Shown: positions 1-64,000 of the stretch, one piece after another | Layout: each line of letters opens with the position of its first letter | How positions within the stretch are numbered: position 1 is the first letter of the stretch | Assembly: GCA_963971425.1 (NCBI GenBank) | Contig: OZ020515.1 | Location: 3,526,678 to 3,590,677, forward strand | DNA from: Bryoerythrophyllum caledonicum | Taxonomy: Eukaryota; Streptophyta; Bryopsida; Pottiales; Pottiaceae | Direction: 5' to 3' | DNA: 64,000 nucleotides | Notes under the pieces: generated by a model | Told to the model about the DNA's origin: nothing | Database searches by the model: none | Seen by the model: the letters and a program-made list of their open reading frames with translations, nothing else | Program-made: the position numbers and the translations under genes

Positions 1-263
1 TCTCACATTCAATAGAGTGTCCTAGCAAAAGTTTTTGGAGGTGCCCCAGGTGCTCGCTCTCCCCATTTTAAATTCAAAACCCTATAACTTTTTCATCAAA
101 TGTCCAATTTAGGAAAAGATTGCTCTTCCACTAAGGCCTTAGTAATGCCCTTGTACAGTAAAAATTTCAAAGAAGAATGTTGGAAATTGACACCATAGGA
201 ACATGACCGAACTTTCAAAAAGCCTTTTTTTGACACTTGGTCCTTTAGGGGTTAAATTGGCTC
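1..263. repeat. Right end of a TIR element cut by the window edge
   Basis: The stretch ends at 239-261 with a terminus reading like TCCTTTAGGGGTTAA, the same end seen on the elements at 1583-2355, 57169-58099 and 47645-49198. The left end lies outside the window. Nothing in it looks coding. Confidence 0.5.
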
Positions 264-1582
264 TACAATGCAAAGTTCTTTACACTATGGAGGATTCATT
301 ATTTTGTTTTACGGGCATTGATGTGGTGATGGAACAAGCAATCACATTATTCACGCCAACCTCCTTCAAAGACTGGAGTTCTTCTTCTTCTCCTTCTTGA
401 AGGATTATTCTCCTTCTTGAAGGATTAATGATTGGGTACAAGTTCTTTGTGAACGGTTTCCAGAGAGAAATCTTTTGGAAAACTAACGTCAAAATACCTT
501 AAACCGACACTTTAGTGATTCCGTGTTTCAAAAGTTGAGATTTAATTGCAAAAAAAATATGCTTGGGTAGAGAAATAAGGTTCTGATTTGTGAGAGAATT
601 TTTTTTTGAAAACAACGTTGTAGATTGTGAGAAAAAAGAAAGAAAGTGGGTTTCCTCCAATCAACCCTAAAGCGACCAGGTTTAGTGACAAAACCAAACC
701 TTAAAAGCACATTAAACCGTCACCTCTATCCCACCAAACCGCCAGCTCCATCCAGCTCCATCCTTGCATTCATTGGTGGGCTTGGAATAGACTTGGAATA
801 TTTCTGACAGAAATTATGACCAAAAACGAGAGGAAGAAATCCGGTTCTGACGAGGTCTCCAATGTCGCTTCAGGGTTGAGTGTCGGTTTAAGGTATTTTG
901 ACGTTAATCTTGAAGAATGATCTACAGTAATTAACAGCAGCACATTCTGAAGGTCAGGCACCATAATAATGCCACACATTTTTCTTGTGACCCACATGTG
1001 GACTAGAATTCAAGAGGAATCTAATATAGCGTTACCAGGTTCTGACTTATTGAAAAATTCTGACTTCTCAATGATGAATTATGTTGTGGAGAATATAATG
1101 TTGCAAGTCGTACGCCGTCGTTGACTTTCAAAGGTTATGTCATCAAAGTAAGGCTAATGTTGTATCATGCCATGGGTGTGATGAGGTGTGGTAGAGGATA
1201 CCATTTCCGTTAGTTTAAGTCATGCAACTCACTTGTGATATTTATAGTTTGAAAAAAACTACAATTATTTATAACTTTGGGTGAGGAGCTCAGATCCATC
1301 TTTTGCTTTGAAACACAATTTCTAACAATTTTTGTATAAATGACTGAAGTAAATTATCGTTGACCTTTCTAATTGTTAGTAGAGTGTTCCATTCTTGTAC
1401 CCATATTGTTTATCTATAATTTGCCACCGTCTTGGTAATGTTTCAATCCACAATTAAGTACATGGTGATTGGATTAGGGACCAAGGAGTTGGTCACAAGC
1501 GCATTTTTAGGTGTCTCAAGAATATCATCTAATGTACTACAATGTAGTTCTTTTGTGTCATAGCTTTCAGATCATCCACACC
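264..1582. other. AT-rich intergenic DNA, nothing recognised
   Basis: No open frame here has coding character. A short direct repeat of a CT-rich 20-mer (TCTCCTTCTTGAAGGATTA type) occurs around 390-428. The region around 750-900 is slightly richer in GC but gave no recognisable protein. Confidence 0.4.
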
Positions 1583-2355
1583 TTAACCCCTAAAGACCTA
1601 AGGCATTTTTGCACCGACACTCATTGAAAACTGCCAGTTTCAATGCATCCAACACAAAATGCAGTCAAACACAATTTTAACATATCTAACCGTAGATTCT
1701 TGTACTAGGATTGCACAAGTGTATGTAGTAAAAAAATAAATTAGCTTGCCACATTGATAACTCTTCTTGAGGTCATACTAAACACCTTCAACAAACTTCG
1801 ACCACCTTCTATGGCATATTTTTGCACTACGGTTCCTACTTTTTTATTTAGAGTTTAAAAGGATCATGTTAGGCACATGTGCACTAAATTTTAGAAGTAG
1901 AGGAGGAGAAGAAGATGTCCTTAAGAATCTTGCAATGCAACCATGTGCTAAGAATCAACAATAAACTTCAAGTTTTGCATACATCATATCCTTATTATAT
2001 TTTTGAAATTCAAGAATTCGTACGGTAGATGCAAAGATTCCCATTTTTTCCCCAAGAGGATATTTTTATAATAAATGGACAAAAACTCAAATTCTTAATG
2101 AATTTAGAGTTAATTAAAGTATTGCTACACTATTTGTTATATGTCACACTAAACCGCTGCACTATTTGTATTTGTTACATAAATAAATTTGTAACTTTTG
2201 CACCATCAGTCGAACTTCTATGAAAATTATACATATGGAAAGCTAATAAAAAGTGGCCCAAACTATGAAGAATCTCAGAAAATCATGCCTAAAATTGAGA
2301 ACGTGGTACCCTATCCAAACTCTAGATGGCCCCCAAAGGGATCCGTAGGGGTTAA
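1583..2355. mobile_element. Short non-autonomous TIR element, TTAACCCCTAAAG family
   Basis: The left end at 1583 reads TTAACCCCTAAAGACC. The right end at about 2340-2355 reads GGATCCGTAGGGGTTAA, its imperfect inverse. The 773-bp length is close to the 931-bp copy at 57169-58099, and the subterminal phrase AAAACTGCCA is shared with that copy. No transposase is seen, so it is a MITE-like element. Target duplications are not clear. Confidence 0.55.
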
Positions 2356-3567
2356 ATTGCCATGGAACAAACATGGTATCTCAAAGGAATTCTTGAAAAT
2401 GAGGCTTGGTGTCACAAGATTATGACCTTTAGGGGGGATTTATTGAATATCAAAATATTATTCAATTTGAAAGACGTGCCTTTAGTGAAATAATCTTCAT
2501 AATTTCGAAAAGCATCAAATATAAACATAAAATAGAAAGCAAAACAGTTTGAAATGTAAATCACAAAAAAAAGCAAGGAAAGAAGCATCCAAATTAAAAT
2601 AAAAAACCAAGTGGCGATGTGATTCCATAAAAAAATAAAAATACAAAACCTAGTTGACTGTTGTGACTGGATAAGTTACCAGAAGAAAAGAACCACACGA
2701 AAGGCAGCCGAACCCCATCAAATTACTGCCAAAGAATAATCTCTAAAATAAAATAAACAACTAAATAGCAACCTGACAATCACGGAACTTCAGTTAGAGC
2801 CGCCAAACAACAAACCGCTAAACTAGAGACCATCACCAACTAACTTTAGCCCCGCTGCCGCCAAGTTAGACCCGTTCCGCCAAGTGGAGCACGCCTGACC
2901 CTCCACCTCGCCTTATAACAAATCTAATCCATCCGGCGAGGAGAACGAATGAATTTCGGTAGATGAAACTCGTCGTGATATAGGGAGACGATGAATAATA
3001 ATGGATGAAATCCCCAGCCACAGAATGAATCTCATCCAATGGAAGCGAATCTCGTGGATGATATTAGGTTGTGTCTTTCTTTGTGTCTTGCGAGGCTTTT
3101 TCCTCGGGTTGTACTTTTTTCGTGGCTATGGCGGACGACGATGGCGAAGCGCGTGCTTGTGGAGGTGAGAAGTCGGGGGAGAGGTGTACCGGTTGCGTGT
3201 GTAGGTGAGGAGGAGAGGTTGGCGAGCGTAGGTGTTTTGGAGTAGAGGAGAAGAGGTGACGTGCGGGGCGTTAGGTTTGACGGAGAGGTCGTAGGAGGAG
3301 ATGTGAGGGTCCCACGGGTCGTGTACAGTGTGTCTGCTGCATCTAGGACTACTACCTTCCGGGAAACAAGATAATCAGGCTTTGAATTTTCGTAATTCGC
3401 TTCGTTAATCCGACGTTGATGCCGCGTGACTTGAACTGCGGTCTGTCTGATTGTTGCGATGATCGGCTCGCTGACGCTGTGGTGGCTGGACGCTTGCTGC
3501 TTTGGTGAGGCAGCGGCGATGCGCGTGCGGCTACTTGTTGGTGATGAGATGGTTTGAGACAGGGCTC

Positions 3568-3598
<31 letters not shown>

Positions 3599-3638
3599 GG
3601 AGGGAGAGAGGTTTCTTGGATGGAAGGGGAAGACGGTT
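2356..3638 (+). other. Upstream region of the IREH1-like kinase
   Basis: AT-rich DNA passes into a GC-richer stretch from about 2830. A short GT run followed by a GA run at 3569-3603 sits just before the first usable ATG, a common feature of plant 5' leaders. The transcription start cannot be placed from sequence. A 300-codon open frame on the other strand (3032-3934) overlaps this region and exon 1 and is treated as a shadow. Confidence 0.4.
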
Positions 3639-6600
3639 GTGTGGAGTGGTGAGTTGGTTCGGGTTCTTGGAGCCATGGGGCCGTTTGGGAGGGTGGCGGT
3701 TAGCGGGAGGAAGAAGGAGAGCAAGAAAGGGGAGGCGGAGGCCTGCGAGAGGCGGCGCCTCTTCAGCTGGAGCAAGGATGACTCGTCTTCGAGCAGCAGG
3801 GGGAGCAAGAAGGTGGAGAAAGGGAGGCGGATCTCCGCGCCGGGGAAGGTGCAGACCACGGCCGCGGCGGATGAGCCGCCGTCTTCCTTTCTCCACAGCG
3901 AATTCGGGTTCGCGCTCGGGCTGAACCGGATCAAGACGCGCTCCGGGCCGCTCTACACCACCGGCAGCACGCGATCCGGGCCCGTCTTTGCAGGTACTCT
4001 TCAGAGCAGGTTCAACATCGGAGAGGAAGGGTCTCGGTCTCCAGGCGTTGTACGTAAGGCGGCCAAGGCCGCGAAAGTGCACGCCCGGGACTCGCTCTCG
4101 CCCAAGGACTCGCTCACAGACGAAGGCAGGCGGAGATGCATGCCGCCTACGGAGGAGGTCATGTCTCCTTTCCTGAAATTGAAAGCCGCGGAGAAAAGCT
4201 TGCCGGAAACCAGCCAGTTATCTGAAGATGCGACCTCAATTGGTCATGTCTCGCAGCCTGAGTCTGCTTCTAGTTGGGTAGATATCGATAGCAATTTTGA
4301 CACGGGTTCCGTCGGAGGGAATTCCATGGGTGGGAGCCCTGTAGGGTTCCAGCATGCACGCAGCGTCCCTGCCGGTACCCTGTCCCTTCTCCAAGGTCAG
4401 CCTCTCTTCCAATTTCGTGGTAGGAACAAGCGCAGGTTACTACTTTTCTCTCGTCTCTGACGGTTTTTTTTGTTTTGTGTTGTGGAAACAGAAGCTTTTG
4501 GTGATAAATCAAGGTCGTCTTGGCGCCCTGAAGGCGACGGCGTGGCAAGCAGAAGCTCCGACTCATCCATGCAAGAGGCCGAGGCATGTGTTGCTGTGAA
4601 TATCTGTAGGATTTTGTTTCTATGAGTGAAGCAGGTTAGTTTTTTGACACTGAAACAAGCAGACTTTTGTGTGCCAGTCGGACCTGCCGAAGGAGATCGA
4701 GTCGCCTCGATTTCAGGCGCTTCTGCGCATGACTGGCGGGCCGCGGAAAGGGAAGGCGACTGACATCAAGAGCTTCTCGCATGAGCTTGATCCTCGGGGT
4801 GTGCGGAATCATGAGTTTCTGCGGCCGAACAGCCTTCATGAGTTGGAGGTATGTGTTGGTTTGTGTGGAGGTTTGGAAGGGAGCAGTAACAAGTTCAGTT
4901 CGGAGTTAATTGAAGTTGGGGTTTGTTTTGAATTACAGGAAGTGATGGCAGCTCTTGGGGCACGCTTTCATACAGCGAAGGAGGAAGTGAATGCAGAGCT
5001 GGCTGTTTTTGCTGGTGACTTGGTGGAAGTACTTGAAACCAGTGGCGAATTAGAGCCTGACTATCAAGAGAGGATAGAGGACTTGCTGGTTTTGGCGCGT
5101 GAATGTGCCTTCATGGATCCTCAATTGTTTCGGAAGCAGTGTGAAGCGATTGTCCAGGATCTTGATGATAGGCGGCAAGAGCTGCCCATGGGCGCTCTGA
5201 AGAGGCTGCATACTAGGATGCTGTTCATTCTCACTCGATGTACGCGTCTTCTTCAGTTTGAAAAGGAGAACGGTTTGGACGAGGACGAGCTTCATAGGCT
5301 CCAGGAGGAGGCGAAAGTGGGGTCGTCCTTGGAAAGCTGGTCTTCGTTGGCACGTTGGAAAGAGAAGGGGAAAGCCCTTCTGAACGTGGTTAAGCTCACA
5401 AAGGCCGCAGAACCTCTCATTAAGGAGGGGGTCCCCAAATCGCAACTGAGAATAGTCAGTGATGAAGCTACGACTTCTGGAGCTTCTTCTAGCATCTCTG
5501 ATAGTACAGAACAGGCTGTGAAATCAGCAAAGGAATCTACCTTGTCAGTACCAGGTGGCTCGGTGAGTCCAGTTCATTCCCTTGTCGCTGATCGGCTAGC
5601 AACCTGGAAGAATTTTTCAGATGCTTCGATCACTGAACTCGAATCGCATGGAGGGTTGTCAAGAGGTGGGAATGAATCAGGTTCGACTGGAAGTCGAAAC
5701 CGGAGGAGTTCGTCGGTAGACGTCGATGGAGGACGTGAAACAGGGAGCTCGTCGAAAGAGACGCAACGCATGCCTTCTTCGAAGAGATCTCATCGAGTAT
5801 CGTGGGGTCATTGGAGGGATCAACCAGAGGTTCTAGACGACAACTTGGATGTTATTTGCAGGATATGTGAAGATGAGGTTGCAACCTCACGTTTGGAGGA
5901 TCATTCTAGAGTCTGTGCCTTGGCTGACAGGTAATACATCTGCCACTGTCTTGTTCCTCTTGGTTAACAGTCTAATAGTTTGTTTGTAGAGCGTGCTCAG
6001 GGTCTTAATGAGGACTGCAGCAGACTCCTATAGATCATTACAACTAGGCTGAGTTCATGCAAAATTGTGCTGAACGTTTCTGTGTTGACAGATGTGATCA
6101 GCAAGGGCTTGGTGTTGATGAGCGTCTACGAAGAATAGAAGAAACACTAGAAATAATGGTGGAATCCTTCACACCCAAAGGCCATAGCTTGGGAGCGGGT
6201 GGTAGTCCGGAGACTGCAAAAACGTCTAGTTCTAATAACGGAGGCAGTACATCTGATGGAGGCTTGTCAGAAAGAGGCAGCTCTCACTTTGCATTAACCG
6301 ATAAAGTTGGGGGTGAGCTTCTAAGACGAGGATCTGAAGAAATGTTGGAAGACCTTCACGAGATTGATGCTGCCAGCATAGGTGACGAAACCAGAAGTTT
6401 CAACGCAATCACTTGTAAGACTCGGTTTGGCCCGAAGGTCGAACAGTCATTTGTTCCAACTTCTTCATCTGCAGGAAGCGTGCTAGCTGCAGCCTCATCC
6501 GCTGGGAGTTTGACTCCCCGCTCTCCACTTGCTACACCAAGAATAAGTCAGTTCGATGTATTACTTTCAGATCGGAATGGCTTCGGCGACGTTGAAGATC

Positions 6601-9600
6601 CCGTACAGGTGTGCAATCTCTAGATTTTCCATTTTTTAACCTTGAATTTTGAAACTGGTGAGATATTTTTGATTTGTTTGTATGGCTACCTTTCTGATGA
6701 TGTTGATTTTTTAAAAACTTGACCGGGTTTTTTGCAGATAAATGAAGTTGCGGACATAGCTAGATGTATAGCGAGTGCGCAGGTGATTGAAGACGGGCCT
6801 GAATACTTGATGTCATGTTTGCAAGACTTGCAAGATGTTCTCCGTTGTAACAAGGTGGAGGCACTGACTGTCGCTACTTTCGGGAAGCGAATCGAGAAGC
6901 TCTGCAAGTAAGTTTTCAACTTAGCTGTGCAGTAGTTGACCTACGCATAGTAAATTTTACATATTTAAGGACATTAATTTATTTTTGAATTTTAAGCGGC
7001 AGCCTGTTGGAAATTGACTGACCATACTGGTCACTTTGGACGGTTGGGTATAATGCATTATTTCTTGCTCAGTTAATCTAGTCCAGTGTCAAAGAGAAAT
7101 TTCTGTCTTTCAGGTTTCTTACTAAACAGGTAGGATTGGACCTGGTTTTATATTCGATTTAAATGTGTGGTGGAGTTTTATACATGCCATGTACTTTTTG
7201 CATTTCTTCGTCATCTTGACCATATATGACTTTGTGTTTTGCTTCATATGGTCTGAGGAACGTTCATTGAGTTTTTGATCATGAAAACATTTGCGCAGGG
7301 AGAAATACCACCTATTCCTTGAGATTCTGGACCCCAACGGTATGGAGGCTGGAAGCAGTGGAGCAGAGGAGGAGCTTTTGGACGAGGACACCATCCATAG
7401 TCTTAAGTCTACTCCCGTGCACCCACTTTATAGAGACCGCACCACAATAGACGACTTCGAGATCATTAAACCTATTAGCAGAGGTGCATTTGGACGTGTG
7501 TGCTTAGCCAGGAAACGCACGACTGGGGATCTTTTTGCTATCAAGGTTTCCATCTTTGGTCCTTGGGATGGTCTATTGTTTGGACTTTGTTATTTTGTGT
7601 TTGTTCACTCACGTAGGATTTGTAGGAAATATGATTTGCACAACCGTTTGTAGTTAGATGCTTTTGGTGTGAGATTATATATACGTTGCACGTTATCCTT
7701 GATAGATTGTTCATTGATCCACTTTTTCCTTCAGCAGTTAACGTAGGTTGTTTGTAAACTGTCCGAATGATTTTGGATCTCTTCAGTGACAAATTTTACC
7801 TCATTTGTGGCAGGTGCTCAGAAAGGCTGATATGATCCGGAAAAATGCTGTTGAAAGTGTACAAGCTGAACGCAACATTCTCATTTCTGCTCGGAATCCT
7901 TTTGTGGTAAGCGTCTGCAAACTTTGCTGCCTCGAAGTATATGCATTTTAATCGGATATCTTGTTTGGTAAATCTTGGGGAGAAATTAAATGTGGTGGTT
8001 GTTATTTTTCAGGTTCGATTTTTTTATTCGTTTACATGCCGTGATAATCTCTACTTGGTGATGGAATATCTGAACGGGGGTGACATGTACTCCATGTTGC
8101 GAAACCTCGGTTGCTTGGCAGAAAGTATGGCTCGTGTGTATGTAGCTGAACTGGTAAGATTACCTCTGTAGTCTGATTTTTTATATACGTTCGCTATGTT
8201 CTTATTTTAGTGTGATGTATTATTTTTGTATTCTGATATACTGTGTGTGTGTGTGTATCACTACAACCGTTACAAGGTCAAATGGAGTGACCATGCCATG
8301 ATCTGGTTGGTTGGTTGGTCGGTTGGACAAATAATTGCTTTGCTATGATTGTCTTACTCTTTATCATATTTCTGTTATGTTAGGTGCTTGCATTGGAATA
8401 TCTGCACTCTCTCGGAGTCGTGCACCGAGATCTCAAACCAGATAACGTCTTGATTGCTCATGACGGCCACATCAAGGTATGCATCAGTTTTTGTCAGAGT
8501 GTAGTCGGCTGTAATCGAGCAATGAGATCCTAGTTGTAGCTAAGCAACACGAAATTGCTGCATATGTATGTCCTTTATTTGGGTCACTAGAACTTGTTTA
8601 GAGTAGTACACAAAAGTAGATTCCGAAGTTAGACTAGTTTTATGTAATGAAAGCATTTTCTTGATATAGTAATCTCTTGGCTCGATAGTTCTCTTTTGCG
8701 TCTTCTCACAATATAGTCGCTGTAAATACCGTGCAGCTCACAGATTTCGGTCTTTCGAGGGTAGGCCTCATCAATAGTACAGATGACTTATCGGGCCCTG
8801 CTGCAACTGGGACTATGCTCATGGAGGAGTCTCTGAAAAATCAGTGTCATTCTCCTAAGCACATTCATCAGAGGAAGATACGGCAACAGCGATCAGCTGT
8901 GGGAACTCCTGACTACCTAGCTCCAGAAATTCTACTTGGGACTTCTCATGGTAAGTTATTTCTCTTATGTGTCGAAGCCTAACTGCTGCACTTGGCATTT
9001 CCTTTTTAAAAGTGACTGCAGAGGCATCACTTGTCAAATCCTTTGAGGAGGATTTGGTGGAACTGTTGTGGCAACTCCTAGTATTTGATTGATAGTCGCT
9101 GATATATTCTGTCACTCAAATTGTTCCTTCATTTGCTAGAGATATTTCTGACAAGGGAGGGTTTATTCTTATTGTATAAATACTTGTGTAATTTATCTTG
9201 AAGACAATCATTTACATGTATTGATCTGTTTTATGGTACTCTTAGGTTGGCGTGCAATGTTCCTTTCACGAGCTACAGTTTTTATTTTCATACAATCGAC
9301 TCCACCACTAATTAACAAATGACTCTGTTTACTGTTCAAAACGCTTACATTGAAACTCAACTTGCAGGTCCGGCTGCTGATTGGTGGTCCACTGGGGTCA
9401 TTCTTTTCGAATTCCTAACAGGCATTCCTCCATTCAATGCGGAACATCCTCAGGTATATTTCGTTTAGGTTTTGTGCGTGTACTCAAGTAAGTTGTAACA
9501 TGTGTATAGCACAAGTAAGATCTATATCTAATGAGGCGCATGTATCGGCTACGATAATTCGTCTGGCAGTGTTTGATTCTCACCAATTAATCAACTTGCG

Positions 9601-11287
9601 CAGATTATCTTCGATAATATTCTGAACCGTCATATTCCCTGGCCCTCAGTCCCAGACGACATGTCCTACGAAGCCCAAGATCTGATTGACAGGTGAGTAT
9701 ACACTATGTGTAAGTTACCTCCTGGGATAACTTGTTTCCACCTTGATTGCTTCAATTTCTGTTCGTTTTGCAGCTTTGAATCTATGCTTCAAAGCTAGAG
9801 CATAGCTTAATGCTACTGTGATTGTTGTTGGTAGTATCTTAACACCAGTTAATAGGTCATGAGTAAGTTGTAAGCTATCAATAACAGTGAGCAGATCAAA
9901 ATACACGAATTCTCACATGGGCTATTTTTGCGTCTGATTCCAGGCTCTTGACCGAGGACCCAAATGAACGCCTTGGTGCCAAGGGTGCTGCGGAGGTACC
10001 TCTTCTTCCTTGGTCCTTGATAACACATCAAATTCTTGAAACAATTATGTATTGTATTAGGAAATTTTCTTGATTAGTGCATTTCAATTTTCTTGGAACT
10101 GGAGGCTGTTTGTCAGGCTCTTGGTCCTTAACCTGTAGCAATGTCATCAATTTTTGAAGTTGTGCTATTAACTAATGAACTCATAATTCGAACTGTCCTG
10201 CAGGTGAAAGCTCACCCTTTCTTCAAAGACATCAACTGGGACACACTTGCCAGACAAAAGGTGAGAGGACTTCATGCTGTCTGGCTGTTACACACACTAG
10301 TTCTTTGCACCTGTTTTAATTGGTTTAGGGTCTTTGGTCTTTTATGAGATTGCTGCACGCAAATTAACACCTTGGGATTGATTTGCAGGCTGCATTCATT
10401 CCAAGTCCTGACAGTACCGATGACACAAGCTACTTTTCATCTCGTTTCCCTTGGAATTCGAGTGACGGTCATTTTGAATCGGGCCCTCATTTTGTGGACG
10501 AAAGCGACAATGAGAGCACCAGCAGCGGCAGCACAAGTGATTCCGATGCTAGACCTGAAGAAGCGGTAAAGCATGCATCTCTTTTCTCAGTGTGGAAGAA
10601 TCAAAACCATAACAGGTTAATAAAAATCTATTTGAGTTCACAGTGACCTTATATTTGATTAAAAAAGCAGTTGATGGAACTGAAAGAAAAGAAACTAAAT
10701 GAACCAACCACAAAACAACGTGATTAGGTTAAGCGCAAGTCAGTGAAAGAGCCTGATAAAGCTGCGGTCACCAATGATCAGAAATCTGAGGTAAGTAGTA
10801 AAAATGCTGTTCACTTAATTATGAAAAATATCAAACAATCCAAGTTCATGCTGCAGATTCTTACAAAGTACCTCAAAATCTGATGTGTCCTCAGTAGCTT
10901 TAGAACCAGTTCGTTCTTTTTTTCTCAATCAACGACTGACGTGGGGCCTTGTCAATTCTTTTCTTTCTGCAGAGGGACGAGTTCGGAGACATGGCTGAAT
11001 TTGACAACTCATCCTCGTGTAAATACTCCTTCAGCAACTTCTCCTTCAAGGTAATGTATCGACCTCATCTATTGCATTGCGAGGCTATGTCAGATGCTCT
11101 GTTCCATTTCCAGTTAACCTCGCATTATTCAAAAGAGGGGTTCTCTATACGAACAAATCCAGGTGTCCAGTCACTCATCCTTTTGGTTTTTTTTTTGCAA
11201 CAGAATCTGTCTCAGCTCGCTTCCATCAACTACGATCTTCTCCAACAATCTGAAAGAAAGGACTCACCGAAAGGAGGTCCCAGTTAA
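3639..11287 (+). CDS. IREH1: IRE/IREH1-like AGC protein kinase, ~19 exons, ~1394 aa
   Basis: Likely exons: 3639-4395, 4492-4595, 4678-4848, 4939-5930, 6092-6608, 6738-6907, 7299-7545, 7814-7906, 8013-8153, 8384-8476, 8737-8950, 9368-9453, 9604-9692, 9944-9995, 10204-10260, 10389-10565, 10728-10790, 10973-11050, 11204-11287. They sum to 4185 nt in one frame with GT-AG borders; exon 2's donor is the least certain. A second in-frame ATG at 3675 has better context. The N-terminal half matches plant IRE proteins ([18 protein letters not shown] then [25 protein letters not shown]), followed by a C2HC-like ICRICEDEV finger. The kinase domain has GAFGRV, the FAIK lysine, [11 protein letters not shown] and an APE motif after a long activation insert, and ends in an AGC tail with FSNFSF. 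The family acts in root-hair or tip-growth signalling in Arabidopsis; the role here is inferred. All catalytic residues are present. Confidence 0.93.
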
Positions 11288-11928
11288 TGTAAAAAAAAAC
11301 ACCAAAAAAAGGTAAGAAGATAGGCCGCCCTCCTGGTTCCTGAGAGCCATGACAAGCAGAGGCAGGTTTCTCTGTACATACATACGGCTCCGTTTCCCTC
11401 TTTTTTTTTCCATGTACCATGTCCCATCTTGTACCATATCTGTACTTCGTAGTGTCAACTTGGAACTTGCTGCTGCAACAAGTTCCCCAATTTTGCTCTA
11501 GTCCAATGCTGCTTCCGGCTCTAGTTGGGAAGAGACACTTATGTACACCACGAGAAGAAAGTGACACTGAGGTCGCTGGTGCTATGTAATGGTCTTACAT
11601 AGCACAGACAATCAACTTGTAATATTACGTACTCGGGATTATAGGCTGAAACATGTGTTCGTGACTCTCACTCGCTGTTGTGGTTTAGGTTTGTACACTC
11701 TTCTTGGCTTGCTTTAGAAAGCGGATGACTGACGTTACTTAAAAAAATTACTCCTGCCAATTGCATGGATAGTGATAATACTAGAGGAAGAAGGGGAAAA
11801 TAATCTCATCCTTCAGAGAAGTGCCCTCAGTGTGATTATGGACCTCTTTTTGTTGCAATTTTGATTTGGATATGCTAAACACCTTTGATATATCTATATA
11901 GCGCTCTCTCTGGCTATTTTTTAAGTTC
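11288..11928 (+). other. 3' flank of the kinase gene
   Basis: The first few hundred bases after the stop are GC-richer than the following repeats and probably hold the 3' untranslated region, up to roughly 11650. A precise poly(A) site is not visible. Open frames on the minus strand here look accidental. Confidence 0.4.
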
Positions 11929-12151
11929 ACTACACTGAAGATGATATTTAGGTTAACCACACTAATTTGTTTAAAAGTGCTATAAGTTTTTACTCTTGAT
12001 GGATATTTTTACCAACTATGTTATCAATGATCACTCTCTTTAGATAGGATTGATAGTTATGCCCTCAGTAAAAATCTTCTTCAAAAGTAAAAAGTTATTG
12101 CATAACCAAAAACATTAGTGTGGTTACACTAAATATCATCTTTAGTGTAAT
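11929..12151. mobile_element. Foldback MITE, ~223 bp, ends CTACACTAAAGATGAT
   Basis: The two ends are inverted copies over about 80-90 bp. The left end carries TACACTGAAGATGATATTTAG and the right end its inverse finishing TTTAGTGTA. The centre ACCAACTATGTT is shared with the element at 38653-38874, which defines one family. There is no coding capacity. Confidence 0.7.
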
Positions 12152-12169
12152 GGTGAAAAGATCTTGAGA

Positions 12170-12400
12170 TGCACATGAGGTAAGCCTTCCCATAACCAAC
12201 AAAAACCCATAGCCAACGCCTGTAAAATTGGCGTATATCCAACCCTCTTCCATCCCATTACCACCAACTGAGCTCCAAATGGAGATTTGTTGTTAGTCAA
12301 GACCCTTACTTTTGGTTGTTGATTATGGGGGTTACCTACTGCTGGCCACCCACTAAACATGGCTCTATAGTTTGAAAATTCATAACTAATTCAGTTTTTA
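12170..12400 (-). repeat. Dispersed repeat, also at 58105-58330 (opposite strand)
   Basis: Read on the minus strand, this stretch aligns by eye with 58105-58330 through phrases such as GAGTTATGAATTTTCAAA, CATGTTTAG and GGTTGGATA. Both copies have diverged. No end structure was defined. Confidence 0.5.
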
Positions 12401-13247
12401 TCGAAAAAATATGAAATCACTTGGGGTGGAAGTGTAATTCTATTGGCTATCAGTGAAAATTAAAAGTATAATTACCTCCTGTCTCCATATATGCACATTC
12501 CTTAACTTGTCGGTTTTAGGGGGGCTCACCTTAATTGTAAATAAACAACATCACACAAGGTTTTAGAGACTCGAGAGTCTAGAGCGCTTATTTCATCACA
12601 TGTGTAATTATGCATGCTCAAGTTTGCAATGTGAAAAAGTGAGGGTCACTGCACTTGTTGATTCGGCAGTCTCATCACATGTACTGTGATGGAATGATGT
12701 GCACAACAATTTCAGCAACAATTTAGGGTGATGTGCATTTCAAATACTTTAACCCTTAAACGCCTAAGCAACTAGAAATTGGCTTCTTGGATGACATTGA
12801 TGGATGATAATCGACATAAACTACTGTTTTTCATCCAATTTTTTTTAGGAGAGTTCCTTGTATGTGTAGTACCCTCACACAAGTATACATACTTTTTGCT
12901 TTTGTACATTTCCACACTACACTGTTGCCAACTTTGGCACCGTCCTAAGGGCTAAAAATTTGTTCATTTACCATGAAATTTTTGGCACAAGATCACTTCT
13001 ATGTTGAAAACATGCGTGCCAAATTTCAAGGCCAAAAGGTTTATACAAAAAAAGATATCCAAGATTTACCAACATGGGGTAGCTGTAAGAAAAGTTTCAC
13101 AGCTGCCAACTTTGACACCTTTCCAAGGATTGAAAGAATTTTTTTTGCCCATGTAATTTTTAGCATGAGACGACCTCTATGTTGATTATATGTGTGAAAA
13201 ATTTCAAGTCCAAAAGATCCACACAATTAAAACTACATCAAAAGCTA

Positions 13248-13257
13248 GCAACTTGTG
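13248..13257. repeat. Target-site duplication, left copy (GCAACTTGTG)
   Basis: The ten bases GCAACTTGTG lie immediately outside the left end of the 17.6-kb element and recur exactly at 30858-30867. Removing the element and one copy restores the phrase CAACTTGTGTAGATGTGAGAAAC, which is typical of the surrounding foldback subrepeats. Confidence 0.9.
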
Positions 13258-13306
13258 CAGCGACGCTATCTTGTGAGCGGTGAGCGGTGAGCGGCGAGCG
13301 GTGAGC
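13258..13306 (+). repeat. Left terminal inverted repeat of the MULE
   Basis: It pairs with 30809-30857. After the first dozen bases, the match runs through GCTATCTTGTGAGCGG and the heptamer run with about one mismatch. The GTGAGCG heptamers may be transposase binding units; that is inference. Confidence 0.88.
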
Positions 13307-14029
13307 AGAAAATAGTCTAAAAACAGGAAAAAAAAGTTGTTTTTTTCCAGATTTTTTTTTCACGGAAAGGAACGATAACTCTTACAAACTTTGCGGAAAA
13401 AATTGGAAGAATTTTCTAAACTTAGAAGGTACCCTATAGCCGTGGAATCACTAACCATAGACGTTTTTTAGCCACTCCCTTTCGTCGCTCATGTCCAGAA
13501 CTTTCAACTCCCGGTTTTAATTCCATTTATTAAATGAATAAAATTACAAAGTCCACAATCAAATAAATTTTTTGAATAAAATCTGATAAAACTTACAATG
13601 ATTGTGGAGTCCAATAGTAATGGATGTGGAGTCATATATTATCATTGTGAAAGCTATAATAACAACGTTTGGGACAAATAATATTCTAATCTTTTAATAT
13701 TTGAATATAAACTATTCTCCAATGGATTAAGATATCCCATCTCTCCACATTGACTTTGCATCGTTCAAAATTAGAGATGTTTTATGATCCAATGTATGAC
13801 ATAACTTCTGCATGTTGCTAACATAGCATCTCTGAAGTCGGTATAAATAATGTGTAAGAAAACTGATACATTGAAATATAAATTAGTATATTGAAGAGAA
13901 GTATGAGTGATAAATTCACTCATGCATTGACTACTAGCCATAAACGTGACAAGCAAAATCAATGCAGATGTTCAAATACGAGCTACTGCAAAATACAAAT
14001 ACTATTCAAAAGATACTTCATTGCGAGAT
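13307..14029. other. Left subterminal region of the MULE
   Basis: AT-rich non-coding DNA between the TIR and the transposase stop codon, presumably including the 3' untranslated region and terminator of the minus-strand gene. No other gene was seen. Confidence 0.5.
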
Positions 14030-17000
14030 TCATGCTTGCTCGGCAATATTAGCAAGCTCTAGAATGCGCATGACCTCGTTAAAGCTGTAGCTTGGAGCAT
14101 GCATGAATATGTCCTCCTTGTAGTCCATCTTACATAAATAGCGTAGGATGTAGTACACATGCTTGCAGTACTTCCATTGCCCTTTCTTCCCCAACGCCTC
14201 CACTGACATCTTCAGGAAATCTGGACATGTACACGCAGGGTAGTCTGTGAAGGTTATGCAATAAGACTTCTCTTTCTCCGTTAGAAGAGTTATAACACAC
14301 CCAAATCCCGGATACGGCATTGCGGTGACATTTGTAACGTAGCAATTCTTCATCAGAGCTGCGCTTGACCACTTGTTTCGGTGCTCAACGGAAGGCACAT
14401 CTGAACTTCGGCGAATCTGGTAACCGTTGCGGAAAGTATGGTATGAGTCTGGATTCTCTGGAAGCGGGAAGTTTGAACGCGGAAGAGGCATGTTCAAAGT
14501 TACTTGGAATTGTCTACGAGGCGACAAAGCATCACGTTGCTCTAACTGAAAACCTGCTTCTTCTAACGATAAAACTTCTTGCATCGTAAGGTTCGTGCCA
14601 AGCTTCACTGGCCATGTCATTGGGACTGATGGCCAGTCCACTACAAACGGTTTCTTCGAACCCATCACGCATCGGCTAATATCATCAGCACAAAACCAGA
14701 ACTCGACAGTAGTATTTCGGGGCGACCTGAATTCCTTCTTCTTGCCAATATATGTTGGAGCAGGTGTTCCCTGACTCCCACGCCCAACTCTAGCATCACA
14801 TCTCTGACCTGTGTGAACTTGTAATGCCTGGCACTTTCGGTGGGAGGTCTTCGGAAGTCGACCAATGTGCCACTTTGATGGATCAACCTCCGATTCCAAC
14901 ACTGCCGTTGTATGACGGACCCCGGATCCTTGTTCATTTAGGGCCTCTTCGATCCGCGCCCGAGTCACCCTTCTACCATCTCGTGGAATAGAATAGTTCA
15001 CTGTATCGGAGCGGTGGGAGTCGTTGCTCGACCCGGGTGGCATGTCGAGTTTCCGTTTGGTAGACCCAAAAATCTCCGCTCCTACGAGTCCGGCCGTCTT
15101 TGTTAAGAGATCCTCTACCCCCGGAAAACTCCGCACAGCTTCTGCAATGAGTCTTGGATCACCAGAACGTTGGGCAAATCTTAATCGAAGTGTACCTTTG
15201 TCTGGACCTTTTCCGGAGGTCCCTCCATTGATCCATGCCCGGTACAAGGTGATTTGCATGAATGCCCGAATTAGGTCATCCACGGTAGCCGCATATAAAC
15301 ATGTCATGGTATTCCCGGACTGTTGAAGCCAGCGGTTGTGAACTGTTTCCGCAAGATTACATGATGGCATGTCAGCTCGCTCGTCGAGTGTGAGGTCCTG
15401 ATATCAAACAGCAATGGTCAGTTCATCGTTCACATATAACTTTTTAACAATTTGAATATTGATAAACAAAAAATGGGAGAACTTACCAGTTGCATTGCTC
15501 CACCCCATTGTCTATATCGGAAATGCCAAAATGCCATCCAATCTTCCAGCGCACGACGCCCACTTTCGGTAGTGGCCCCAGATGAAATCCACCATCCACG
15601 AATGACGTTGTACTGTGCTTCAGCCTCTTCTTGTGACCTCGCGTTCTTCCAAATCCTGCAAAGTGCAATGTGTTGATCTTGGAATGCTGGTAGAATGCTC
15701 TTCGTGGTGGCTCGTTGAAGGCACTTAGTCCAATGGAATAAACAAGTCCGTTCTTTGTTTTCGATGGGGACGTCCTTGTCGCCATTGCCATACACTCGCC
15801 GGACAGCGTGCCAATTCGCTCCGGCACTATCAGCCATGAACCCCTTAAAGTTTGTATTCTCCACTCCTTGATGGCTCATCGTATCATTCAGGTTCTCCCA
15901 AAACAACTGTTGTGCTTGAGCATCCTCCGATTGCATATCACACATAGCTATCGTCATAACTCTACAATACTTACTATCGTATACATGGCATGCCATGGTG
16001 GTCCAGTCTTTAACCCGCTTGACGTGATAAAACATCAGCCAACAATCTTGGAGGTCTCCACCAGGTTGCATCCGCCGAACAAGATCAACACCGCTACCAG
16101 GACGATCAACAGACATTTTAAATACAAATACTTTACCTTTAGATTGGCCCGGGAACTTGTTCTCATGGATGAAGACAAACTTTGACGAGGCCTTCAGCTC
16201 CATGATGTTGTCCATGACACCCTTCCCACCACTGTAGAAGCGCTTGCATGTCGACACCAAATTCCTTATGTTAGGGGATGACAGAGTCTGGAACTGATCC
16301 AAGACAGCATCCATGGATGCTCCTTCAAGGTTTGATGATCCCGATCCAGGACGTATCAAGTAATCGGAAAGGTAATTCTTACTGGCAGCCATAATGATTG
16401 CAGAGTTAGTGGCGTTGGGTGTGCGCTCGACTTCCTTCGCAACGCACTCATGCATCACGTCCATTGCGGTTTGGTCAACTCCATTCGAGATGGGATGCTG
16501 GTGAATACCAAGATGAATGGCAAGTCGGGTGCGCTCCGCATCGGCACACGTAACATAATAAATTCGTGCATCACAGAGAGCTAGACAAATAGGCGCGGTT
16601 TGACAAACCTTACAAGCCAAGGTTGATTTCGGGTGCGGAGCGCCATTGACAGGCCAGGAGGAAATGGCGAGTCCACTCCACTCCGTTTGATTAGTGCGAC
16701 CTTCATTCCTGCACTTATAGTCACATTGAAGGTTAGGACATTGAAGATGGCCAGTACAAGATGACTTCCGATATGTCAGGCCAAAATCATTCATGATATT
16801 CGTCGTCATTGTCTTGCACCATGTGTGACCATCGTGTTGCTTGCTCATACCATCCAGTCCACCTCCAAACTGAGTTGGTATACCTTCTGGAAGTGGAGGC
16901 AACTCAAATAACACGTCCCCATAGTAAGACGGAGGCAGATACTTCACACGTGAAACCAGAATGCTGTCGAAATCCACGTGTGTCAACTCAGAACGGGATC

Positions 17001-17706
17001 CCTTTCTAGAACAGGTCCTACGAACATAAGGAATGATACTGCGGATACTTTTAGATTTTGGATGGACAGGTGGTTTTCTTAAGAAAAGAGACGGAGACAT
17101 GTGCGACCTACTTGGGGTATGGATAGACGCATCGGGACAGATAGAGTCTTGTGACTTAAAGGTGTACGATGATTCCCCCAAGTTTACATCAGAGAGGTCC
17201 TCCTCTGTGTCACTTAGAATATGCACACTGGCGATAGACCGTGTCCCCAAACCGGGCACGAGTATCGTATCACCGGAATCGGTAGGAGGAATCATCACGG
17301 CACACGACGCATTAGCAGACGTCTGAGTATCCCTAACACCATACACTTTAAAAGAACCACGATACAGGTTCCACAGAAAGCCTAAATCGTCTCGATCTTT
17401 CACTTGGTATATAGAATGTTCTAATACTCCCGAGCTATCAAACACCTCTTGTTCAACATGAATGGTTCCAAGTCTAAACCCGAAGCGACTACTAAGAACT
17501 GCCTCCGGGACATTTACAGTGCCATTTTCACCAACGGACACGACAAGCGGAACACCACCGTTCTGAGATGTGAGTGACGCCATAGTCAAGAGCTCTCCAG
17601 AGCATAGGATATGGAATGCGTGTTGTCTATGATGACGGTTGTATATTGAGGAGATCAACTTCTTGCCTAAACATCTTAGTAGAGACGTCCAATTACGGAA
17701 ATGCAT
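14030..17706 (-). CDS. MULE-type transposase with SWIM zinc finger, 2 exons, ~1195 aa
   Basis: Exon 1 is 17706-15487, the intron 15486-15398 (89 bp, GTAAGT...CAG) and exon 2 15397-14030; the frame is kept across the junction (GGAMQL then DLTLDERAD). An inner ATG at 17583 (MASLTSQNGG) may be the true start, because the first 41 residues look non-conserved. A cysteine/histidine region at about residues 315-405 (CTGHLQCPNLQC ... GIHQHP) resembles the WRKY/GCM1-like DNA-binding finger of MULE transposases. The catalytic core at about 575-665 shows VYDSKYC, FMADSAGANWH and CLFHW, fitting D, D and the C-x2-H of the family. A SWIM finger lies at about 1127-1155 (ACTCPDFL ... YCKH). It would cut and paste the flanking element. 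The third acidic residue was not assigned with confidence. No internal stop is seen. Confidence 0.8.
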
Positions 17707-18478
17707 CGTGCTTATTATCGGCGATAGTATTTAACGCCTTATGTCAGATGTCCATTCACGCTCCCTGACGGCGCTTCAATCTTTATGGTAAAGATTCCAA
17801 TTTAGGAAAGAAATTAATAGGTTGATCCTACTATGGCGGAGTTTTCCAATCAGGGCAAAAGCAGTACGTTCACATGTTTTTAACTGAATTGACAGCAAAT
17901 AGCAAATGAGAAGAGAGATGTGAGATGACAAATTGAAATAGAGTAAAATAGTATGTTTACTGCAAGAATCGCCTAAAACAAAATTTAACGTTACGGCTCT
18001 ATAATGTATTTTTATTCTGCGAGTTTCACTTGCACACTATCTGACACAACTCTATTTAACAAGACATTGTTCTGATTCAAATCTAGAGGTCATGATGTGA
18101 GTCAGCAATTTACAAACACATATGCTCTAGTTGTATATGCTAAGGCACTAAATCTGCTTAAAGTTAATTCTTCCCTGGTGTCACTGTTATTCACTTAAGG
18201 TGAATTATAAATCCAGAAAATTGGAATGCTTGTGACTCCAGAAGCAAAAAATAGAAATGCTAAAGCAACGACTAACTTTCTTTTTGAAATTCAAATTAAG
18301 GCTGTCAACAATTAATAAAACTTGATGCGAATTATGGGCCATCCCGTTGGCAATTGATTGATATAGTAACATTGAACTCCGTAGGGTTAATTATGGCTCA
18401 ACGATGTCTTGCCATATCATAGCAGCACTACCCTGGTGAAAATGTTCAATGTGACGCAACCAGGAGGACTTGTAGAGG
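17707..18478. promoter_or_regulatory. Divergent promoter region between the two MULE genes
   Basis: About 770 bp, AT-rich and without coding signal, separates the transposase start (-) from the ParB/MTase-like gene start (+). Both promoters must lie here or in the first exons. No clear TATA box was assigned. The arrangement implies the two genes may be transcribed together. Confidence 0.5.
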
Positions 18479-21400
18479 ATGACAAGCAAGTGTGGCCGGA
18501 AGAGAAGAACAACAGACGACTCAAATCAAAATCCGAGTCGGTCTCGAACGCAGCGACTCCAACAGAAGGTCAAGGTTTTAGAGGAGAGGCGTGAGGACCT
18601 GTCATCTGAGGGGCCCGTGCGATTCAGGAATCTGTCAAGTATACTTCAAGCAGAAGAGGCGCCACACATTACTGTCGAAGTAAGTGCTTCATTTTCATAT
18701 GATTAGTTAATTTTCAATAGTGCAACTCGTGTATTTGTCATGCATTAAATCATATTGTGTAGTCGTACAACTATGTGATGCAGCTGCGTTCTGAAAGGGG
18801 AGAACAAGAGTCTATACAAGATATTATGACGAGTGATTTCACGGGACCCAATGCGTCAGTAAGCTCGATGCATGGGGGCAAGGGTGCAAACGGTGTTGTT
18901 GACGACAATGACTGTCAAAGCATGGACTCAAGTATGGACCCTAGAAGCCGAGTGAATTCAACACGATCCACAAGGAATAGGAATAGGACCACGTCAAGGG
19001 CAACCAATGGTCGACCACGGAACGATCGCGGGAGCGCGGGGGAAACTGGGCCAATACTATTTGGTGCAGAGCGGGTTCATATGACACAGGTACAATATCA
19101 TCAAAATGATTTATAATATGCATCGTATGTTTGGTTTCCGTAATTTTTAATGCGTCACCAACTATACTGTGCGTTATGCTTCTCAGTCTACTAGGTTTCT
19201 TGAATCTGCCAACTAGTATGTGAGGTGATTGACCATTTCAATATTCGCGAGTTATAAGCTCTCTGGATCATTTTGAATTCAACTCGAGCACGAACTTTTG
19301 CTACTGTAGGGCTTCACAGAACCTCTACTTAACATACCATTTAGTTCGTGAACTTTCAAGTAGCGGCTGAAGTATACTTCTGGTGTGTTAATCGATTTCT
19401 GCTACAGTTTCTGCCCTAGCATAGCATTTTGGAGTCGTCCATGAACTTTAGTTTAAATGAAAGATGCACATGCTGAACCTGGATATGCATAAGAAGGAAT
19501 CCCATTCTTTTGCAGGCAGGAGGTTGTGAGAACGGTGAAGGATGTGGACAGTCACTTGACGACGCCGAGCAGCAGCCGCAACCTAGACAGGTAAGTTGGA
19601 ATCATTTTCAACTCAATTGTTTCACCCCGAAATCGGGAATGCAAACTCATGTGTCTGCAATTGAAGTTCGGTACAGGAATTATAAATTTGAACACAAGTC
19701 CCCCGAACATTACCCAACAAACATTTCTTGATATCCATTCCAGTAAACCCTGATAGGGTGAGCCTTGTTCATTTTCTTTTCGAAAACCCTAAATGCGTTC
19801 AGACATAAGCAGGTTGGTGCTTCTCAGAGTGGAGCCGAAGTTGGGTATAGGCGCTTCGGAGCAGACGTTGTCGAGAACGGGAAGAACCGGCTCACTGTAA
19901 TGGTGAGTTTCAATTCAACTCGGACTTGAAACCTGATTTGCATCATCTTGGAAAGGATGACGATGGATTTTTGTTTATTCATGATTCGTATCACCTCGAG
20001 CTTGCTACGTATGCGTGCTTACGTTTTCTATCAGTCGTGAGGGTTGGAATTTTAGGCTAGTATACTTGATCGAAACATAGGGTCCATATAAGATCGATTG
20101 TTGAGTTGGTTTAGTCGTGCATTACTTGAAAGCAATTTTAGGTCAGAGTAAAAATCTGGAAATGGAGCTTCGAGGAACAGAGGACTGCCTCGGTTCCGAG
20201 GTACTGTGGGAGGTAGTCAAGTCTGGTTTTTTTTTTCTCAATTTTGGCAACCTCAGGATTCGTATTTCTGTATGCCTCATTAATGTGCATGCATTCGTTT
20301 TCAATTACGCATGTGTGTTGGATTCGTTGCCTAGTAATGTTGATAGAATATTTGTGTCCATTTCGGAATGTAAGTAGTGATAGTATTCTCGTGCATTTCT
20401 TGAAGTGAAGTTTTGGTTAGTGTGCAAAATCTGAAATGGAACTTGCGAGTCTAGCGGAGTGCCTCGGATCCGAGGTACTGTGGGTGGAGGTCAAGTCTGG
20501 TTCTTTTTTTCTCAATTCTGGCATATTCATGATTCGTATTTCTGTGTGATTCACTAATGTGCGTGCATTCGTTTTCAATTACGCATGTGTGCTGGATTCG
20601 TCACCTAGTAATGTAGAGAACAAATTTGTGTCCATTTCGGATTGTTAGTAGTGCTGGTATTCTTGTGCATTACTTGAAGTGAATTTTTGGTGAGTGTGCG
20701 GAATCTGAAATGGAACTTGGGAGTCTAGCGGAGTGCCTCGGATCCGAGGTACTGTGGGTGGAGGTCAAGTCTGGTTCTTTTTTTCTCAATTCTGGCATAT
20801 TCATGATTCGTATTTCTGTGTGATTCACTAATGTGCGTGCATTCGTTTTCAAATACGCATGTGTGCTGGATTCGTCACCTAGTAATGTAGAGAACAAATT
20901 TGTGTCCATTTCGGATTGTTAGTAGTGCTGGTATTCTTGTGCATTACTTGAAGTGAATTTTTGGTCAGTGTGCGGAATCTTAAATGGAACTTGGGAGTCT
21001 TGCGGAGTGCCACGGATCCGAGGTACTGTGGGTGGAGGTCAAGTCTGGTTTTTTTTTTCTCAATTCTGGCATATTCATGATTCGTATTTCTGTGTGATTC
21101 ATTAATGTGCGTGCATTCGTTTTCAAATACGCATGTGTGCTGGATTCGTCACCTAGTAATGTAGAGAACAAATTTGTGTCCATTTCGGATTGTTAGTAGT
21201 GCTGGTATTCTTGTGCATTACTTGAAGTGAATTTTTGGTCAGTGTACGGAATCTAAAATGGAACTTGGGAGTCTTGCGGAGTGCCTCGGATCCGAGGTAC
21301 TGTGGGTGGAGGTCAAGTCTGGTTTTTTTTTTCTCAATTCTGGCATATTCATGATTCGTATTTCTGTGTGATTCACTAATGTGCGTGCATTCGTTTTCAA

Positions 21401-24400
21401 TTACGCATGTGTGCTGGATTCGTCACCTAGTAATGTAGAGAACAAATTTGTGTCCATTTCGGATTGTTAGTAGTGCTGGTATTCTTGTGCATTACTTGAA
21501 GTGAATTTTTGGTGAGTGTGCGGAATCTGAAATGGAACTTGGGAGTCTAGCGGAGTGCCTCGGATCCGAGGTACTGTGGGTGGAGGTCAAGTCTGGTTCT
21601 TTTTTTCTCAATTCTGGCATATTCATGATTCGTATTTCTGTGTGATTCACTAATGTGCGTGCATTCGTTTTCAAATACGCATGTGTGCTGGATTCGTCAC
21701 CTAGTAATGTAGAGAACAAATTTGTGTCCATTTTGGATTGTTAGTAGTGCTGGTATTCTTGTGCATTACTTGAAGTGAATTTTTGGTCAGTGTGCGGAAT
21801 CTTAAATGGAACTTGGGAGTCTTGCGGAGTGCCACGGATCCGAGGTACTGTGGGTGGAGGTCAAGTCTGGTTTTTTTTTTCTCAATTCTGGCATATTCAT
21901 GATTCGTATTTCTGTGTGATTCATTAATGTGCGTGCATTCGTTTTCAAATACGCATGTGTGCTGGATTCGTCACCTAGTAATGTAGAGAACAAATTTGTG
22001 TCCATTTCGGATTGTTAGTAGTGCTGGTATTCTTGTGCATTACTTGAAGTGAATTTTTGGTCAGTGTACGGAATCTAAAATGGAACTTGGGAGTCTTGCG
22101 GAGTGCCTCGGATCCGAGGTACTGTGGGTGGAGGTCAAGTCTGGTTTTTTTTTTCTCAATTCTGGCATATTCATGATTCGTATTTCTGTGTGATTCACTA
22201 ATGTGCGTGCATTCGTTTTCAATTACGCATGTGTGCTGGATTCGTCACCTAGTAATGTAGAGAACAAATTTGTGTCCATTTCGGATTGTTAGTAGTGCTG
22301 GTATTCTTGTGCATTACTTGAAGTGAATTTTTGGTCAGTGTGCGGAATCTAAAATGGAACTTGGGAGTCTTGCGGAGTGCCTCGGATCCGAGGTACTGTG
22401 GATGGAGGTCAAGTCTGGTTTTTTTTTTCTCGATTCTGGCATATTCATGATTCGTATTTCTGTGTGATTCATTAATGTGCGTGCATTCGTTTTCAAATAC
22501 GCATGTGTGCTGGATTCGTCACCTAGTAATGTAGAGAACAAATTTGTGTCCATTTCGGATTGTTAGTAGTGCTGGTATTCTTGTGCATTACTTGAAGTGA
22601 ATTTTTGGTCAGTGTACGGAATCTAAAATGGAACTTGGGAGTCTTGCGGAGTGCCTCGGATCCGAGGTACTGTGGGTGGAGGTCAAGTCTGGTTTTTTTT
22701 TTCTCAATTCTGGCATATTCATGATTCGTATTTCTGTGTGATTCACTAATGTGCGTGCATTCGTTTTCAATTACGCATGTGTGCTGGATTCGTCACCTAG
22801 TAATGTAGAGAACAAATTTGTGTCCATTTCGGATTGTTAGCAGTGCTGGTATTCTTGTGCATTACTTGAAGTGAATTTTTGGTCAGTGTGCGGAATCTAA
22901 AATGGAACTTGGGAGTCTTGCGGAGTGCCTCGGATCCAAGGTACTGTGGATGGAGGTCAAGTCTGGTTTTTTTTTTCTCAATTCTGGCATATTCATGATT
23001 CGTATTTCTGTGTGATTCACTAATGTGCGTGCATTCGTTTTCAATTACGCATGTGTGCTGGATTCGTCACCTAGTAATGTAGAGAACAAATTTGTGTCCA
23101 TTTCGGATTGTTAGTAGTACTGGTATTCTTGTGCATTACTTGAAGTGAATTTTTGGTGAGTGTGCGGAATCTGAAATGGAACTTGGGAGTCTTGCGGAGT
23201 GCCTCGGATCCGAGGTACTGTGGGTGGAGGTCAAGTCTGGTTTTTTTTTTCTCAATTCTGGCATATTCATGATTCGTATTTCTGTGTGATTCACTAATGT
23301 GCGTGCATTCGTTTTCAATTACGCATGTGTGCTGGATTCGTCACCTAGTAATGTAGAGAACAAATTTGTGTCCATTTCGGATTGTTAGTAGTGCTGGTAT
23401 TCTTGTGCATTACTTGAAGTGAATTTTTGGTGAGTGTGCGGAATCTGAAATGGAACTTGGGAGTCTAGCGGAGTGCCTCGGATCCGAGGTACTGTGGGTG
23501 GAGGTCAAGTCTGGTTCTTTTTTTCTCAATTCTGGCATATTCATGATTCGTATTTCTGTGTGATTCACTAATGTGCGTGCATTCGTTTTCAAATACGCAT
23601 GTGTGCTGGATTCGTCACCTAGTAATGTAGAGAACAAATTTGTGTCCATTTTGGATTGTTAGTAGTGCTGGTATTCTTGTGCATTACTTGAAGTGAATTT
23701 TTGGTCAGTGTGCGGAATCTTAAATGGAACTTGGGAGTCTTGCGGAGTGCCACGGATCCGAGGTACTGTGGGTGGAGGTCAAGTCTGGTTTTTTTTTTCT
23801 CAATTCTGGCATATTCATGATTCGTATTTCTGTGTGATTCATTAATGTGCGTGCATTCGTTTTCAAATACGCATGTGTGCTGGATTCGTCACCTAGTAAT
23901 GTAGAGAACAAATTTGTGTCCATTTCGGATTGTTAGTAGTGCTGGTATTCTTGTGCATTACTTGAAGTGAATTTTTGGTCAGTGTACGGAATCTAAAATG
24001 GAACTTGGGAGTCTTGCGGAGTGCCTCGGATCCGAGGTACTGTGGGTGGAGGTCAAGTCTGGTTTTTTTTTTCTCAATTCTGGCATATTCATGATTCGTA
24101 TTTCTGTGTGATTCACTAATGTGCGTGCATTCGTTTTCAATTACGCATGTGTGCTGGATTCGTCACCTAGTAATGTAGAGAACAAATTTGTGTCCATTTC
24201 GGATTGTTAGTAGTGCTGGTATTCTTGTGCATTACTCGAAGTGAATTTTTGGTCAGTGTGCGGAATCTAAAATGGAACTTGGGAGTCTTGCGGAGTGCCT
24301 CGGATCCGAGGTACTGTGGATGGAGGTCAAGTCTGGTTTTTTTTTTCTCGATTCTGGCATATTCATGATTCGTATTTCTGTGTGATTCATTAATGTGCGT

Positions 24401-27400
24401 GCATTCGTTTTCAAATACGCATGTGTGCTGGATTCGTCACCTAGTAATGTAGAGAACAAATTTGTGTCCATTTCGGATTGTTAGTAGTGCTGGTATTCTT
24501 GTGCATTACTTGAAGTGAATTTTTGGTCAGTGTACGGAATCTAAAATGGAACTTGGGAGTCTTGCGGAGTGCCTCGGATCCGAGGTACTGTGGGTGGAGG
24601 TCAAGTCTGGTTTTTTTTTTCTCAATTCTGGCATATTCATGATTCGTATTTCTGTGTGATTCATTAATGTGCGTGCATTCGTTTTCAAATACGCATGTGT
24701 GCTGGATTCGTCACCTAGTAATGTAGAGAACAAATTTGTGTCCATTTCGGATTGTTAGCAGTGCTGGTATTCTTGTGCATTACTTGAAGTGAATTTTTGG
24801 TCAGTGTGCGGAATCTAAAATGGAACTTGGGAGTCTTGCGGAGTGCCTCGGATCCAAGGTACTGTGGATGGAGGTCAAGTCTGGTTTTTTTTTTCTCAAT
24901 TCTGGCATATTCATGATTCGTATTTCTGTGTGATTCACTAATGTGCGTGCATTCGTTTTCAATTACGCATGTGTGCTGGATTCGTCACCTAGTAATGTAG
25001 AGAACAAATTTGTGTCCATTTCGGATTGTTAGTAGTACTGGTATTCTTGTGCATTACTTGAAGTGAATTTTTGGTGAGTGTGCGGAATCTGAAATGGAAC
25101 TTGGGAGTCTTGCGGAGTGCCTCGGATCCGAGGTACTGTGGGTGGAGGTCAAGTCTGGTTTTTTTTTTCTCAATTCTGGCATATTCATGATTCGTATTTC
25201 TGTGTGATTCACTAATGTGCGTGCATTCGTTTTCAATTACGCATGTGTGCTGGATTCGGTGCCTAGTAATGTTGATAGAATATTTTTGTCCAATTCGGAA
25301 AGTAAGTAGTGATGATTTTCTTGTGCATTACCTGGAGTGAAGTTTTGGTCATTGTACGAAATGTGGAATGGAACATGGAGGTCCAGAGAAGTGTCTCGGA
25401 TCCGAGGTACAGTCGGTGGTAGTGAACTCTGGTTTTTTGTTGGCTGTTTCTGGATTCATATTTCTTCGAGCTTGAAGTGTGTGAGCATTTTTTTTCGTGT
25501 TGTTGTTTGAATTTCCTAACATATTTCACTGGATGTCATTGGAAGGAGTCACTGAACGCAGACAAGGTCACACCATCAAAGCACATGGAAATGCCTAGTG
25601 AGGACACGTTATCGACTCCAGGGGTTGCAGGTTCGCCGGCGCCAGAGGCTTCGAGATTGCCGAATCCTGAATCGAGTTTAGTCCTGCAAGTTATACTGGT
25701 GATAGGGGTGGATCCCGGTTTGGACACAACTGAGCATTCATTGAGGAAGTCCATTCGTGGGACTTCCTACGATGTGCTCCAGAAGTCTCATCATCCATCT
25801 ATTGGTGAGTTGCACATCCCCCTCTGCCGAATGTTGCCGATGACAGAGGTGCGTATTCCAGTCAAGCCGGACATTGAGAAGCTGAAGAGCGAGTTTGTTA
25901 AAGGCTATCGCCCAGGATCTGCATGTTTCTATGTTGCATTGAAGGACTTCTCCATGGTTGAACGGGAGGTTTTGCCTGAGGAGCGCGAAGGATGGTCAGA
26001 CCTTTGGAGGGCGGAGGACCTCAAGTTTGAAGCTTTGATTGCGAGTAGGCCAGAGTTGTGCGGCCTTTCCGATCGTTACTTATTTGTGTGGGATGGCAAC
26101 CACCGCCATCTTGCATGGATGGATGTCATATCCACCATGCACAGAAACGATTCTGCCTTTCATGTTCCGGTTCGGGCAGTAATATTAGAGCCCACATTGG
26201 TGAACCGCCATATATTACTAAACGCTATGACGGACTGGAACAAGTGAGTTCTTTGGTTTATTTCCTTTCTTGTTCTCTTATTTCATCAGTTATGAAAAAC
26301 TATTGGTATTTCCGCTTGACTTTGAAGTTAATAAACATTGAAACTCAGGCAGAAGGATTCCGATCATGTGACACAGCAACTGTCACATGATGTGAAGAGA
26401 GTTCAACATTTTGGACTGTTGGACTTTGATCAGCTCAAGGGTCTGATTAGTGAGGAGGATCACGATGCTAGTGTGGCGGAGTGGGCTAGGAAGGGCACCA
26501 AAAAGTGGTACCATATGACCTTTGATTCATTCTTGAAGTTACTTTATGAGGTACGATGGGGTTAAATTCGGTCCATCATTGTGAATTCTATGTTGTTATT
26601 CATGCCCAAGAATTCGTATATGTAATGAGGCTTTGGATTTGTTTGAGAAAGTATACTAATATCCAACAAAATTTTCTTCGTGTAGCGGGAGCTTATTGCA
26701 GCTCAAGAAGATTGTATTCGATCTTACCGTGACACACTTGTGACTGGTGTTGGGGCTGATCGTGTTGGGAGCTCTGCGGAGTTAGTCACTCTATGCTCTG
26801 AAGCGGTGCAAAAGAAGAAGACTCAATGTGGCACCTTACTCACTCGACTTCTTGCCATTGCTGACCCTCGTAATGGTGAAGAGTTTTTCAAAGAGGTAGT
26901 CATTTATTCAATTCTTTGTACTCGTTCATTCAGTATCTTTTAAATGATTTTTTGTTTTTTATTGACCACTTCTCTGCTATCGTTTGAAACAGGTTCTTCA
27001 TCATTATGATGTTTATCAGAACAAGCCCGAAATTACAACGGAGAAGTTGCAATTGCTTTGCACTTCCAAGGTTTCTGCGAGGTTCAAAGGTAGATGGATG
27101 CGTTGGTGGAATCTGTCGAAAGAGGGGCGTGATGAATTCAATTTTCCAAAAGCACCATGTTCGGAGATCACTCTTAAACCCTGGCTTGACGTGGCATCAT
27201 TTTGGGCTGGGGTAAGTTCAAATTTCTTTTATCGTTTTCTGTTTGTTTTTCCATCAGTTGAAAGTCTTGTTTACTAACATTTTGTTTTTCTTCTACAGCT
27301 TGAGGAGGAGGCTGAGAAGTTATTTGCCAAGGTTGTCAAGGATGACAACATCACTATGAGAATGGAGGGTCTCCCTAACCTCGTTCTTGATATTGGCTCT

Positions 27401-29633
27401 TGGGTTGAGGCCAACTCTCTCACATTTTGGAAGAAGGCGTTCAAGAACCATTTCAGTGGGCAGAAGCCGTTCGTGAAGTCTGATGAATTTCTCAAGCAGC
27501 CCGAGACACCTCAGAGTGTGAAGAGAGTTGTGCTCCGCTATTTTTGGCGAGAGCTCGTTGCCAATGGAGCTTTGCAGCCTCGGGATAGGCTGCCTATCCG
27601 GCTGAGGAAGTGGTGTGATATCACAGTCAGCGCTGAGTGCATTTTCACAGAGTCTCAGTTGCGCCGTTTTACTCGGCATCATTTGGCTCAGTGTCCTTGG
27701 TACTTGGAGCTTTGGCATTCAGCTCCAACTCCAGGTGACGAGGTGGAGCTTCGAGAGTCATGTGATGCCTTGGCTCAACATTCTGGTGCGGGTCCAGCTT
27801 TGCAGGCTTCAGCTTCATTCCAGGTTGAGCCTGACCTTGAGCTCTCTGAAAAGGCCAAGGAGAGGGCACAACAGAAGGCGGCCTGGACTGCAGCCAGAGT
27901 CGCTGAGCGAGAAGCGGCCCGTTTGGAGAAGGAGACTGCAAGGAAGGAGAAGAAAGAGACTCGAGTGAGGAACAAGGAATTGGCAGCTCTGGTGGCCAAG
28001 GAGGGGCCCGAGAAATTGTTGTCTGCCGTGGGTCTCGGATCGTTCTCACAGCCGGCACCTGTATTGACAACATTTGGCGCTTCTCCATCTGCCAGTAGCC
28101 GCCCAGGAGTGTTCGTTGCGAAACCAGCACAGACCATCTATTCGATTCCTGTCGTGGAACAGACAGAGTCCACTATTGCTGTTGAGGTAATCAATACCAG
28201 CGCCTACTCTATCTTTACAGACTATGATTCAATCACTGCTGAAGATGACGTTCCACCAGTATGGAGGGATATAGCACAGTGGTTGATTGCCCATGGCGGA
28301 TCCAAGACGCGATACATGAAGGGGGAGTTGACAGAGGATGGTTTGGCGGATATGTTCATATTTGACGTCCCGGAGGACTTGCCAGTTCCAGGGATTCAGG
28401 GTGGTACTGTGATTCCACCATGGAACACACTACCTACAGTGCCGACCCCCAAGGGTCGGAAAGAGTCATTGTGGATTCGGTTTAATTTCGAGTTGGCAGA
28501 GTCATTTCTTCGTGATGGAGGAGCTATCATTGTTTTTTATCCAGATTCCAGGTTCATTTCAAATGAACTGGTTTCCTGGGCTCAGTGGTCGGGTTTTGAC
28601 GAGGAGGCGAAGTGGTTCGCCATCAATGGACTTCCCCTCTTCTCTGATGCTCGCCCCGGTCGCGTACACAAGACTTTCATGGTCAAGTGCTTCGTTCGAA
28701 AGGCAGATCCTCCAACTCCATTTGTCTTCAATGACAGAGTGGAACTTTTGGCGGATGGGATTGAACTCTCTTCAGACGGTCATCTGACCAACTTCATTAC
28801 CCAGGAGTCACTGACGGTGAGAGCCTCCACCGGGATGCCATGGCGAGGAGCCAGAGAGAAGTCGCAGAATCTGTTGGAGGCACTTATTGATCTTTGCACC
28901 AAGGAGGATGAGATCGTCATGGACCTTACCGCTTCTACCGGTATATTAATTTCTTACTTGCATTTTGTGGTTTGATTATCAATCCATGATTCTAATTTCA
29001 TTCTGATTGTATTCTTCATTTTTTCTAGGTGCAAGTATCAGGGCTTGCAAAGCCCTCAAGCGTCATATTCTTGCTTTGGAGGCCGACAAGGACTTGGTAG
29101 AGGAGGTGCTTCGACCTTTGATTCCACAGACGGTGGAGGTTACTTCTGCAAATGTTGAGCCCGTGGAGCAGACTTCTCTCAAGCGCCCTTTGAAGCTTGG
29201 TGATGATGAACCAGAGATTAAGACTGCGCCTAAGAGAACTTGTAAGTAAGTTCTCTTCCTTTATTTGTTTTTCTTGTTATCTTTTTCTATCATTGGTATT
29301 TTACTAATGAAAATTTGTTGCAGACGGTTCTCGACGTCGTTGATGGCTTCTCTGTCAACACCTCCCGCTGGAGTGTTGGCTCGCCTGGCAGGGAAGGTTG
29401 TAAGTCCGGAGCATGGTCATATTTTGCCTGAATATGCCGAAGCTGCTGCCATTGCATCCGTAGCGCAGCCGTCGCCTCCACAACGTCCACCGACTACTCG
29501 ATCCGGCTCTGGAGCGTCGGATTTTGTGGATGACGAGGCTGAGGAGGCTAGTACTGATCCCGATAGTGGTTCTGATAGCAGTATGCCGTTCATCCATCAG
29601 GGCAGTGACGATGAGTTCAGTAATGAAGAGTAG
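18479..29633 (+). CDS. ParB/Srx-like + permuted DNA-methyltransferase-like protein, ~1389 aa
   Basis: Likely exons: 18479-18679, 18784-19089, 19516-19590, 19813-19902, 25546-26243, 26349-26550, 26686-26895, 26993-27211, 27299-28940, 29029-29245, 29324-29633. They total 4170 nt in one frame, all with GT-AG borders. The N-terminal ~220 residues are polar and probably disordered. A ParB/sulfiredoxin-like fold occupies roughly 300-440, with the hallmark VWDGNHRHLAW at about 403. A charged helix (AREAARLEKE type) spans ~850-905. The C-terminal part resembles the circularly permuted class of N6-adenine/N4-cytosine DNA methyltransferases. FIFDVPEDLP near 1017 sits where DPPY/W belongs, then LRDGGAIIVFYPD, and then MDLTASTGASIRACK...ILALEAD near 1208 as the SAM-binding motif I. 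The catalytic motif is altered (DVPE), so methylation is doubtful. The acidic tail ends in DDEFSNEE. The role is unknown; DNA binding within the element's life cycle is inferred. The first exons and the 5.6-kb intron are the least certain parts. Confidence 0.72.
20117..25460 (+). repeat. Tandem array, ~20 units of 274 bp, inside an intron
   Basis: Units repeat every 274 bp with phrases such as GTGCATTACTTGAAGTGA, TCTGGCATATTCATGATTCG and ACGCATGTGTGCTGGATTCG. Edge units (20117-20400 and 25260-25460) are diverged and inner units nearly identical. A 1,918-bp block of seven units is itself duplicated: private variants recur at exactly that spacing (GGATCCAAGG at 22933/24851, TTAGCAGTGC at 22837/24755, TTTTGGATTG at 21731/23649). 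A three-unit (822-bp) repeat is visible at 20670/21492. Short minus-strand open frames in the units are by-products of the repeat. Confidence 0.93.
20188..25410. promoter_or_regulatory. Palindrome CCTCGGATCCGAGG, ~20 copies at 274-bp spacing
   Basis: A 14-bp dyad is present once in each unit, for example near 20461, 20736, 21558, 22106, 23202 and 25396. A few copies have one changed base (CCACGG or CCAAGG forms), and the first copy reads CGGTTCCG in its core. A palindrome kept at fixed spacing is a candidate protein-binding site. It contains GATC. Function is inferred only. Confidence 0.5.
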
Positions 29634-30808
29634 TGATTCTTCTATTTTGTGTGCCGTATTGACCTGATATGAGGCTTTGGATTTATGGATATATCACCCT
29701 TGCAAGTCTTATTTGATTTCTTGTTTCAATAACATAAATGTTTGTACTCTAGTTAGAGATAACGTAACATATATTACAATGCAAACTTGTATTCCAAATA
29801 AGCCCGACATTATATTTCATTAATGGGGGAGAAGTACATCTATGTACCCCATATTTTCTTATACAACAGAATTAACAATATGGAAATAAAGTACATCTAT
29901 TCAACTATCTGAATTGTTTTACTGCAAATATCATAAGTCCATGGATAAATATTGCCTGAATAACTCTGCGAATTGCAATAGAAGAATTCTCTCGGATGCG
30001 TATTACTATTCTAATTGAGTCAAATATGTAGTACTATTCTAATAAATATCAAGGTGCATGAAGGGAAATGTATGAAGTGAATATGTTATATGGATATAAT
30101 AGACGAATGAAAAATAAACAAATGTAAAACGAAAACAAGAAAACTTGTTGTGCTTCATCCGCACCTACCTTGTGTCTACCCTGTATCTAAACTACACCAA
30201 GCGGAATGAGGCTGGTCTCCCAAGGTCCTTGTATACCCGGCACTAGCACCCGAAGGCTGCCACGGCAGTATCAATTGCGACTTGAGATGACCAGGACATC
30301 CTGGCTTGTCACTGGTGGTGATGATTGTACTCAGCCATTATATAGTACACCTCCCCAGCTTCACCAGTCGATATGGGATTATGGGATTATGGAAATTTCT
30401 AAAAGAGAATTCAGGGTGCCGAGTGGAAAGAATGATAGTGATGGACCATCTAAAATTATTCGAAACTTCGTAAACTATTCATGGTGTGATAAAGGTATAG
30501 TTCTAATTTCAAAAACACATTATATCAATTGTTTATAATCCATCAGTAAGAATCACTTTTTATCTATCAGATTCTCTTATCAAATTACTTTTAGTTTTGA
30601 TTTTTTGCCAAATTCCTAATAATAGTGCCACGGCTATAGGTGCCTCTATTCAATAAACTATAAATTAAAGCGATTGCAGGTCAAGAATTTCTCTTATGTT
30701 TTTTGTTTTTTGTTTTTTTTTAAAGCACGATCCACCTACACACACGGCAATAGGTGTTCTTTTTAATTTCACAACAAAAACAATGGTAAAAATTGTCATG
30801 AATTCAGT
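29634..30808. other. Right subterminal region of the MULE
   Basis: It probably holds the 3' untranslated region of the ParB/MTase-like gene, then AT-rich DNA. An open frame at 30206-30538 lies in a slightly GC-richer patch, but no family was recognised and it is not called. A T-rich run at about 30697-30722 precedes the TIR. Confidence 0.45.
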
Positions 30809-30857
30809 GCTCGCCGCTCGCCGCTCACCGCTCACCGCTCACAAGATAGCATTCCTG
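30809..30857 (-). repeat. Right terminal inverted repeat of the MULE
   Basis: It is the inverse of 13258-13306, ending CTCACAAGATAGC then ATTCCTG at the border. The heptamer run is retained. Confidence 0.88.
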
Positions 30858-30867
30858 GCAACTTGTG
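30858..30867. repeat. Target-site duplication, right copy (GCAACTTGTG)
   Basis: An exact match to 13248-13257 and directly abutting the right TIR. Confidence 0.9.
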
Positions 30868-32533
30868 TAGATGTGAGAAACATTTCACTCCTAGCCGACT
30901 TTGACACACTCCCAAGGATTGGATTTTTTGGTATTTTCCCATGAAATTTTTGACATGAGACTATCTCTATGTTGATCACATGCGTGCCAAATTTGAAGAC
31001 CAAAATATCTACATATCAAAAGATTTTTGAAATCTACCAACATGTATAGTTGTGAGAAACATTTCACTGCTGCCAACTTTGACACCCTCCTAAGGATTCT
31101 ATTTTTTATTTTTTCCCATTATATTCTATAAATAAGACCATATCTATGTTGGTTATACATGTGCTTAATTTCAAGTCCAAAAGACCCACAAAAGAAAAGA
31201 AACAAATCTAAATCTACCAACATGTGTAGTTGTGAGAAACAATGAGCGAAACCATTTCACTATTGTCAACTTTGGCACCCTCCCTAGGTCGGAAAAATTA
31301 TTAAGTGACCATGAAATTTTTGGCACAAGATCACCTTCATGTTGATAACATGTGTACCAAAATTCAAGGCCAGAAGATGAATACAAAAAACCATCTTCAA
31401 AATCTACCAAAATATGTAGCTACGAGAAACAATTTTGAATGTCCTTTTTTCTATTCATCAATTGGCCTTGGAATTTGGCACACTTATTATCAACATAGAG
31501 GTGGTCTCATGCTAAAAATTCCATGGGCAAAAAAAATTCTTTCAATCCTTGGAAGGGTGTCAAAGTTGGTCAGCTGTGAATGGCTCACAACTACACATCT
31601 TGGTAGATTTTGTATATCTTTTTTTGTATAAATCTTCTGGCCTTGAAATCTAGCACACATGTTGTCAACATAAAGGTGATCTTGTGCCAAAAATTTCATG
31701 GTAAATTGACAATTTTTCAGCCCTCAGGAGGGTGCCAAAGTTGGCAGCAATGTAGTGTGGAAACGTACAAAATAAAAAAAGTACGTATACTTGTGTGAGG
31801 ATATTGTTCAAGCATTAGATGATGATGAAATTGGCCTCATTGAGGTAATCATGTTTTATCTAAGAAAGAAATACGGATCTCAATAGAGTGAAATAGAGAA
31901 ACTTCTAGCTTTAGCTCTAGATCTGAATTCAAGCCATCAAAATGATATTTTTTGAATTTGAGTTCAACTAATGAAACAAAGCTAATGATGTCTAGTTTCT
32001 ATACCATTTTGGAAATTAAAAAAATTCGTAAAATTGAATAAGTAATTGCAATTTGAACTTGGACCTATAACCGTGGTTCTCATTTTAGCTGAACATGGAA
32101 CTTTCATTTACACCACAAGTTTTGGCACTATAATGTACACCTTTGGTGAAGTTTTCAGATTTGTTTAGCATAATTTGTATTTAATATGCATTTTCTTCTC
32201 TTTTTCTTCAGAAATCACAATAAATTCAAATTTCCACAAAATAAACCTGTGATTTCTGTAACATAACTAAGACATATGATCTCATCTCTGAATTTTAAAA
32301 AAAAATAATTCCACTTATATTTGATGAGAAACTAGAGCATATAGTTGATTGAAAATTCAAATTGATGCCACGGTCATAGGCTCTGTTGTTTAAGGGTTAA
32401 GACATCTGTGAGCAAATCATTCAAGTTTTAGGGTTCTCATGGACACTGGTTTCTGTGGTAATTATTGCAATTTGTACACAATGTATGGGGAAAGAGTTGG
32501 AAGAGGCAAAAAGGGCTCCCCACCAGCAACCCA

Positions 32534-33442
32534 TTAACCCTTAAACGTTGGGGTGACCAAAATACGGTTGATGGACAAATGTAAAATGCGCCCGCGTGAT
32601 GAAAAAATATTAATTTCATCCAACTCTTTTTTTGGAGAGTTCATTGAATGTGTAAGTAATAGATGATGATGAAACTTGCCTAGTTGAGGTAGTCATGTTT
32701 TATTTAGAGAAGAAAATCTTTGTGACATGGATGTCATTGTAGAGTATTTTAGAAACTTCTAGCTTTTGCTCTAAATCTGAATTTGATTCATTCAAATGAT
32801 ACTTTCTGAATTTAAGTCTAACTATTGAAACAAAGTTTATGAAGTCTAGTTCCATTCCAATTTGGAAATTTGAAAAATACATGAAATCAAACAAGTTATT
32901 GCGAATTGAACTTTGAGCCTACAACCGTGGTTGATCAGTTTCTAATTTTAGCTGAACACGGAAGTTTCATTTACACCAGAAGTTTTGTCCCTATAATGTA
33001 GTGATGCGGTCATACGAAGGCTACTACACCAGATCCCATGAGAACTCTAAAGTTAAGCGAATTACACTAGCCTATGTCCCGTGGGCTGTGGCCATATACT
33101 TAGTGAAGAGAATGAACAAACACTATACTCACGTTGGTCTCCTTTGGAGACCGGAGTTCTTCTTCCCTATAGGCTATAGTGTACACCTTAAGTGAAATTT
33201 TCAAAATTTTAGCATACTTTGTATTTTATGTGAATTTTCATCACTTTTTCTTTCAAAAATCACAATGAACTCAAAATTTCACCAAAAAATTGTGATTTTT
33301 GTGACAAAAAAAAACATGTGATCTCGTCTTTGAAAAAACAAAAACAAAATTCTACTCCTGTTGAATGAAATACAAAGAGTACATAGTAGTATGGAAATTA
33401 GGATTGATGCCAAGGTCATAGGCTCCGTCCTCTAAGGGTTAA
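32534..33442. mobile_element. Second TTAACCCTTAAA element, carrying a SINE
   Basis: The left end is TTAACCCTTAAACG (32534) and the right end CTAAGGGTTAA (33442). It is 909 bp, or about 736 bp without the SINE at 33001-33173. It aligns with the split copy at 12749-12872 plus 31801-32400. Confidence 0.7.
33001..33173 (+). mobile_element. SINE with a 5S-rRNA-derived head
   Basis: The first ~60 bases follow plant 5S rRNA (GATGCGGTCATACGA, then GATCCCATGAGAACTC and AAGTTAAGCG), which includes the start of the internal promoter. The rest of 5S is absent. The 3' half (CTTAGTGAAGAGAATGAACA ... CCGGAGTTCTTCTTCC) is shared with the tRNA-headed SINE at 59039-59394. It is flanked by CTATAATGTA (32991-33000) and CTATAGTGTA (33174-33183), a 9/10 target duplication. 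The empty site survives at about 32131-32150. It is not a functional 5S gene. Confidence 0.82.
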
Positions 33443-34189
33443 CATTCTAAAAGCAACATTAAACTCTGCAAAAGTAGAACTTATTGGTACTTGGAAGGCT
33501 TTTTGGCGTGTCATTCTTGCTCCACTGTCTTACTCCACACAACCAAATACACACCACTTTTTGCCTCTGGAAAAGAAGAGTTCGGAGTCAGATTCCGAGA
33601 CACTGTTGACAATGCTCTAAGACTTAAAATGTGGACCCAAAATCTTAAAGACGAGTGTTAGAGGAAATGTCAAATTTGCCAACCCCCCTTGACAAGTCCA
33701 TGATCTATTTTTATTTCCTTACATACTATTCTCTTCCATGTTAGATTCCTAAGAGGTGCTCAACATTCCACGATTAGATGGAAGGGACCTACATGGAAGG
33801 GACTTAGAGGCTTTCTATCCTTGCGGTCACCGTTGGGTCGGGTTAGGAGGCTATTGTGAATTTCACGGGTCGGGTGTAGCATGGAGACTCGCTCTAAGTA
33901 ACTAAGAACATGGTATCTTGTGGACGTAGCTCAAGTAAGAGGCGTGAAAGTTAACAGGCATAAAGACAACAGAGAAGAAGTCGTAGAAGACCTAGTAGTG
34001 CTATACTGAGTGGTCACTTTGGGCACCATTCTATCAAACGAATTATTTTTCTTAGACGCAGTAATTTGAACACCATGGGTGTCACCTAAATATTACACAA
34101 CTATCAACTAGGCATTATACGGGTAGCACCTTGACATTATATGAATAATCACCTAGACAAAAAAAATTATATTTTCCAAAAAATTTGGG
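33443..34189. other. Intergenic DNA, nothing recognised
   Basis: A mixed-composition stretch with no convincing open frame. Parts around 33770-34010 are less AT-rich and could be an old decayed element, but no ends or domains were found. Confidence 0.35.
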
Positions 34190-37100
34190 CACTCCCCATT
34201 TTAAATTAATTACGTACATTAGGATGACATTCAAATTGGAGATTGGGCAATTCTTGGGATGGTGTCCCAGACTGCTGCCAAGTTTGACACCCTCGATACA
34301 ACTGAAAATTTGTAACTTTACCCTGAAAATTTGGAAACAACATCATCTCTATGTCAAAAACAAACATACCAAATTTCAAGTCCAGAGGACTCTTAAAACA
34401 AATGATATTAAAGATTAAACACCATGGGGTAGCTGTGAGAAAAGTTTCACAGCTGCCAACTTTCACACCCTCCAAAGGATTGAGGAAATTTTTTTGCCCA
34501 TGGAATTTTTGGAGTGAAACATCCTTATGTTGATTACATGTGTGGAAATTTTCAAGTCCATAAAATGAACGACAAAAAACACATCCCAAATCTACCAACA
34601 TGTGTAGTTGTGAGAAACAAAGGGAAAAACCATTTACTACTTCCAACTTTGACACCCTCCCTAGGGCTAAGAGCTTGATATTTCAACACGAAATTTTTGA
34701 CACATGGTTATCTTGATGTTGATAACATGTGGGAAAATTTTCAAGGCCAGAAAATTTATTCAAAAGAAGATATTCAAAATCTACTAACATGGGGATTAGA
34801 TGTGAGAAAAGTTTCACAACTTCCCACTTTAACACCCTCCCAAGAATTCAAAAAAATTATTTGTCCATGAAATTTTGGGTATGAAGTCACCCTCACGTCA
34901 AATACAAGTGTAGAAAGTTTCAAATCCAAAAGATCTACACAAAAAAACATATACCAAGTCTACCAACGTGTGTTGTTGTGAGAAACAAAGGGGATAGCTT
35001 ACCATTACTTCCAACTTCAACACCCTTCCTAGGATTGAGTTTTTGTTGATACATAATGAAAATTTGGCCACAAGATCACTTGTATGTTGGTAACATGTTA
35101 GATAGATTTCAAAGCCAAAAGATGTGTATACAAAAAATAATTATTCCATATCTACCAATGTTTGTAACAATGAGAAACTATATTGAAGGGGCATATTGAG
35201 AATGTCGAAATATCTTTGACACTTCGTGCTCGTCATTGATTTTATTCATGTGACTAAGCAACCAAACATAAATGCTTCTCAAAAAGATCAATAAAATCTA
35301 CATGTAGAAGTGAAGAGGTGTTTCATGTAGAAGAATCCACTTCGTCATAAGGTGTGCATTATGTAGGTATGACGAGTTTTTTCCTCCAAATCTCTATTGA
35401 GCACTATGCAAAGGAAATGTTGTGTGTGTTTTGTCATGTGATTTGTGATAGACTGAATGTTGAGATGATATTGAGAGCAAAGAATGTCATATTGTGATGC
35501 ATGAGTGTTAATTTAGATGTAGGGCATATGGATTGAGTGGACGTATTACATATGGACTGAATGTTGGTGACTAATTGAGTGGACATATCACATATGGGCT
35601 GATTCATTGAGTGGACAAATCATTTTTCTGGTTGAGTGTTGCTAAGTAGTTTAGTAAGTGTGGACAAATCACATGTGGCATGAGTATGTCCAAGAGTATT
35701 TTCTAGTTCACTCAATTGATGCACATGCCATGGTGATCACCTAATGCACATACAAGTGTGAGTATTATGTTGTTGATTGATTTACTTAGTGCACATGCCA
35801 TGGGCTCAGTCCATTGTGTTCACTAATCCATATAATCTAAATGCCAATGGTTAAGTGTTTTATTAACTATTTGTTGATGAGCATTTAGTATCGTATCAAC
35901 ATCATATAAATTAGTCTAGAATGGCAATTTGAGACAAAATTTGTGCTCGCATTATAGGTTTGAGTGAGAGAGGAGATAGAGGAGTTCAAATTGGAACCAT
36001 TATCCGAGTTTCTGTTAGAACAATTCAGAGGTTAGTAAAAATGTTTAAAGAAGATGGAACTTACAATCGCAAACCTTGCGGTGGAAGTCACGCTAAAAAA
36101 CTTAGCGAGAGAGATGTGCATAGTATTGTGCATTACGCAAAAACTCATTGTCGCTCCTCAGACTTAGAGATTACTAATATATGCCGTATTCAAGTGTGTA
36201 GACATACTATTCAAAGGATATAATATAAAAGTGGTATTTTCATTCGAATAGCAATCAAGAAAACTTTCTTGACACCCCGTCACATGTCTTAGCGGATAGC
36301 TTTTTCTCAGAAGTAGCGTGGATGGAGTCCAGAAGAGTGGGAGCGTATTGTTGGACAAATTAATCTACTTTTGAGATTGAAAAAAGTTCTCGGCAAATTC
36401 ATGTTTGGAGAAGTGCATATTAGCGCTATTCATCAAGTTGTATAGTTCCTACTTTTAAAAGTGGACGGACATCTTTGTTGATTTGGGGTGCATTTGTTGG
36501 AGGACACAAGTGACAACTTGTCTTTGTTCCAAAAAGCCGACGTTCAGCTAAGGACTTTGTGGAAGTGGTCTACGATGGCGAATTGATTCATTTCTTGGAT
36601 AGAGTTCTAGAAGGAGTGCTTATGGAAGATGGCGCACCTGTCCATCGCAATGAAACATGTGAAGAATGGAGTCAAACCCACCAACTCAAATCTCAATCCA
36701 ATCAAGAATGTCTAGAGGATGCTAAAAGATGTTGTGCAACATGGCAAGGAATGCCCTAGAAACTTAGAAGTGTTGAACGCAGTTCTTGAAAGAGAGTGTA
36801 ATTTGGTCAGTATCACAAAGCTCCTTCAACTATGTCATTCTATGCCCTCAAGGTTACAAGCAATGATTGACACTAAAGGAGGACGTACACGTTGGTAGAT
36901 ATGGAATAATAATTTTTTTGTATTTACATTTTTTGGCTTTGAAATCTATCTCACACGTTACCACATTAGAGATGACCTTGTGGCCAAAATTTCATTATGT
37001 ATCTACAAAAACTCAATCATAGAAAGGGCATTGAAGTTGAAAGTAGTGGTAAGCTTTCCCCTTTGTTTCTCACAACAATACATGTTGGTAGACTTGGTAT

Positions 37101-37313
37101 ATGTTTTTTTGTGTAGCTTTTGGATTTGAAACTTTCCACACTAGTATTTGATGTGAAGATGACTTCATTTGCAAAATTTTATGGACAAATGATGTTTTTT
37201 GAATTCTTGGGAGGGTGTCAAAGTGGGTAGCAGTGTGGGATACCATCCCTAGAATCGCCCAAATGCGAATTTGAATGTTACCCTACTTTACATGGAAAAT
37301 TTGAATTGGAGCC
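34190..37313. mobile_element. Foldback element with Tc1/mariner remnant, ~3.1 kb
   Basis: The ends are inverted: left GACATTCAAATTGG, GGGATGGTGTCCCA and TTTGACACCCTC (34224-34293) match the right end at about 37205-37285 read in reverse. The left arm has about five ~180-bp subrepeats and the right arm about two, of the same kind as in the foldback at 12873-31800. The centre holds a broken Tc1/mariner transposase. This suggests that the subrepeat foldbacks belong to the Tc1/mariner group, where a TA target would be expected. That was not verified. Confidence 0.65.
35919..36900 (+). pseudogene. Decayed Tc1/mariner-type transposase
   Basis: The segment at 35960-36223 encodes the paired-type helix-turn-helix region (RVSVRTIQRLVKMFKEDGTY, then RKPCGG and LSERDVHSIV). 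Further on, in another frame, MEDGAPVHR (near 36625) corresponds to the second catalytic D of the DDE/D core. NSNLNPIKNV followed by RMLK (near 36690-36735) corresponds to the usual SPDLNPIENLW...LK block, with a stop in place of the tryptophan codon. At least one frameshift and several stops separate these parts, so it cannot act as a transposase. Confidence 0.75.
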
Positions 37314-37489
37314 ATAAGGTGTTGGTTCAACCCCTGGGTTGTCAGTGAAGTCAAGTGTGTGAATTCTTGCCAAATATTGTTTAATTGTCTATTTGAAAGC
37401 CAAACGGTTTTTCTCCAAATTATTCACAAGGTACTCAATGTTCAAGAACTTGGATCAATGTCATTAAACTCATTTACTTGAGAATAAGG

Positions 37490-38110
37490 GCCGTATGCTA
37501 CCTTCCGTTTATTACTCAAAAACGTTAGAGCTTCTGACTGTGGCGTCAATTGCAATTTCCATTCTATCGTGTGTTCTAATTTTTTATGATTTTTCTTCCT
37601 AAATTTCGGCTTTCAGAGATGAAATCACATGCGTTGTACATGTCGCAAAAATGATAGATTTATTTTGCTAAAATTTGGTACTTTTGTGATTTTCCAAAGA
37701 AAAAGGGAAGGAAAATCATATCAAATACAAACTATGCTAAGAAATTTCACCAAATGCGTACATAACAGTGCCAAAATATAGAAAATGATTTAAGCATGGT
37801 CGTAGGTGAACTATAGAGATGTTGCACTCAACCGTGCAGTCAATTATGTTACTTTTTTAAATTTTATAGTTTGTAATTTAAAAACTACATTAAAATGGTT
37901 GGACTAATGCATTGCAAAGCAAGCGCCTATTGCTTGTTTCTTTATAAAATAACATGAATACCTCAATGAGGCAAGTTTCCTTGTTATCTAATACTTACAC
38001 ATTCAATAAACTTTCCAAAAAAGAATAAGATGAAAAGTCACAATTCTTCATCTAGTATCATGCATTCCAAGTCATTCAAGAAGCCATATTTTTGCGCCTT
38101 GGACATTCTA
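37490..38110 (-). repeat. Inverted, diverged copy of the TTAACCCTTAAA element
   Basis: Read on the minus strand, it shares the sister element's internal phrases (GAGAGTTCATTGAATGTG type at about 38010 and the CATCAATT...GGTCATAGG-like end near 37540). The ends have decayed. Confidence 0.45.
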
Positions 38111-38600
38111 GGATTTAATTTTAATCAAATGTTTTGCGTAGCTTTAGATTATTGAAGGTGATACAAAAGCCTATCTCATAATGTAATGTAATGTTTGGAA
38201 CCAAGGCAAGATGATTGAAAACTGCCCAACGATCTAATACTGCTCTTCTCTATACCCTTCTTAGATTTTAGGGAAGAAATGTAGTCTTGCTTAATATCAT
38301 TTACAAATTCATTGTTAAATGCACAAGTTATCTAAAGACAAGCTCCATTTTCTCCTGGAAACCTAGGAAGGATATAGAAAAGAGCGGTATTGGGTCGTGG
38401 GTCAATTTTAGGTCGTCCTACCTCACTCTTGTAGCTTGTAGGATAATGAAAGTTGTTCTTTCAATGTAATATGGATATTTCAACTCTAAAATGGACCCCA
38501 TAATTCTCATAAAATAATATCATATGAAAGTGGGATAGTAATAGTAAATAGATAATGAATAGTATGTGAATGGATGCACTTGATGGACTATTGTATAAGT
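38111..38600. other. Intergenic DNA, nothing recognised
   Basis: AT-rich; the few short open frames show no recognisable family. Confidence 0.35.
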
Positions 38601-39035
38601 GATGGATACAGATGTGAACTAGTGTAGGTGAATCTAGATATCTAAATGTGAACTACACTAAAGATCACATTTAGTGTAATGCTCACTAAATGACTTGTAA
38701 ATGCGATAAGTTTTAACTTAAAGTGAATATTTTTACCAACTATGTTTATAATGATCCTCTATTTGAATACTATAGAGAGTTGTGCTCTTGGTAAAAATTG
38801 GCATCAAGAGTAAAAACTTATCGCATTTACAAGTCATTTACTGAGCATTACACTAAATGTGATCTTTAGTGTAGTGTAGGTGAATCTAGTATATGTGAAT
38901 CATCTATACTAGTTTACATCTAGCACATGCATGTCAAGTTGTGATTGAGTATTTGTTTCCAAGCAAGTGTGTGACAATTTCCAATTGGTATAGAAACTCG
39001 AACTACTTTGCTCCACGCGGCAAACGACATGCGCA
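38600..39035. mobile_element. TACACTAAACACTG-family repeat, interrupted by a MITE
   Basis: The stretch after 38890 (CATGCATGTCAAGTTG, CAAGCAAGTGTGTG, CAATTTCCAATTGG) aligns with the intact 203-bp element at 63585-63787. The foldback MITE at 38653-38874 sits inside it, between similar GTGTAGGTGAATCTAG phrases (38618-38634 and 38874-38890). Confidence 0.5.
38653..38874. mobile_element. Foldback MITE, ~222 bp, near-perfect long TIRs
   Basis: The ends are CTACACTAAAGATCACATTT and its inverse. The inverted match extends about 65 bp through GCGATAAGTTTT. The centre ACCAACTATGTT is shared with the copy at 11929-12151. A remnant of the same terminus (CACTAAACATCATTTTTAGTG) lies at about 49868-49890. 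Confidence 0.8.
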
Positions 39036-39077
39036 ATGATTGGTCAACATTGTTCTTGATCTTCCTTTTGGTATCAG

Positions 39078-39672
39078 AGGTAACATACCTTCAGCCCTCC
39101 CACAAGTTATAGCCAAAACTAATGAAGGTGGTAAGAATTTAGTAGAGGTCAAAAGTTAGTGGTGGCTTTAGTAGAGGACTTGGTAACTTCAGCACATTTT
39201 CATCTCCACCCACCTACTATCATTTCCTAAAATTGGCCTAGCATCAAACGCCACGTCATATGGCATGTGAAAATGAAATCTGACCATGCCAATTTGAGTT
39301 GGCCCTCTTGTAGCCTATTCATAGGCAAGTTGGATGGTTGAAAAGCTCAAAAAGCTATTTAAAACCATTCAAATTAGTCTTCAAAGGACGATGGCAACAC
39401 ATGTGAGAATTGTGGCACTATTGTAATTAAATAGTGACATGTCAAGGAATGGTAGCATTGTTGAGTGATTTAATAATATAGTAACTGATTGGTCTCAAAA
39501 ACATAAAACATCATCTACCTATTTTTTGTGCTTTAATTTTGAGACACGTCAGCACTAGTCACATGACAGCTCTAGTGAGAACTTAGTTGAGGTTATAGTT
39601 AGCCAAGATTATAAGTTAGTAGCACTATAACTTTGCTGAGGTATAACTTATGGGAGGGATGAGTGTACCTTA
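39078..39672. mobile_element. MITE-like element, ~595 bp
   Basis: The left end near 39078-39112 (ACCTTCAGCCCTCCCACAAG then TTATA) and the right end near 39638-39672 (TATAACTTATGGGAGGGATG) are inverted copies. Non-coding. It directly precedes the heat-shock promoter. Confidence 0.6.
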
Positions 39673-39764
39673 GTTGAAGATTGGAGTTAACTCTCTTTTA
39701 TCGAAAGTTTCTTGTAGTAGTTTAACTAAGTCTTCCTCCAGGTGCTCCCATATATCTTCAAATT

Positions 39765-40137
39765 TCGAAGGTTCTCGAGGCACATGGATGGTTATCAAAA
39801 GTCATCTACGGTTCTCGAGTGTCATCAACAGTTTTGGAAGGGTATAGCTTGTCATCAAAGTTCTCGAAGCAAGGTCGAAGGGTATTGACCGGTAGCAGAG
39901 GTCGTCGAAGGTTCTCGAAGGTATCGTAGGTTCTCGAAGGTATCGAAGGTTCTCAGAGCAGGATCGTAGGGTATTGTTGGGGAGCCGGGGTTATCGAAGG
40001 TTCTCGAAGCAAAATCGAAGCGTAAGTGACGCGTAGCAGAGGTTATTGCAGGTTGTCGAAGGTTGTCGAAGGTTGTCGAAGGTTATCGAGCAATCTCGGT
40101 GAATGGTATAAATACATGATGCACCTGCAGATGTTCC
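39765..40137 (+). promoter_or_regulatory. Heat-shock promoter: HSE cluster and TATA box
   Basis: Perfect three-unit heat-shock elements of the form GAAnnTTCnnGAA lie at 39907-39919 and 39996-40008, with two-unit forms at 39931-39938 and 39945-39952. Partial TTCTCGA or TTGTCGAAGG units recur from 39768 to 40090. A TATAAATA box at 40107-40114 puts the start of transcription near 40140 and leaves a leader of about 130 bp before the small heat-shock gene. The block looks like tandem amplification of a GAAGGTTCTC unit. Confidence 0.85.
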
Positions 40138-40270
40138 CATCATCTCATCAACCTGTCGCTCGGGAAATCTCATCGAGCCATCTCAGGTAGCAATTCTACT
40201 CAGCCTTGGAATCGAGAGATCAAGTTCTAGTGTTAGCGTTTTCAGAAAGTCTTCCAATTTCTTTGCGAAT

Positions 40271-40810
40271 ATGGCATTGTCGTCGTTTTTCGGGCGCCGC
40301 AACAACATGGTTTTCGATCCTATGGAGGCGATCGTGACGCTTTTCGACAGCGCCCCTGCGAGCTCGTTGTCGCGCGATGCGCACGCCATGGCCAGCACGA
40401 GCGTGGACTGGAAGGAGACGGCGTCGGAGCACGTGTTCAAGGCGGACCTGCCGGGGCTGCGCAAGGGGGACGTGCAAGTGCAGGTGGAGGACGGGCGCAC
40501 GCTGAGCATCAGCGGGCAGCGCAAGCGCGAGGAGGTGCGGAAGACGGATACCTGGCACCGCGTGGAGCGCAGCAGCGGGAGCTTCTTGCGCAAGTTCCGG
40601 CTCCCGGAGGACACCGATCTGGACGGCATCACGGCCGAGGTGGACAGCGGTGTGCTCACTGTGGTGGTGCCGAAGGTCGAGAGGAGGAAGCCGGAGGCGC
40701 GCCGCATTGAGATCTGTGGAGGAGCGCAGCAGGAGACGGCAGCCCCTGAAGAGAACAAGGCCGAGCAGGTTAACGGCGCTGCCACTCCCGCTCAATCCCC
40801 GCAGCAGTGA
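40271..40810 (+). CDS. Cytosolic class I-like small heat-shock protein (HSP20), 179 aa
   Basis: A single GC-rich exon. The N-terminal arm begins MALSSFFGRRNNMVFDP, typical of plant class I small heat-shock proteins. The alpha-crystallin domain runs from about residue 43 (SVDWKETASEHVFKADLPG) to about 143 and includes GQRKREE, RSSGSFLRKFRLPE and the signature GVLTVVVPK. RRIEI near residue 147 supplies the I-x-I motif that docks neighbouring subunits. The tail is longer and richer in A, E and Q than usual. It would act as an ATP-independent holdase in the cytosol. The upstream heat-shock elements predict strong heat induction. No organelle targeting signal is evident. Confidence 0.95.
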   Translation: MALSSFFGRRNNMVFDPMEAIVTLFDSAPASSLSRDAHAMASTSVDWKETASEHVFKADLPGLRKGDVQVQVEDGRTLSISGQRKREEVRKTDTWHRVERSSGSFLRKFRLPEDTDLDGITAEVDSGVLTVVVPKVERRKPEARRIEICGGAQQETAAPEENKAEQVNGAATPAQSPQQ

Positions 40811-42199
40811 GGTAATTTTCTTGGAGCACTTCAAGATACTTTCTACAAACTTGTAATCGGTCGAACTCCCACCATTACAGTGGAGCCGTCTCAAGGAATC
40901 CCCTGCGAGCTTGAGTAGTGATGGACCTTTTCTTGCTCGTGCTGAGAAGCCTCTGGACATGAATGTGAACCGTGCACTAATTTTGCACGTAGCTAGTACA
41001 TAGCACCTGTAGAGTGATACCGATCAATGTCAGATAATTCCAACCTAGTCGTACACTTTTTGTATAATCAGAAATGTAGAGCGCAGACCTAGTCTGTAAT
41101 TTGATAACTTCTGTGATGTTCAACCCTTCATTGCTTTTCGAGTCACGCTTCCAAGTAAACGTGTTCAACTCATTACTAATTGGAGAGTGTAAGTAGAAGC
41201 TTCATTTTGAATCTGAAGTGCGCAATGATCATCGGACCTGTTGATCACGGTTTACGCGTGCGAGTGTAGGAAGCGGATGAGTTTGTCAAGAGCGGAAGAG
41301 AAACTCATGAAATTGTGTGAGAGAGTGAGGTGTTCGAGAAACAGAATGAAACCCGAACTACTACATTCAGTGAACTGTGTATAGCCATTACTTTCTTACA
41401 GCGTGTGCAGTGTCACCTTTGTCACCTCTGCAAAACGAGCGGCGTTGCAAGCTTACGGCGGATGCAATTCTCGAGAGACCAACAAATAATCAAAACGATG
41501 TAACTAAACACTACTATGTGACAAATAAATCTATTGACACAGGCCAAACTTCGTGCACAAAGTTGGTAAATGGTGTGAAAATGCTGTGCACATTTTTACT
41601 CACCGTCCGCGCCGGCTGGAGGAGGCAATTGTACCGTTTTCTCACTTGAAAACCTCATGTCCGCCGCTCTCCTCGGCGGCTCCTCTGCTGTACGAGCGTT
41701 CTCTCTCTCTCTCTCTCTCTGGCGGCCTCACAGCTTCAGATCCGACGTCGTGTGACTTCCAAGGTGCCTCCCCTTATATCTTCAGCTCTCACATGTAGAC
41801 TTCTCACCCCAAGCCTTTCGCCGCCGCCATTATTTAACACAGTGACATGCAAAGGCAACCGTCAAAATACCAATCAAATGATGTCCTGAATTAAATCCTA
41901 TTAATTTCTTGTTGAGCAGTTTCTTATTCAAAACCAAAGTTTTAGTTTAACCAGCATTATGAGCTTTCATTCGTTTTTATTCACTCTCAAATGAAGGAAA
42001 AATGAACCCATGAATTCCTTATATTTACTTCAATAATTTTCGAGTTTAGGATTTAGAATTTGATACATAGATGTTGCATTTGCATGAAAACTGGAACGCA
42101 AAAGCCGATGTGAACCTTCCAAGAGCAGATATTTCTGCAAAAGATGTTATATCTTTGATGGCGGTGGGTGCTGTAAGACGAATCCTGCTCTCGCTTTCG
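40811..42199. other. Region between HSP20 and the HET gene
   Basis: It holds the 3' untranslated DNA of HSP20 (to roughly 41170). A CT microsatellite of about 20 bp lies at 41701-41720, and the 3' flank of the minus-strand HET gene follows. Short open frames around 41377-41800 lack recognisable domains. Confidence 0.4.
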
Positions 42200-44383
42200 T
42201 CATTGCAACCGCACCACCCGTTCCCGAAACCTTGCTGCAATCCAACCTTTCTCCGAGATTACGCCGACTCCAACTCTTTCAGAGACCTCCTTTCTACACA
42301 TCGTATATCCCAACAACTTAACAACCATAACATTCAGCAAACACCCCTCATGACGGATTCCGAACACCGCTTCGTCATAAGTTTCGGGCCCACAGCCCAT
42401 GTTAGAACGGGAGAGCACCGCAAACTCGAGGGGCAGCGTCGTATCAGTATCAGTTGGCAGCACAACCCTACCCATCTTCGCAGGCGGCGAAGTTTCTGAC
42501 AAAACCTCAAAGACCGAATGAAACTTGCTACCGTAACCTAGAACCTGACTCTGGTCCTCGTCGAGTTGATTGCTGACCTTCCGGACCCTCAGCAATGCAA
42601 CGGTGGTATAAAACAGTAGCGTTCCTGGAGCAACACTTGCGGCCTCCTCAACAAGCAATGCATGACCTGATGCGCTTGAAGGCCGTCGATATTTGTAAGT
42701 CGTCACCGGGCCGCAGTGCTCCCACAGGTGACGACCGATGGCAATCCGCCTGACTTGTCTGTCCGCATCAACAATGACCCATTCGTCCACCAGCGATCGC
42801 AAAGCCCCGGGTGGTCCATACATGAACCCGGAAAGATCAAAATACACCACGCTAATCTCCCAGCCAGCCCAGGACCAGCTTGGCGTGACCAACCCTTTCT
42901 CACGACGGCGGTTATCCGGTGGTGCCTTAAGCGCTGGTTGCCACAACATAGCATCCTCGAGCACGGACAACGGCATACCAAACAGAAAAGCTGTGTTCGG
43001 ATCTAACGGGGTGATTTCTATATCGCGTGAAAACACGGTTACGATGGCGAAGATTGCATTGTAGATGTCAACTATGTTTGTGAGCTGCCGTAGGGTGTAT
43101 TCCTCCAGTATCTCCATGAAGGCTTTGGCATAGGCTTGGTATCGGCTCTGCTCATCCCTCTTGTTTCTGATGGAGTGCAGCGCTCTATATCCAAGGCCGT
43201 GGGATTTTCCTGGATACATTGCCGTGTCCTTGCTGCTCTCAACGATCACGTCCTCTGAGAACACATCGCGTTGGCATTCGAAGAAGACCTGCTCATTTGT
43301 GAAGAATAGCCCCCGACGTGACAGTACCTGCTCCTGAAACGTCCACCCACGCGTGTTCCACTTTGACGCAGCCAGTGTCTCGATCAGCATCCTGAGCGGG
43401 ACGGCCAGCGACAACGATTGGATTTTCTCAATGCGTTGTAGCTCTTGACGTGATCCCGGCTCTAGCCCCGGGAGTGGAGCGTCCGCCGAGTCTCCGCCAA
43501 CAGAAAATATGGTCAGCAGTGCGGCACCATAGATTGTAGCCATCCCCGCAATCTGGGCCGCTTTGTTGACAGAATCATCTTGGACAATGCACATGGCGTC
43601 AACCCACAGATATCTTTCCTCCAGCAGATCCTTCACGACCTTGATAGCATCGCGGATAGTTCTCGGCAACGCCACGCTCTCAAGACTGCCCCTCTGACGA
43701 CGCTGATTCACATTCTTCACGACTGTTTTGTAATCCGTGTTGATCACTCCCCACATGTAACTAAGCGCAACATACCTGCAACTTTGGGGCGCCTCAACAA
43801 CCGCCATCTGGACCACATCAATCATTCTCGTGCCTTGCGGCAACTGCTCGACGACATTCTCCCAGACATTGCCACAAGACGGTCCATGTTCCTTCTCACA
43901 AATTCCCATCCACTCCTTAAGTAGTTTGAAGTCAACCACCGCCCCTACCCTACGTCCATGATACGCGCGGTCACGTCCAAACCTGGCCGCATCATCTTCC
44001 ATCATCTGCAGCTCCATCGTAAGGCTTAGCTTCTCCTCCATTACCACTCTATGAATCGCAATTGGTCGCATGGCACGGACTTCAATGCGATGAGCGCATG
44101 TAACGAGTGGCACATCTTGAGAAGAATCTGGCCAGCTGCAGGGTACTACGAGCAGCTGAACACGCACCGATGTGAGGTCTTCACTTGTGTGCCGGTCAAG
44201 AAGCCAACTGCGGGAGATCAAGTGAGAGATCAAGCCACAGAGACCGCAAATGTGCTTCTTCGAGAGGATTGTGGCAAGGGCGCCGAGGGTGATGGACTGA
44301 GGCTCTCTCACGCCCTTGCGGAACATCTGGTCTAAGTCCAAGGCGTTACAGATTTTGCAGAGCTGGACCAGACACATTGCCAT
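42200..44383 (-). CDS. HET-domain protein, fungal type, 727 aa, single exon
   Basis: The frame is open from ATG at 44383 to its stop near 42200. The HET domain lies at about residues 215-320: YVALSYMWG, then LPRTIRDAIKVV, RYLWVDAMCIVQDD and YGAALLTIFSVGGDSADAPLPG. It is followed by the usual WNTRGWTFQEQVLS and FFECQRDVF block at about 345-385. The N-terminal ~200 residues and the C-terminal ~340 show no family I can name. In filamentous fungi HET domains trigger cell death after incompatible fusion. From memory, HET-type genes are also known in mosses and are usually explained by transfer from fungi. Lack of introns fits such an origin. A small fungal contaminant contig is excluded by the flanking plant genes, if the assembly is sound. 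Confidence 0.88.
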   Translation of the reverse strand: MAMCLVQLCKICNALDLDQMFRKGVREPQSITLGALATILSKKHICGLCGLISHLISRSWLLDRHTSEDLTSVRVQLLVVPCSWPDSSQDVPLVTCAHRIEVRAMRPIAIHRVVMEEKLSLTMELQMMEDDAARFGRDRAYHGRRVGAVVDFKLLKEWMGICEKEHGPSCGNVWENVVEQLPQGTRMIDVVQMAVVEAPQSCRYVALSYMWGVINTDYKTVVKNVNQRRQRGSLESVALPRTIRDAIKVVKDLLEERYLWVDAMCIVQDDSVNKAAQIAGMATIYGAALLTIFSVGGDSADAPLPGLEPGSRQELQRIEKIQSLSLAVPLRMLIETLAASKWNTRGWTFQEQVLSRRGLFFTNEQVFFECQRDVFSEDVIVESSKDTAMYPGKSHGLGYRALHSIRNKRDEQSRYQAYAKAFMEILEEYTLRQLTNIVDIYNAIFAIVTVFSRDIEITPLDPNTAFLFGMPLSVLEDAMLWQPALKAPPDNRRREKGLVTPSWSWAGWEISVVYFDLSGFMYGPPGALRSLVDEWVIVDADRQVRRIAIGRHLWEHCGPVTTYKYRRPSSASGHALLVEEAASVAPGTLLFYTTVALLRVRKVSNQLDEDQSQVLGYGSKFHSVFEVLSETSPPAKMGRVVLPTDTDTTLPLEFAVLSRSNMGCGPETYDEAVFGIRHEGCLLNVMVVKLLGYTMCRKEVSERVGVGVISEKGWIAARFRERVVRLQ

Positions 44384-45202
44384 GGTCTTTCACTTGAACT
44401 AGCAAATAGCTGACTTCCTAATGGTAGGTCACGATATTATTGTAAGGAAGTTGCAAAGCATAGACTGATAGCATTCAACAAGAAGGCACTTATTCTAGCA
44501 GGAAAGCAAGGCACTGACTACTTGCAGGAGTAGCATCGTCAATGATGGGCAAAGCAGACGGTGATAGAGGACTCCTAATCAAGTCGACAGGGCATCTTCC
44601 ATCATCTGCAGCTCCAAAAGCATACACATCCTACACTGAATCCATCTTTACACGGCATGGATCAACACAACAAAAAACAAAGCTCACATCTCCAATCCCG
44701 CACTCACAACCATCCGTAATGACTTCACTAACCAAGCATTCAAGATGCCGAAACCTAAGTTATTAGCTCCAGTAAAATAACCTTTGTGGTGGCTGATTAC
44801 TGTAGTCAAATATCTGACTGGAAACTGACAGTAATTCGATTCTGTGAATGCACAACACGTGTATTGCGTATGTTCTGTCAGTTCTTAATTCTCATCCAAC
44901 AAAAGAGAATTATACAGCAAAGGAGGAGCATCTGGGTCTCCGACGCTAGAAGTAAGTTTACTGGTAAGGATAGAGCATTGAATCCAGTTATCTATTACCA
45001 GCCTACAAGCAGCTAAAGGTTGCACACAAAAGGTCGGCACCTGCATCCACCATGAACATCAACACACCAATGAGAGGTAAAAGCTTCGATGCAGAACGAG
45101 ACGGTCATGCATTGATTCCAACAGAAAAATGCAGACTCACTTGGTACCTATCTTGTCCCATCTTCTTGAAAAGACTGTCTGCTCGTTCCACTTCTTCACG
45201 CA
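44384..45202. other. Upstream flank of the HET gene
   Basis: It presumably contains the HET promoter on the minus strand. A 24-bp phrase (CATCTTCCATCATCTGCAGC and on) at 44592-44615 repeats one inside the HET gene at about 43993-44016, a small local duplication. No other gene was recognised. Confidence 0.4.
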
Positions 45203-46914
45203 TGAAGAGTTCCTCTCCTCTGGATTACTTTCTTGTCCGACCTCAAACCCCCAGACAAGAAACCAAACCACTGGACAAGAAGAACTTACTTAAAATATTC
45301 TTTCCCCCCCTGCAAATTCACACTTCCGTTACAAGTCCTCTAATACAATTTGCATCACTAGAGCGGTGTTTCTCCATTACTCTGCGGAAGTCTTTAGTTA
45401 CCAAAGCACTTGTGGTGAGTTTTTTAATCTTTCTGCATAGATGGTTAGTTTGATGTTTCTAAAAAATCCTAGATTTTTTTGAATTTTACTGCAGCTCGAG
45501 TTCTTGCTTCTTCTTCCATGAGTGTCAATATTGAAAAAAAAATGTTGGGTAAGTTGCACATTTTTGTCTAGTCCATGTAGTACAAATTTCAAGTCATTTC
45601 AATTAGTATTGAATGAGTTACGTGCATTTTAGTGGAAGGGGGTTCTGCCAAAAAAATGGAGGGTCAATTTTGAACACTGCAACTTCGGCGTGCTGTAACT
45701 TTTAGGTGGAAGGTCCTTCTTCATTAGTTGTTGTGTCAAAGATGCACATTTTTGTCTAGTTTATGTGGTTAAAATTTCAAATTAGTTCAATTAGTATTGA
45801 GTGAGTTACGTACATTTTAGTAGAAGGGGGTTCTACATATATGCAAATTTTTATTGCTATTGATTTTCAAGTGTTCTTCAATTATGAATGACATGATTGC
45901 GGGGCTTGTGTTTCAAATCTAGGACTTTACTACTTGTTACTTTTCTTTGGCTAGTTTCCAACAATCGTTGGCTTCGAACGAAGAGGAAGAATATGTGGGA
46001 CACTTTCTCCAATCGTGGCCGTGGTAGTCATTGAGGGATGCCTATTGTATGTCCTAAAGGCATTTTCAGTTCGAATTGCAGGACTTTAAAAGTTTTCAAC
46101 TCCCGCATATTCTTCCTCTTTATTGGAAGCCAACGGTTTTGGAAACTAGCCATCTTTATAAAGAAAAAGTAACAAGTTGTAAACTCCTAGACCTGAAACA
46201 CAAGCCCCACAATCATGTCATTTACAATTGAAGAACACTTGAAAATCAATAGCAATAAAAATTTGTATATATGTAGAATCCCCTTCCACTAAAATGCACG
46301 TAACTCACTCAATACTAATCGACCTAATTTGAAATTTTAACCACATAAACTAGACAAAAATGCGCATCTTCTGTACGACAATTAATGAAGAAGGACCTTC
46401 CACCAAGAAATTACAGCACGCCGAAGTTGTAGTGTTCAAAACTGACCCTACATTTTTTGGCCGAACCCCCTTCCACTAAAATGCACGCAACTCACTCAAT
46501 ACTAATTGAAATGACTTGAAATTTGTACCGCATGGACTAGACAAAAATGCACAACTTATCCAACATTTTTTTTCAAAATAGACACTCATGGAAGAAGAAG
46601 CAAGAACTCGAGCTGCAGTAAAATTCAAAAAAATCTAGGATTTTTTAGAAACATCAAACTAACCATCTATGCAGAAAGATTAAAGAACTCACCAAGAGTG
46701 CTTTGGTAACTAAAGACTTCCGCAGAGTAATGCAAAGCCATTGAGAAACACCTCTCTGGTGATGCAAATTGTATTATTAGAGGACTTGTAACGGAAGTGT
46801 GAATTTGCAAGGGGAAACAATTTTTTTAGTAAGTTCTTCTTGTCCAATGGTTTGATTTCTTGTCTGGGGGGTTGAGGTCAGATAAGAAAGTAATCCAGAG
46901 GAGAGGAATTCTTC
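45203..46914. repeat. 1.7-kb inverted repeat with ~800-bp arms
   Basis: The left arm (45203 to about 46010) and right arm (about 46100 to 46914) are highly similar in opposite orientation. They start GAAGAGTTCCTCTCCTCTGG and run through CCTCAAACCCCCAGACAAG, TTACAAGTCCTCTAATACAA and CTGCAGCTCGAGTTCTTGC to GGCTAGTTTCCAA at the loop. The loop is ~90 bp. No protein is encoded and no target duplication was found. It may be a foldback transposon or an inverted duplication; a transcript would form a long hairpin. Confidence 0.85.
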
Positions 46915-47644
46915 AAAATGATGTTGCCACATAGGCATCTATGTCATTTTTTCATCCATGCTTGAAGTTCTTTAACGGTCAAGTCTAGGCCATAGTGTAA
47001 ATCCAATCTGGAGATGAACAAATTGTTCTCCAATCATACTGCTCCATTTCCCTTGAATTCTTGGTCGGTGGAGTTCCCCACTGTAGTGTAAAGCGGGCCT
47101 AAGTACTATATTGTACGTAGTGTACTTCGTGCCAAGTACTGTACGTAGGGGTTAGATTTGTCAAACCTACACCAAATATTATTGTTTGACAGAGTAGTGA
47201 CTTCATGATAATGGGTATCAATTAGGCGTAGCATAGGTATCACCTAGACAAATCTTTTGAATTTTCCATATTTTTTGGACATTCTCCATTGTGAATTTAT
47301 CATGTTATAAAAGTCACTATGTATATAACTTGGCCTTCCAAGTTCAAGTTTCTATTACATTGTTGAGTATAATTAGTTTTTTTCTTACACTATCCAAGAA
47401 AATGATATAATTCATGTACACAAAAAGTCTTAATGCCAATAGAAACTTAAAGTTGCCCAAAGTCCCCAATTTTTCATTCAGAATAACATAATTTTTTTTA
47501 AAGGTCTAGTGTGAAAAAGAAACATATGTTCGTACAAAGCTATTGTTATGCCACATCTTCACAAAAAGTTTCAAAAATGCAGAATAAAAAATTGAGACCA
47601 TAGGACCGTGCCTAAAGCAAGAAATGTCCGTCCATGGAGTAGCC
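46915..47644. other. Intergenic DNA, nothing recognised
   Basis: AT-rich with palindromic TACGTAG-like phrases around 47110-47150. No coding signal. Confidence 0.35.
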
Positions 47645-49198
47645 TTTATCCCCTAAGAGCCGAAGTGTACGTGGGGCGTACTTTTTGGATTTTGGGCAGG
47701 TTCCTAAAATTCGAGGATTTTTTTTTAAAAAACACTTATACTAGATTGTCCCTGATAATAGCTCCATGGAAATATTTTTATTATTTTTTTTGGATTCATG
47801 GTTTGATAGTTAGTACCACTCAAAGTTAGAAATGGGGATTCCGGGCAGTCTCAAAATTTTGCTAGAAGCCTCTATTGACATTGAGATTTTCTATGCATGT
47901 AGAGAATATTACTTTCTTTGAATTTGTCCAAAAAAAAGTTCTTGTCTGTAGTGTAAAAGAACATTTTAACTCAAGTCAAACAATTTTACACATTTTGGGC
48001 AAGCGGGGAAATAAACTTCATCATTTCTACATAAAACCTAGGAATCTTTGTCTATTTCACTTTTAATTTTTTCTACAACAATATGTGGTGTAAACCTTCT
48101 TATTAAACATTTAGATTATCATTCTAAAACATAGTAAATTCTCAAAAAAAAAAATTGTGAATTGACAACTTTTGAACCTCCACTCCTTGCACACTTGTTT
48201 TGAATATGCTACACCCCTTCTCTACCTCTAGAAATTGTTGTATACGGAACAAACATCATGCTCAACACAATGGTAAGAGATTTAGGGGCGGTTTGCACTA
48301 CGGACCAAGAACTCGTCCCATGCACCTCTAAAATCTGTGATTGGCTCCATCAACTCATCCCGGGATGACTTGGGTTTTATACTATGAGGAAAAAAAAAAG
48401 TGACCAAAGGATTTGAGGTCCTCAAAAGGCCTAGAAATAGGCCTAATGGATAATGTTGAAGGGTCCCCCGGATTTTGCGGTGAGAGAGGCAAAATGGGTT
48501 CTCTCATTGCTGAAACGAGGAGACCATGGGCGTGAAATGCCGTCTTATTATTTTAAAATTGATTATATATAAAAAAAAATTGGGTTGGTTTTTTGGAGGG
48601 GCCCAACGTTACTGTAGATACAATGGCGGCCACCCTTTTTGTCTTTTTGGCTTGTTTTATTTTCTTTGTTATTTTAGGAAATACTGCCCTTTTTAGGCAT
48701 TCATTAAAAAAATCAGCACGCCCACTATTTAGTAAATGGTCATTCCTCCTGGTCCAAGTTTGGTTTACACTTAGTGAGAGGCCCAAGGGCTTTAAAAATT
48801 ACATTTTTATGAAGTGTGACCATGGAAGTGTGACCATGAAGTGTGACCATGGAATTAATCCATTTTTCTTGGTCACGGCTCTTGGTCTATAGTGTAAACC
48901 GCCCCTTAGACCCTGTGTAGTGCAAAAATTTAATTCCAAGTGAAGTCAAAGAATGCTAATCCACTCAACGCAAGGAATTAAATGAACAATTTTATTGATT
49001 TCAAACACTATAATCTTTCAATCCGTGAGGTCAAAGTGTGTGAAATTTAATGAGTATGTTACTTAGTAAGTCTTTATGAAGATCCTACGGTCAAAAGGAT
49101 AAATATAAGGTTTTGTTTCCTTCCTTACTCATTGCACTAGAATCAACAATTTTGAAGTGTTTTTGGTGTGAAATTGTCACGAGCTTTTAGGGATTAAT
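47645..49198. mobile_element. TTAACCCCTAAAG-family element split by a Tourist MITE
   Basis: The left end is TTTATCCCCTAAGAGCC and the right end GCTTTTAGGGATTAA. Without the nested 621-bp element it is about 933 bp, matching the 931-bp inverted paralogue at 57169-58099. Shared phrases include GGGCAGGTTCCTAAAATTCG, TTTTGAATATGCTACACCCC and GGTAAGAGATTTA. Confidence 0.75.
48285..48905. mobile_element. Tourist/Harbinger-like MITE, 621 bp, TTA target duplication
   Basis: The terminal repeats are GGGGCGGTTTGCACTA and its inverse TAGTGTAAACCGCCCC. The 3-bp TTA duplication (48282-48284 and 48906-48908) is typical of PIF/Harbinger. The uninserted site is visible in the paralogue near 57450-57465 (inverse of GATTTAGACC). 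A short GAAGTGTGACCATG tandem lies inside at about 48811-48852. No transposase. Confidence 0.85.
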
Positions 49199-49224
49199 GG
49201 TTAAACAAGGAGGGTGGAGAAGGC

Positions 49225-49880
49225 GGGCATGGTACTATAGAGCCAAATAGTACTTATGTTAAACTTGAGTAGTGCAATTATTTAAGGCGGGTAGTAGTGA
49301 AGGAGATTTTTTAGCAACCCTCATTGTTTTTATTTAAAACGGCATAGGGGGGTTTTTACTTTTTTGTACTTATAAATTTTTTTGATTTTTTTTTTAAACT
49401 CCTAATAGAAGGCATTTGATTCTATCCATAATTTATTCTTTAGATCCAAAAATCATTTTATTATTCAAAAATTAGAATTTCTTCCTTAGGTATGTAGCTA
49501 CTTTCTATACTTGTAGTTACTGTAAGTCCATTTTTCTTATCCTAAACACCTCCATCTCTTGTGATTTTTGGCTTGCAATGACCTAACACAAAGTAGAACG
49601 TAGACCTATGAAATCTATGCAAATTTGTAGTGGAAAAGTATGCCATTATCTTGAATCAAAGTACAATGACCTTATCCACACAAGGAAAAAAAAACCTTAA
49701 TACACTCTTCAAATGCATGTATCTTACAATCCATGAGGTCAAAGTTTACGAAATACGTATTATAGTTTATATTGTATACACTATGGTAGATGTTGCAACC
49801 GCAAGGAGTACACTAATCTTCAACTTGTTCACAAATAGAGTCATATGGTAAGTACACTAATCGTACCACTTCACTAAACA
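49225..49880 (-). repeat. Inverted partner of 51935-52460
   Basis: Read in reverse, this segment aligns with 51935-52460 through phrases such as GCCATTATCTTGA(A/G)TCAAAG, CACTCTTCAAATGCAT, CACCTCCAT and the GGCGGGTAGTAGTGAAGG block. The two form ~600-bp imperfect inverted repeats about 2 kb apart. They are either the arms of one element or two copies of one family in opposite orientation. Confidence 0.6.
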
Positions 49881-50180
49881 TCATTTTTAGTGTAGTGGTA
49901 ACAAGTGCTTCCACCTTAGGATAAGCCCCCTCACCTAACTTAATCTCACCCACACACACTCACTGAGGACACTTAAGACGGCTCATGGCCCCTTAAATTA
50001 TTGCTCTTGTAAATAGAACCCCCTGCCTCCTATTAATGAATCCTACCACAACAAAGTGTCAGGGAGCAAAGGTCCAGGGGCCTTTCTGCCCACCACGATC
50101 ACCGCCTACGGTTTCTTTTTTTGGGACCAAAATCTTACTCCCACTCCTCACTCACCTCTTTACTATAATCTGCTTTCCTC

Positions 50181-50905
50181 ACCCAAACTTTGTCATAGAA
50201 TTGAGTTTTCCGAAAAGGCACCCCAAAGAAGAAAGCCAGCAGGAATATGGTGCCAAACTTTTCATAAAATTAGAGTTATTTGTAAAGGGAACCGGTCTTT
50301 TGTCCTCCTTTTTTCATGGAAATGAAAATCTAACCTATATTTGAGTGTAGCCGCAAAGTAATCTTGTGAAATAAATTCAGGATTTGAGGGTTTTACGGAG
50401 GTGTTAGTTACCACAAATGGCACAAATCTCCCAAAAACAAACAAGAACAGTGTTGGCTGATTCGACTAGTGTGGTATGCATATTCAGCAAAGTCGCTGAC
50501 ATGGCTGATTGAACAAGTCTGGCGCATACAAATGCAGAATGTTGCTGACATGGCTGACTTGAATAGTGTGTACCATGTGACAACACTCGGCGCTCAACAA
50601 AAGCTAGGCTCAAACTGGAGTTTGGGAATTTTGGGGCTCAAAAACTAATATGTCCAGTATTCTATTCAAGGTCTACAGTAAAACCCAGCCAGTAGACTCG
50701 GCGGCCCTGGCTTTTCCATTTTACAGGTCGGAAACTGAGGATTTGGGGTACTTTGCGGATAACTCAATTGAGTTTTCCTGAAAGTGCACCCCGAAGAGGA
50801 AAGCCAGCAGGAATATGGTGCCAAACTTGTCATAAAATTGAGTTATCATGAAAGTACACCCCGAAGGCGAAAGTCAATAGGAATATGGTGCCAGATGGGA
50901 CGAAA
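50181..50905 (+). repeat. Direct repeats around CAGCAGGAATATGGTGCCA
   Basis: The phrase TTGAGTTTTCC...CACCCC..AG..GAAAGCCAGCAGGAATATGG occurs at 50202, 50769 and, diverged, at 50839, the last two about 70 bp apart. Between the first two, GTTGCTGACATGGCTGA-like motifs repeat at about 50492 and 50532. It appears to be an old repetitive relic of unknown class. Confidence 0.55.
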
Positions 50906-51785
50906 CTTTTTTATGCACAAGAATAGATGTCCAAAGTTTTCATACTCCATTTTTCTGCACCAATGAGATGCACAACAATCAATGCTCTTGGGTCTTACCC
51001 CATGCAAGCAAAAGCTCCCCCGTAGAACCCCAAGCTCCCATAAGGTTGACTAGTGGTTCCCCCACACCTTTCTCAAGCCAAGTCACCATGTGCGTGTGGT
51101 CCCAATTACTAACATAAGACTGTAAGATTCGTGGTGAAAGATCCTTTACTTTCAAGAAAACTCTATTGTCTTCGTACTTTTGCTTTGAAACTAGTGGGTT
51201 CTTTCTTTACACTTAGAGTCTGGTTCCATGCAATGCCCAACCCGTCATCTCTGATGGGTCCGAGTCACTTCCGTGTAGCTAGCTTCTCATCCTATCCGAA
51301 AAAGTAAGGTCGGGTGCAGCTGATAATCTCTGGGATGATGTTGCCCCTTTTCAAGCCCGTCAACTTCCCCATTCCTCCCAACATACTAATCAGAGCAAGA
51401 CGCATGGGGAACTTCAAGGTGGGACTTATCAAATTCTCTTAATAAAGGTGGTTGACGTACAACTTAGAAGCATCCAAAACCCTGGGTTGATTATAATAGC
51501 TGACGGATGTGACGATTGGAAGTGGTCCTACATTTTCTTCGCTACAATCTGCAAGTAGGGTAGCTACAGTGATAATTTGGGTCGGGTATTACATGGGGTT
51601 TTGCCCTTACATGTGGGAAAAAGTTTGGTATGTCTCATGTGGAATCCTTACTTTGTACGGAAGAGTTTGGTGGTCTCTTACTTAATTTAGGAGTATTAGC
51701 TGCCATTTTGGATGATGGAGGAGAGTCTTGTTGAATCATAAATTTGTCATTCCGGGCTTGGCTCAATAGCTTCGGCCTTGGCACT
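50906..51785. other. Intergenic DNA, probable decayed repeat
   Basis: Composition is more even than in neighbouring DNA (51000-51640), and open frames are short. No domain, end structure or RNA gene was recognised. Confidence 0.35.
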
Positions 51786-52632
51786 TTAACCCCTATAGGC
51801 CCGGGCCATGTGCTTCACCAAAACCACCTCAAAACTGCCACTTTGAGATGAGATATCATTAGACTTATTCAAACGCCTTCTTGCTATTTTCAACCATTGG
51901 ATCTTCAAGCTAACTACTACAAGAAGACACCCTAATTTTTTTTGTAAACTTTTATCTTACGGATCAAAGGATAGATGCATTTGAAGAGTGCAAAACTGGT
52001 TTTTTCTACTGTGCCCGGACTAGTTCAACATACTTTGACTCAAGATAATGGCATATTTTCCATTACATATTGCATAAACTCAATAGATTAATGTTCTACC
52101 TTGTGTCAGTTCATTGCACGCCAAAAACCACAAGCAATGGAGGTGTTTGCAATAAGAAAAATAAACCTGCAACAACTAGGGGTATAGAAAGTCGCTCTTC
52201 ACTTAGGAAAGCAATTTCATTCTTTAAATAGTGAAAAACTGTTGGATCTAATACCCAAACGATGAATAGAATCATTATTTCATAATCTTAAAATAGATTT
52301 GTTTAAAAGGTAAAATCCTTAATTTCTATGCGTTTTTAGGTGAAAACAATGAAAGTAGCCAAGAACTTTCCTTCACTACTACCCGCCTCAAAAAAGTGCA
52401 ATTATAAACTCTATCGTAGCTCTATTCATGTCTACTGTACCATGCCCAACCGCCAAAAGAGTCGAGTTTTTTACATTTTGAAGCACCATAACTTTTTCCC
52501 TACAAATCCCAAAAAAAAATCCCTGCAAAGATAACCCGTATTTCTAATAGTAGTAAAAATTTCAAGAAGTTATCTTCAAAAATGGATTTTTAGAAACATG
52601 CCCGAAATTGATTTGTCCCTCGTAGGAACAGA
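51786..52632. mobile_element. TTAACCCC-family element, right end lost
   Basis: The left end TTAACCCCTATAGGCC and subterminal AAAACTGCCACTTTGAG place it with the 1583 and 57169 copies. The right end fades at about 52632 (CCTCGTAGGAAC), just before a SINE fragment. Confidence 0.5.
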
Positions 52633-52644
52633 TTGTCTTTAAGG

Positions 52645-52785
52645 ATGAAAGGGGTGATCAAGGTTTGAGTCCTAATGCTGACTAGTGTTTTCTACCCATG
52701 GTCCATTCAACCATGGTGAGGGAGTTCCAAGACCTTAGTTGTTGTACGGATACCCTCTAAATGTCTAGGGGGAAGGGATGTTTGT
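52645..52785 (+). mobile_element. Partial tRNA-headed SINE
   Basis: GGTTTGAGTCC at about 52664 is a perfect pol III B-box. The body CTACCCATGGTCCATTCAAC, then CATGGTGAGGG and GTTGTACGGATACCC, aligns with the intact SINE at 59039-59394. The 3' part is missing. Confidence 0.65.
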
Positions 52786-52959
52786 TTTTCTTTGGGTACT
52801 TAGGTTAGATAGTTATAGGGTTCACATTTGAAAGTAGGTATCATGGTAGCAAATACTATTAGATCCTTGTGGCATATTTTGTTGCATTACTCCCAACCGA
52901 TGCTCGATAGATGCGATCTATTGACCTACATTATTTTCTCTGCTACAAATTATACATCG

Positions 52960-53148
52960 TTCACTGAATGTAGTGTGGACCAAAGTGGTTCAAGTTGTTA
53001 CACTAACTGAAAACTTACATGCATTCATTGGTTGGTATACACTTGTTGGAAAATACATATATCCAGTCAAAATCTAACATGTATGTGCTTGATGTAAATT
53101 AGTGTAGGTGATCCACATCAATAACAAATCCACACTATATTCAGTGAA
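52960..53148 (-). mobile_element. MITE, 189 bp, TIR TTCACTGAATGTAGTGTGGA
   Basis: The left TIR is TTCACTGAATGTAGTGTGGA and the right its near inverse TCCACACTATATTCAGTGAA. The core (GATGTAAATTAGTGTAGGTG, read in reverse) matches the element at 63585-63787. Confidence 0.7.
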
Positions 53149-53248
53149 ACAATGCAGCTACCTTTCTCTTCTCTTAGGCCTGGTTTCAAAAAATGACAAC
53201 ACATGTCAAAACTCAAGAAATCATGGCCTCCATTTACAAAACAACACT

Positions 53249-53626
53249 ACCATAGGTGAACCTCTAGTTCGGCACCTCCATGCCGAATAATTAATTAAAG
53301 TGAGAAAAAGCCATTTGGCATCCAAAATAACAATAAAATGAAATAAATTTCAGCAAGTAATCATAGATCACTATATTTAGCACTTCTAACAATCATGGGG
53401 CCTGAACCCAAGACCTTGATGTTCTTAACACAGAGCCTCCATGCATGCACAACCACCAATGGAGGGCTCTTCCAAGCCCCACTTCCCTTTGATGTCTACC
53501 ACTGCGACAAAATCTGCAAATATAGAGTTCCTCTAGCTTTGGCAACATCATTAAAAAAAATTCCACATAATTCGACAAGCATTTTTCTAATTAAGAAACG
53601 CCGGACTAGAGGTTCACCTACGGTAA
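53249..53626. mobile_element. MITE-like element, 378 bp, containing a tRNA-like piece
   Basis: The ends are TACCATAGGTGAACCTCTAG (about 53249) and the inverse CTAGAGGTTCACCTACGGTA (about 53607-53626). On the minus strand, 53393-53480 holds A-box-like (TGGTGGTTGTGCATGCATGG) and B-box-like (TTGGGTTCAGGCCCC) motifs, probably a SINE head; that part is uncertain. Confidence 0.6.
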
Positions 53627-54162
53627 TAGTCACTTCAGGTGACCGATTTGGAACTGTAACCAGCTACAAGTCCTTCCTTCCCTCTTCCAACAAAAGTTCT
53701 CCTTCATTTGCTAAAAAAAATGAATGAAGAAAGAGGAGAAAGCGACAAGCATCAGTGATTCATTGACACTCCACAATCATCTCCTTGGGCCTGTACATGT
53801 TGCCGTCGCGAACGCCGGGCGTCGCGACTCCCGCGAATCGCCTTTTGCCGGAATGTGGTGGCCGCGCGTTCCCCGCGTCGGCATTTAAGTCCCGCGCCAC
53901 TGATGCCCTTGGCTCTAGCGATACTGTATTAGGCCACTACAGCGTCCTACTAGATTCCTCCCACCTTGTACTCACTTACAACCATAGCTGGATTGCGCTC
54001 CAGTCCAGTTCTGGAGGTTCAGATCAGGCGCAGCTGACGTTGAGGTGTAGCTAGATGGATTGAGTACGAGAGATTCGGGTCGGGCTCATGAGCTGAGGTT
54101 TGTTTGCAGTTTGGATTGAGGAGTGCGAGAGGTGGAGATATTCAGGTTGAGAGATCGACATC
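53627..54162 (+). other. Promoter and leader of the SAM-PRXL2 gene
   Basis: GC rises from about 53800, and this probably includes the 5' untranslated region (roughly 54030-54162). No TATA box was assigned with confidence. Confidence 0.4.
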
Positions 54163-56748
54163 ATGTCGGCGTCGTTTGCGTTTGAGGAGTTCGTGGGCGA
54201 TGGGGTGTTGCTGGAGCAGCTGGACAACTTGATTGCGGATGGGTGGGCCGACGTGCCCACGCTCAAGGTGATGAGCAAGGAGGACATGGACCTGGTGGGC
54301 CTCACGCAGCGGCAGCGGGTACACTCTCGTCCTCTAGAAACGACGTAGTTGTAGAAGCGAGGCTGGAAGTTATGTGGGTGATGAGATCGTAGCTGGAGAG
54401 TCTTTGTGTGCGGTGGAGCCTGTGTTGCCGTGTGAAAGTCATGTCAGGGTAGTGCAATGGGTGGGGGTTTGGAGGTGAAGTATGAAATTCAGAAGCGCCT
54501 GGGGTTGATTGCAGCTGCAGAGTCTTGAGTCCGAGGAGCGCCTTGAGAGTGTTGCGTTTTCTTGGCTCTGTGCAGGACGTGTTGGAGATCCGGACGTATC
54601 TGCACGACAGGATGCTGATGAAGTACGCGGGCACGCTGGAGGTGTCGGGCAAGACGCTGGCGGAGCTGCTGAGCACCAGCCCCACGCAGCTCACCACGGA
54701 GTACAAGATGCGCCGCGGCCACGTCGCGCGCTTCCTGGACCAGGGCAGCGCGTGCGCCGTCAAAGTGCCCGATGACCTCGTGCTGCCCGCGCGCCGGGTC
54801 ACCGCCGCACACCACCTGCGCCCCCCGCCCCAGCAGCAGCAGCAGCAGCAGGAGGCCGAAGACGTCCACGCCGACGCGCCCCCGCTCGTCGGGGAGGACT
54901 CATCCAAACCCAACTTTAACGACGACAGCAACAACTTCGGCAACCACTTCGGGAATAACTTCAACTACGACCTCAAGAACGACACGGCGCACCCGAGCAT
55001 GAAACTCGCCAACAACTTCGATAGCTTCAACGGCAGCAACGACGGTAAACTCACGCTCCTCTTCTCAGTTCTCACCTCTTGAATCAAGATATCAGTCATC
55101 TAGAGAATACACTGTTCGCCAAATCTTGGTTCTCACCGCTTCAATCGAGGTATCAGCGACGTCGACAGCATTTCGACGTCTAAAAATCCAAGGAAACCAT
55201 GATTTGTTGCAGAGTTCAAGGCGCCGGTGGTGCTGAACAGGCCCTTCAGCGGGCCGACTCCAGCAGTAGCGAGCAAGGGGATCTTCTCGGCGCCCGCTGT
55301 GCAGCCGCGCCTGTGCGGCCTGGTCCGGGGGAGCTCCATCAAGGAGGAGGTGTCTCCGCTGTCGGTCCTGGAGAAGATCACGGTCCAGACGTTGATGCCG
55401 GAGTACCACAAGGGCGTCGTCACCCCGTCCAAGAAGGGCGCGCGAGCGAGCCCTCTGCCTCCCCCCATGAAGGCCTCGGACCTCTGGGCCGAGAAAGCCA
55501 CCCTCATCCTCGTCCTCCGCAGACCCGGGTAAGCACCAGAACCTATCAAGATACCGCTACCTTTGTTGCTGCTGAAGTTGCGAATGTTGTATAAGCTCTT
55601 CTCTAGACGAACACTCACTGGACCTCTTCGATCGTGACGTGCAGGTGCGTCATGTGCCGTGCTGAAGCGCACCAGCTCTACACGCGGAAGCCCATCTTCG
55701 ACGCCATGGGCATCCAGTTGATCGTTTGCCTCAACGAGCACATCGAGAGCGAGGTAACGTCGTCTCAAACCTGGTTCGGGATGTCTAGAAACTGGTTGCA
55801 GATGTCTAGAAAAAACTGGTTTGAGATGTCTAGAAACAACTGGTTTGAGATGTGACATTGGAATTTCCTTCGATTGGCAGGTGCGGGCGTTTTGGCCGCG
55901 GTACTGGGGCGGGATGGTGGTGGCGGACGAGCAGCGGGACTTCTTCCGCGCGCTGGGGCAGGGCAAGATGCCAAGGGAGAACTACCTGACGGGGTTCTTC
56001 CTGAACGCCAAGTCGCGGGACAACTTCTTCCGCGCCTCCGACCTGGGCATCCCCTGGAACGTGCACGGCGAGGGCAACATCAAGGGCGGGCTGTACCTAG
56101 TCCGCGCCGGCGCCGGCGGCGTGGCGTACCAGTTCGTGGAGCGCAACTTCGGCGACTGGGCTCCTCTCGACGAAGTCCTGCAAGCCTGCGCCAACATCAC
56201 CCAGGTAACCATTTCTCTCCATACAACAAGAAAAACTCAGGTTTTCTATACTTTATTGAAGGAATACGTCACCAAGCTCTTCTTTTAAAAGTGAGGGAAG
56301 AGTAGTATTACAAATCAAGAGAGGGGGTGTCTCACTGAAGCTCATTTGCCTTGAGTTTCTGTAAGGTCACCTAGAGTTTCAACAATATATCCCTCTCCTT
56401 GTCACTTGGAAATCAACTTTAAGTAGTTATCTGAAGTCAGCTCAAAGTAGAAAGCAAAAACTAATTTGCGTTGTTGATCTCATGCAAATTCTTTCCTCAT
56501 GTTAATTTAGCTACTTTGACTTGAGTTTAAAAACCAGAAACAATAAGCTTGCACTTGGACTTCCCTACTTAGAATCACTCTATCTTGTAACAATATAGAG
56601 TGAGCAAATCATACAATACTAAATCGAACTTAGAAAGGTTATTTATTGAAACTCTTGGTGACTTTAGAAGCTTATTCTAATGCTCTTGAGTAGCATGTTG
56701 GCCTAATTGTGCTTGTTTTTTTGGGGTGTGATGGTGCAGAAGCGGTGA
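54163..56748 (+). CDS. SAM-like domain + PRXL2-type thioredoxin-fold fusion, ~460 aa
   Basis: Likely exons: 54163-54318, 54576-55044, 55213-55528, 55645-55753, 55881-56204 and a tiny last exon 56740-56748 (KR then stop). If that last intron is retained, the frame instead ends at 56288. All borders are GT-AG and in phase. The N-terminal ~115 residues form two SAM-like helical repeats (EEFVGDGVLLEQLDNLI...MSKEDMDLVGLTQRQR; YLHDRMLMKYAGTLEVSG...GHVARFLDQ). A linker with a Q7 run (CAG repeat near 54832-54852) and N-rich sequence follows. The C-terminal part is an AhpC/TSA_2 (peroxiredoxin-like 2) domain with LRRPGCVMCRAEA, which keeps the CxxC, plus FFRALGQGKMPRENY and WNVHGEGNIKGGLYLV. PRXL2 proteins are redox proteins, so a thiol redox role with SAM-mediated assembly is inferred. 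Exons are GC-rich. Confidence 0.85.
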
Positions 56749-57168
56749 TGTGGCTTTTGGTTTGATTTTATTGTGACCTGAGGGCAAAGATCACCCAACT
56801 TGAATAGGAGTTTTTTCCATAGAATCTGTACATTACGTCTGCTGCATGATCACAGGCCCACGAAGTTGGGTAAAATACATCGCTTTAGACTGGAAAACGA
56901 TGACTACATTCTTTTTTTCTCATGCATTTTCATCTCAGGAACTTCATTACTGTAGTGTTATTTGGTAAGTGAGGCAATGTTATTCATGAGTTTTGACTTC
57001 TACACTTATATTGAGTTATCTGCTCTAGATTTCTATAACCGAGAGGAAAAAGGATGCGACGATTCTTGGTACAATGTGCCCTATCCTTCTTCCTCTTACC
57101 AAATAACATTGCCATCAAACTCTTTCATACTGAAAAGGATTCTAGTTGAGACATCACCAATCTCTTCC
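56749..57168. other. 3' flank of the SAM-PRXL2 gene
   Basis: Probable 3' untranslated region to roughly 56930, then AT-rich DNA. Nothing else was recognised. Confidence 0.4.
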
Positions 57169-58099
57169 TTGACCCCTAAAGGATCACGACCACTTTCACT
57201 CTAAAACCAGTCCAAAACTGCCATTGCCAAAAAGAAACATGAAAATCACATTTTAAAGTGAATTTGGATTTTCAACCGTAAGATCTTAAAATAGACTTCA
57301 TTATGAACATGCCTTAAAATTTTGGTTGCAATCCACCGTACGGATTGATAGATTTAGTGTTTGAAGTCAAAACAATGGTTCATTTACTTCCCTGCGTTGA
57401 GTAGATCAGCAGACTTTGACTTCACTTTGTATCAAATTTTTGCATTGTACAAGGTCTAAATCTTTTACCATCGTCCTAAGCATGATGTTATTTCCCAACA
57501 CACCAATTTTTAGAGGTAAAAAAGGGGTGTAGCATATTCAAAACAAGTGTGCAAGGAGTGGAGGTTCAAAAATTGCCATTTCACGTTTTTTTTTTTGTGA
57601 ACTACGTATGTATTCAAATGATAATCCAAACGGTCAATAAGAAGGTTTTCACCACATATTGTTGTTGAAAAAATAAAAAGTGAAAAATATGAAGATCTCT
57701 AGGTTTTATGTAGAAAAGATGAAGTTTTTTTCCCCCGTTGCCTGACAATGTGTGAAAATGTTTGACTTGGAATAAAATGCCTTTTAACACGAAAGACAAG
57801 ATTTTTTTTTGAAAATTTCCAAAAAAGGAAATATTCTTTATATGTGTGAAAAATCTCAATGTCAATAGAAACTTTTGTCAAAAAATTTGGAGGTGCCTAG
57901 TGTCCCCACTTCTAGCTTTAAGTGGTACTAACTTTCAAACCACAAATCCAAAAAATAAAATAAAAATATGTCCACGAAGCTCTTATCAGAGGCAATCTAG
58001 AATAAAAATTTAAGAGAAAAATGATTTTTTTTCGAATTTTAGGAACCTGCCCAAAATCAGAAATCCCCCCGAAGGAGACTCTGGTCCTTTAGGGGTTAA
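57169..58099. mobile_element. TTAACCCCTAAAGG-family element, 931 bp, uninterrupted
   Basis: The left end is TTGACCCCTAAAGGATCACG and the right end GGTCCTTTAGGGGTTAA. It is the inverted paralogue of 47645-49198 and preserves the empty TTA site of the Tourist-like MITE. Non-coding. Confidence 0.75.
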
Positions 58100-58104
58100 A
58101 TCTA

Positions 58105-58330
58105 ATAGCTACCTAGAGTTATGAATTTTCAAAGTGTGTTGCCATGTTTAGTCGGTGCCTGCCAATAAGAATCCCTTAAAAGTGCCGACCAAAAGTAAGG
58201 AGTCTTGACCAATAGAAAACCTTATTTTGGAGTTCAATGAATGGTAATGGGATGGAAGTGGGTTGGATAAACCCCAATTTTATAGCTGCCGGTTACCAAT
58301 TTTGGTTGGTTATAAGGAGGTTACTGTATG
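58105..58330 (+). repeat. Dispersed repeat, partner of 12170-12400
   Basis: It aligns in opposite orientation with 12170-12400 (GAGTTATGAATTTTCAAA, CATGTTTAG, GGTTGGATAAACCCC). Confidence 0.5.
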
Positions 58331-59023
58331 TGTTTGATTCTTGCTTATACTCTCACTTGTACTTCTATTCCTAATTCCACTCCCAAGTTTGTTTTAGATA
58401 ATACAATATGAAGTTGATTTGAAGTTTTGGTATGCTTAGGTCTACAAGATGCGTCATGGATGTGCTCAATGACACTCGTAAAAGCTACCTCTAGTAATGA
58501 AGAATAATCAAGTCAAAATTCATTTTGTTTTGATGTTTACAATATTTTGGGATGCCAAAGTGCATAAAAATTGAAGCCATTATATTTACTATTCTAGCAT
58601 AATTTTTCTAGTTGTAGAGAAGAAGTTACAAAGTGAATAAGGATCATTGTATTGCTTGGCTTGGAGCATATTTTTCTGACACACAATTACAAAGTTACAT
58701 GACATGTTGCTATTGGTCCAAAATGTTTTTTTGTTTGTTTTGTAGAGAGACATCTTTTTAAGGAAAGTTGGCCTTTTTTTACTCCAAAGTACATTGCCAT
58801 GTAAGTTTAAGTTATTTTTGGAATATCCAAATATAGTAAATTTCTTTTTAAGATAAGCAAAACTTAAACTAATATCTTATGAGTTTCGATTGAGTATATT
58901 CTTCTTTCAAATTGTTCATGGTAAATAGTTTTTTTGTATGGAAGAGTTTGGTGTTCTTGTATCAAAGATCATTACTATAGCCATAACTTTAAGGCTTTTG
59001 ATGATTTTTTAATTTAATAATTG
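58331..59023. other. AT-rich intergenic DNA
   Basis: No coding signal or recognised repeat. Confidence 0.35.
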
Positions 59024-59038
59024 TTGATAGAAATACAA

Positions 59039-59394
59039 GAGGCACCATGGCCTTAGTGTAGTGGTTTGAATCATGGCGCACTAGTGAAGTGTTTGTGAAT
59101 CCAAGTCTCCACGCCGGCGTGGTGCCTACTACCATAGTCCACCCAACTATGGTGGGGGTTATCATAGAAGTCGTTGTATGGGTACTCAAAACAAGCCTTC
59201 GAGGGAGATGACATGTCAATTGTCCAAAAGGCACTTGGTGTAGGAAGCACTCAACGTAGAAAAGTGTTTATCCTTGAAAGGAGGAAGCAGTTCTATTACA
59301 CTACCACATGTCCCATGACCATAGGCTTAGTGAAGAAAATGATCAAACACTACATTCATGCCAGTTCCCGTCTCGGACCGAAGTTCTTCTACTT
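59039..59394 (+). mobile_element. Intact tRNA-headed SINE, 356 bp, perfect 15-bp TSD
   Basis: The head has an A-box-like CCTTAGTGTAGTGG; the B-box (TGAATCCAAGTC) is poorer. The 3' region (CTTAGTGAAGAAAATGATCA ... CGAAGTTCTTCTACTT) is shared with the 5S-headed SINE at 33001-33173. The 15-bp TTGATAGAAATACAA at 59024-59038 and 59395-59409 is an exact target duplication, so the insertion is recent. Open frames over it are accidental. Confidence 0.87.
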
Positions 59395-59740
59395 TTGATA
59401 GAAATACAATATACAATTATAGTAGCTCACCTTACACGTTTGAATTTTAGTAGCTTTACCTTACACGTTTGAATTTTATATTAGGAGTAAATTTTCACAA
59501 GAACTGGTCAACTATTAATTGAATAAATTACAATTTATAGGTAGGAAAACTATAGATATTAAGGGAGTGTTACTTTACCAATCCACATAATGTTATTGAG
59601 TAATTCTTGAATCAACCAAAATTGGCTCAAACTTGCATTATGTTGATAGCTTTGCATTGATATACAACAATAATGTAAATTAAACATATATACATAATTT
59701 AGAATAAATTTTCAACTTTTGTCTACTTAATTGTGTATAG

Positions 59741-61040
59741 TGGGGTGACAATCAGGTACATACTTAGCACCTTGTTTTGTGGTCATCAATGGCCCAACAA
59801 AATCAAGACTCCACCTATAGCTGCAAAAACCTATGGCGTTTTTGCATTCCTGGGGTAGTACTTTGACACCTTTCTAAGCGCTGAATATATGCTAATATAC
59901 CATGAAAATTTTGGCACAATATCATCTCTATGTAGTGTTTTGTGTTAATTTTCAAGGCGAGAAGATGAATGCAAAAAAATATATTCAAAATTGTTTCTCA
60001 TAGGTACACATGTTGCTAGATTAAAAATATTGTTTTTTGTATTCAACTTTTGTACCTTGAAATTTGGCACACCTTTTATAAACACAGAGGTGATCTTGTG
60101 CCAAAATTCTCACAGTGAATTAAAAAAAAATCAGGGCTAAGGAGATTGCCAAAGTTGGTAGCAGTGAAATGGTTTCACCCATTGTTTCTCACAACTGCAC
60201 ATGTGATTTTTGAAAAAAAAAATTGTTTGTGGATCTTTAGGACTTGAAATCAAGCACACATGTAATTAACATAGAGATGGTCTCACGTCAAATGGCCAAA
60301 AACAACAAAATCAATCGTTGGGAGTGTCTCAAAGTTGGTAGGAGTGAAGTTTTTCACACAACTACGCATGTTGGTAGATTTTGAATATTGTTTTCTCTAT
60401 GGATCTTTTGGACTTAAAGTTTTTCACACATGTAATCAACATAGAGATGCTCTCATGCCAAAAATTCCATGGGCAAAAACGTTATTTTCAATCCTTGGAA
60501 GGGTATCAAAGTTAGCAGCTGTGAAACTTTTCTCACAATTACACACGTTGGTAAATATGAATATCTTTTTCTATATTCATATTAAGGCATTGACATTTGG
60601 CACATATGTTTTCAACATAGAGGTGATCTTGTGTCAAAAAATTTATGGTATACTAGCAAATTTTCAGCCCTCAAGAGAGTGTCAAAGTTGGCAACAATGA
60701 AGTTACTTTTCTTAGAGTGGACAGGATATCCCCCAAGCTCGGACTTACCCGAGGTGGGCCCCCATCTTAGTTGCATGGGCTCATTTTTTTGGCCCTCCCA
60801 TTTTGGGGGGTCAGAGGCTTTTTTTGGGCTTTTTTTTTTTACAAAATTGGGGCCTACGGCTCTAATTTCGTCTAGACGGACCCCCTCTTGCTAAATTTAG
60901 GTCTCCATCCAAAAACAAAATAGGGGTCAGGTTTTGGCCCCACCACCTCGTCCCCCACCTGGTAAGTCCGAGCGTGGGGGATGTCCTATCAAATCGACTT
61001 TTCTTGGGGCTACAAAAACGCCTTTTTTATTGTCACCCCA
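59741..61040. mobile_element. Foldback element with ~180-bp subrepeats, MITE inserted
   Basis: The ends are TGGGGTGACAAT (59741) and ATTGTCACCCCA (61040). Subterminal GGCGTTTTTG is inverted at both sides (about 59833 and 61016). The interior carries the subrepeat phrases of the other foldbacks, in plus orientation to about 59990 and mostly minus from 60030 to 60700. The MITE at 60720-60990 lies in the right arm. Confidence 0.65.
60720..60990. mobile_element. GC-rich MITE, 271 bp
   Basis: The TIRs are GACAGGATATCCCCCAAGCT, continuing CGGACTTACC, and the inverse GGTAAGTCCGAGCGTGGGGG, continuing ATGTCCTATC. It is much richer in G and C than its host element. No clear target duplication was found. 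Confidence 0.78.
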
Positions 61041-61627
61041 TTGGACAAAGATGTTCAAAAACTAACATGAATCAATACAAAAGACTTTGTAAATTAGACC
61101 GCATTGATCAATAATTGCAAACTAGATGAAGAGTCTCTTTTAAGAGATAATTTCAATCAACTTCAATGGACTATTGTTATTTTTCATGAGTATCATACAC
61201 TACATAATTTAAGCATCATATTTGTAAGAATTCATGAGTTCAAATTTATATGATGCGTTTGGTAATATATTTTCAATAACTACTAATTATGATATTAATT
61301 TTGCAAGGTGTATATGCAATATCTCTTAGAATTTTAGATATAAAGTTGGAAAAAATTTCATGGGATTTTATATCAAATGAATTTTCATACACCCAATGAC
61401 CAACAGGTGATTACTTAGGTTGCAAAGGCTAAGACAATACAATGGTTTGCACTTTGAGCCACTTTACACTACAATGGAGAAAATCATTGGTCAAGAATTC
61501 AAAGGGAATTTTGAAATATATTGTTCGAGAGTGAAAAAGTCTCACTTTTTGCCAATTATATTCCAAAAGTCCCTTTGAATTCATGACTAGTACTAGCCTT
61601 CCCCACCTTAGTGTTAAGCAATCCTTA

Positions 61628-62152
61628 GGGCCGCTTCACACCTGGCCGAGTCGAGAGTCCGTCCGTCAAAAATTTTGCCCAAACTATGGCAAGAGTCCAA
61701 ACTTTTGGATTAAATTCTTTTTTTAATTATATATATTGAAGCCTTTGGGCGGCTGTATTGTGAAGCCCCAAAGCCCAAGTCCATACTCCAAACCCCATAT
61801 CATTACGCCAAAAAAAAATCAGCCCAAAAAAATCGACCAATGAAAATCAGCCATAAAAATCAGCCAAAAAAATCAGCCAAAAAATTCGACCTCTTTCATC
61901 TAATGAACCATATATTGTGAGATTTTGGTTATTTTATTGAAAAATCGACGGACTCTCGAAGGAAGTTTGAGTCGACTAAAAACAACTACCCAAGTTTTGC
62001 TCGAGAGTCTGCCGCTTTGGCGCCAAAACTCTCCAAAAGTACTGCCATGTAGGCACATTAGAAGACGACAGCCTTTGGACTTTGGCCATTCAAGCAATCT
62101 CATGGTGGAAACCAACAGACTCTCGACTCGGGTGTTAGGTGTGAAGTGGCCC
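61628..62152. mobile_element. Tourist/Harbinger-like MITE, 525 bp, TTA target duplication
   Basis: The TIRs are GGGCCGCTTCACACCT and the inverse AGGTGTGAAGTGGCCC. Both sides are flanked by TTA (61625-61627 and 62153-62155). A secondary GACTCTCGA motif repeats inside. It has the same target and end style as the 48285-48905 element but a different sequence. Confidence 0.83.
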
Positions 62153-62155
62153 TTA

Positions 62156-62605
62156 TAGTACACTACATATTTTCTTTCTTAGCTCTACATGACATATTCT
62201 CTCTACAATCAACATCCAAATCATTTATGGCATAGAGTGTTTATATTACATTTCAAAATTTGGTGTTGGTGTGGCGACAAAAAAAATTGCCGAGCAAGAA
62301 TATGGCTTCTGTAGAATTTTTTTTTTGGAAAAGAGTACTAGCCTTTTTATTCTTCTGAGCTGTTGGTTTCTAGCTCATTGCGCCCAATAAATACTCATCA
62401 TTACGAGAAATGTAGGTGACATCACTGACACAAGTACTCATTGTGACTAGAAAGTTGGGCGACGTCATTCATCCAAGTGGTCACTTCTTGGCAATTTTCT
62501 CCCTGTAATTCCTATCAATCTAGTGCTATTTTTGGCCCTAGTAAAAAAATCCGCCTTTCGGCTGAATTTTGCTAGAAATAAAAACACTAATGACATGTAA
62601 GGTTG
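62156..62605. other. AT-rich intergenic DNA
   Basis: Nothing recognised. Confidence 0.35.
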
Positions 62606-62755
62606 GTTGTCCATATCTTCTAGCTTGTCTGTATCTTCCAGCTTGTCCGTATCTTCTAGCTTGTCTATATCTTCCAGCTTGTCGGTATCTTCCAGCTTGT
62701 CCATATCTTCCAGCTTGTCGGTATCTTCCAGCTTGTCCGTATCTTCCAGCTTTCA
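62606..62755. repeat. 18-bp minisatellite, ~8 copies
   Basis: Units of the form CTTCCAGCTTGTCCGTAT repeat head to tail, with variation mainly at the CCGTAT/CGGTAT/CTATAT end. The period is a multiple of three, so both strands show long repetitive open frames that are not genes. Confidence 0.9.
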
Positions 62756-63190
62756 ACATCCATAAAGTCATTAATAAAGGGAAATTAAGACATATGTGTA
62801 CCTCTCCCCTCCTCCAACTTTCTACATCTAGAAAGTCGTCGACAAAAGGGAGAAGAGATATGCGTATCTCTATCTTCCTCCAACTTTCTACATCAAGAAA
62901 GTCATTAATAGAGGAGATAAGACACATGCATATCTCTCTCTTCATCCAACTTCTACATTCCAACAACCAATAGTGGAGGAGATAAGACACATGCGTATCC
63001 CGATCTTCCTCCAGCTTTCTACTTTCAAAAAATCATTGATAGAAGAGATAAGACATATGCATATCTCTCTCTTCCTCCAACTTCTACATTCCAAAAATCA
63101 TTGACAGAGGAGATGAGACACATGCGTACCTTTATCTTCCTCTAGCTTTCTACATCCAAAAAGCCATTGACAGTGCACATTTCTCCCCCC
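62750..63190. repeat. ~65-bp tandem repeat, ~7 copies
   Basis: Units share CTTTCTACATC.AGAAAGTC, ATTGATAGAGGAGATAAGAC and TATCTCTCTCTTCCTCCA. Starts fall near 62750, 62818, 62883, 62949, 63014, 63080 and 63145. The last unit decays into unrelated sequence. Confidence 0.85.
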
Positions 63191-63584
63191 TTCCATCTTC
63201 TAACATTTAAAAGTTTTTTAACAATAGAAAATTAAGGCATATCCTCACCTTGCTTCTAACCATTTTCATTCCAAAACCATTGACTTAGAGTAGCAAATGC
63301 CTAACTTCACGTCTTTCCAAGAAACATCATCGCAAATGGGGAGTAGACATATGTATGTCTATTTCTCCTTTTGATTTTCAACAAACTTTACAAATAGATG
63401 ACTAACTCAATAAAAGTGAAAATTATGTGTACATTTCATTAATATGGAACTTATCAAATAAAACAAATATTTTCTACAATAAACAATTACACCAATAAAA
63501 TCCATTCACAAATAAAGAAAATGGAACTTTTGAAATTGGACTTTTTGAGTTAAAATTGGATCAAAATAGGTATTTTTTAATCTC
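63191..63584. other. AT-rich intergenic DNA
   Basis: Nothing recognised beyond a possible decayed further unit of the 65-bp repeat. Confidence 0.35.
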
Positions 63585-63787
63585 TACACTAAACACTGAA
63601 TATAGTGTGGATTCATAATAGATGTGGATCATCCACACTAATTTGCATCAAACACATGCATGTCAAATAATCTGATTGGCTTTTCGTTCTCAAGCAAGTG
63701 TGTGCCTGTTGCCGATTGGAGGCAGATTTCCAATTAGTGTAGAACCTCAAACTACTCTGGTCCACACTATTTGCAGTGTTTAGTGTA
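63585..63787. mobile_element. MITE, 203 bp, TIR TACACTAAACACTG
   Basis: The left TIR TACACTAAACACTG and right CAGTGTTTAGTGTA are perfect inverses, with an inner inverted TAGTGTGGA/TCCACACTA pair. Relatives lie at 52960-53148 and 38600-39035. Confidence 0.8.
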
Positions 63788-63849
63788 TTGTCGGAACTTG
63801 TGATGTTATTTCTATTAGACTGACTTTTGTCATTAGTCAACTAATAAGA

Positions 63850-64000
63850 TAATCACCAGATGAACAGAAACGTTGATCCAATCCGACGAACGGCTCACTG
63901 CGTTCGTGAGAATCATTCTGACAACAAATTCATCCGTCCATTCACCGAATTCCGTCGGAAGAAGGAATAAAGAAATGAAGAAGAAGCCAGGCCAAGCCCT
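63850..64000 (+). other. Possible start of a gene cut by the window edge
   Basis: Composition becomes less AT-rich and a frame opens at ATG 63976 (MKKKPGQA). Too little is present to judge. Confidence 0.2.

Follow-up and report, generated by a model that had tools for sequence, protein, structure and literature searches.

A plant transposon encoding a methylase-like protein beside a palindrome array, with a possible role in self-recognition

A complete DNA transposon in Bryoerythrophyllum caledonicum carries a transposase-like gene, a second open reading frame (ORF2) with methylase homology and altered residues at the methylase motifs, and a tandem array containing a short palindrome. Our leading, tentative interpretation (rough probability 0.38) is that ORF2 encodes a self-binding accessory protein with a VANC-like role in a transposon that is probably Mutator-like. 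Judging from sequence and by analogy, a methylase-derived protein that has probably lost catalysis, with an N-terminal region that is perhaps ParB-like, would bind the DNA of its own element. Its likeliest target would be the 22-bp palindrome in 20 units of the adjoining 274-bp array. By analogy with VANC, such binding might counter host silencing, leaving the element accessible for transcription and transposition. Features are listed in Table 1; the window is the whole 64,000-nt stretch analysed (assembly GCA_963971425.1, contig OZ020515.1, 3,526,678-3,590,677, forward strand).

Table 1. Features of the transposon, in window positions
Feature	Position	Strand	Details
Complete DNA transposon	13258-30857		17,600 bp (17.6 kb); basis: terminal inverted repeats, perfect target-site duplication, related empty sites
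Left target-site duplication	13248-13257		GCAACTTGTG, 10 bp; identical to 30858-30867
Left terminal inverted repeat	13258-13307	+	50 bp; GTGAGCG-type heptamers; 92% complementary to 30808-30857
Transposase-like gene	14030-17583	-	Two-exon gene (17583-15487, 15397-14030); start codon (ATG) uncertain
Four small phase-0 exons	18479-19902	+	18479-18679, 18784-19089, 19516-19590, 19813-19902
Tandem array	20182-25438		274-bp unit, ~19 copies plus diverged edges; just upstream of ORF2
Palindrome	20186 to 25392		AGTGCCTCGGATCCGAGGTACT, 22 bp, 20 copies; one per array unit
ORF2	25585-29633	+	1,152 aa; exons 25585-26243, 26349-26550, 26686-26895, 26993-27211, 27299-28940, 29029-29245, 29324-29633
N-terminal region, proposed ParB-like	25669-26241	+	aa 29-219; VWDGNHRHLAW; by motif alone
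Permuted amino-methyltransferase-like domain	28193-29114	+	aa ~729-1006; in exons 5-6; DVPE at motif IV, DLTASTGAS at motif I
Right terminal inverted repeat	30808-30857	-	50 bp; pairs with left repeat
Right target-site duplication	30858-30867		Perfect copy of left duplication

The element is complete and intact-looking, and its host is a plant. On the forward strand of the window the target-site 10-mer occurs only twice, at the two flanks, and a 22-bp core of the terminal repeats is found at both element ends and nowhere else. With the related empty sites, these features agree with an earlier note on this DNA, which had placed ORF2 in a eukaryotic, plant-type transposon. Mutator-like elements have target-site duplications of 8-11 bp, and a SWIM zinc finger is listed for many of their groups (PMC6446971); the perfect 10-bp duplication lies within this range. 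Ten stop-free joins were tried between the two transposase exons, the canonical one combining a GGTAAGT donor with an ATCAG acceptor. Near the C-terminal end of this gene, a SWIM-like C-x-C...C-x-H pattern (CTCPDF..YCKH) can be read by eye; this piece had no match in Pfam. One transposase fragment matched Transposase_mut weakly (E 0.06; 12.7 bits, below the cut-off of 21), and the full spliced protein had no match to the MULE/MuDR profile. The element looks probably Mutator-like, although it may belong to another superfamily; its 10-bp duplication and SWIM-like transposase mean that it is not an obvious Sola.

Directly upstream of ORF2, or within its first intron, lies the tandem array. Ten of the 11 base pairs of its palindrome are complementary, a level reached by 5/5000 shuffled units. 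Even with up to 4 mismatches allowed, the 18-bp palindrome core matches nowhere else in the window. The array could act in transcription, serve the transposase or have no role. It is possible, if somewhat less likely, that ORF2 is some other accessory protein, whether a transposition cofactor, a nicking protein or a partition-like one, and that the array arose independently of it as a promoter, enhancer or satellite-like expansion. DNA nicking and activity on nucleotides are both possible for ParB-type domains, as described in excerpts on the ParB-methylase Bce_0392 (PMC5512222), and the array includes a near-identical seven-unit duplication, as in unconstrained satellites. Independence of the array is, however, harder to square with its location beside ORF2 and, suggestively only, with the diverged edge copy, which keeps 20/22 palindrome bases vs 191/272 in the rest of the unit. 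Other 22-bp windows of that edge copy tie with the palindrome in conservation.

Judged by its sequence, the C-terminal part of ORF2 derives from an amino-methyltransferase of the permuted (CcrM/DpnA-like) type and retains that fold's sequence pattern. Residues 729-1025 alone matched PF01555 (N6_N4_Mtase) above the gathering cut-off (5.1e-7; 30.3 bits, cut-off 26.7), while the whole protein fell just under it (25.9 bits). ORF2 also matched a PHROG DNA methyltransferase (7.5e-6), NCBIfam CcrM (2.5e-6; 26.7 bits, far below the model cut-off of 830) and, among PDB sequences, CcrM (0.0013) and DpnA (0.0018). The permuted order, motif IV ahead of X, I and II, is borne out by alignments with CcrM and with phage methylases (sets of 4 and 36), in support of the earlier note, which had read an N6/N4-type order with DVPE in the DPPY slot. 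A fold model of this domain (pLDDT 54.3) gave 163 Foldseek matches, 0/163 at E <=0.001; the 50 listed were all N6-adenine methyltransferases or their subunits. These matches are partly circular and at best consistent with the assignment, since phage methylases went into the alignment behind the model, which ends within motif I.

The catalytic D/N/S-x-P-Y/F/W motif is absent from ORF2, which has DVPE in its slot; the last position is aromatic in all 36 aligned phage relatives and Glu here, suggesting that the enzyme is probably inactive. The motif X slot reads RGAREKS (vs xHPTQKP in relatives) and that of motif I DLTASTGAS (vs D-x-C-M-GSG). These changes weigh against ORF2 being an active N6-adenine or N4-cytosine methyltransferase modifying sites in its own element, such as GATC or GGATCC in the palindrome. 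Such activity would fit the PF01555 family match, the GATC in 19/20 palindrome copies and a published proposal for a similar Sola1 protein, made in excerpts of Dinatale et al. (2025, PMC12477816), that algal proteins modify the DNA of their own element; nonetheless, we consider it unlikely.

The ParB question concerns the N-terminal region. Its assignment to the ParB/Srx fold is a motif-level resemblance of ~11 residues combined with a parallel to a published algal protein; the fold is unproven. The isolated region had no match in Pfam, NCBIfam, PHROGs (hmmscan) or PDB sequences. Against 15 phage ParB domains, collected from 14 of 754 phage records, hhalign gave 13.3, above 13 other ORF2 windows (7.7-12.0) and not significant, as at least 8 of 150 shuffled copies scored higher. 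With hmmsearch against the same domains, 25/300 shuffles outscored the region, and for two shortened versions omitting ~45 residues before the motif, 29/1000 and 64/1000 did so. Scored as an 18-residue block, the ORF2 motif reached -3.51 vs 32.5-45.7 for the 15 ParB members, and the best such block in ORF2 was equalled or exceeded by 1568/3000 shuffles. A tblastn search in phages returned three records (E 3-4), annotated as DNA polymerase, and a single-sequence AlphaFold2 model of the region was uninformative as to fold (pLDDT 30.8). The ParB/Srx-like domain that the earlier note had proposed thus drew no significant match in these profile searches. A fuller version of the self-binding reading, also unlikely in our estimate, would make ORF2 an inactive sequence-specific binder built from a prokaryote-type methylase and perhaps a ParB-like clamp, its parts other than those of VANC; it may recognise the element's centromere- or parS-like palindrome array, for self-recognition against silencing or for copy handling.

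ORF2 forms an uninterrupted frame of 1,152 codons across seven exons. All six introns are GT..AG, 78-135 bp long and with a G+C content of 25-34% vs 45-55% in exons, and none of 2000 shuffles of exon 5 remained open. The motifs lie in this single spliced frame (WDGNHRH at aa 169, DVPE at 786, IIVFYPD at 840, MDLTAS at 971 and LALEAD at 992), confirming the earlier description of a spliced gene with all of them in one frame. Of the span 25546-29245 given at that time, the start fits an optional 5' extension from a weak AAG acceptor, whereas 29245 merely ends exon 6 and the last exon follows at 29324-29633. The four small exons upstream, which matched nothing in Pfam above cut-off, may form a small gene of their own or belong to the 5' end of ORF2. 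It is improbable that the gene model is wrong or that the N-terminal region is encoded by a different gene from the methylase: the model was read from sequence alone and several 5' ends are possible, but seven exons share one frame with canonical A+T-rich introns, and the length is near that of the 1,104-residue algal protein in excerpts of PMC12477816.

Fusions of ParB and methylase are numerous in phage and other viral records and are also known from Bacillus cereus (excerpts of PMC5512222), as the earlier note had pointed out; its suggestion that a phage module was captured found no specific tie. Neither IMG/VR viral contigs nor GTDB contigs yielded a close relative of ORF2, by a method reaching close relatives only, and no transposase relatives were confirmed in viral contigs (again close relatives only) or found in phages. 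This lack says little, because the collections are prokaryotic and viral and the contig search has that limited reach. A profile of 85 fusions, comprising 6 named phage proteins (414-428 residues) and 79 viral-contig proteins chosen for DPPY, whose DPPY is therefore a selection effect, matched ORF2 at 6 bits in the SAM-region part only; this weak, partial match led us to reject a specific origin among the phage fusions. It is highly improbable, despite the abundance of such fusions, that the plant element recently took up a ParB-methylase cassette from a phage or bacterium: the search for close relatives yielded none in either contig collection, identity to the 36 aligned phage methylases is 14-27%, and ORF2 has six introns. 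Proteins of this kind are, moreover, on record from transposons of brown, green and red algae, a distribution pointing to a eukaryotic transposon gene of long standing.

If ORF2 does bind its own palindrome array, it would join VANC as a second means of self-recognition in transposons, one made from a fold that bacteria use in DNA modification. The algal ParB-methylase transposon proteins would then have a counterpart in plants and in a different type of transposon. Loss of the catalytic motif would favour binding, not methylation, as the retained function, which bears directly on the self-modification proposal in the excerpts of PMC12477816.

The ParB-methylase pairing in eukaryotic transposons is already in print and not new (excerpts of PMC12477816); the titles and abstract openings listed in our literature search suggested no such protein elsewhere. 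New here are the plant host, the Mutator-looking element, the lost catalytic motif and the upstream 274-bp array with 20 palindromes. According to those excerpts, Sola1-1_Ec32 of the brown alga Ectocarpus is a 21.5-kb DNA transposon whose accessory protein has ParB-like DNA-binding and 4mC/6mA-type methyltransferase domains, encoded on the strand opposite the transposase; green and red algal cases are also cited. ORF2 is similar in size, in its methylase domain and in lying antisense to a minus-strand transposase-like gene. It differs from what the excerpts describe in its plant host, 10-bp duplication, SWIM-like transposase, palindromic array, changed catalytic motif and unconfirmed ParB region, and the likeness drawn here is one of description.

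ORF2 shares its permuted motif order and SAM-region pattern with CcrM/DpnA-type amino-methyltransferases (PF01555), but has DVPE for DPPY and changes in motifs I and X. It shares the claimed domain pairing with phage and Bacillus cereus fusions (excerpts of PMC5512222), although it is far longer than the six named phage proteins. N4CMT of bdelloid rotifers is likewise a bacterial-type amino-methyltransferase in a eukaryote, tied to transposons and tandem repeats; unlike ORF2, it is described in excerpts of PMC8885841 as a host gene with a chromodomain and an active SPPY that deposits 4mC at transposons. For VANC of the VANDAL Mutator-like elements, binding and loss of methylation have been demonstrated, and VANC21 binds a short motif accumulating in tandem repeats, with sites in VANC21 and VANB21 introns and upstream of VANA21 (excerpts of PMC5735166). 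ORF2 too is a transposon-encoded accessory protein beside tandem repeats holding a short motif; its binding and any methylation loss are suggested by analogy, and the parallel drawn here is one of layout and proposed role.

ORF2, the spliced accessory gene of the transposon, is a real, open gene within a complete plant transposon (coordinates in the table below). Its seven exons join into 1,152 codons and a stop, and all six introns (78-135 bp) begin with GT and end with AG, with a G+C content of 25-34% vs 45-55% in the exons. The open frame of exon 5 survived in none of 2000 shuffles. An earlier note had proposed a ParB/Srx-like domain fused to a permuted methyltransferase-like domain; all of its motifs lie in this single joined frame, although its interval, ending at 29245, leaves out the last exon.

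Features of the transposon and its surroundings (window coordinates)
Feature	Position	Strand	Remarks
Terminal inverted repeats	13258-13307; 30808-30857		50 bp each, 92% complementary
GTGAGCG heptamer runs	13273-13306; 30809-30842		4.9 copies in each inverted repeat
Transposase-like gene	17583-14030	-	One canonical intron, frame kept
Four small exons	18479-19902	+
Tandem array, 274-bp unit	20182-25438		Repeat analysis; between small exons and ORF2
ORF2 exons	25585-26243, 26349-26550, 26686-26895, 26993-27211, 27299-28940, 29029-29245, 29324-29633	+	Joined reading frame
Insertion-target repeat family	30859-31241; ~34.2-34.8 kb (score only); ~60.2-60.6 kb (-)		Dispersed, partly tandem (177 bp)
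HSP20 gene	40112-40810
HET-domain frame	42200-44389	-	729 codons; PF06985, E 2.7e-32
Neighbouring tandem arrays	62607-63170		18-bp unit (TTGTCCGTATCTTCCAGC) and 66/131-bp units

The target-site duplication GCAACTTGTG flanks both inverted repeats, and a third copy is absent from the plus strand of the window. When joined, the flanks align over the junction with repeats at 31001-31300 and ~60.2-60.6 kb (minus strand), which places the insertion of the 17,600-bp element within one copy of a local repeat family. The heptamer runs are possible transposase sites. By eye, the C terminus of the transposase-like protein has a C-x-C...C-x-H pattern resembling a SWIM finger. In Pfam, a fragment matched Transposase_mut at E 0.06, under its cut-off, and the full spliced protein gave zero matches. 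Mutator-like elements are described as having duplications of 8-11 bp (PMC6446971), with which the 10-bp duplication agrees; since this fits but the Pfam support is sub-threshold, "probably Mutator-like" is as far as we go. The window itself is eukaryotic and plant-like, as the introns of ORF2 are short and A+T-rich and the HSP20 gene has wheat heat shock protein 16.9B (1gme, E 2e-38) as its best match among PDB sequences; the host is likely a land plant. The same plant-like contig carries an open frame with a HET domain, a name derived from fungal heterokaryon incompatibility.

The proposed methyltransferase-like domain is borne out by profile searches. PF01555 matched whole ORF2 at aa 828-1003 slightly below cut-off (25.9 bits, E 1.2e-5), and aa 729-1025 alone scored 30.3 bits, exceeding the cut-off of 26.7; PHROGs DNA methyltransferase (7.5e-6) and NCBIfam CcrM (2.5e-6) agreed. 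Among PDB sequences, the best matches were CcrM (0.0013) and two DpnA entries (0.0018, 0.0019), the fourth and last being unrelated (E 2.4). The alignments also support the permuted order, with D-V-P-E in the place of motif IV, followed by the "GGAIIVF" strand, the target region, the place of motif X, and motifs I and II. In 36 aligned phage methylases, motif IV is DLPY (24), DPPY (7), DPDY (3) or DLPF (2), vs DVPE in ORF2, while motif X is xHPTQKP in 31 of 36 (counted from the eight commonest forms), vs RGAREKS. Judged from its sequence, the methylase is probably dead. A structure model built from the alignment with these phage methylases reached a middling pLDDT of 54.3. With Foldseek, the best 50 of 163 rows were all N6-adenine methyltransferases or their subunits, including MTA1 complexes, AMT1-AMT7, M1.HpyAVI and METTL3-METTL14 (best E 0.0046; 0/163 at 0.001 or better). 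As the model ends within motif I and the input alignment steers its fold, this is simply consistent with the sequence result.

The ParB half of the proposed fusion fared less well, with no significant profile match. The N-terminal region (aa 29-219) had no match in Pfam, PHROGs or NCBIfam, nor among PDB sequences. Against 15 phage ParB domains, hhalign scored 13.3 over a stretch lying off the VWDGNHRHLAW motif (best eight of 150 shuffles, 16.5-22.5; 13 other ORF2 windows, 7.7-12.0), and in hmmsearch 25 of 300 shuffles outscored the region. Two shortened versions gave a slight, non-significant improvement (29/1000 and 64/1000 shuffles outscoring). An 18-residue block scored -3.51 at the motif vs 32.5-45.7 for ParB members, and its best score anywhere in ORF2 was attained by 1568 of 3000 shuffles. 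Single-sequence structure prediction gave no usable fold (pLDDT 30.8). By eye, VWDGNHRHLAW and the downstream FHVPVRAVIL resemble ParB. ParB identity is a lead, suggested by the look of the motif and the pairing in a published algal protein.

As to origin, ORF2 more likely goes back to an old transposon gene of eukaryotes than to direct phage capture, because algal transposon counterparts are reported: the 21.5-kb Ectocarpus Sola1 element encodes, antisense to its transposase, a 1,104-residue protein with ParB-like and methyltransferase parts, and similar proteins are cited from green and red algae (Dinatale et al., 2025; PMC12477816). Capture of a phage module, as the earlier note suggested, is unsupported, since a profile of 85 phage ParB-methylase fusions (79/80 fetched loci and six named phage proteins) matched ORF2 solely at aa 954-1005 with 6 bits, and a search of IMG/VR and GTDB contigs with whole ORF2, which reaches close relatives only, found no relative.

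Next to ORF2 lies the 274-bp array, with diverged repeat sequence extending further on both sides. An 18-bp palindrome core (≤1 mismatch) recurs every 274 bp between 20186 and 25392, giving 20 copies, of which 19 contain GATC. The full 22-bp palindrome pairs at 10 of 11 positions, a level that 5 of 5000 shuffled units also reach. Its copy in the diverged 3' edge keeps 20/22 bases vs 191/272 elsewhere, although other 22-bp windows tie. Compared at 15 variant sites, seven units (21282-23199) and the next seven (23200-25117) have a near-identical order, which points to segment duplication by recent unequal exchange. Strand asymmetry is strong across 20001-26000 (GC skew 0.23-0.27, AT skew -0.24 to -0.29). 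The small upstream exons are all phase 0 and could be joined to ORF2 by weak AAG/GAG acceptors at 25546/25549 (products of 1,389 or 1,388 residues), whereas splicing to the regular CAG acceptor (25562) would disrupt the reading frame. The array may thus be the first intron of ORF2, its promoter region, or a spacer between two genes.

ORF2 is of interest mainly because a palindrome array accompanies what is probably a dead methylase. It appears to be a variant of already described transposon accessory proteins. The fusion proposed in the earlier note is half proven: the protein is methylase-like, while its ParB half is a lead. The published suggestion is that such proteins may bind the transposon that encodes them and modify it epigenetically (PMC12477816). 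For ORF2, we favour binding without methylation, because the catalytic motif is changed; its natural target would be the array adjoining its gene. For ORF2, each step from binding onward is inferred, with VANC of VANDAL elements as the working model; VANC is reported to bind a short motif multiplied in tandem repeats, including in introns of its own gene, and to cause loss of methylation (PMC5735166).
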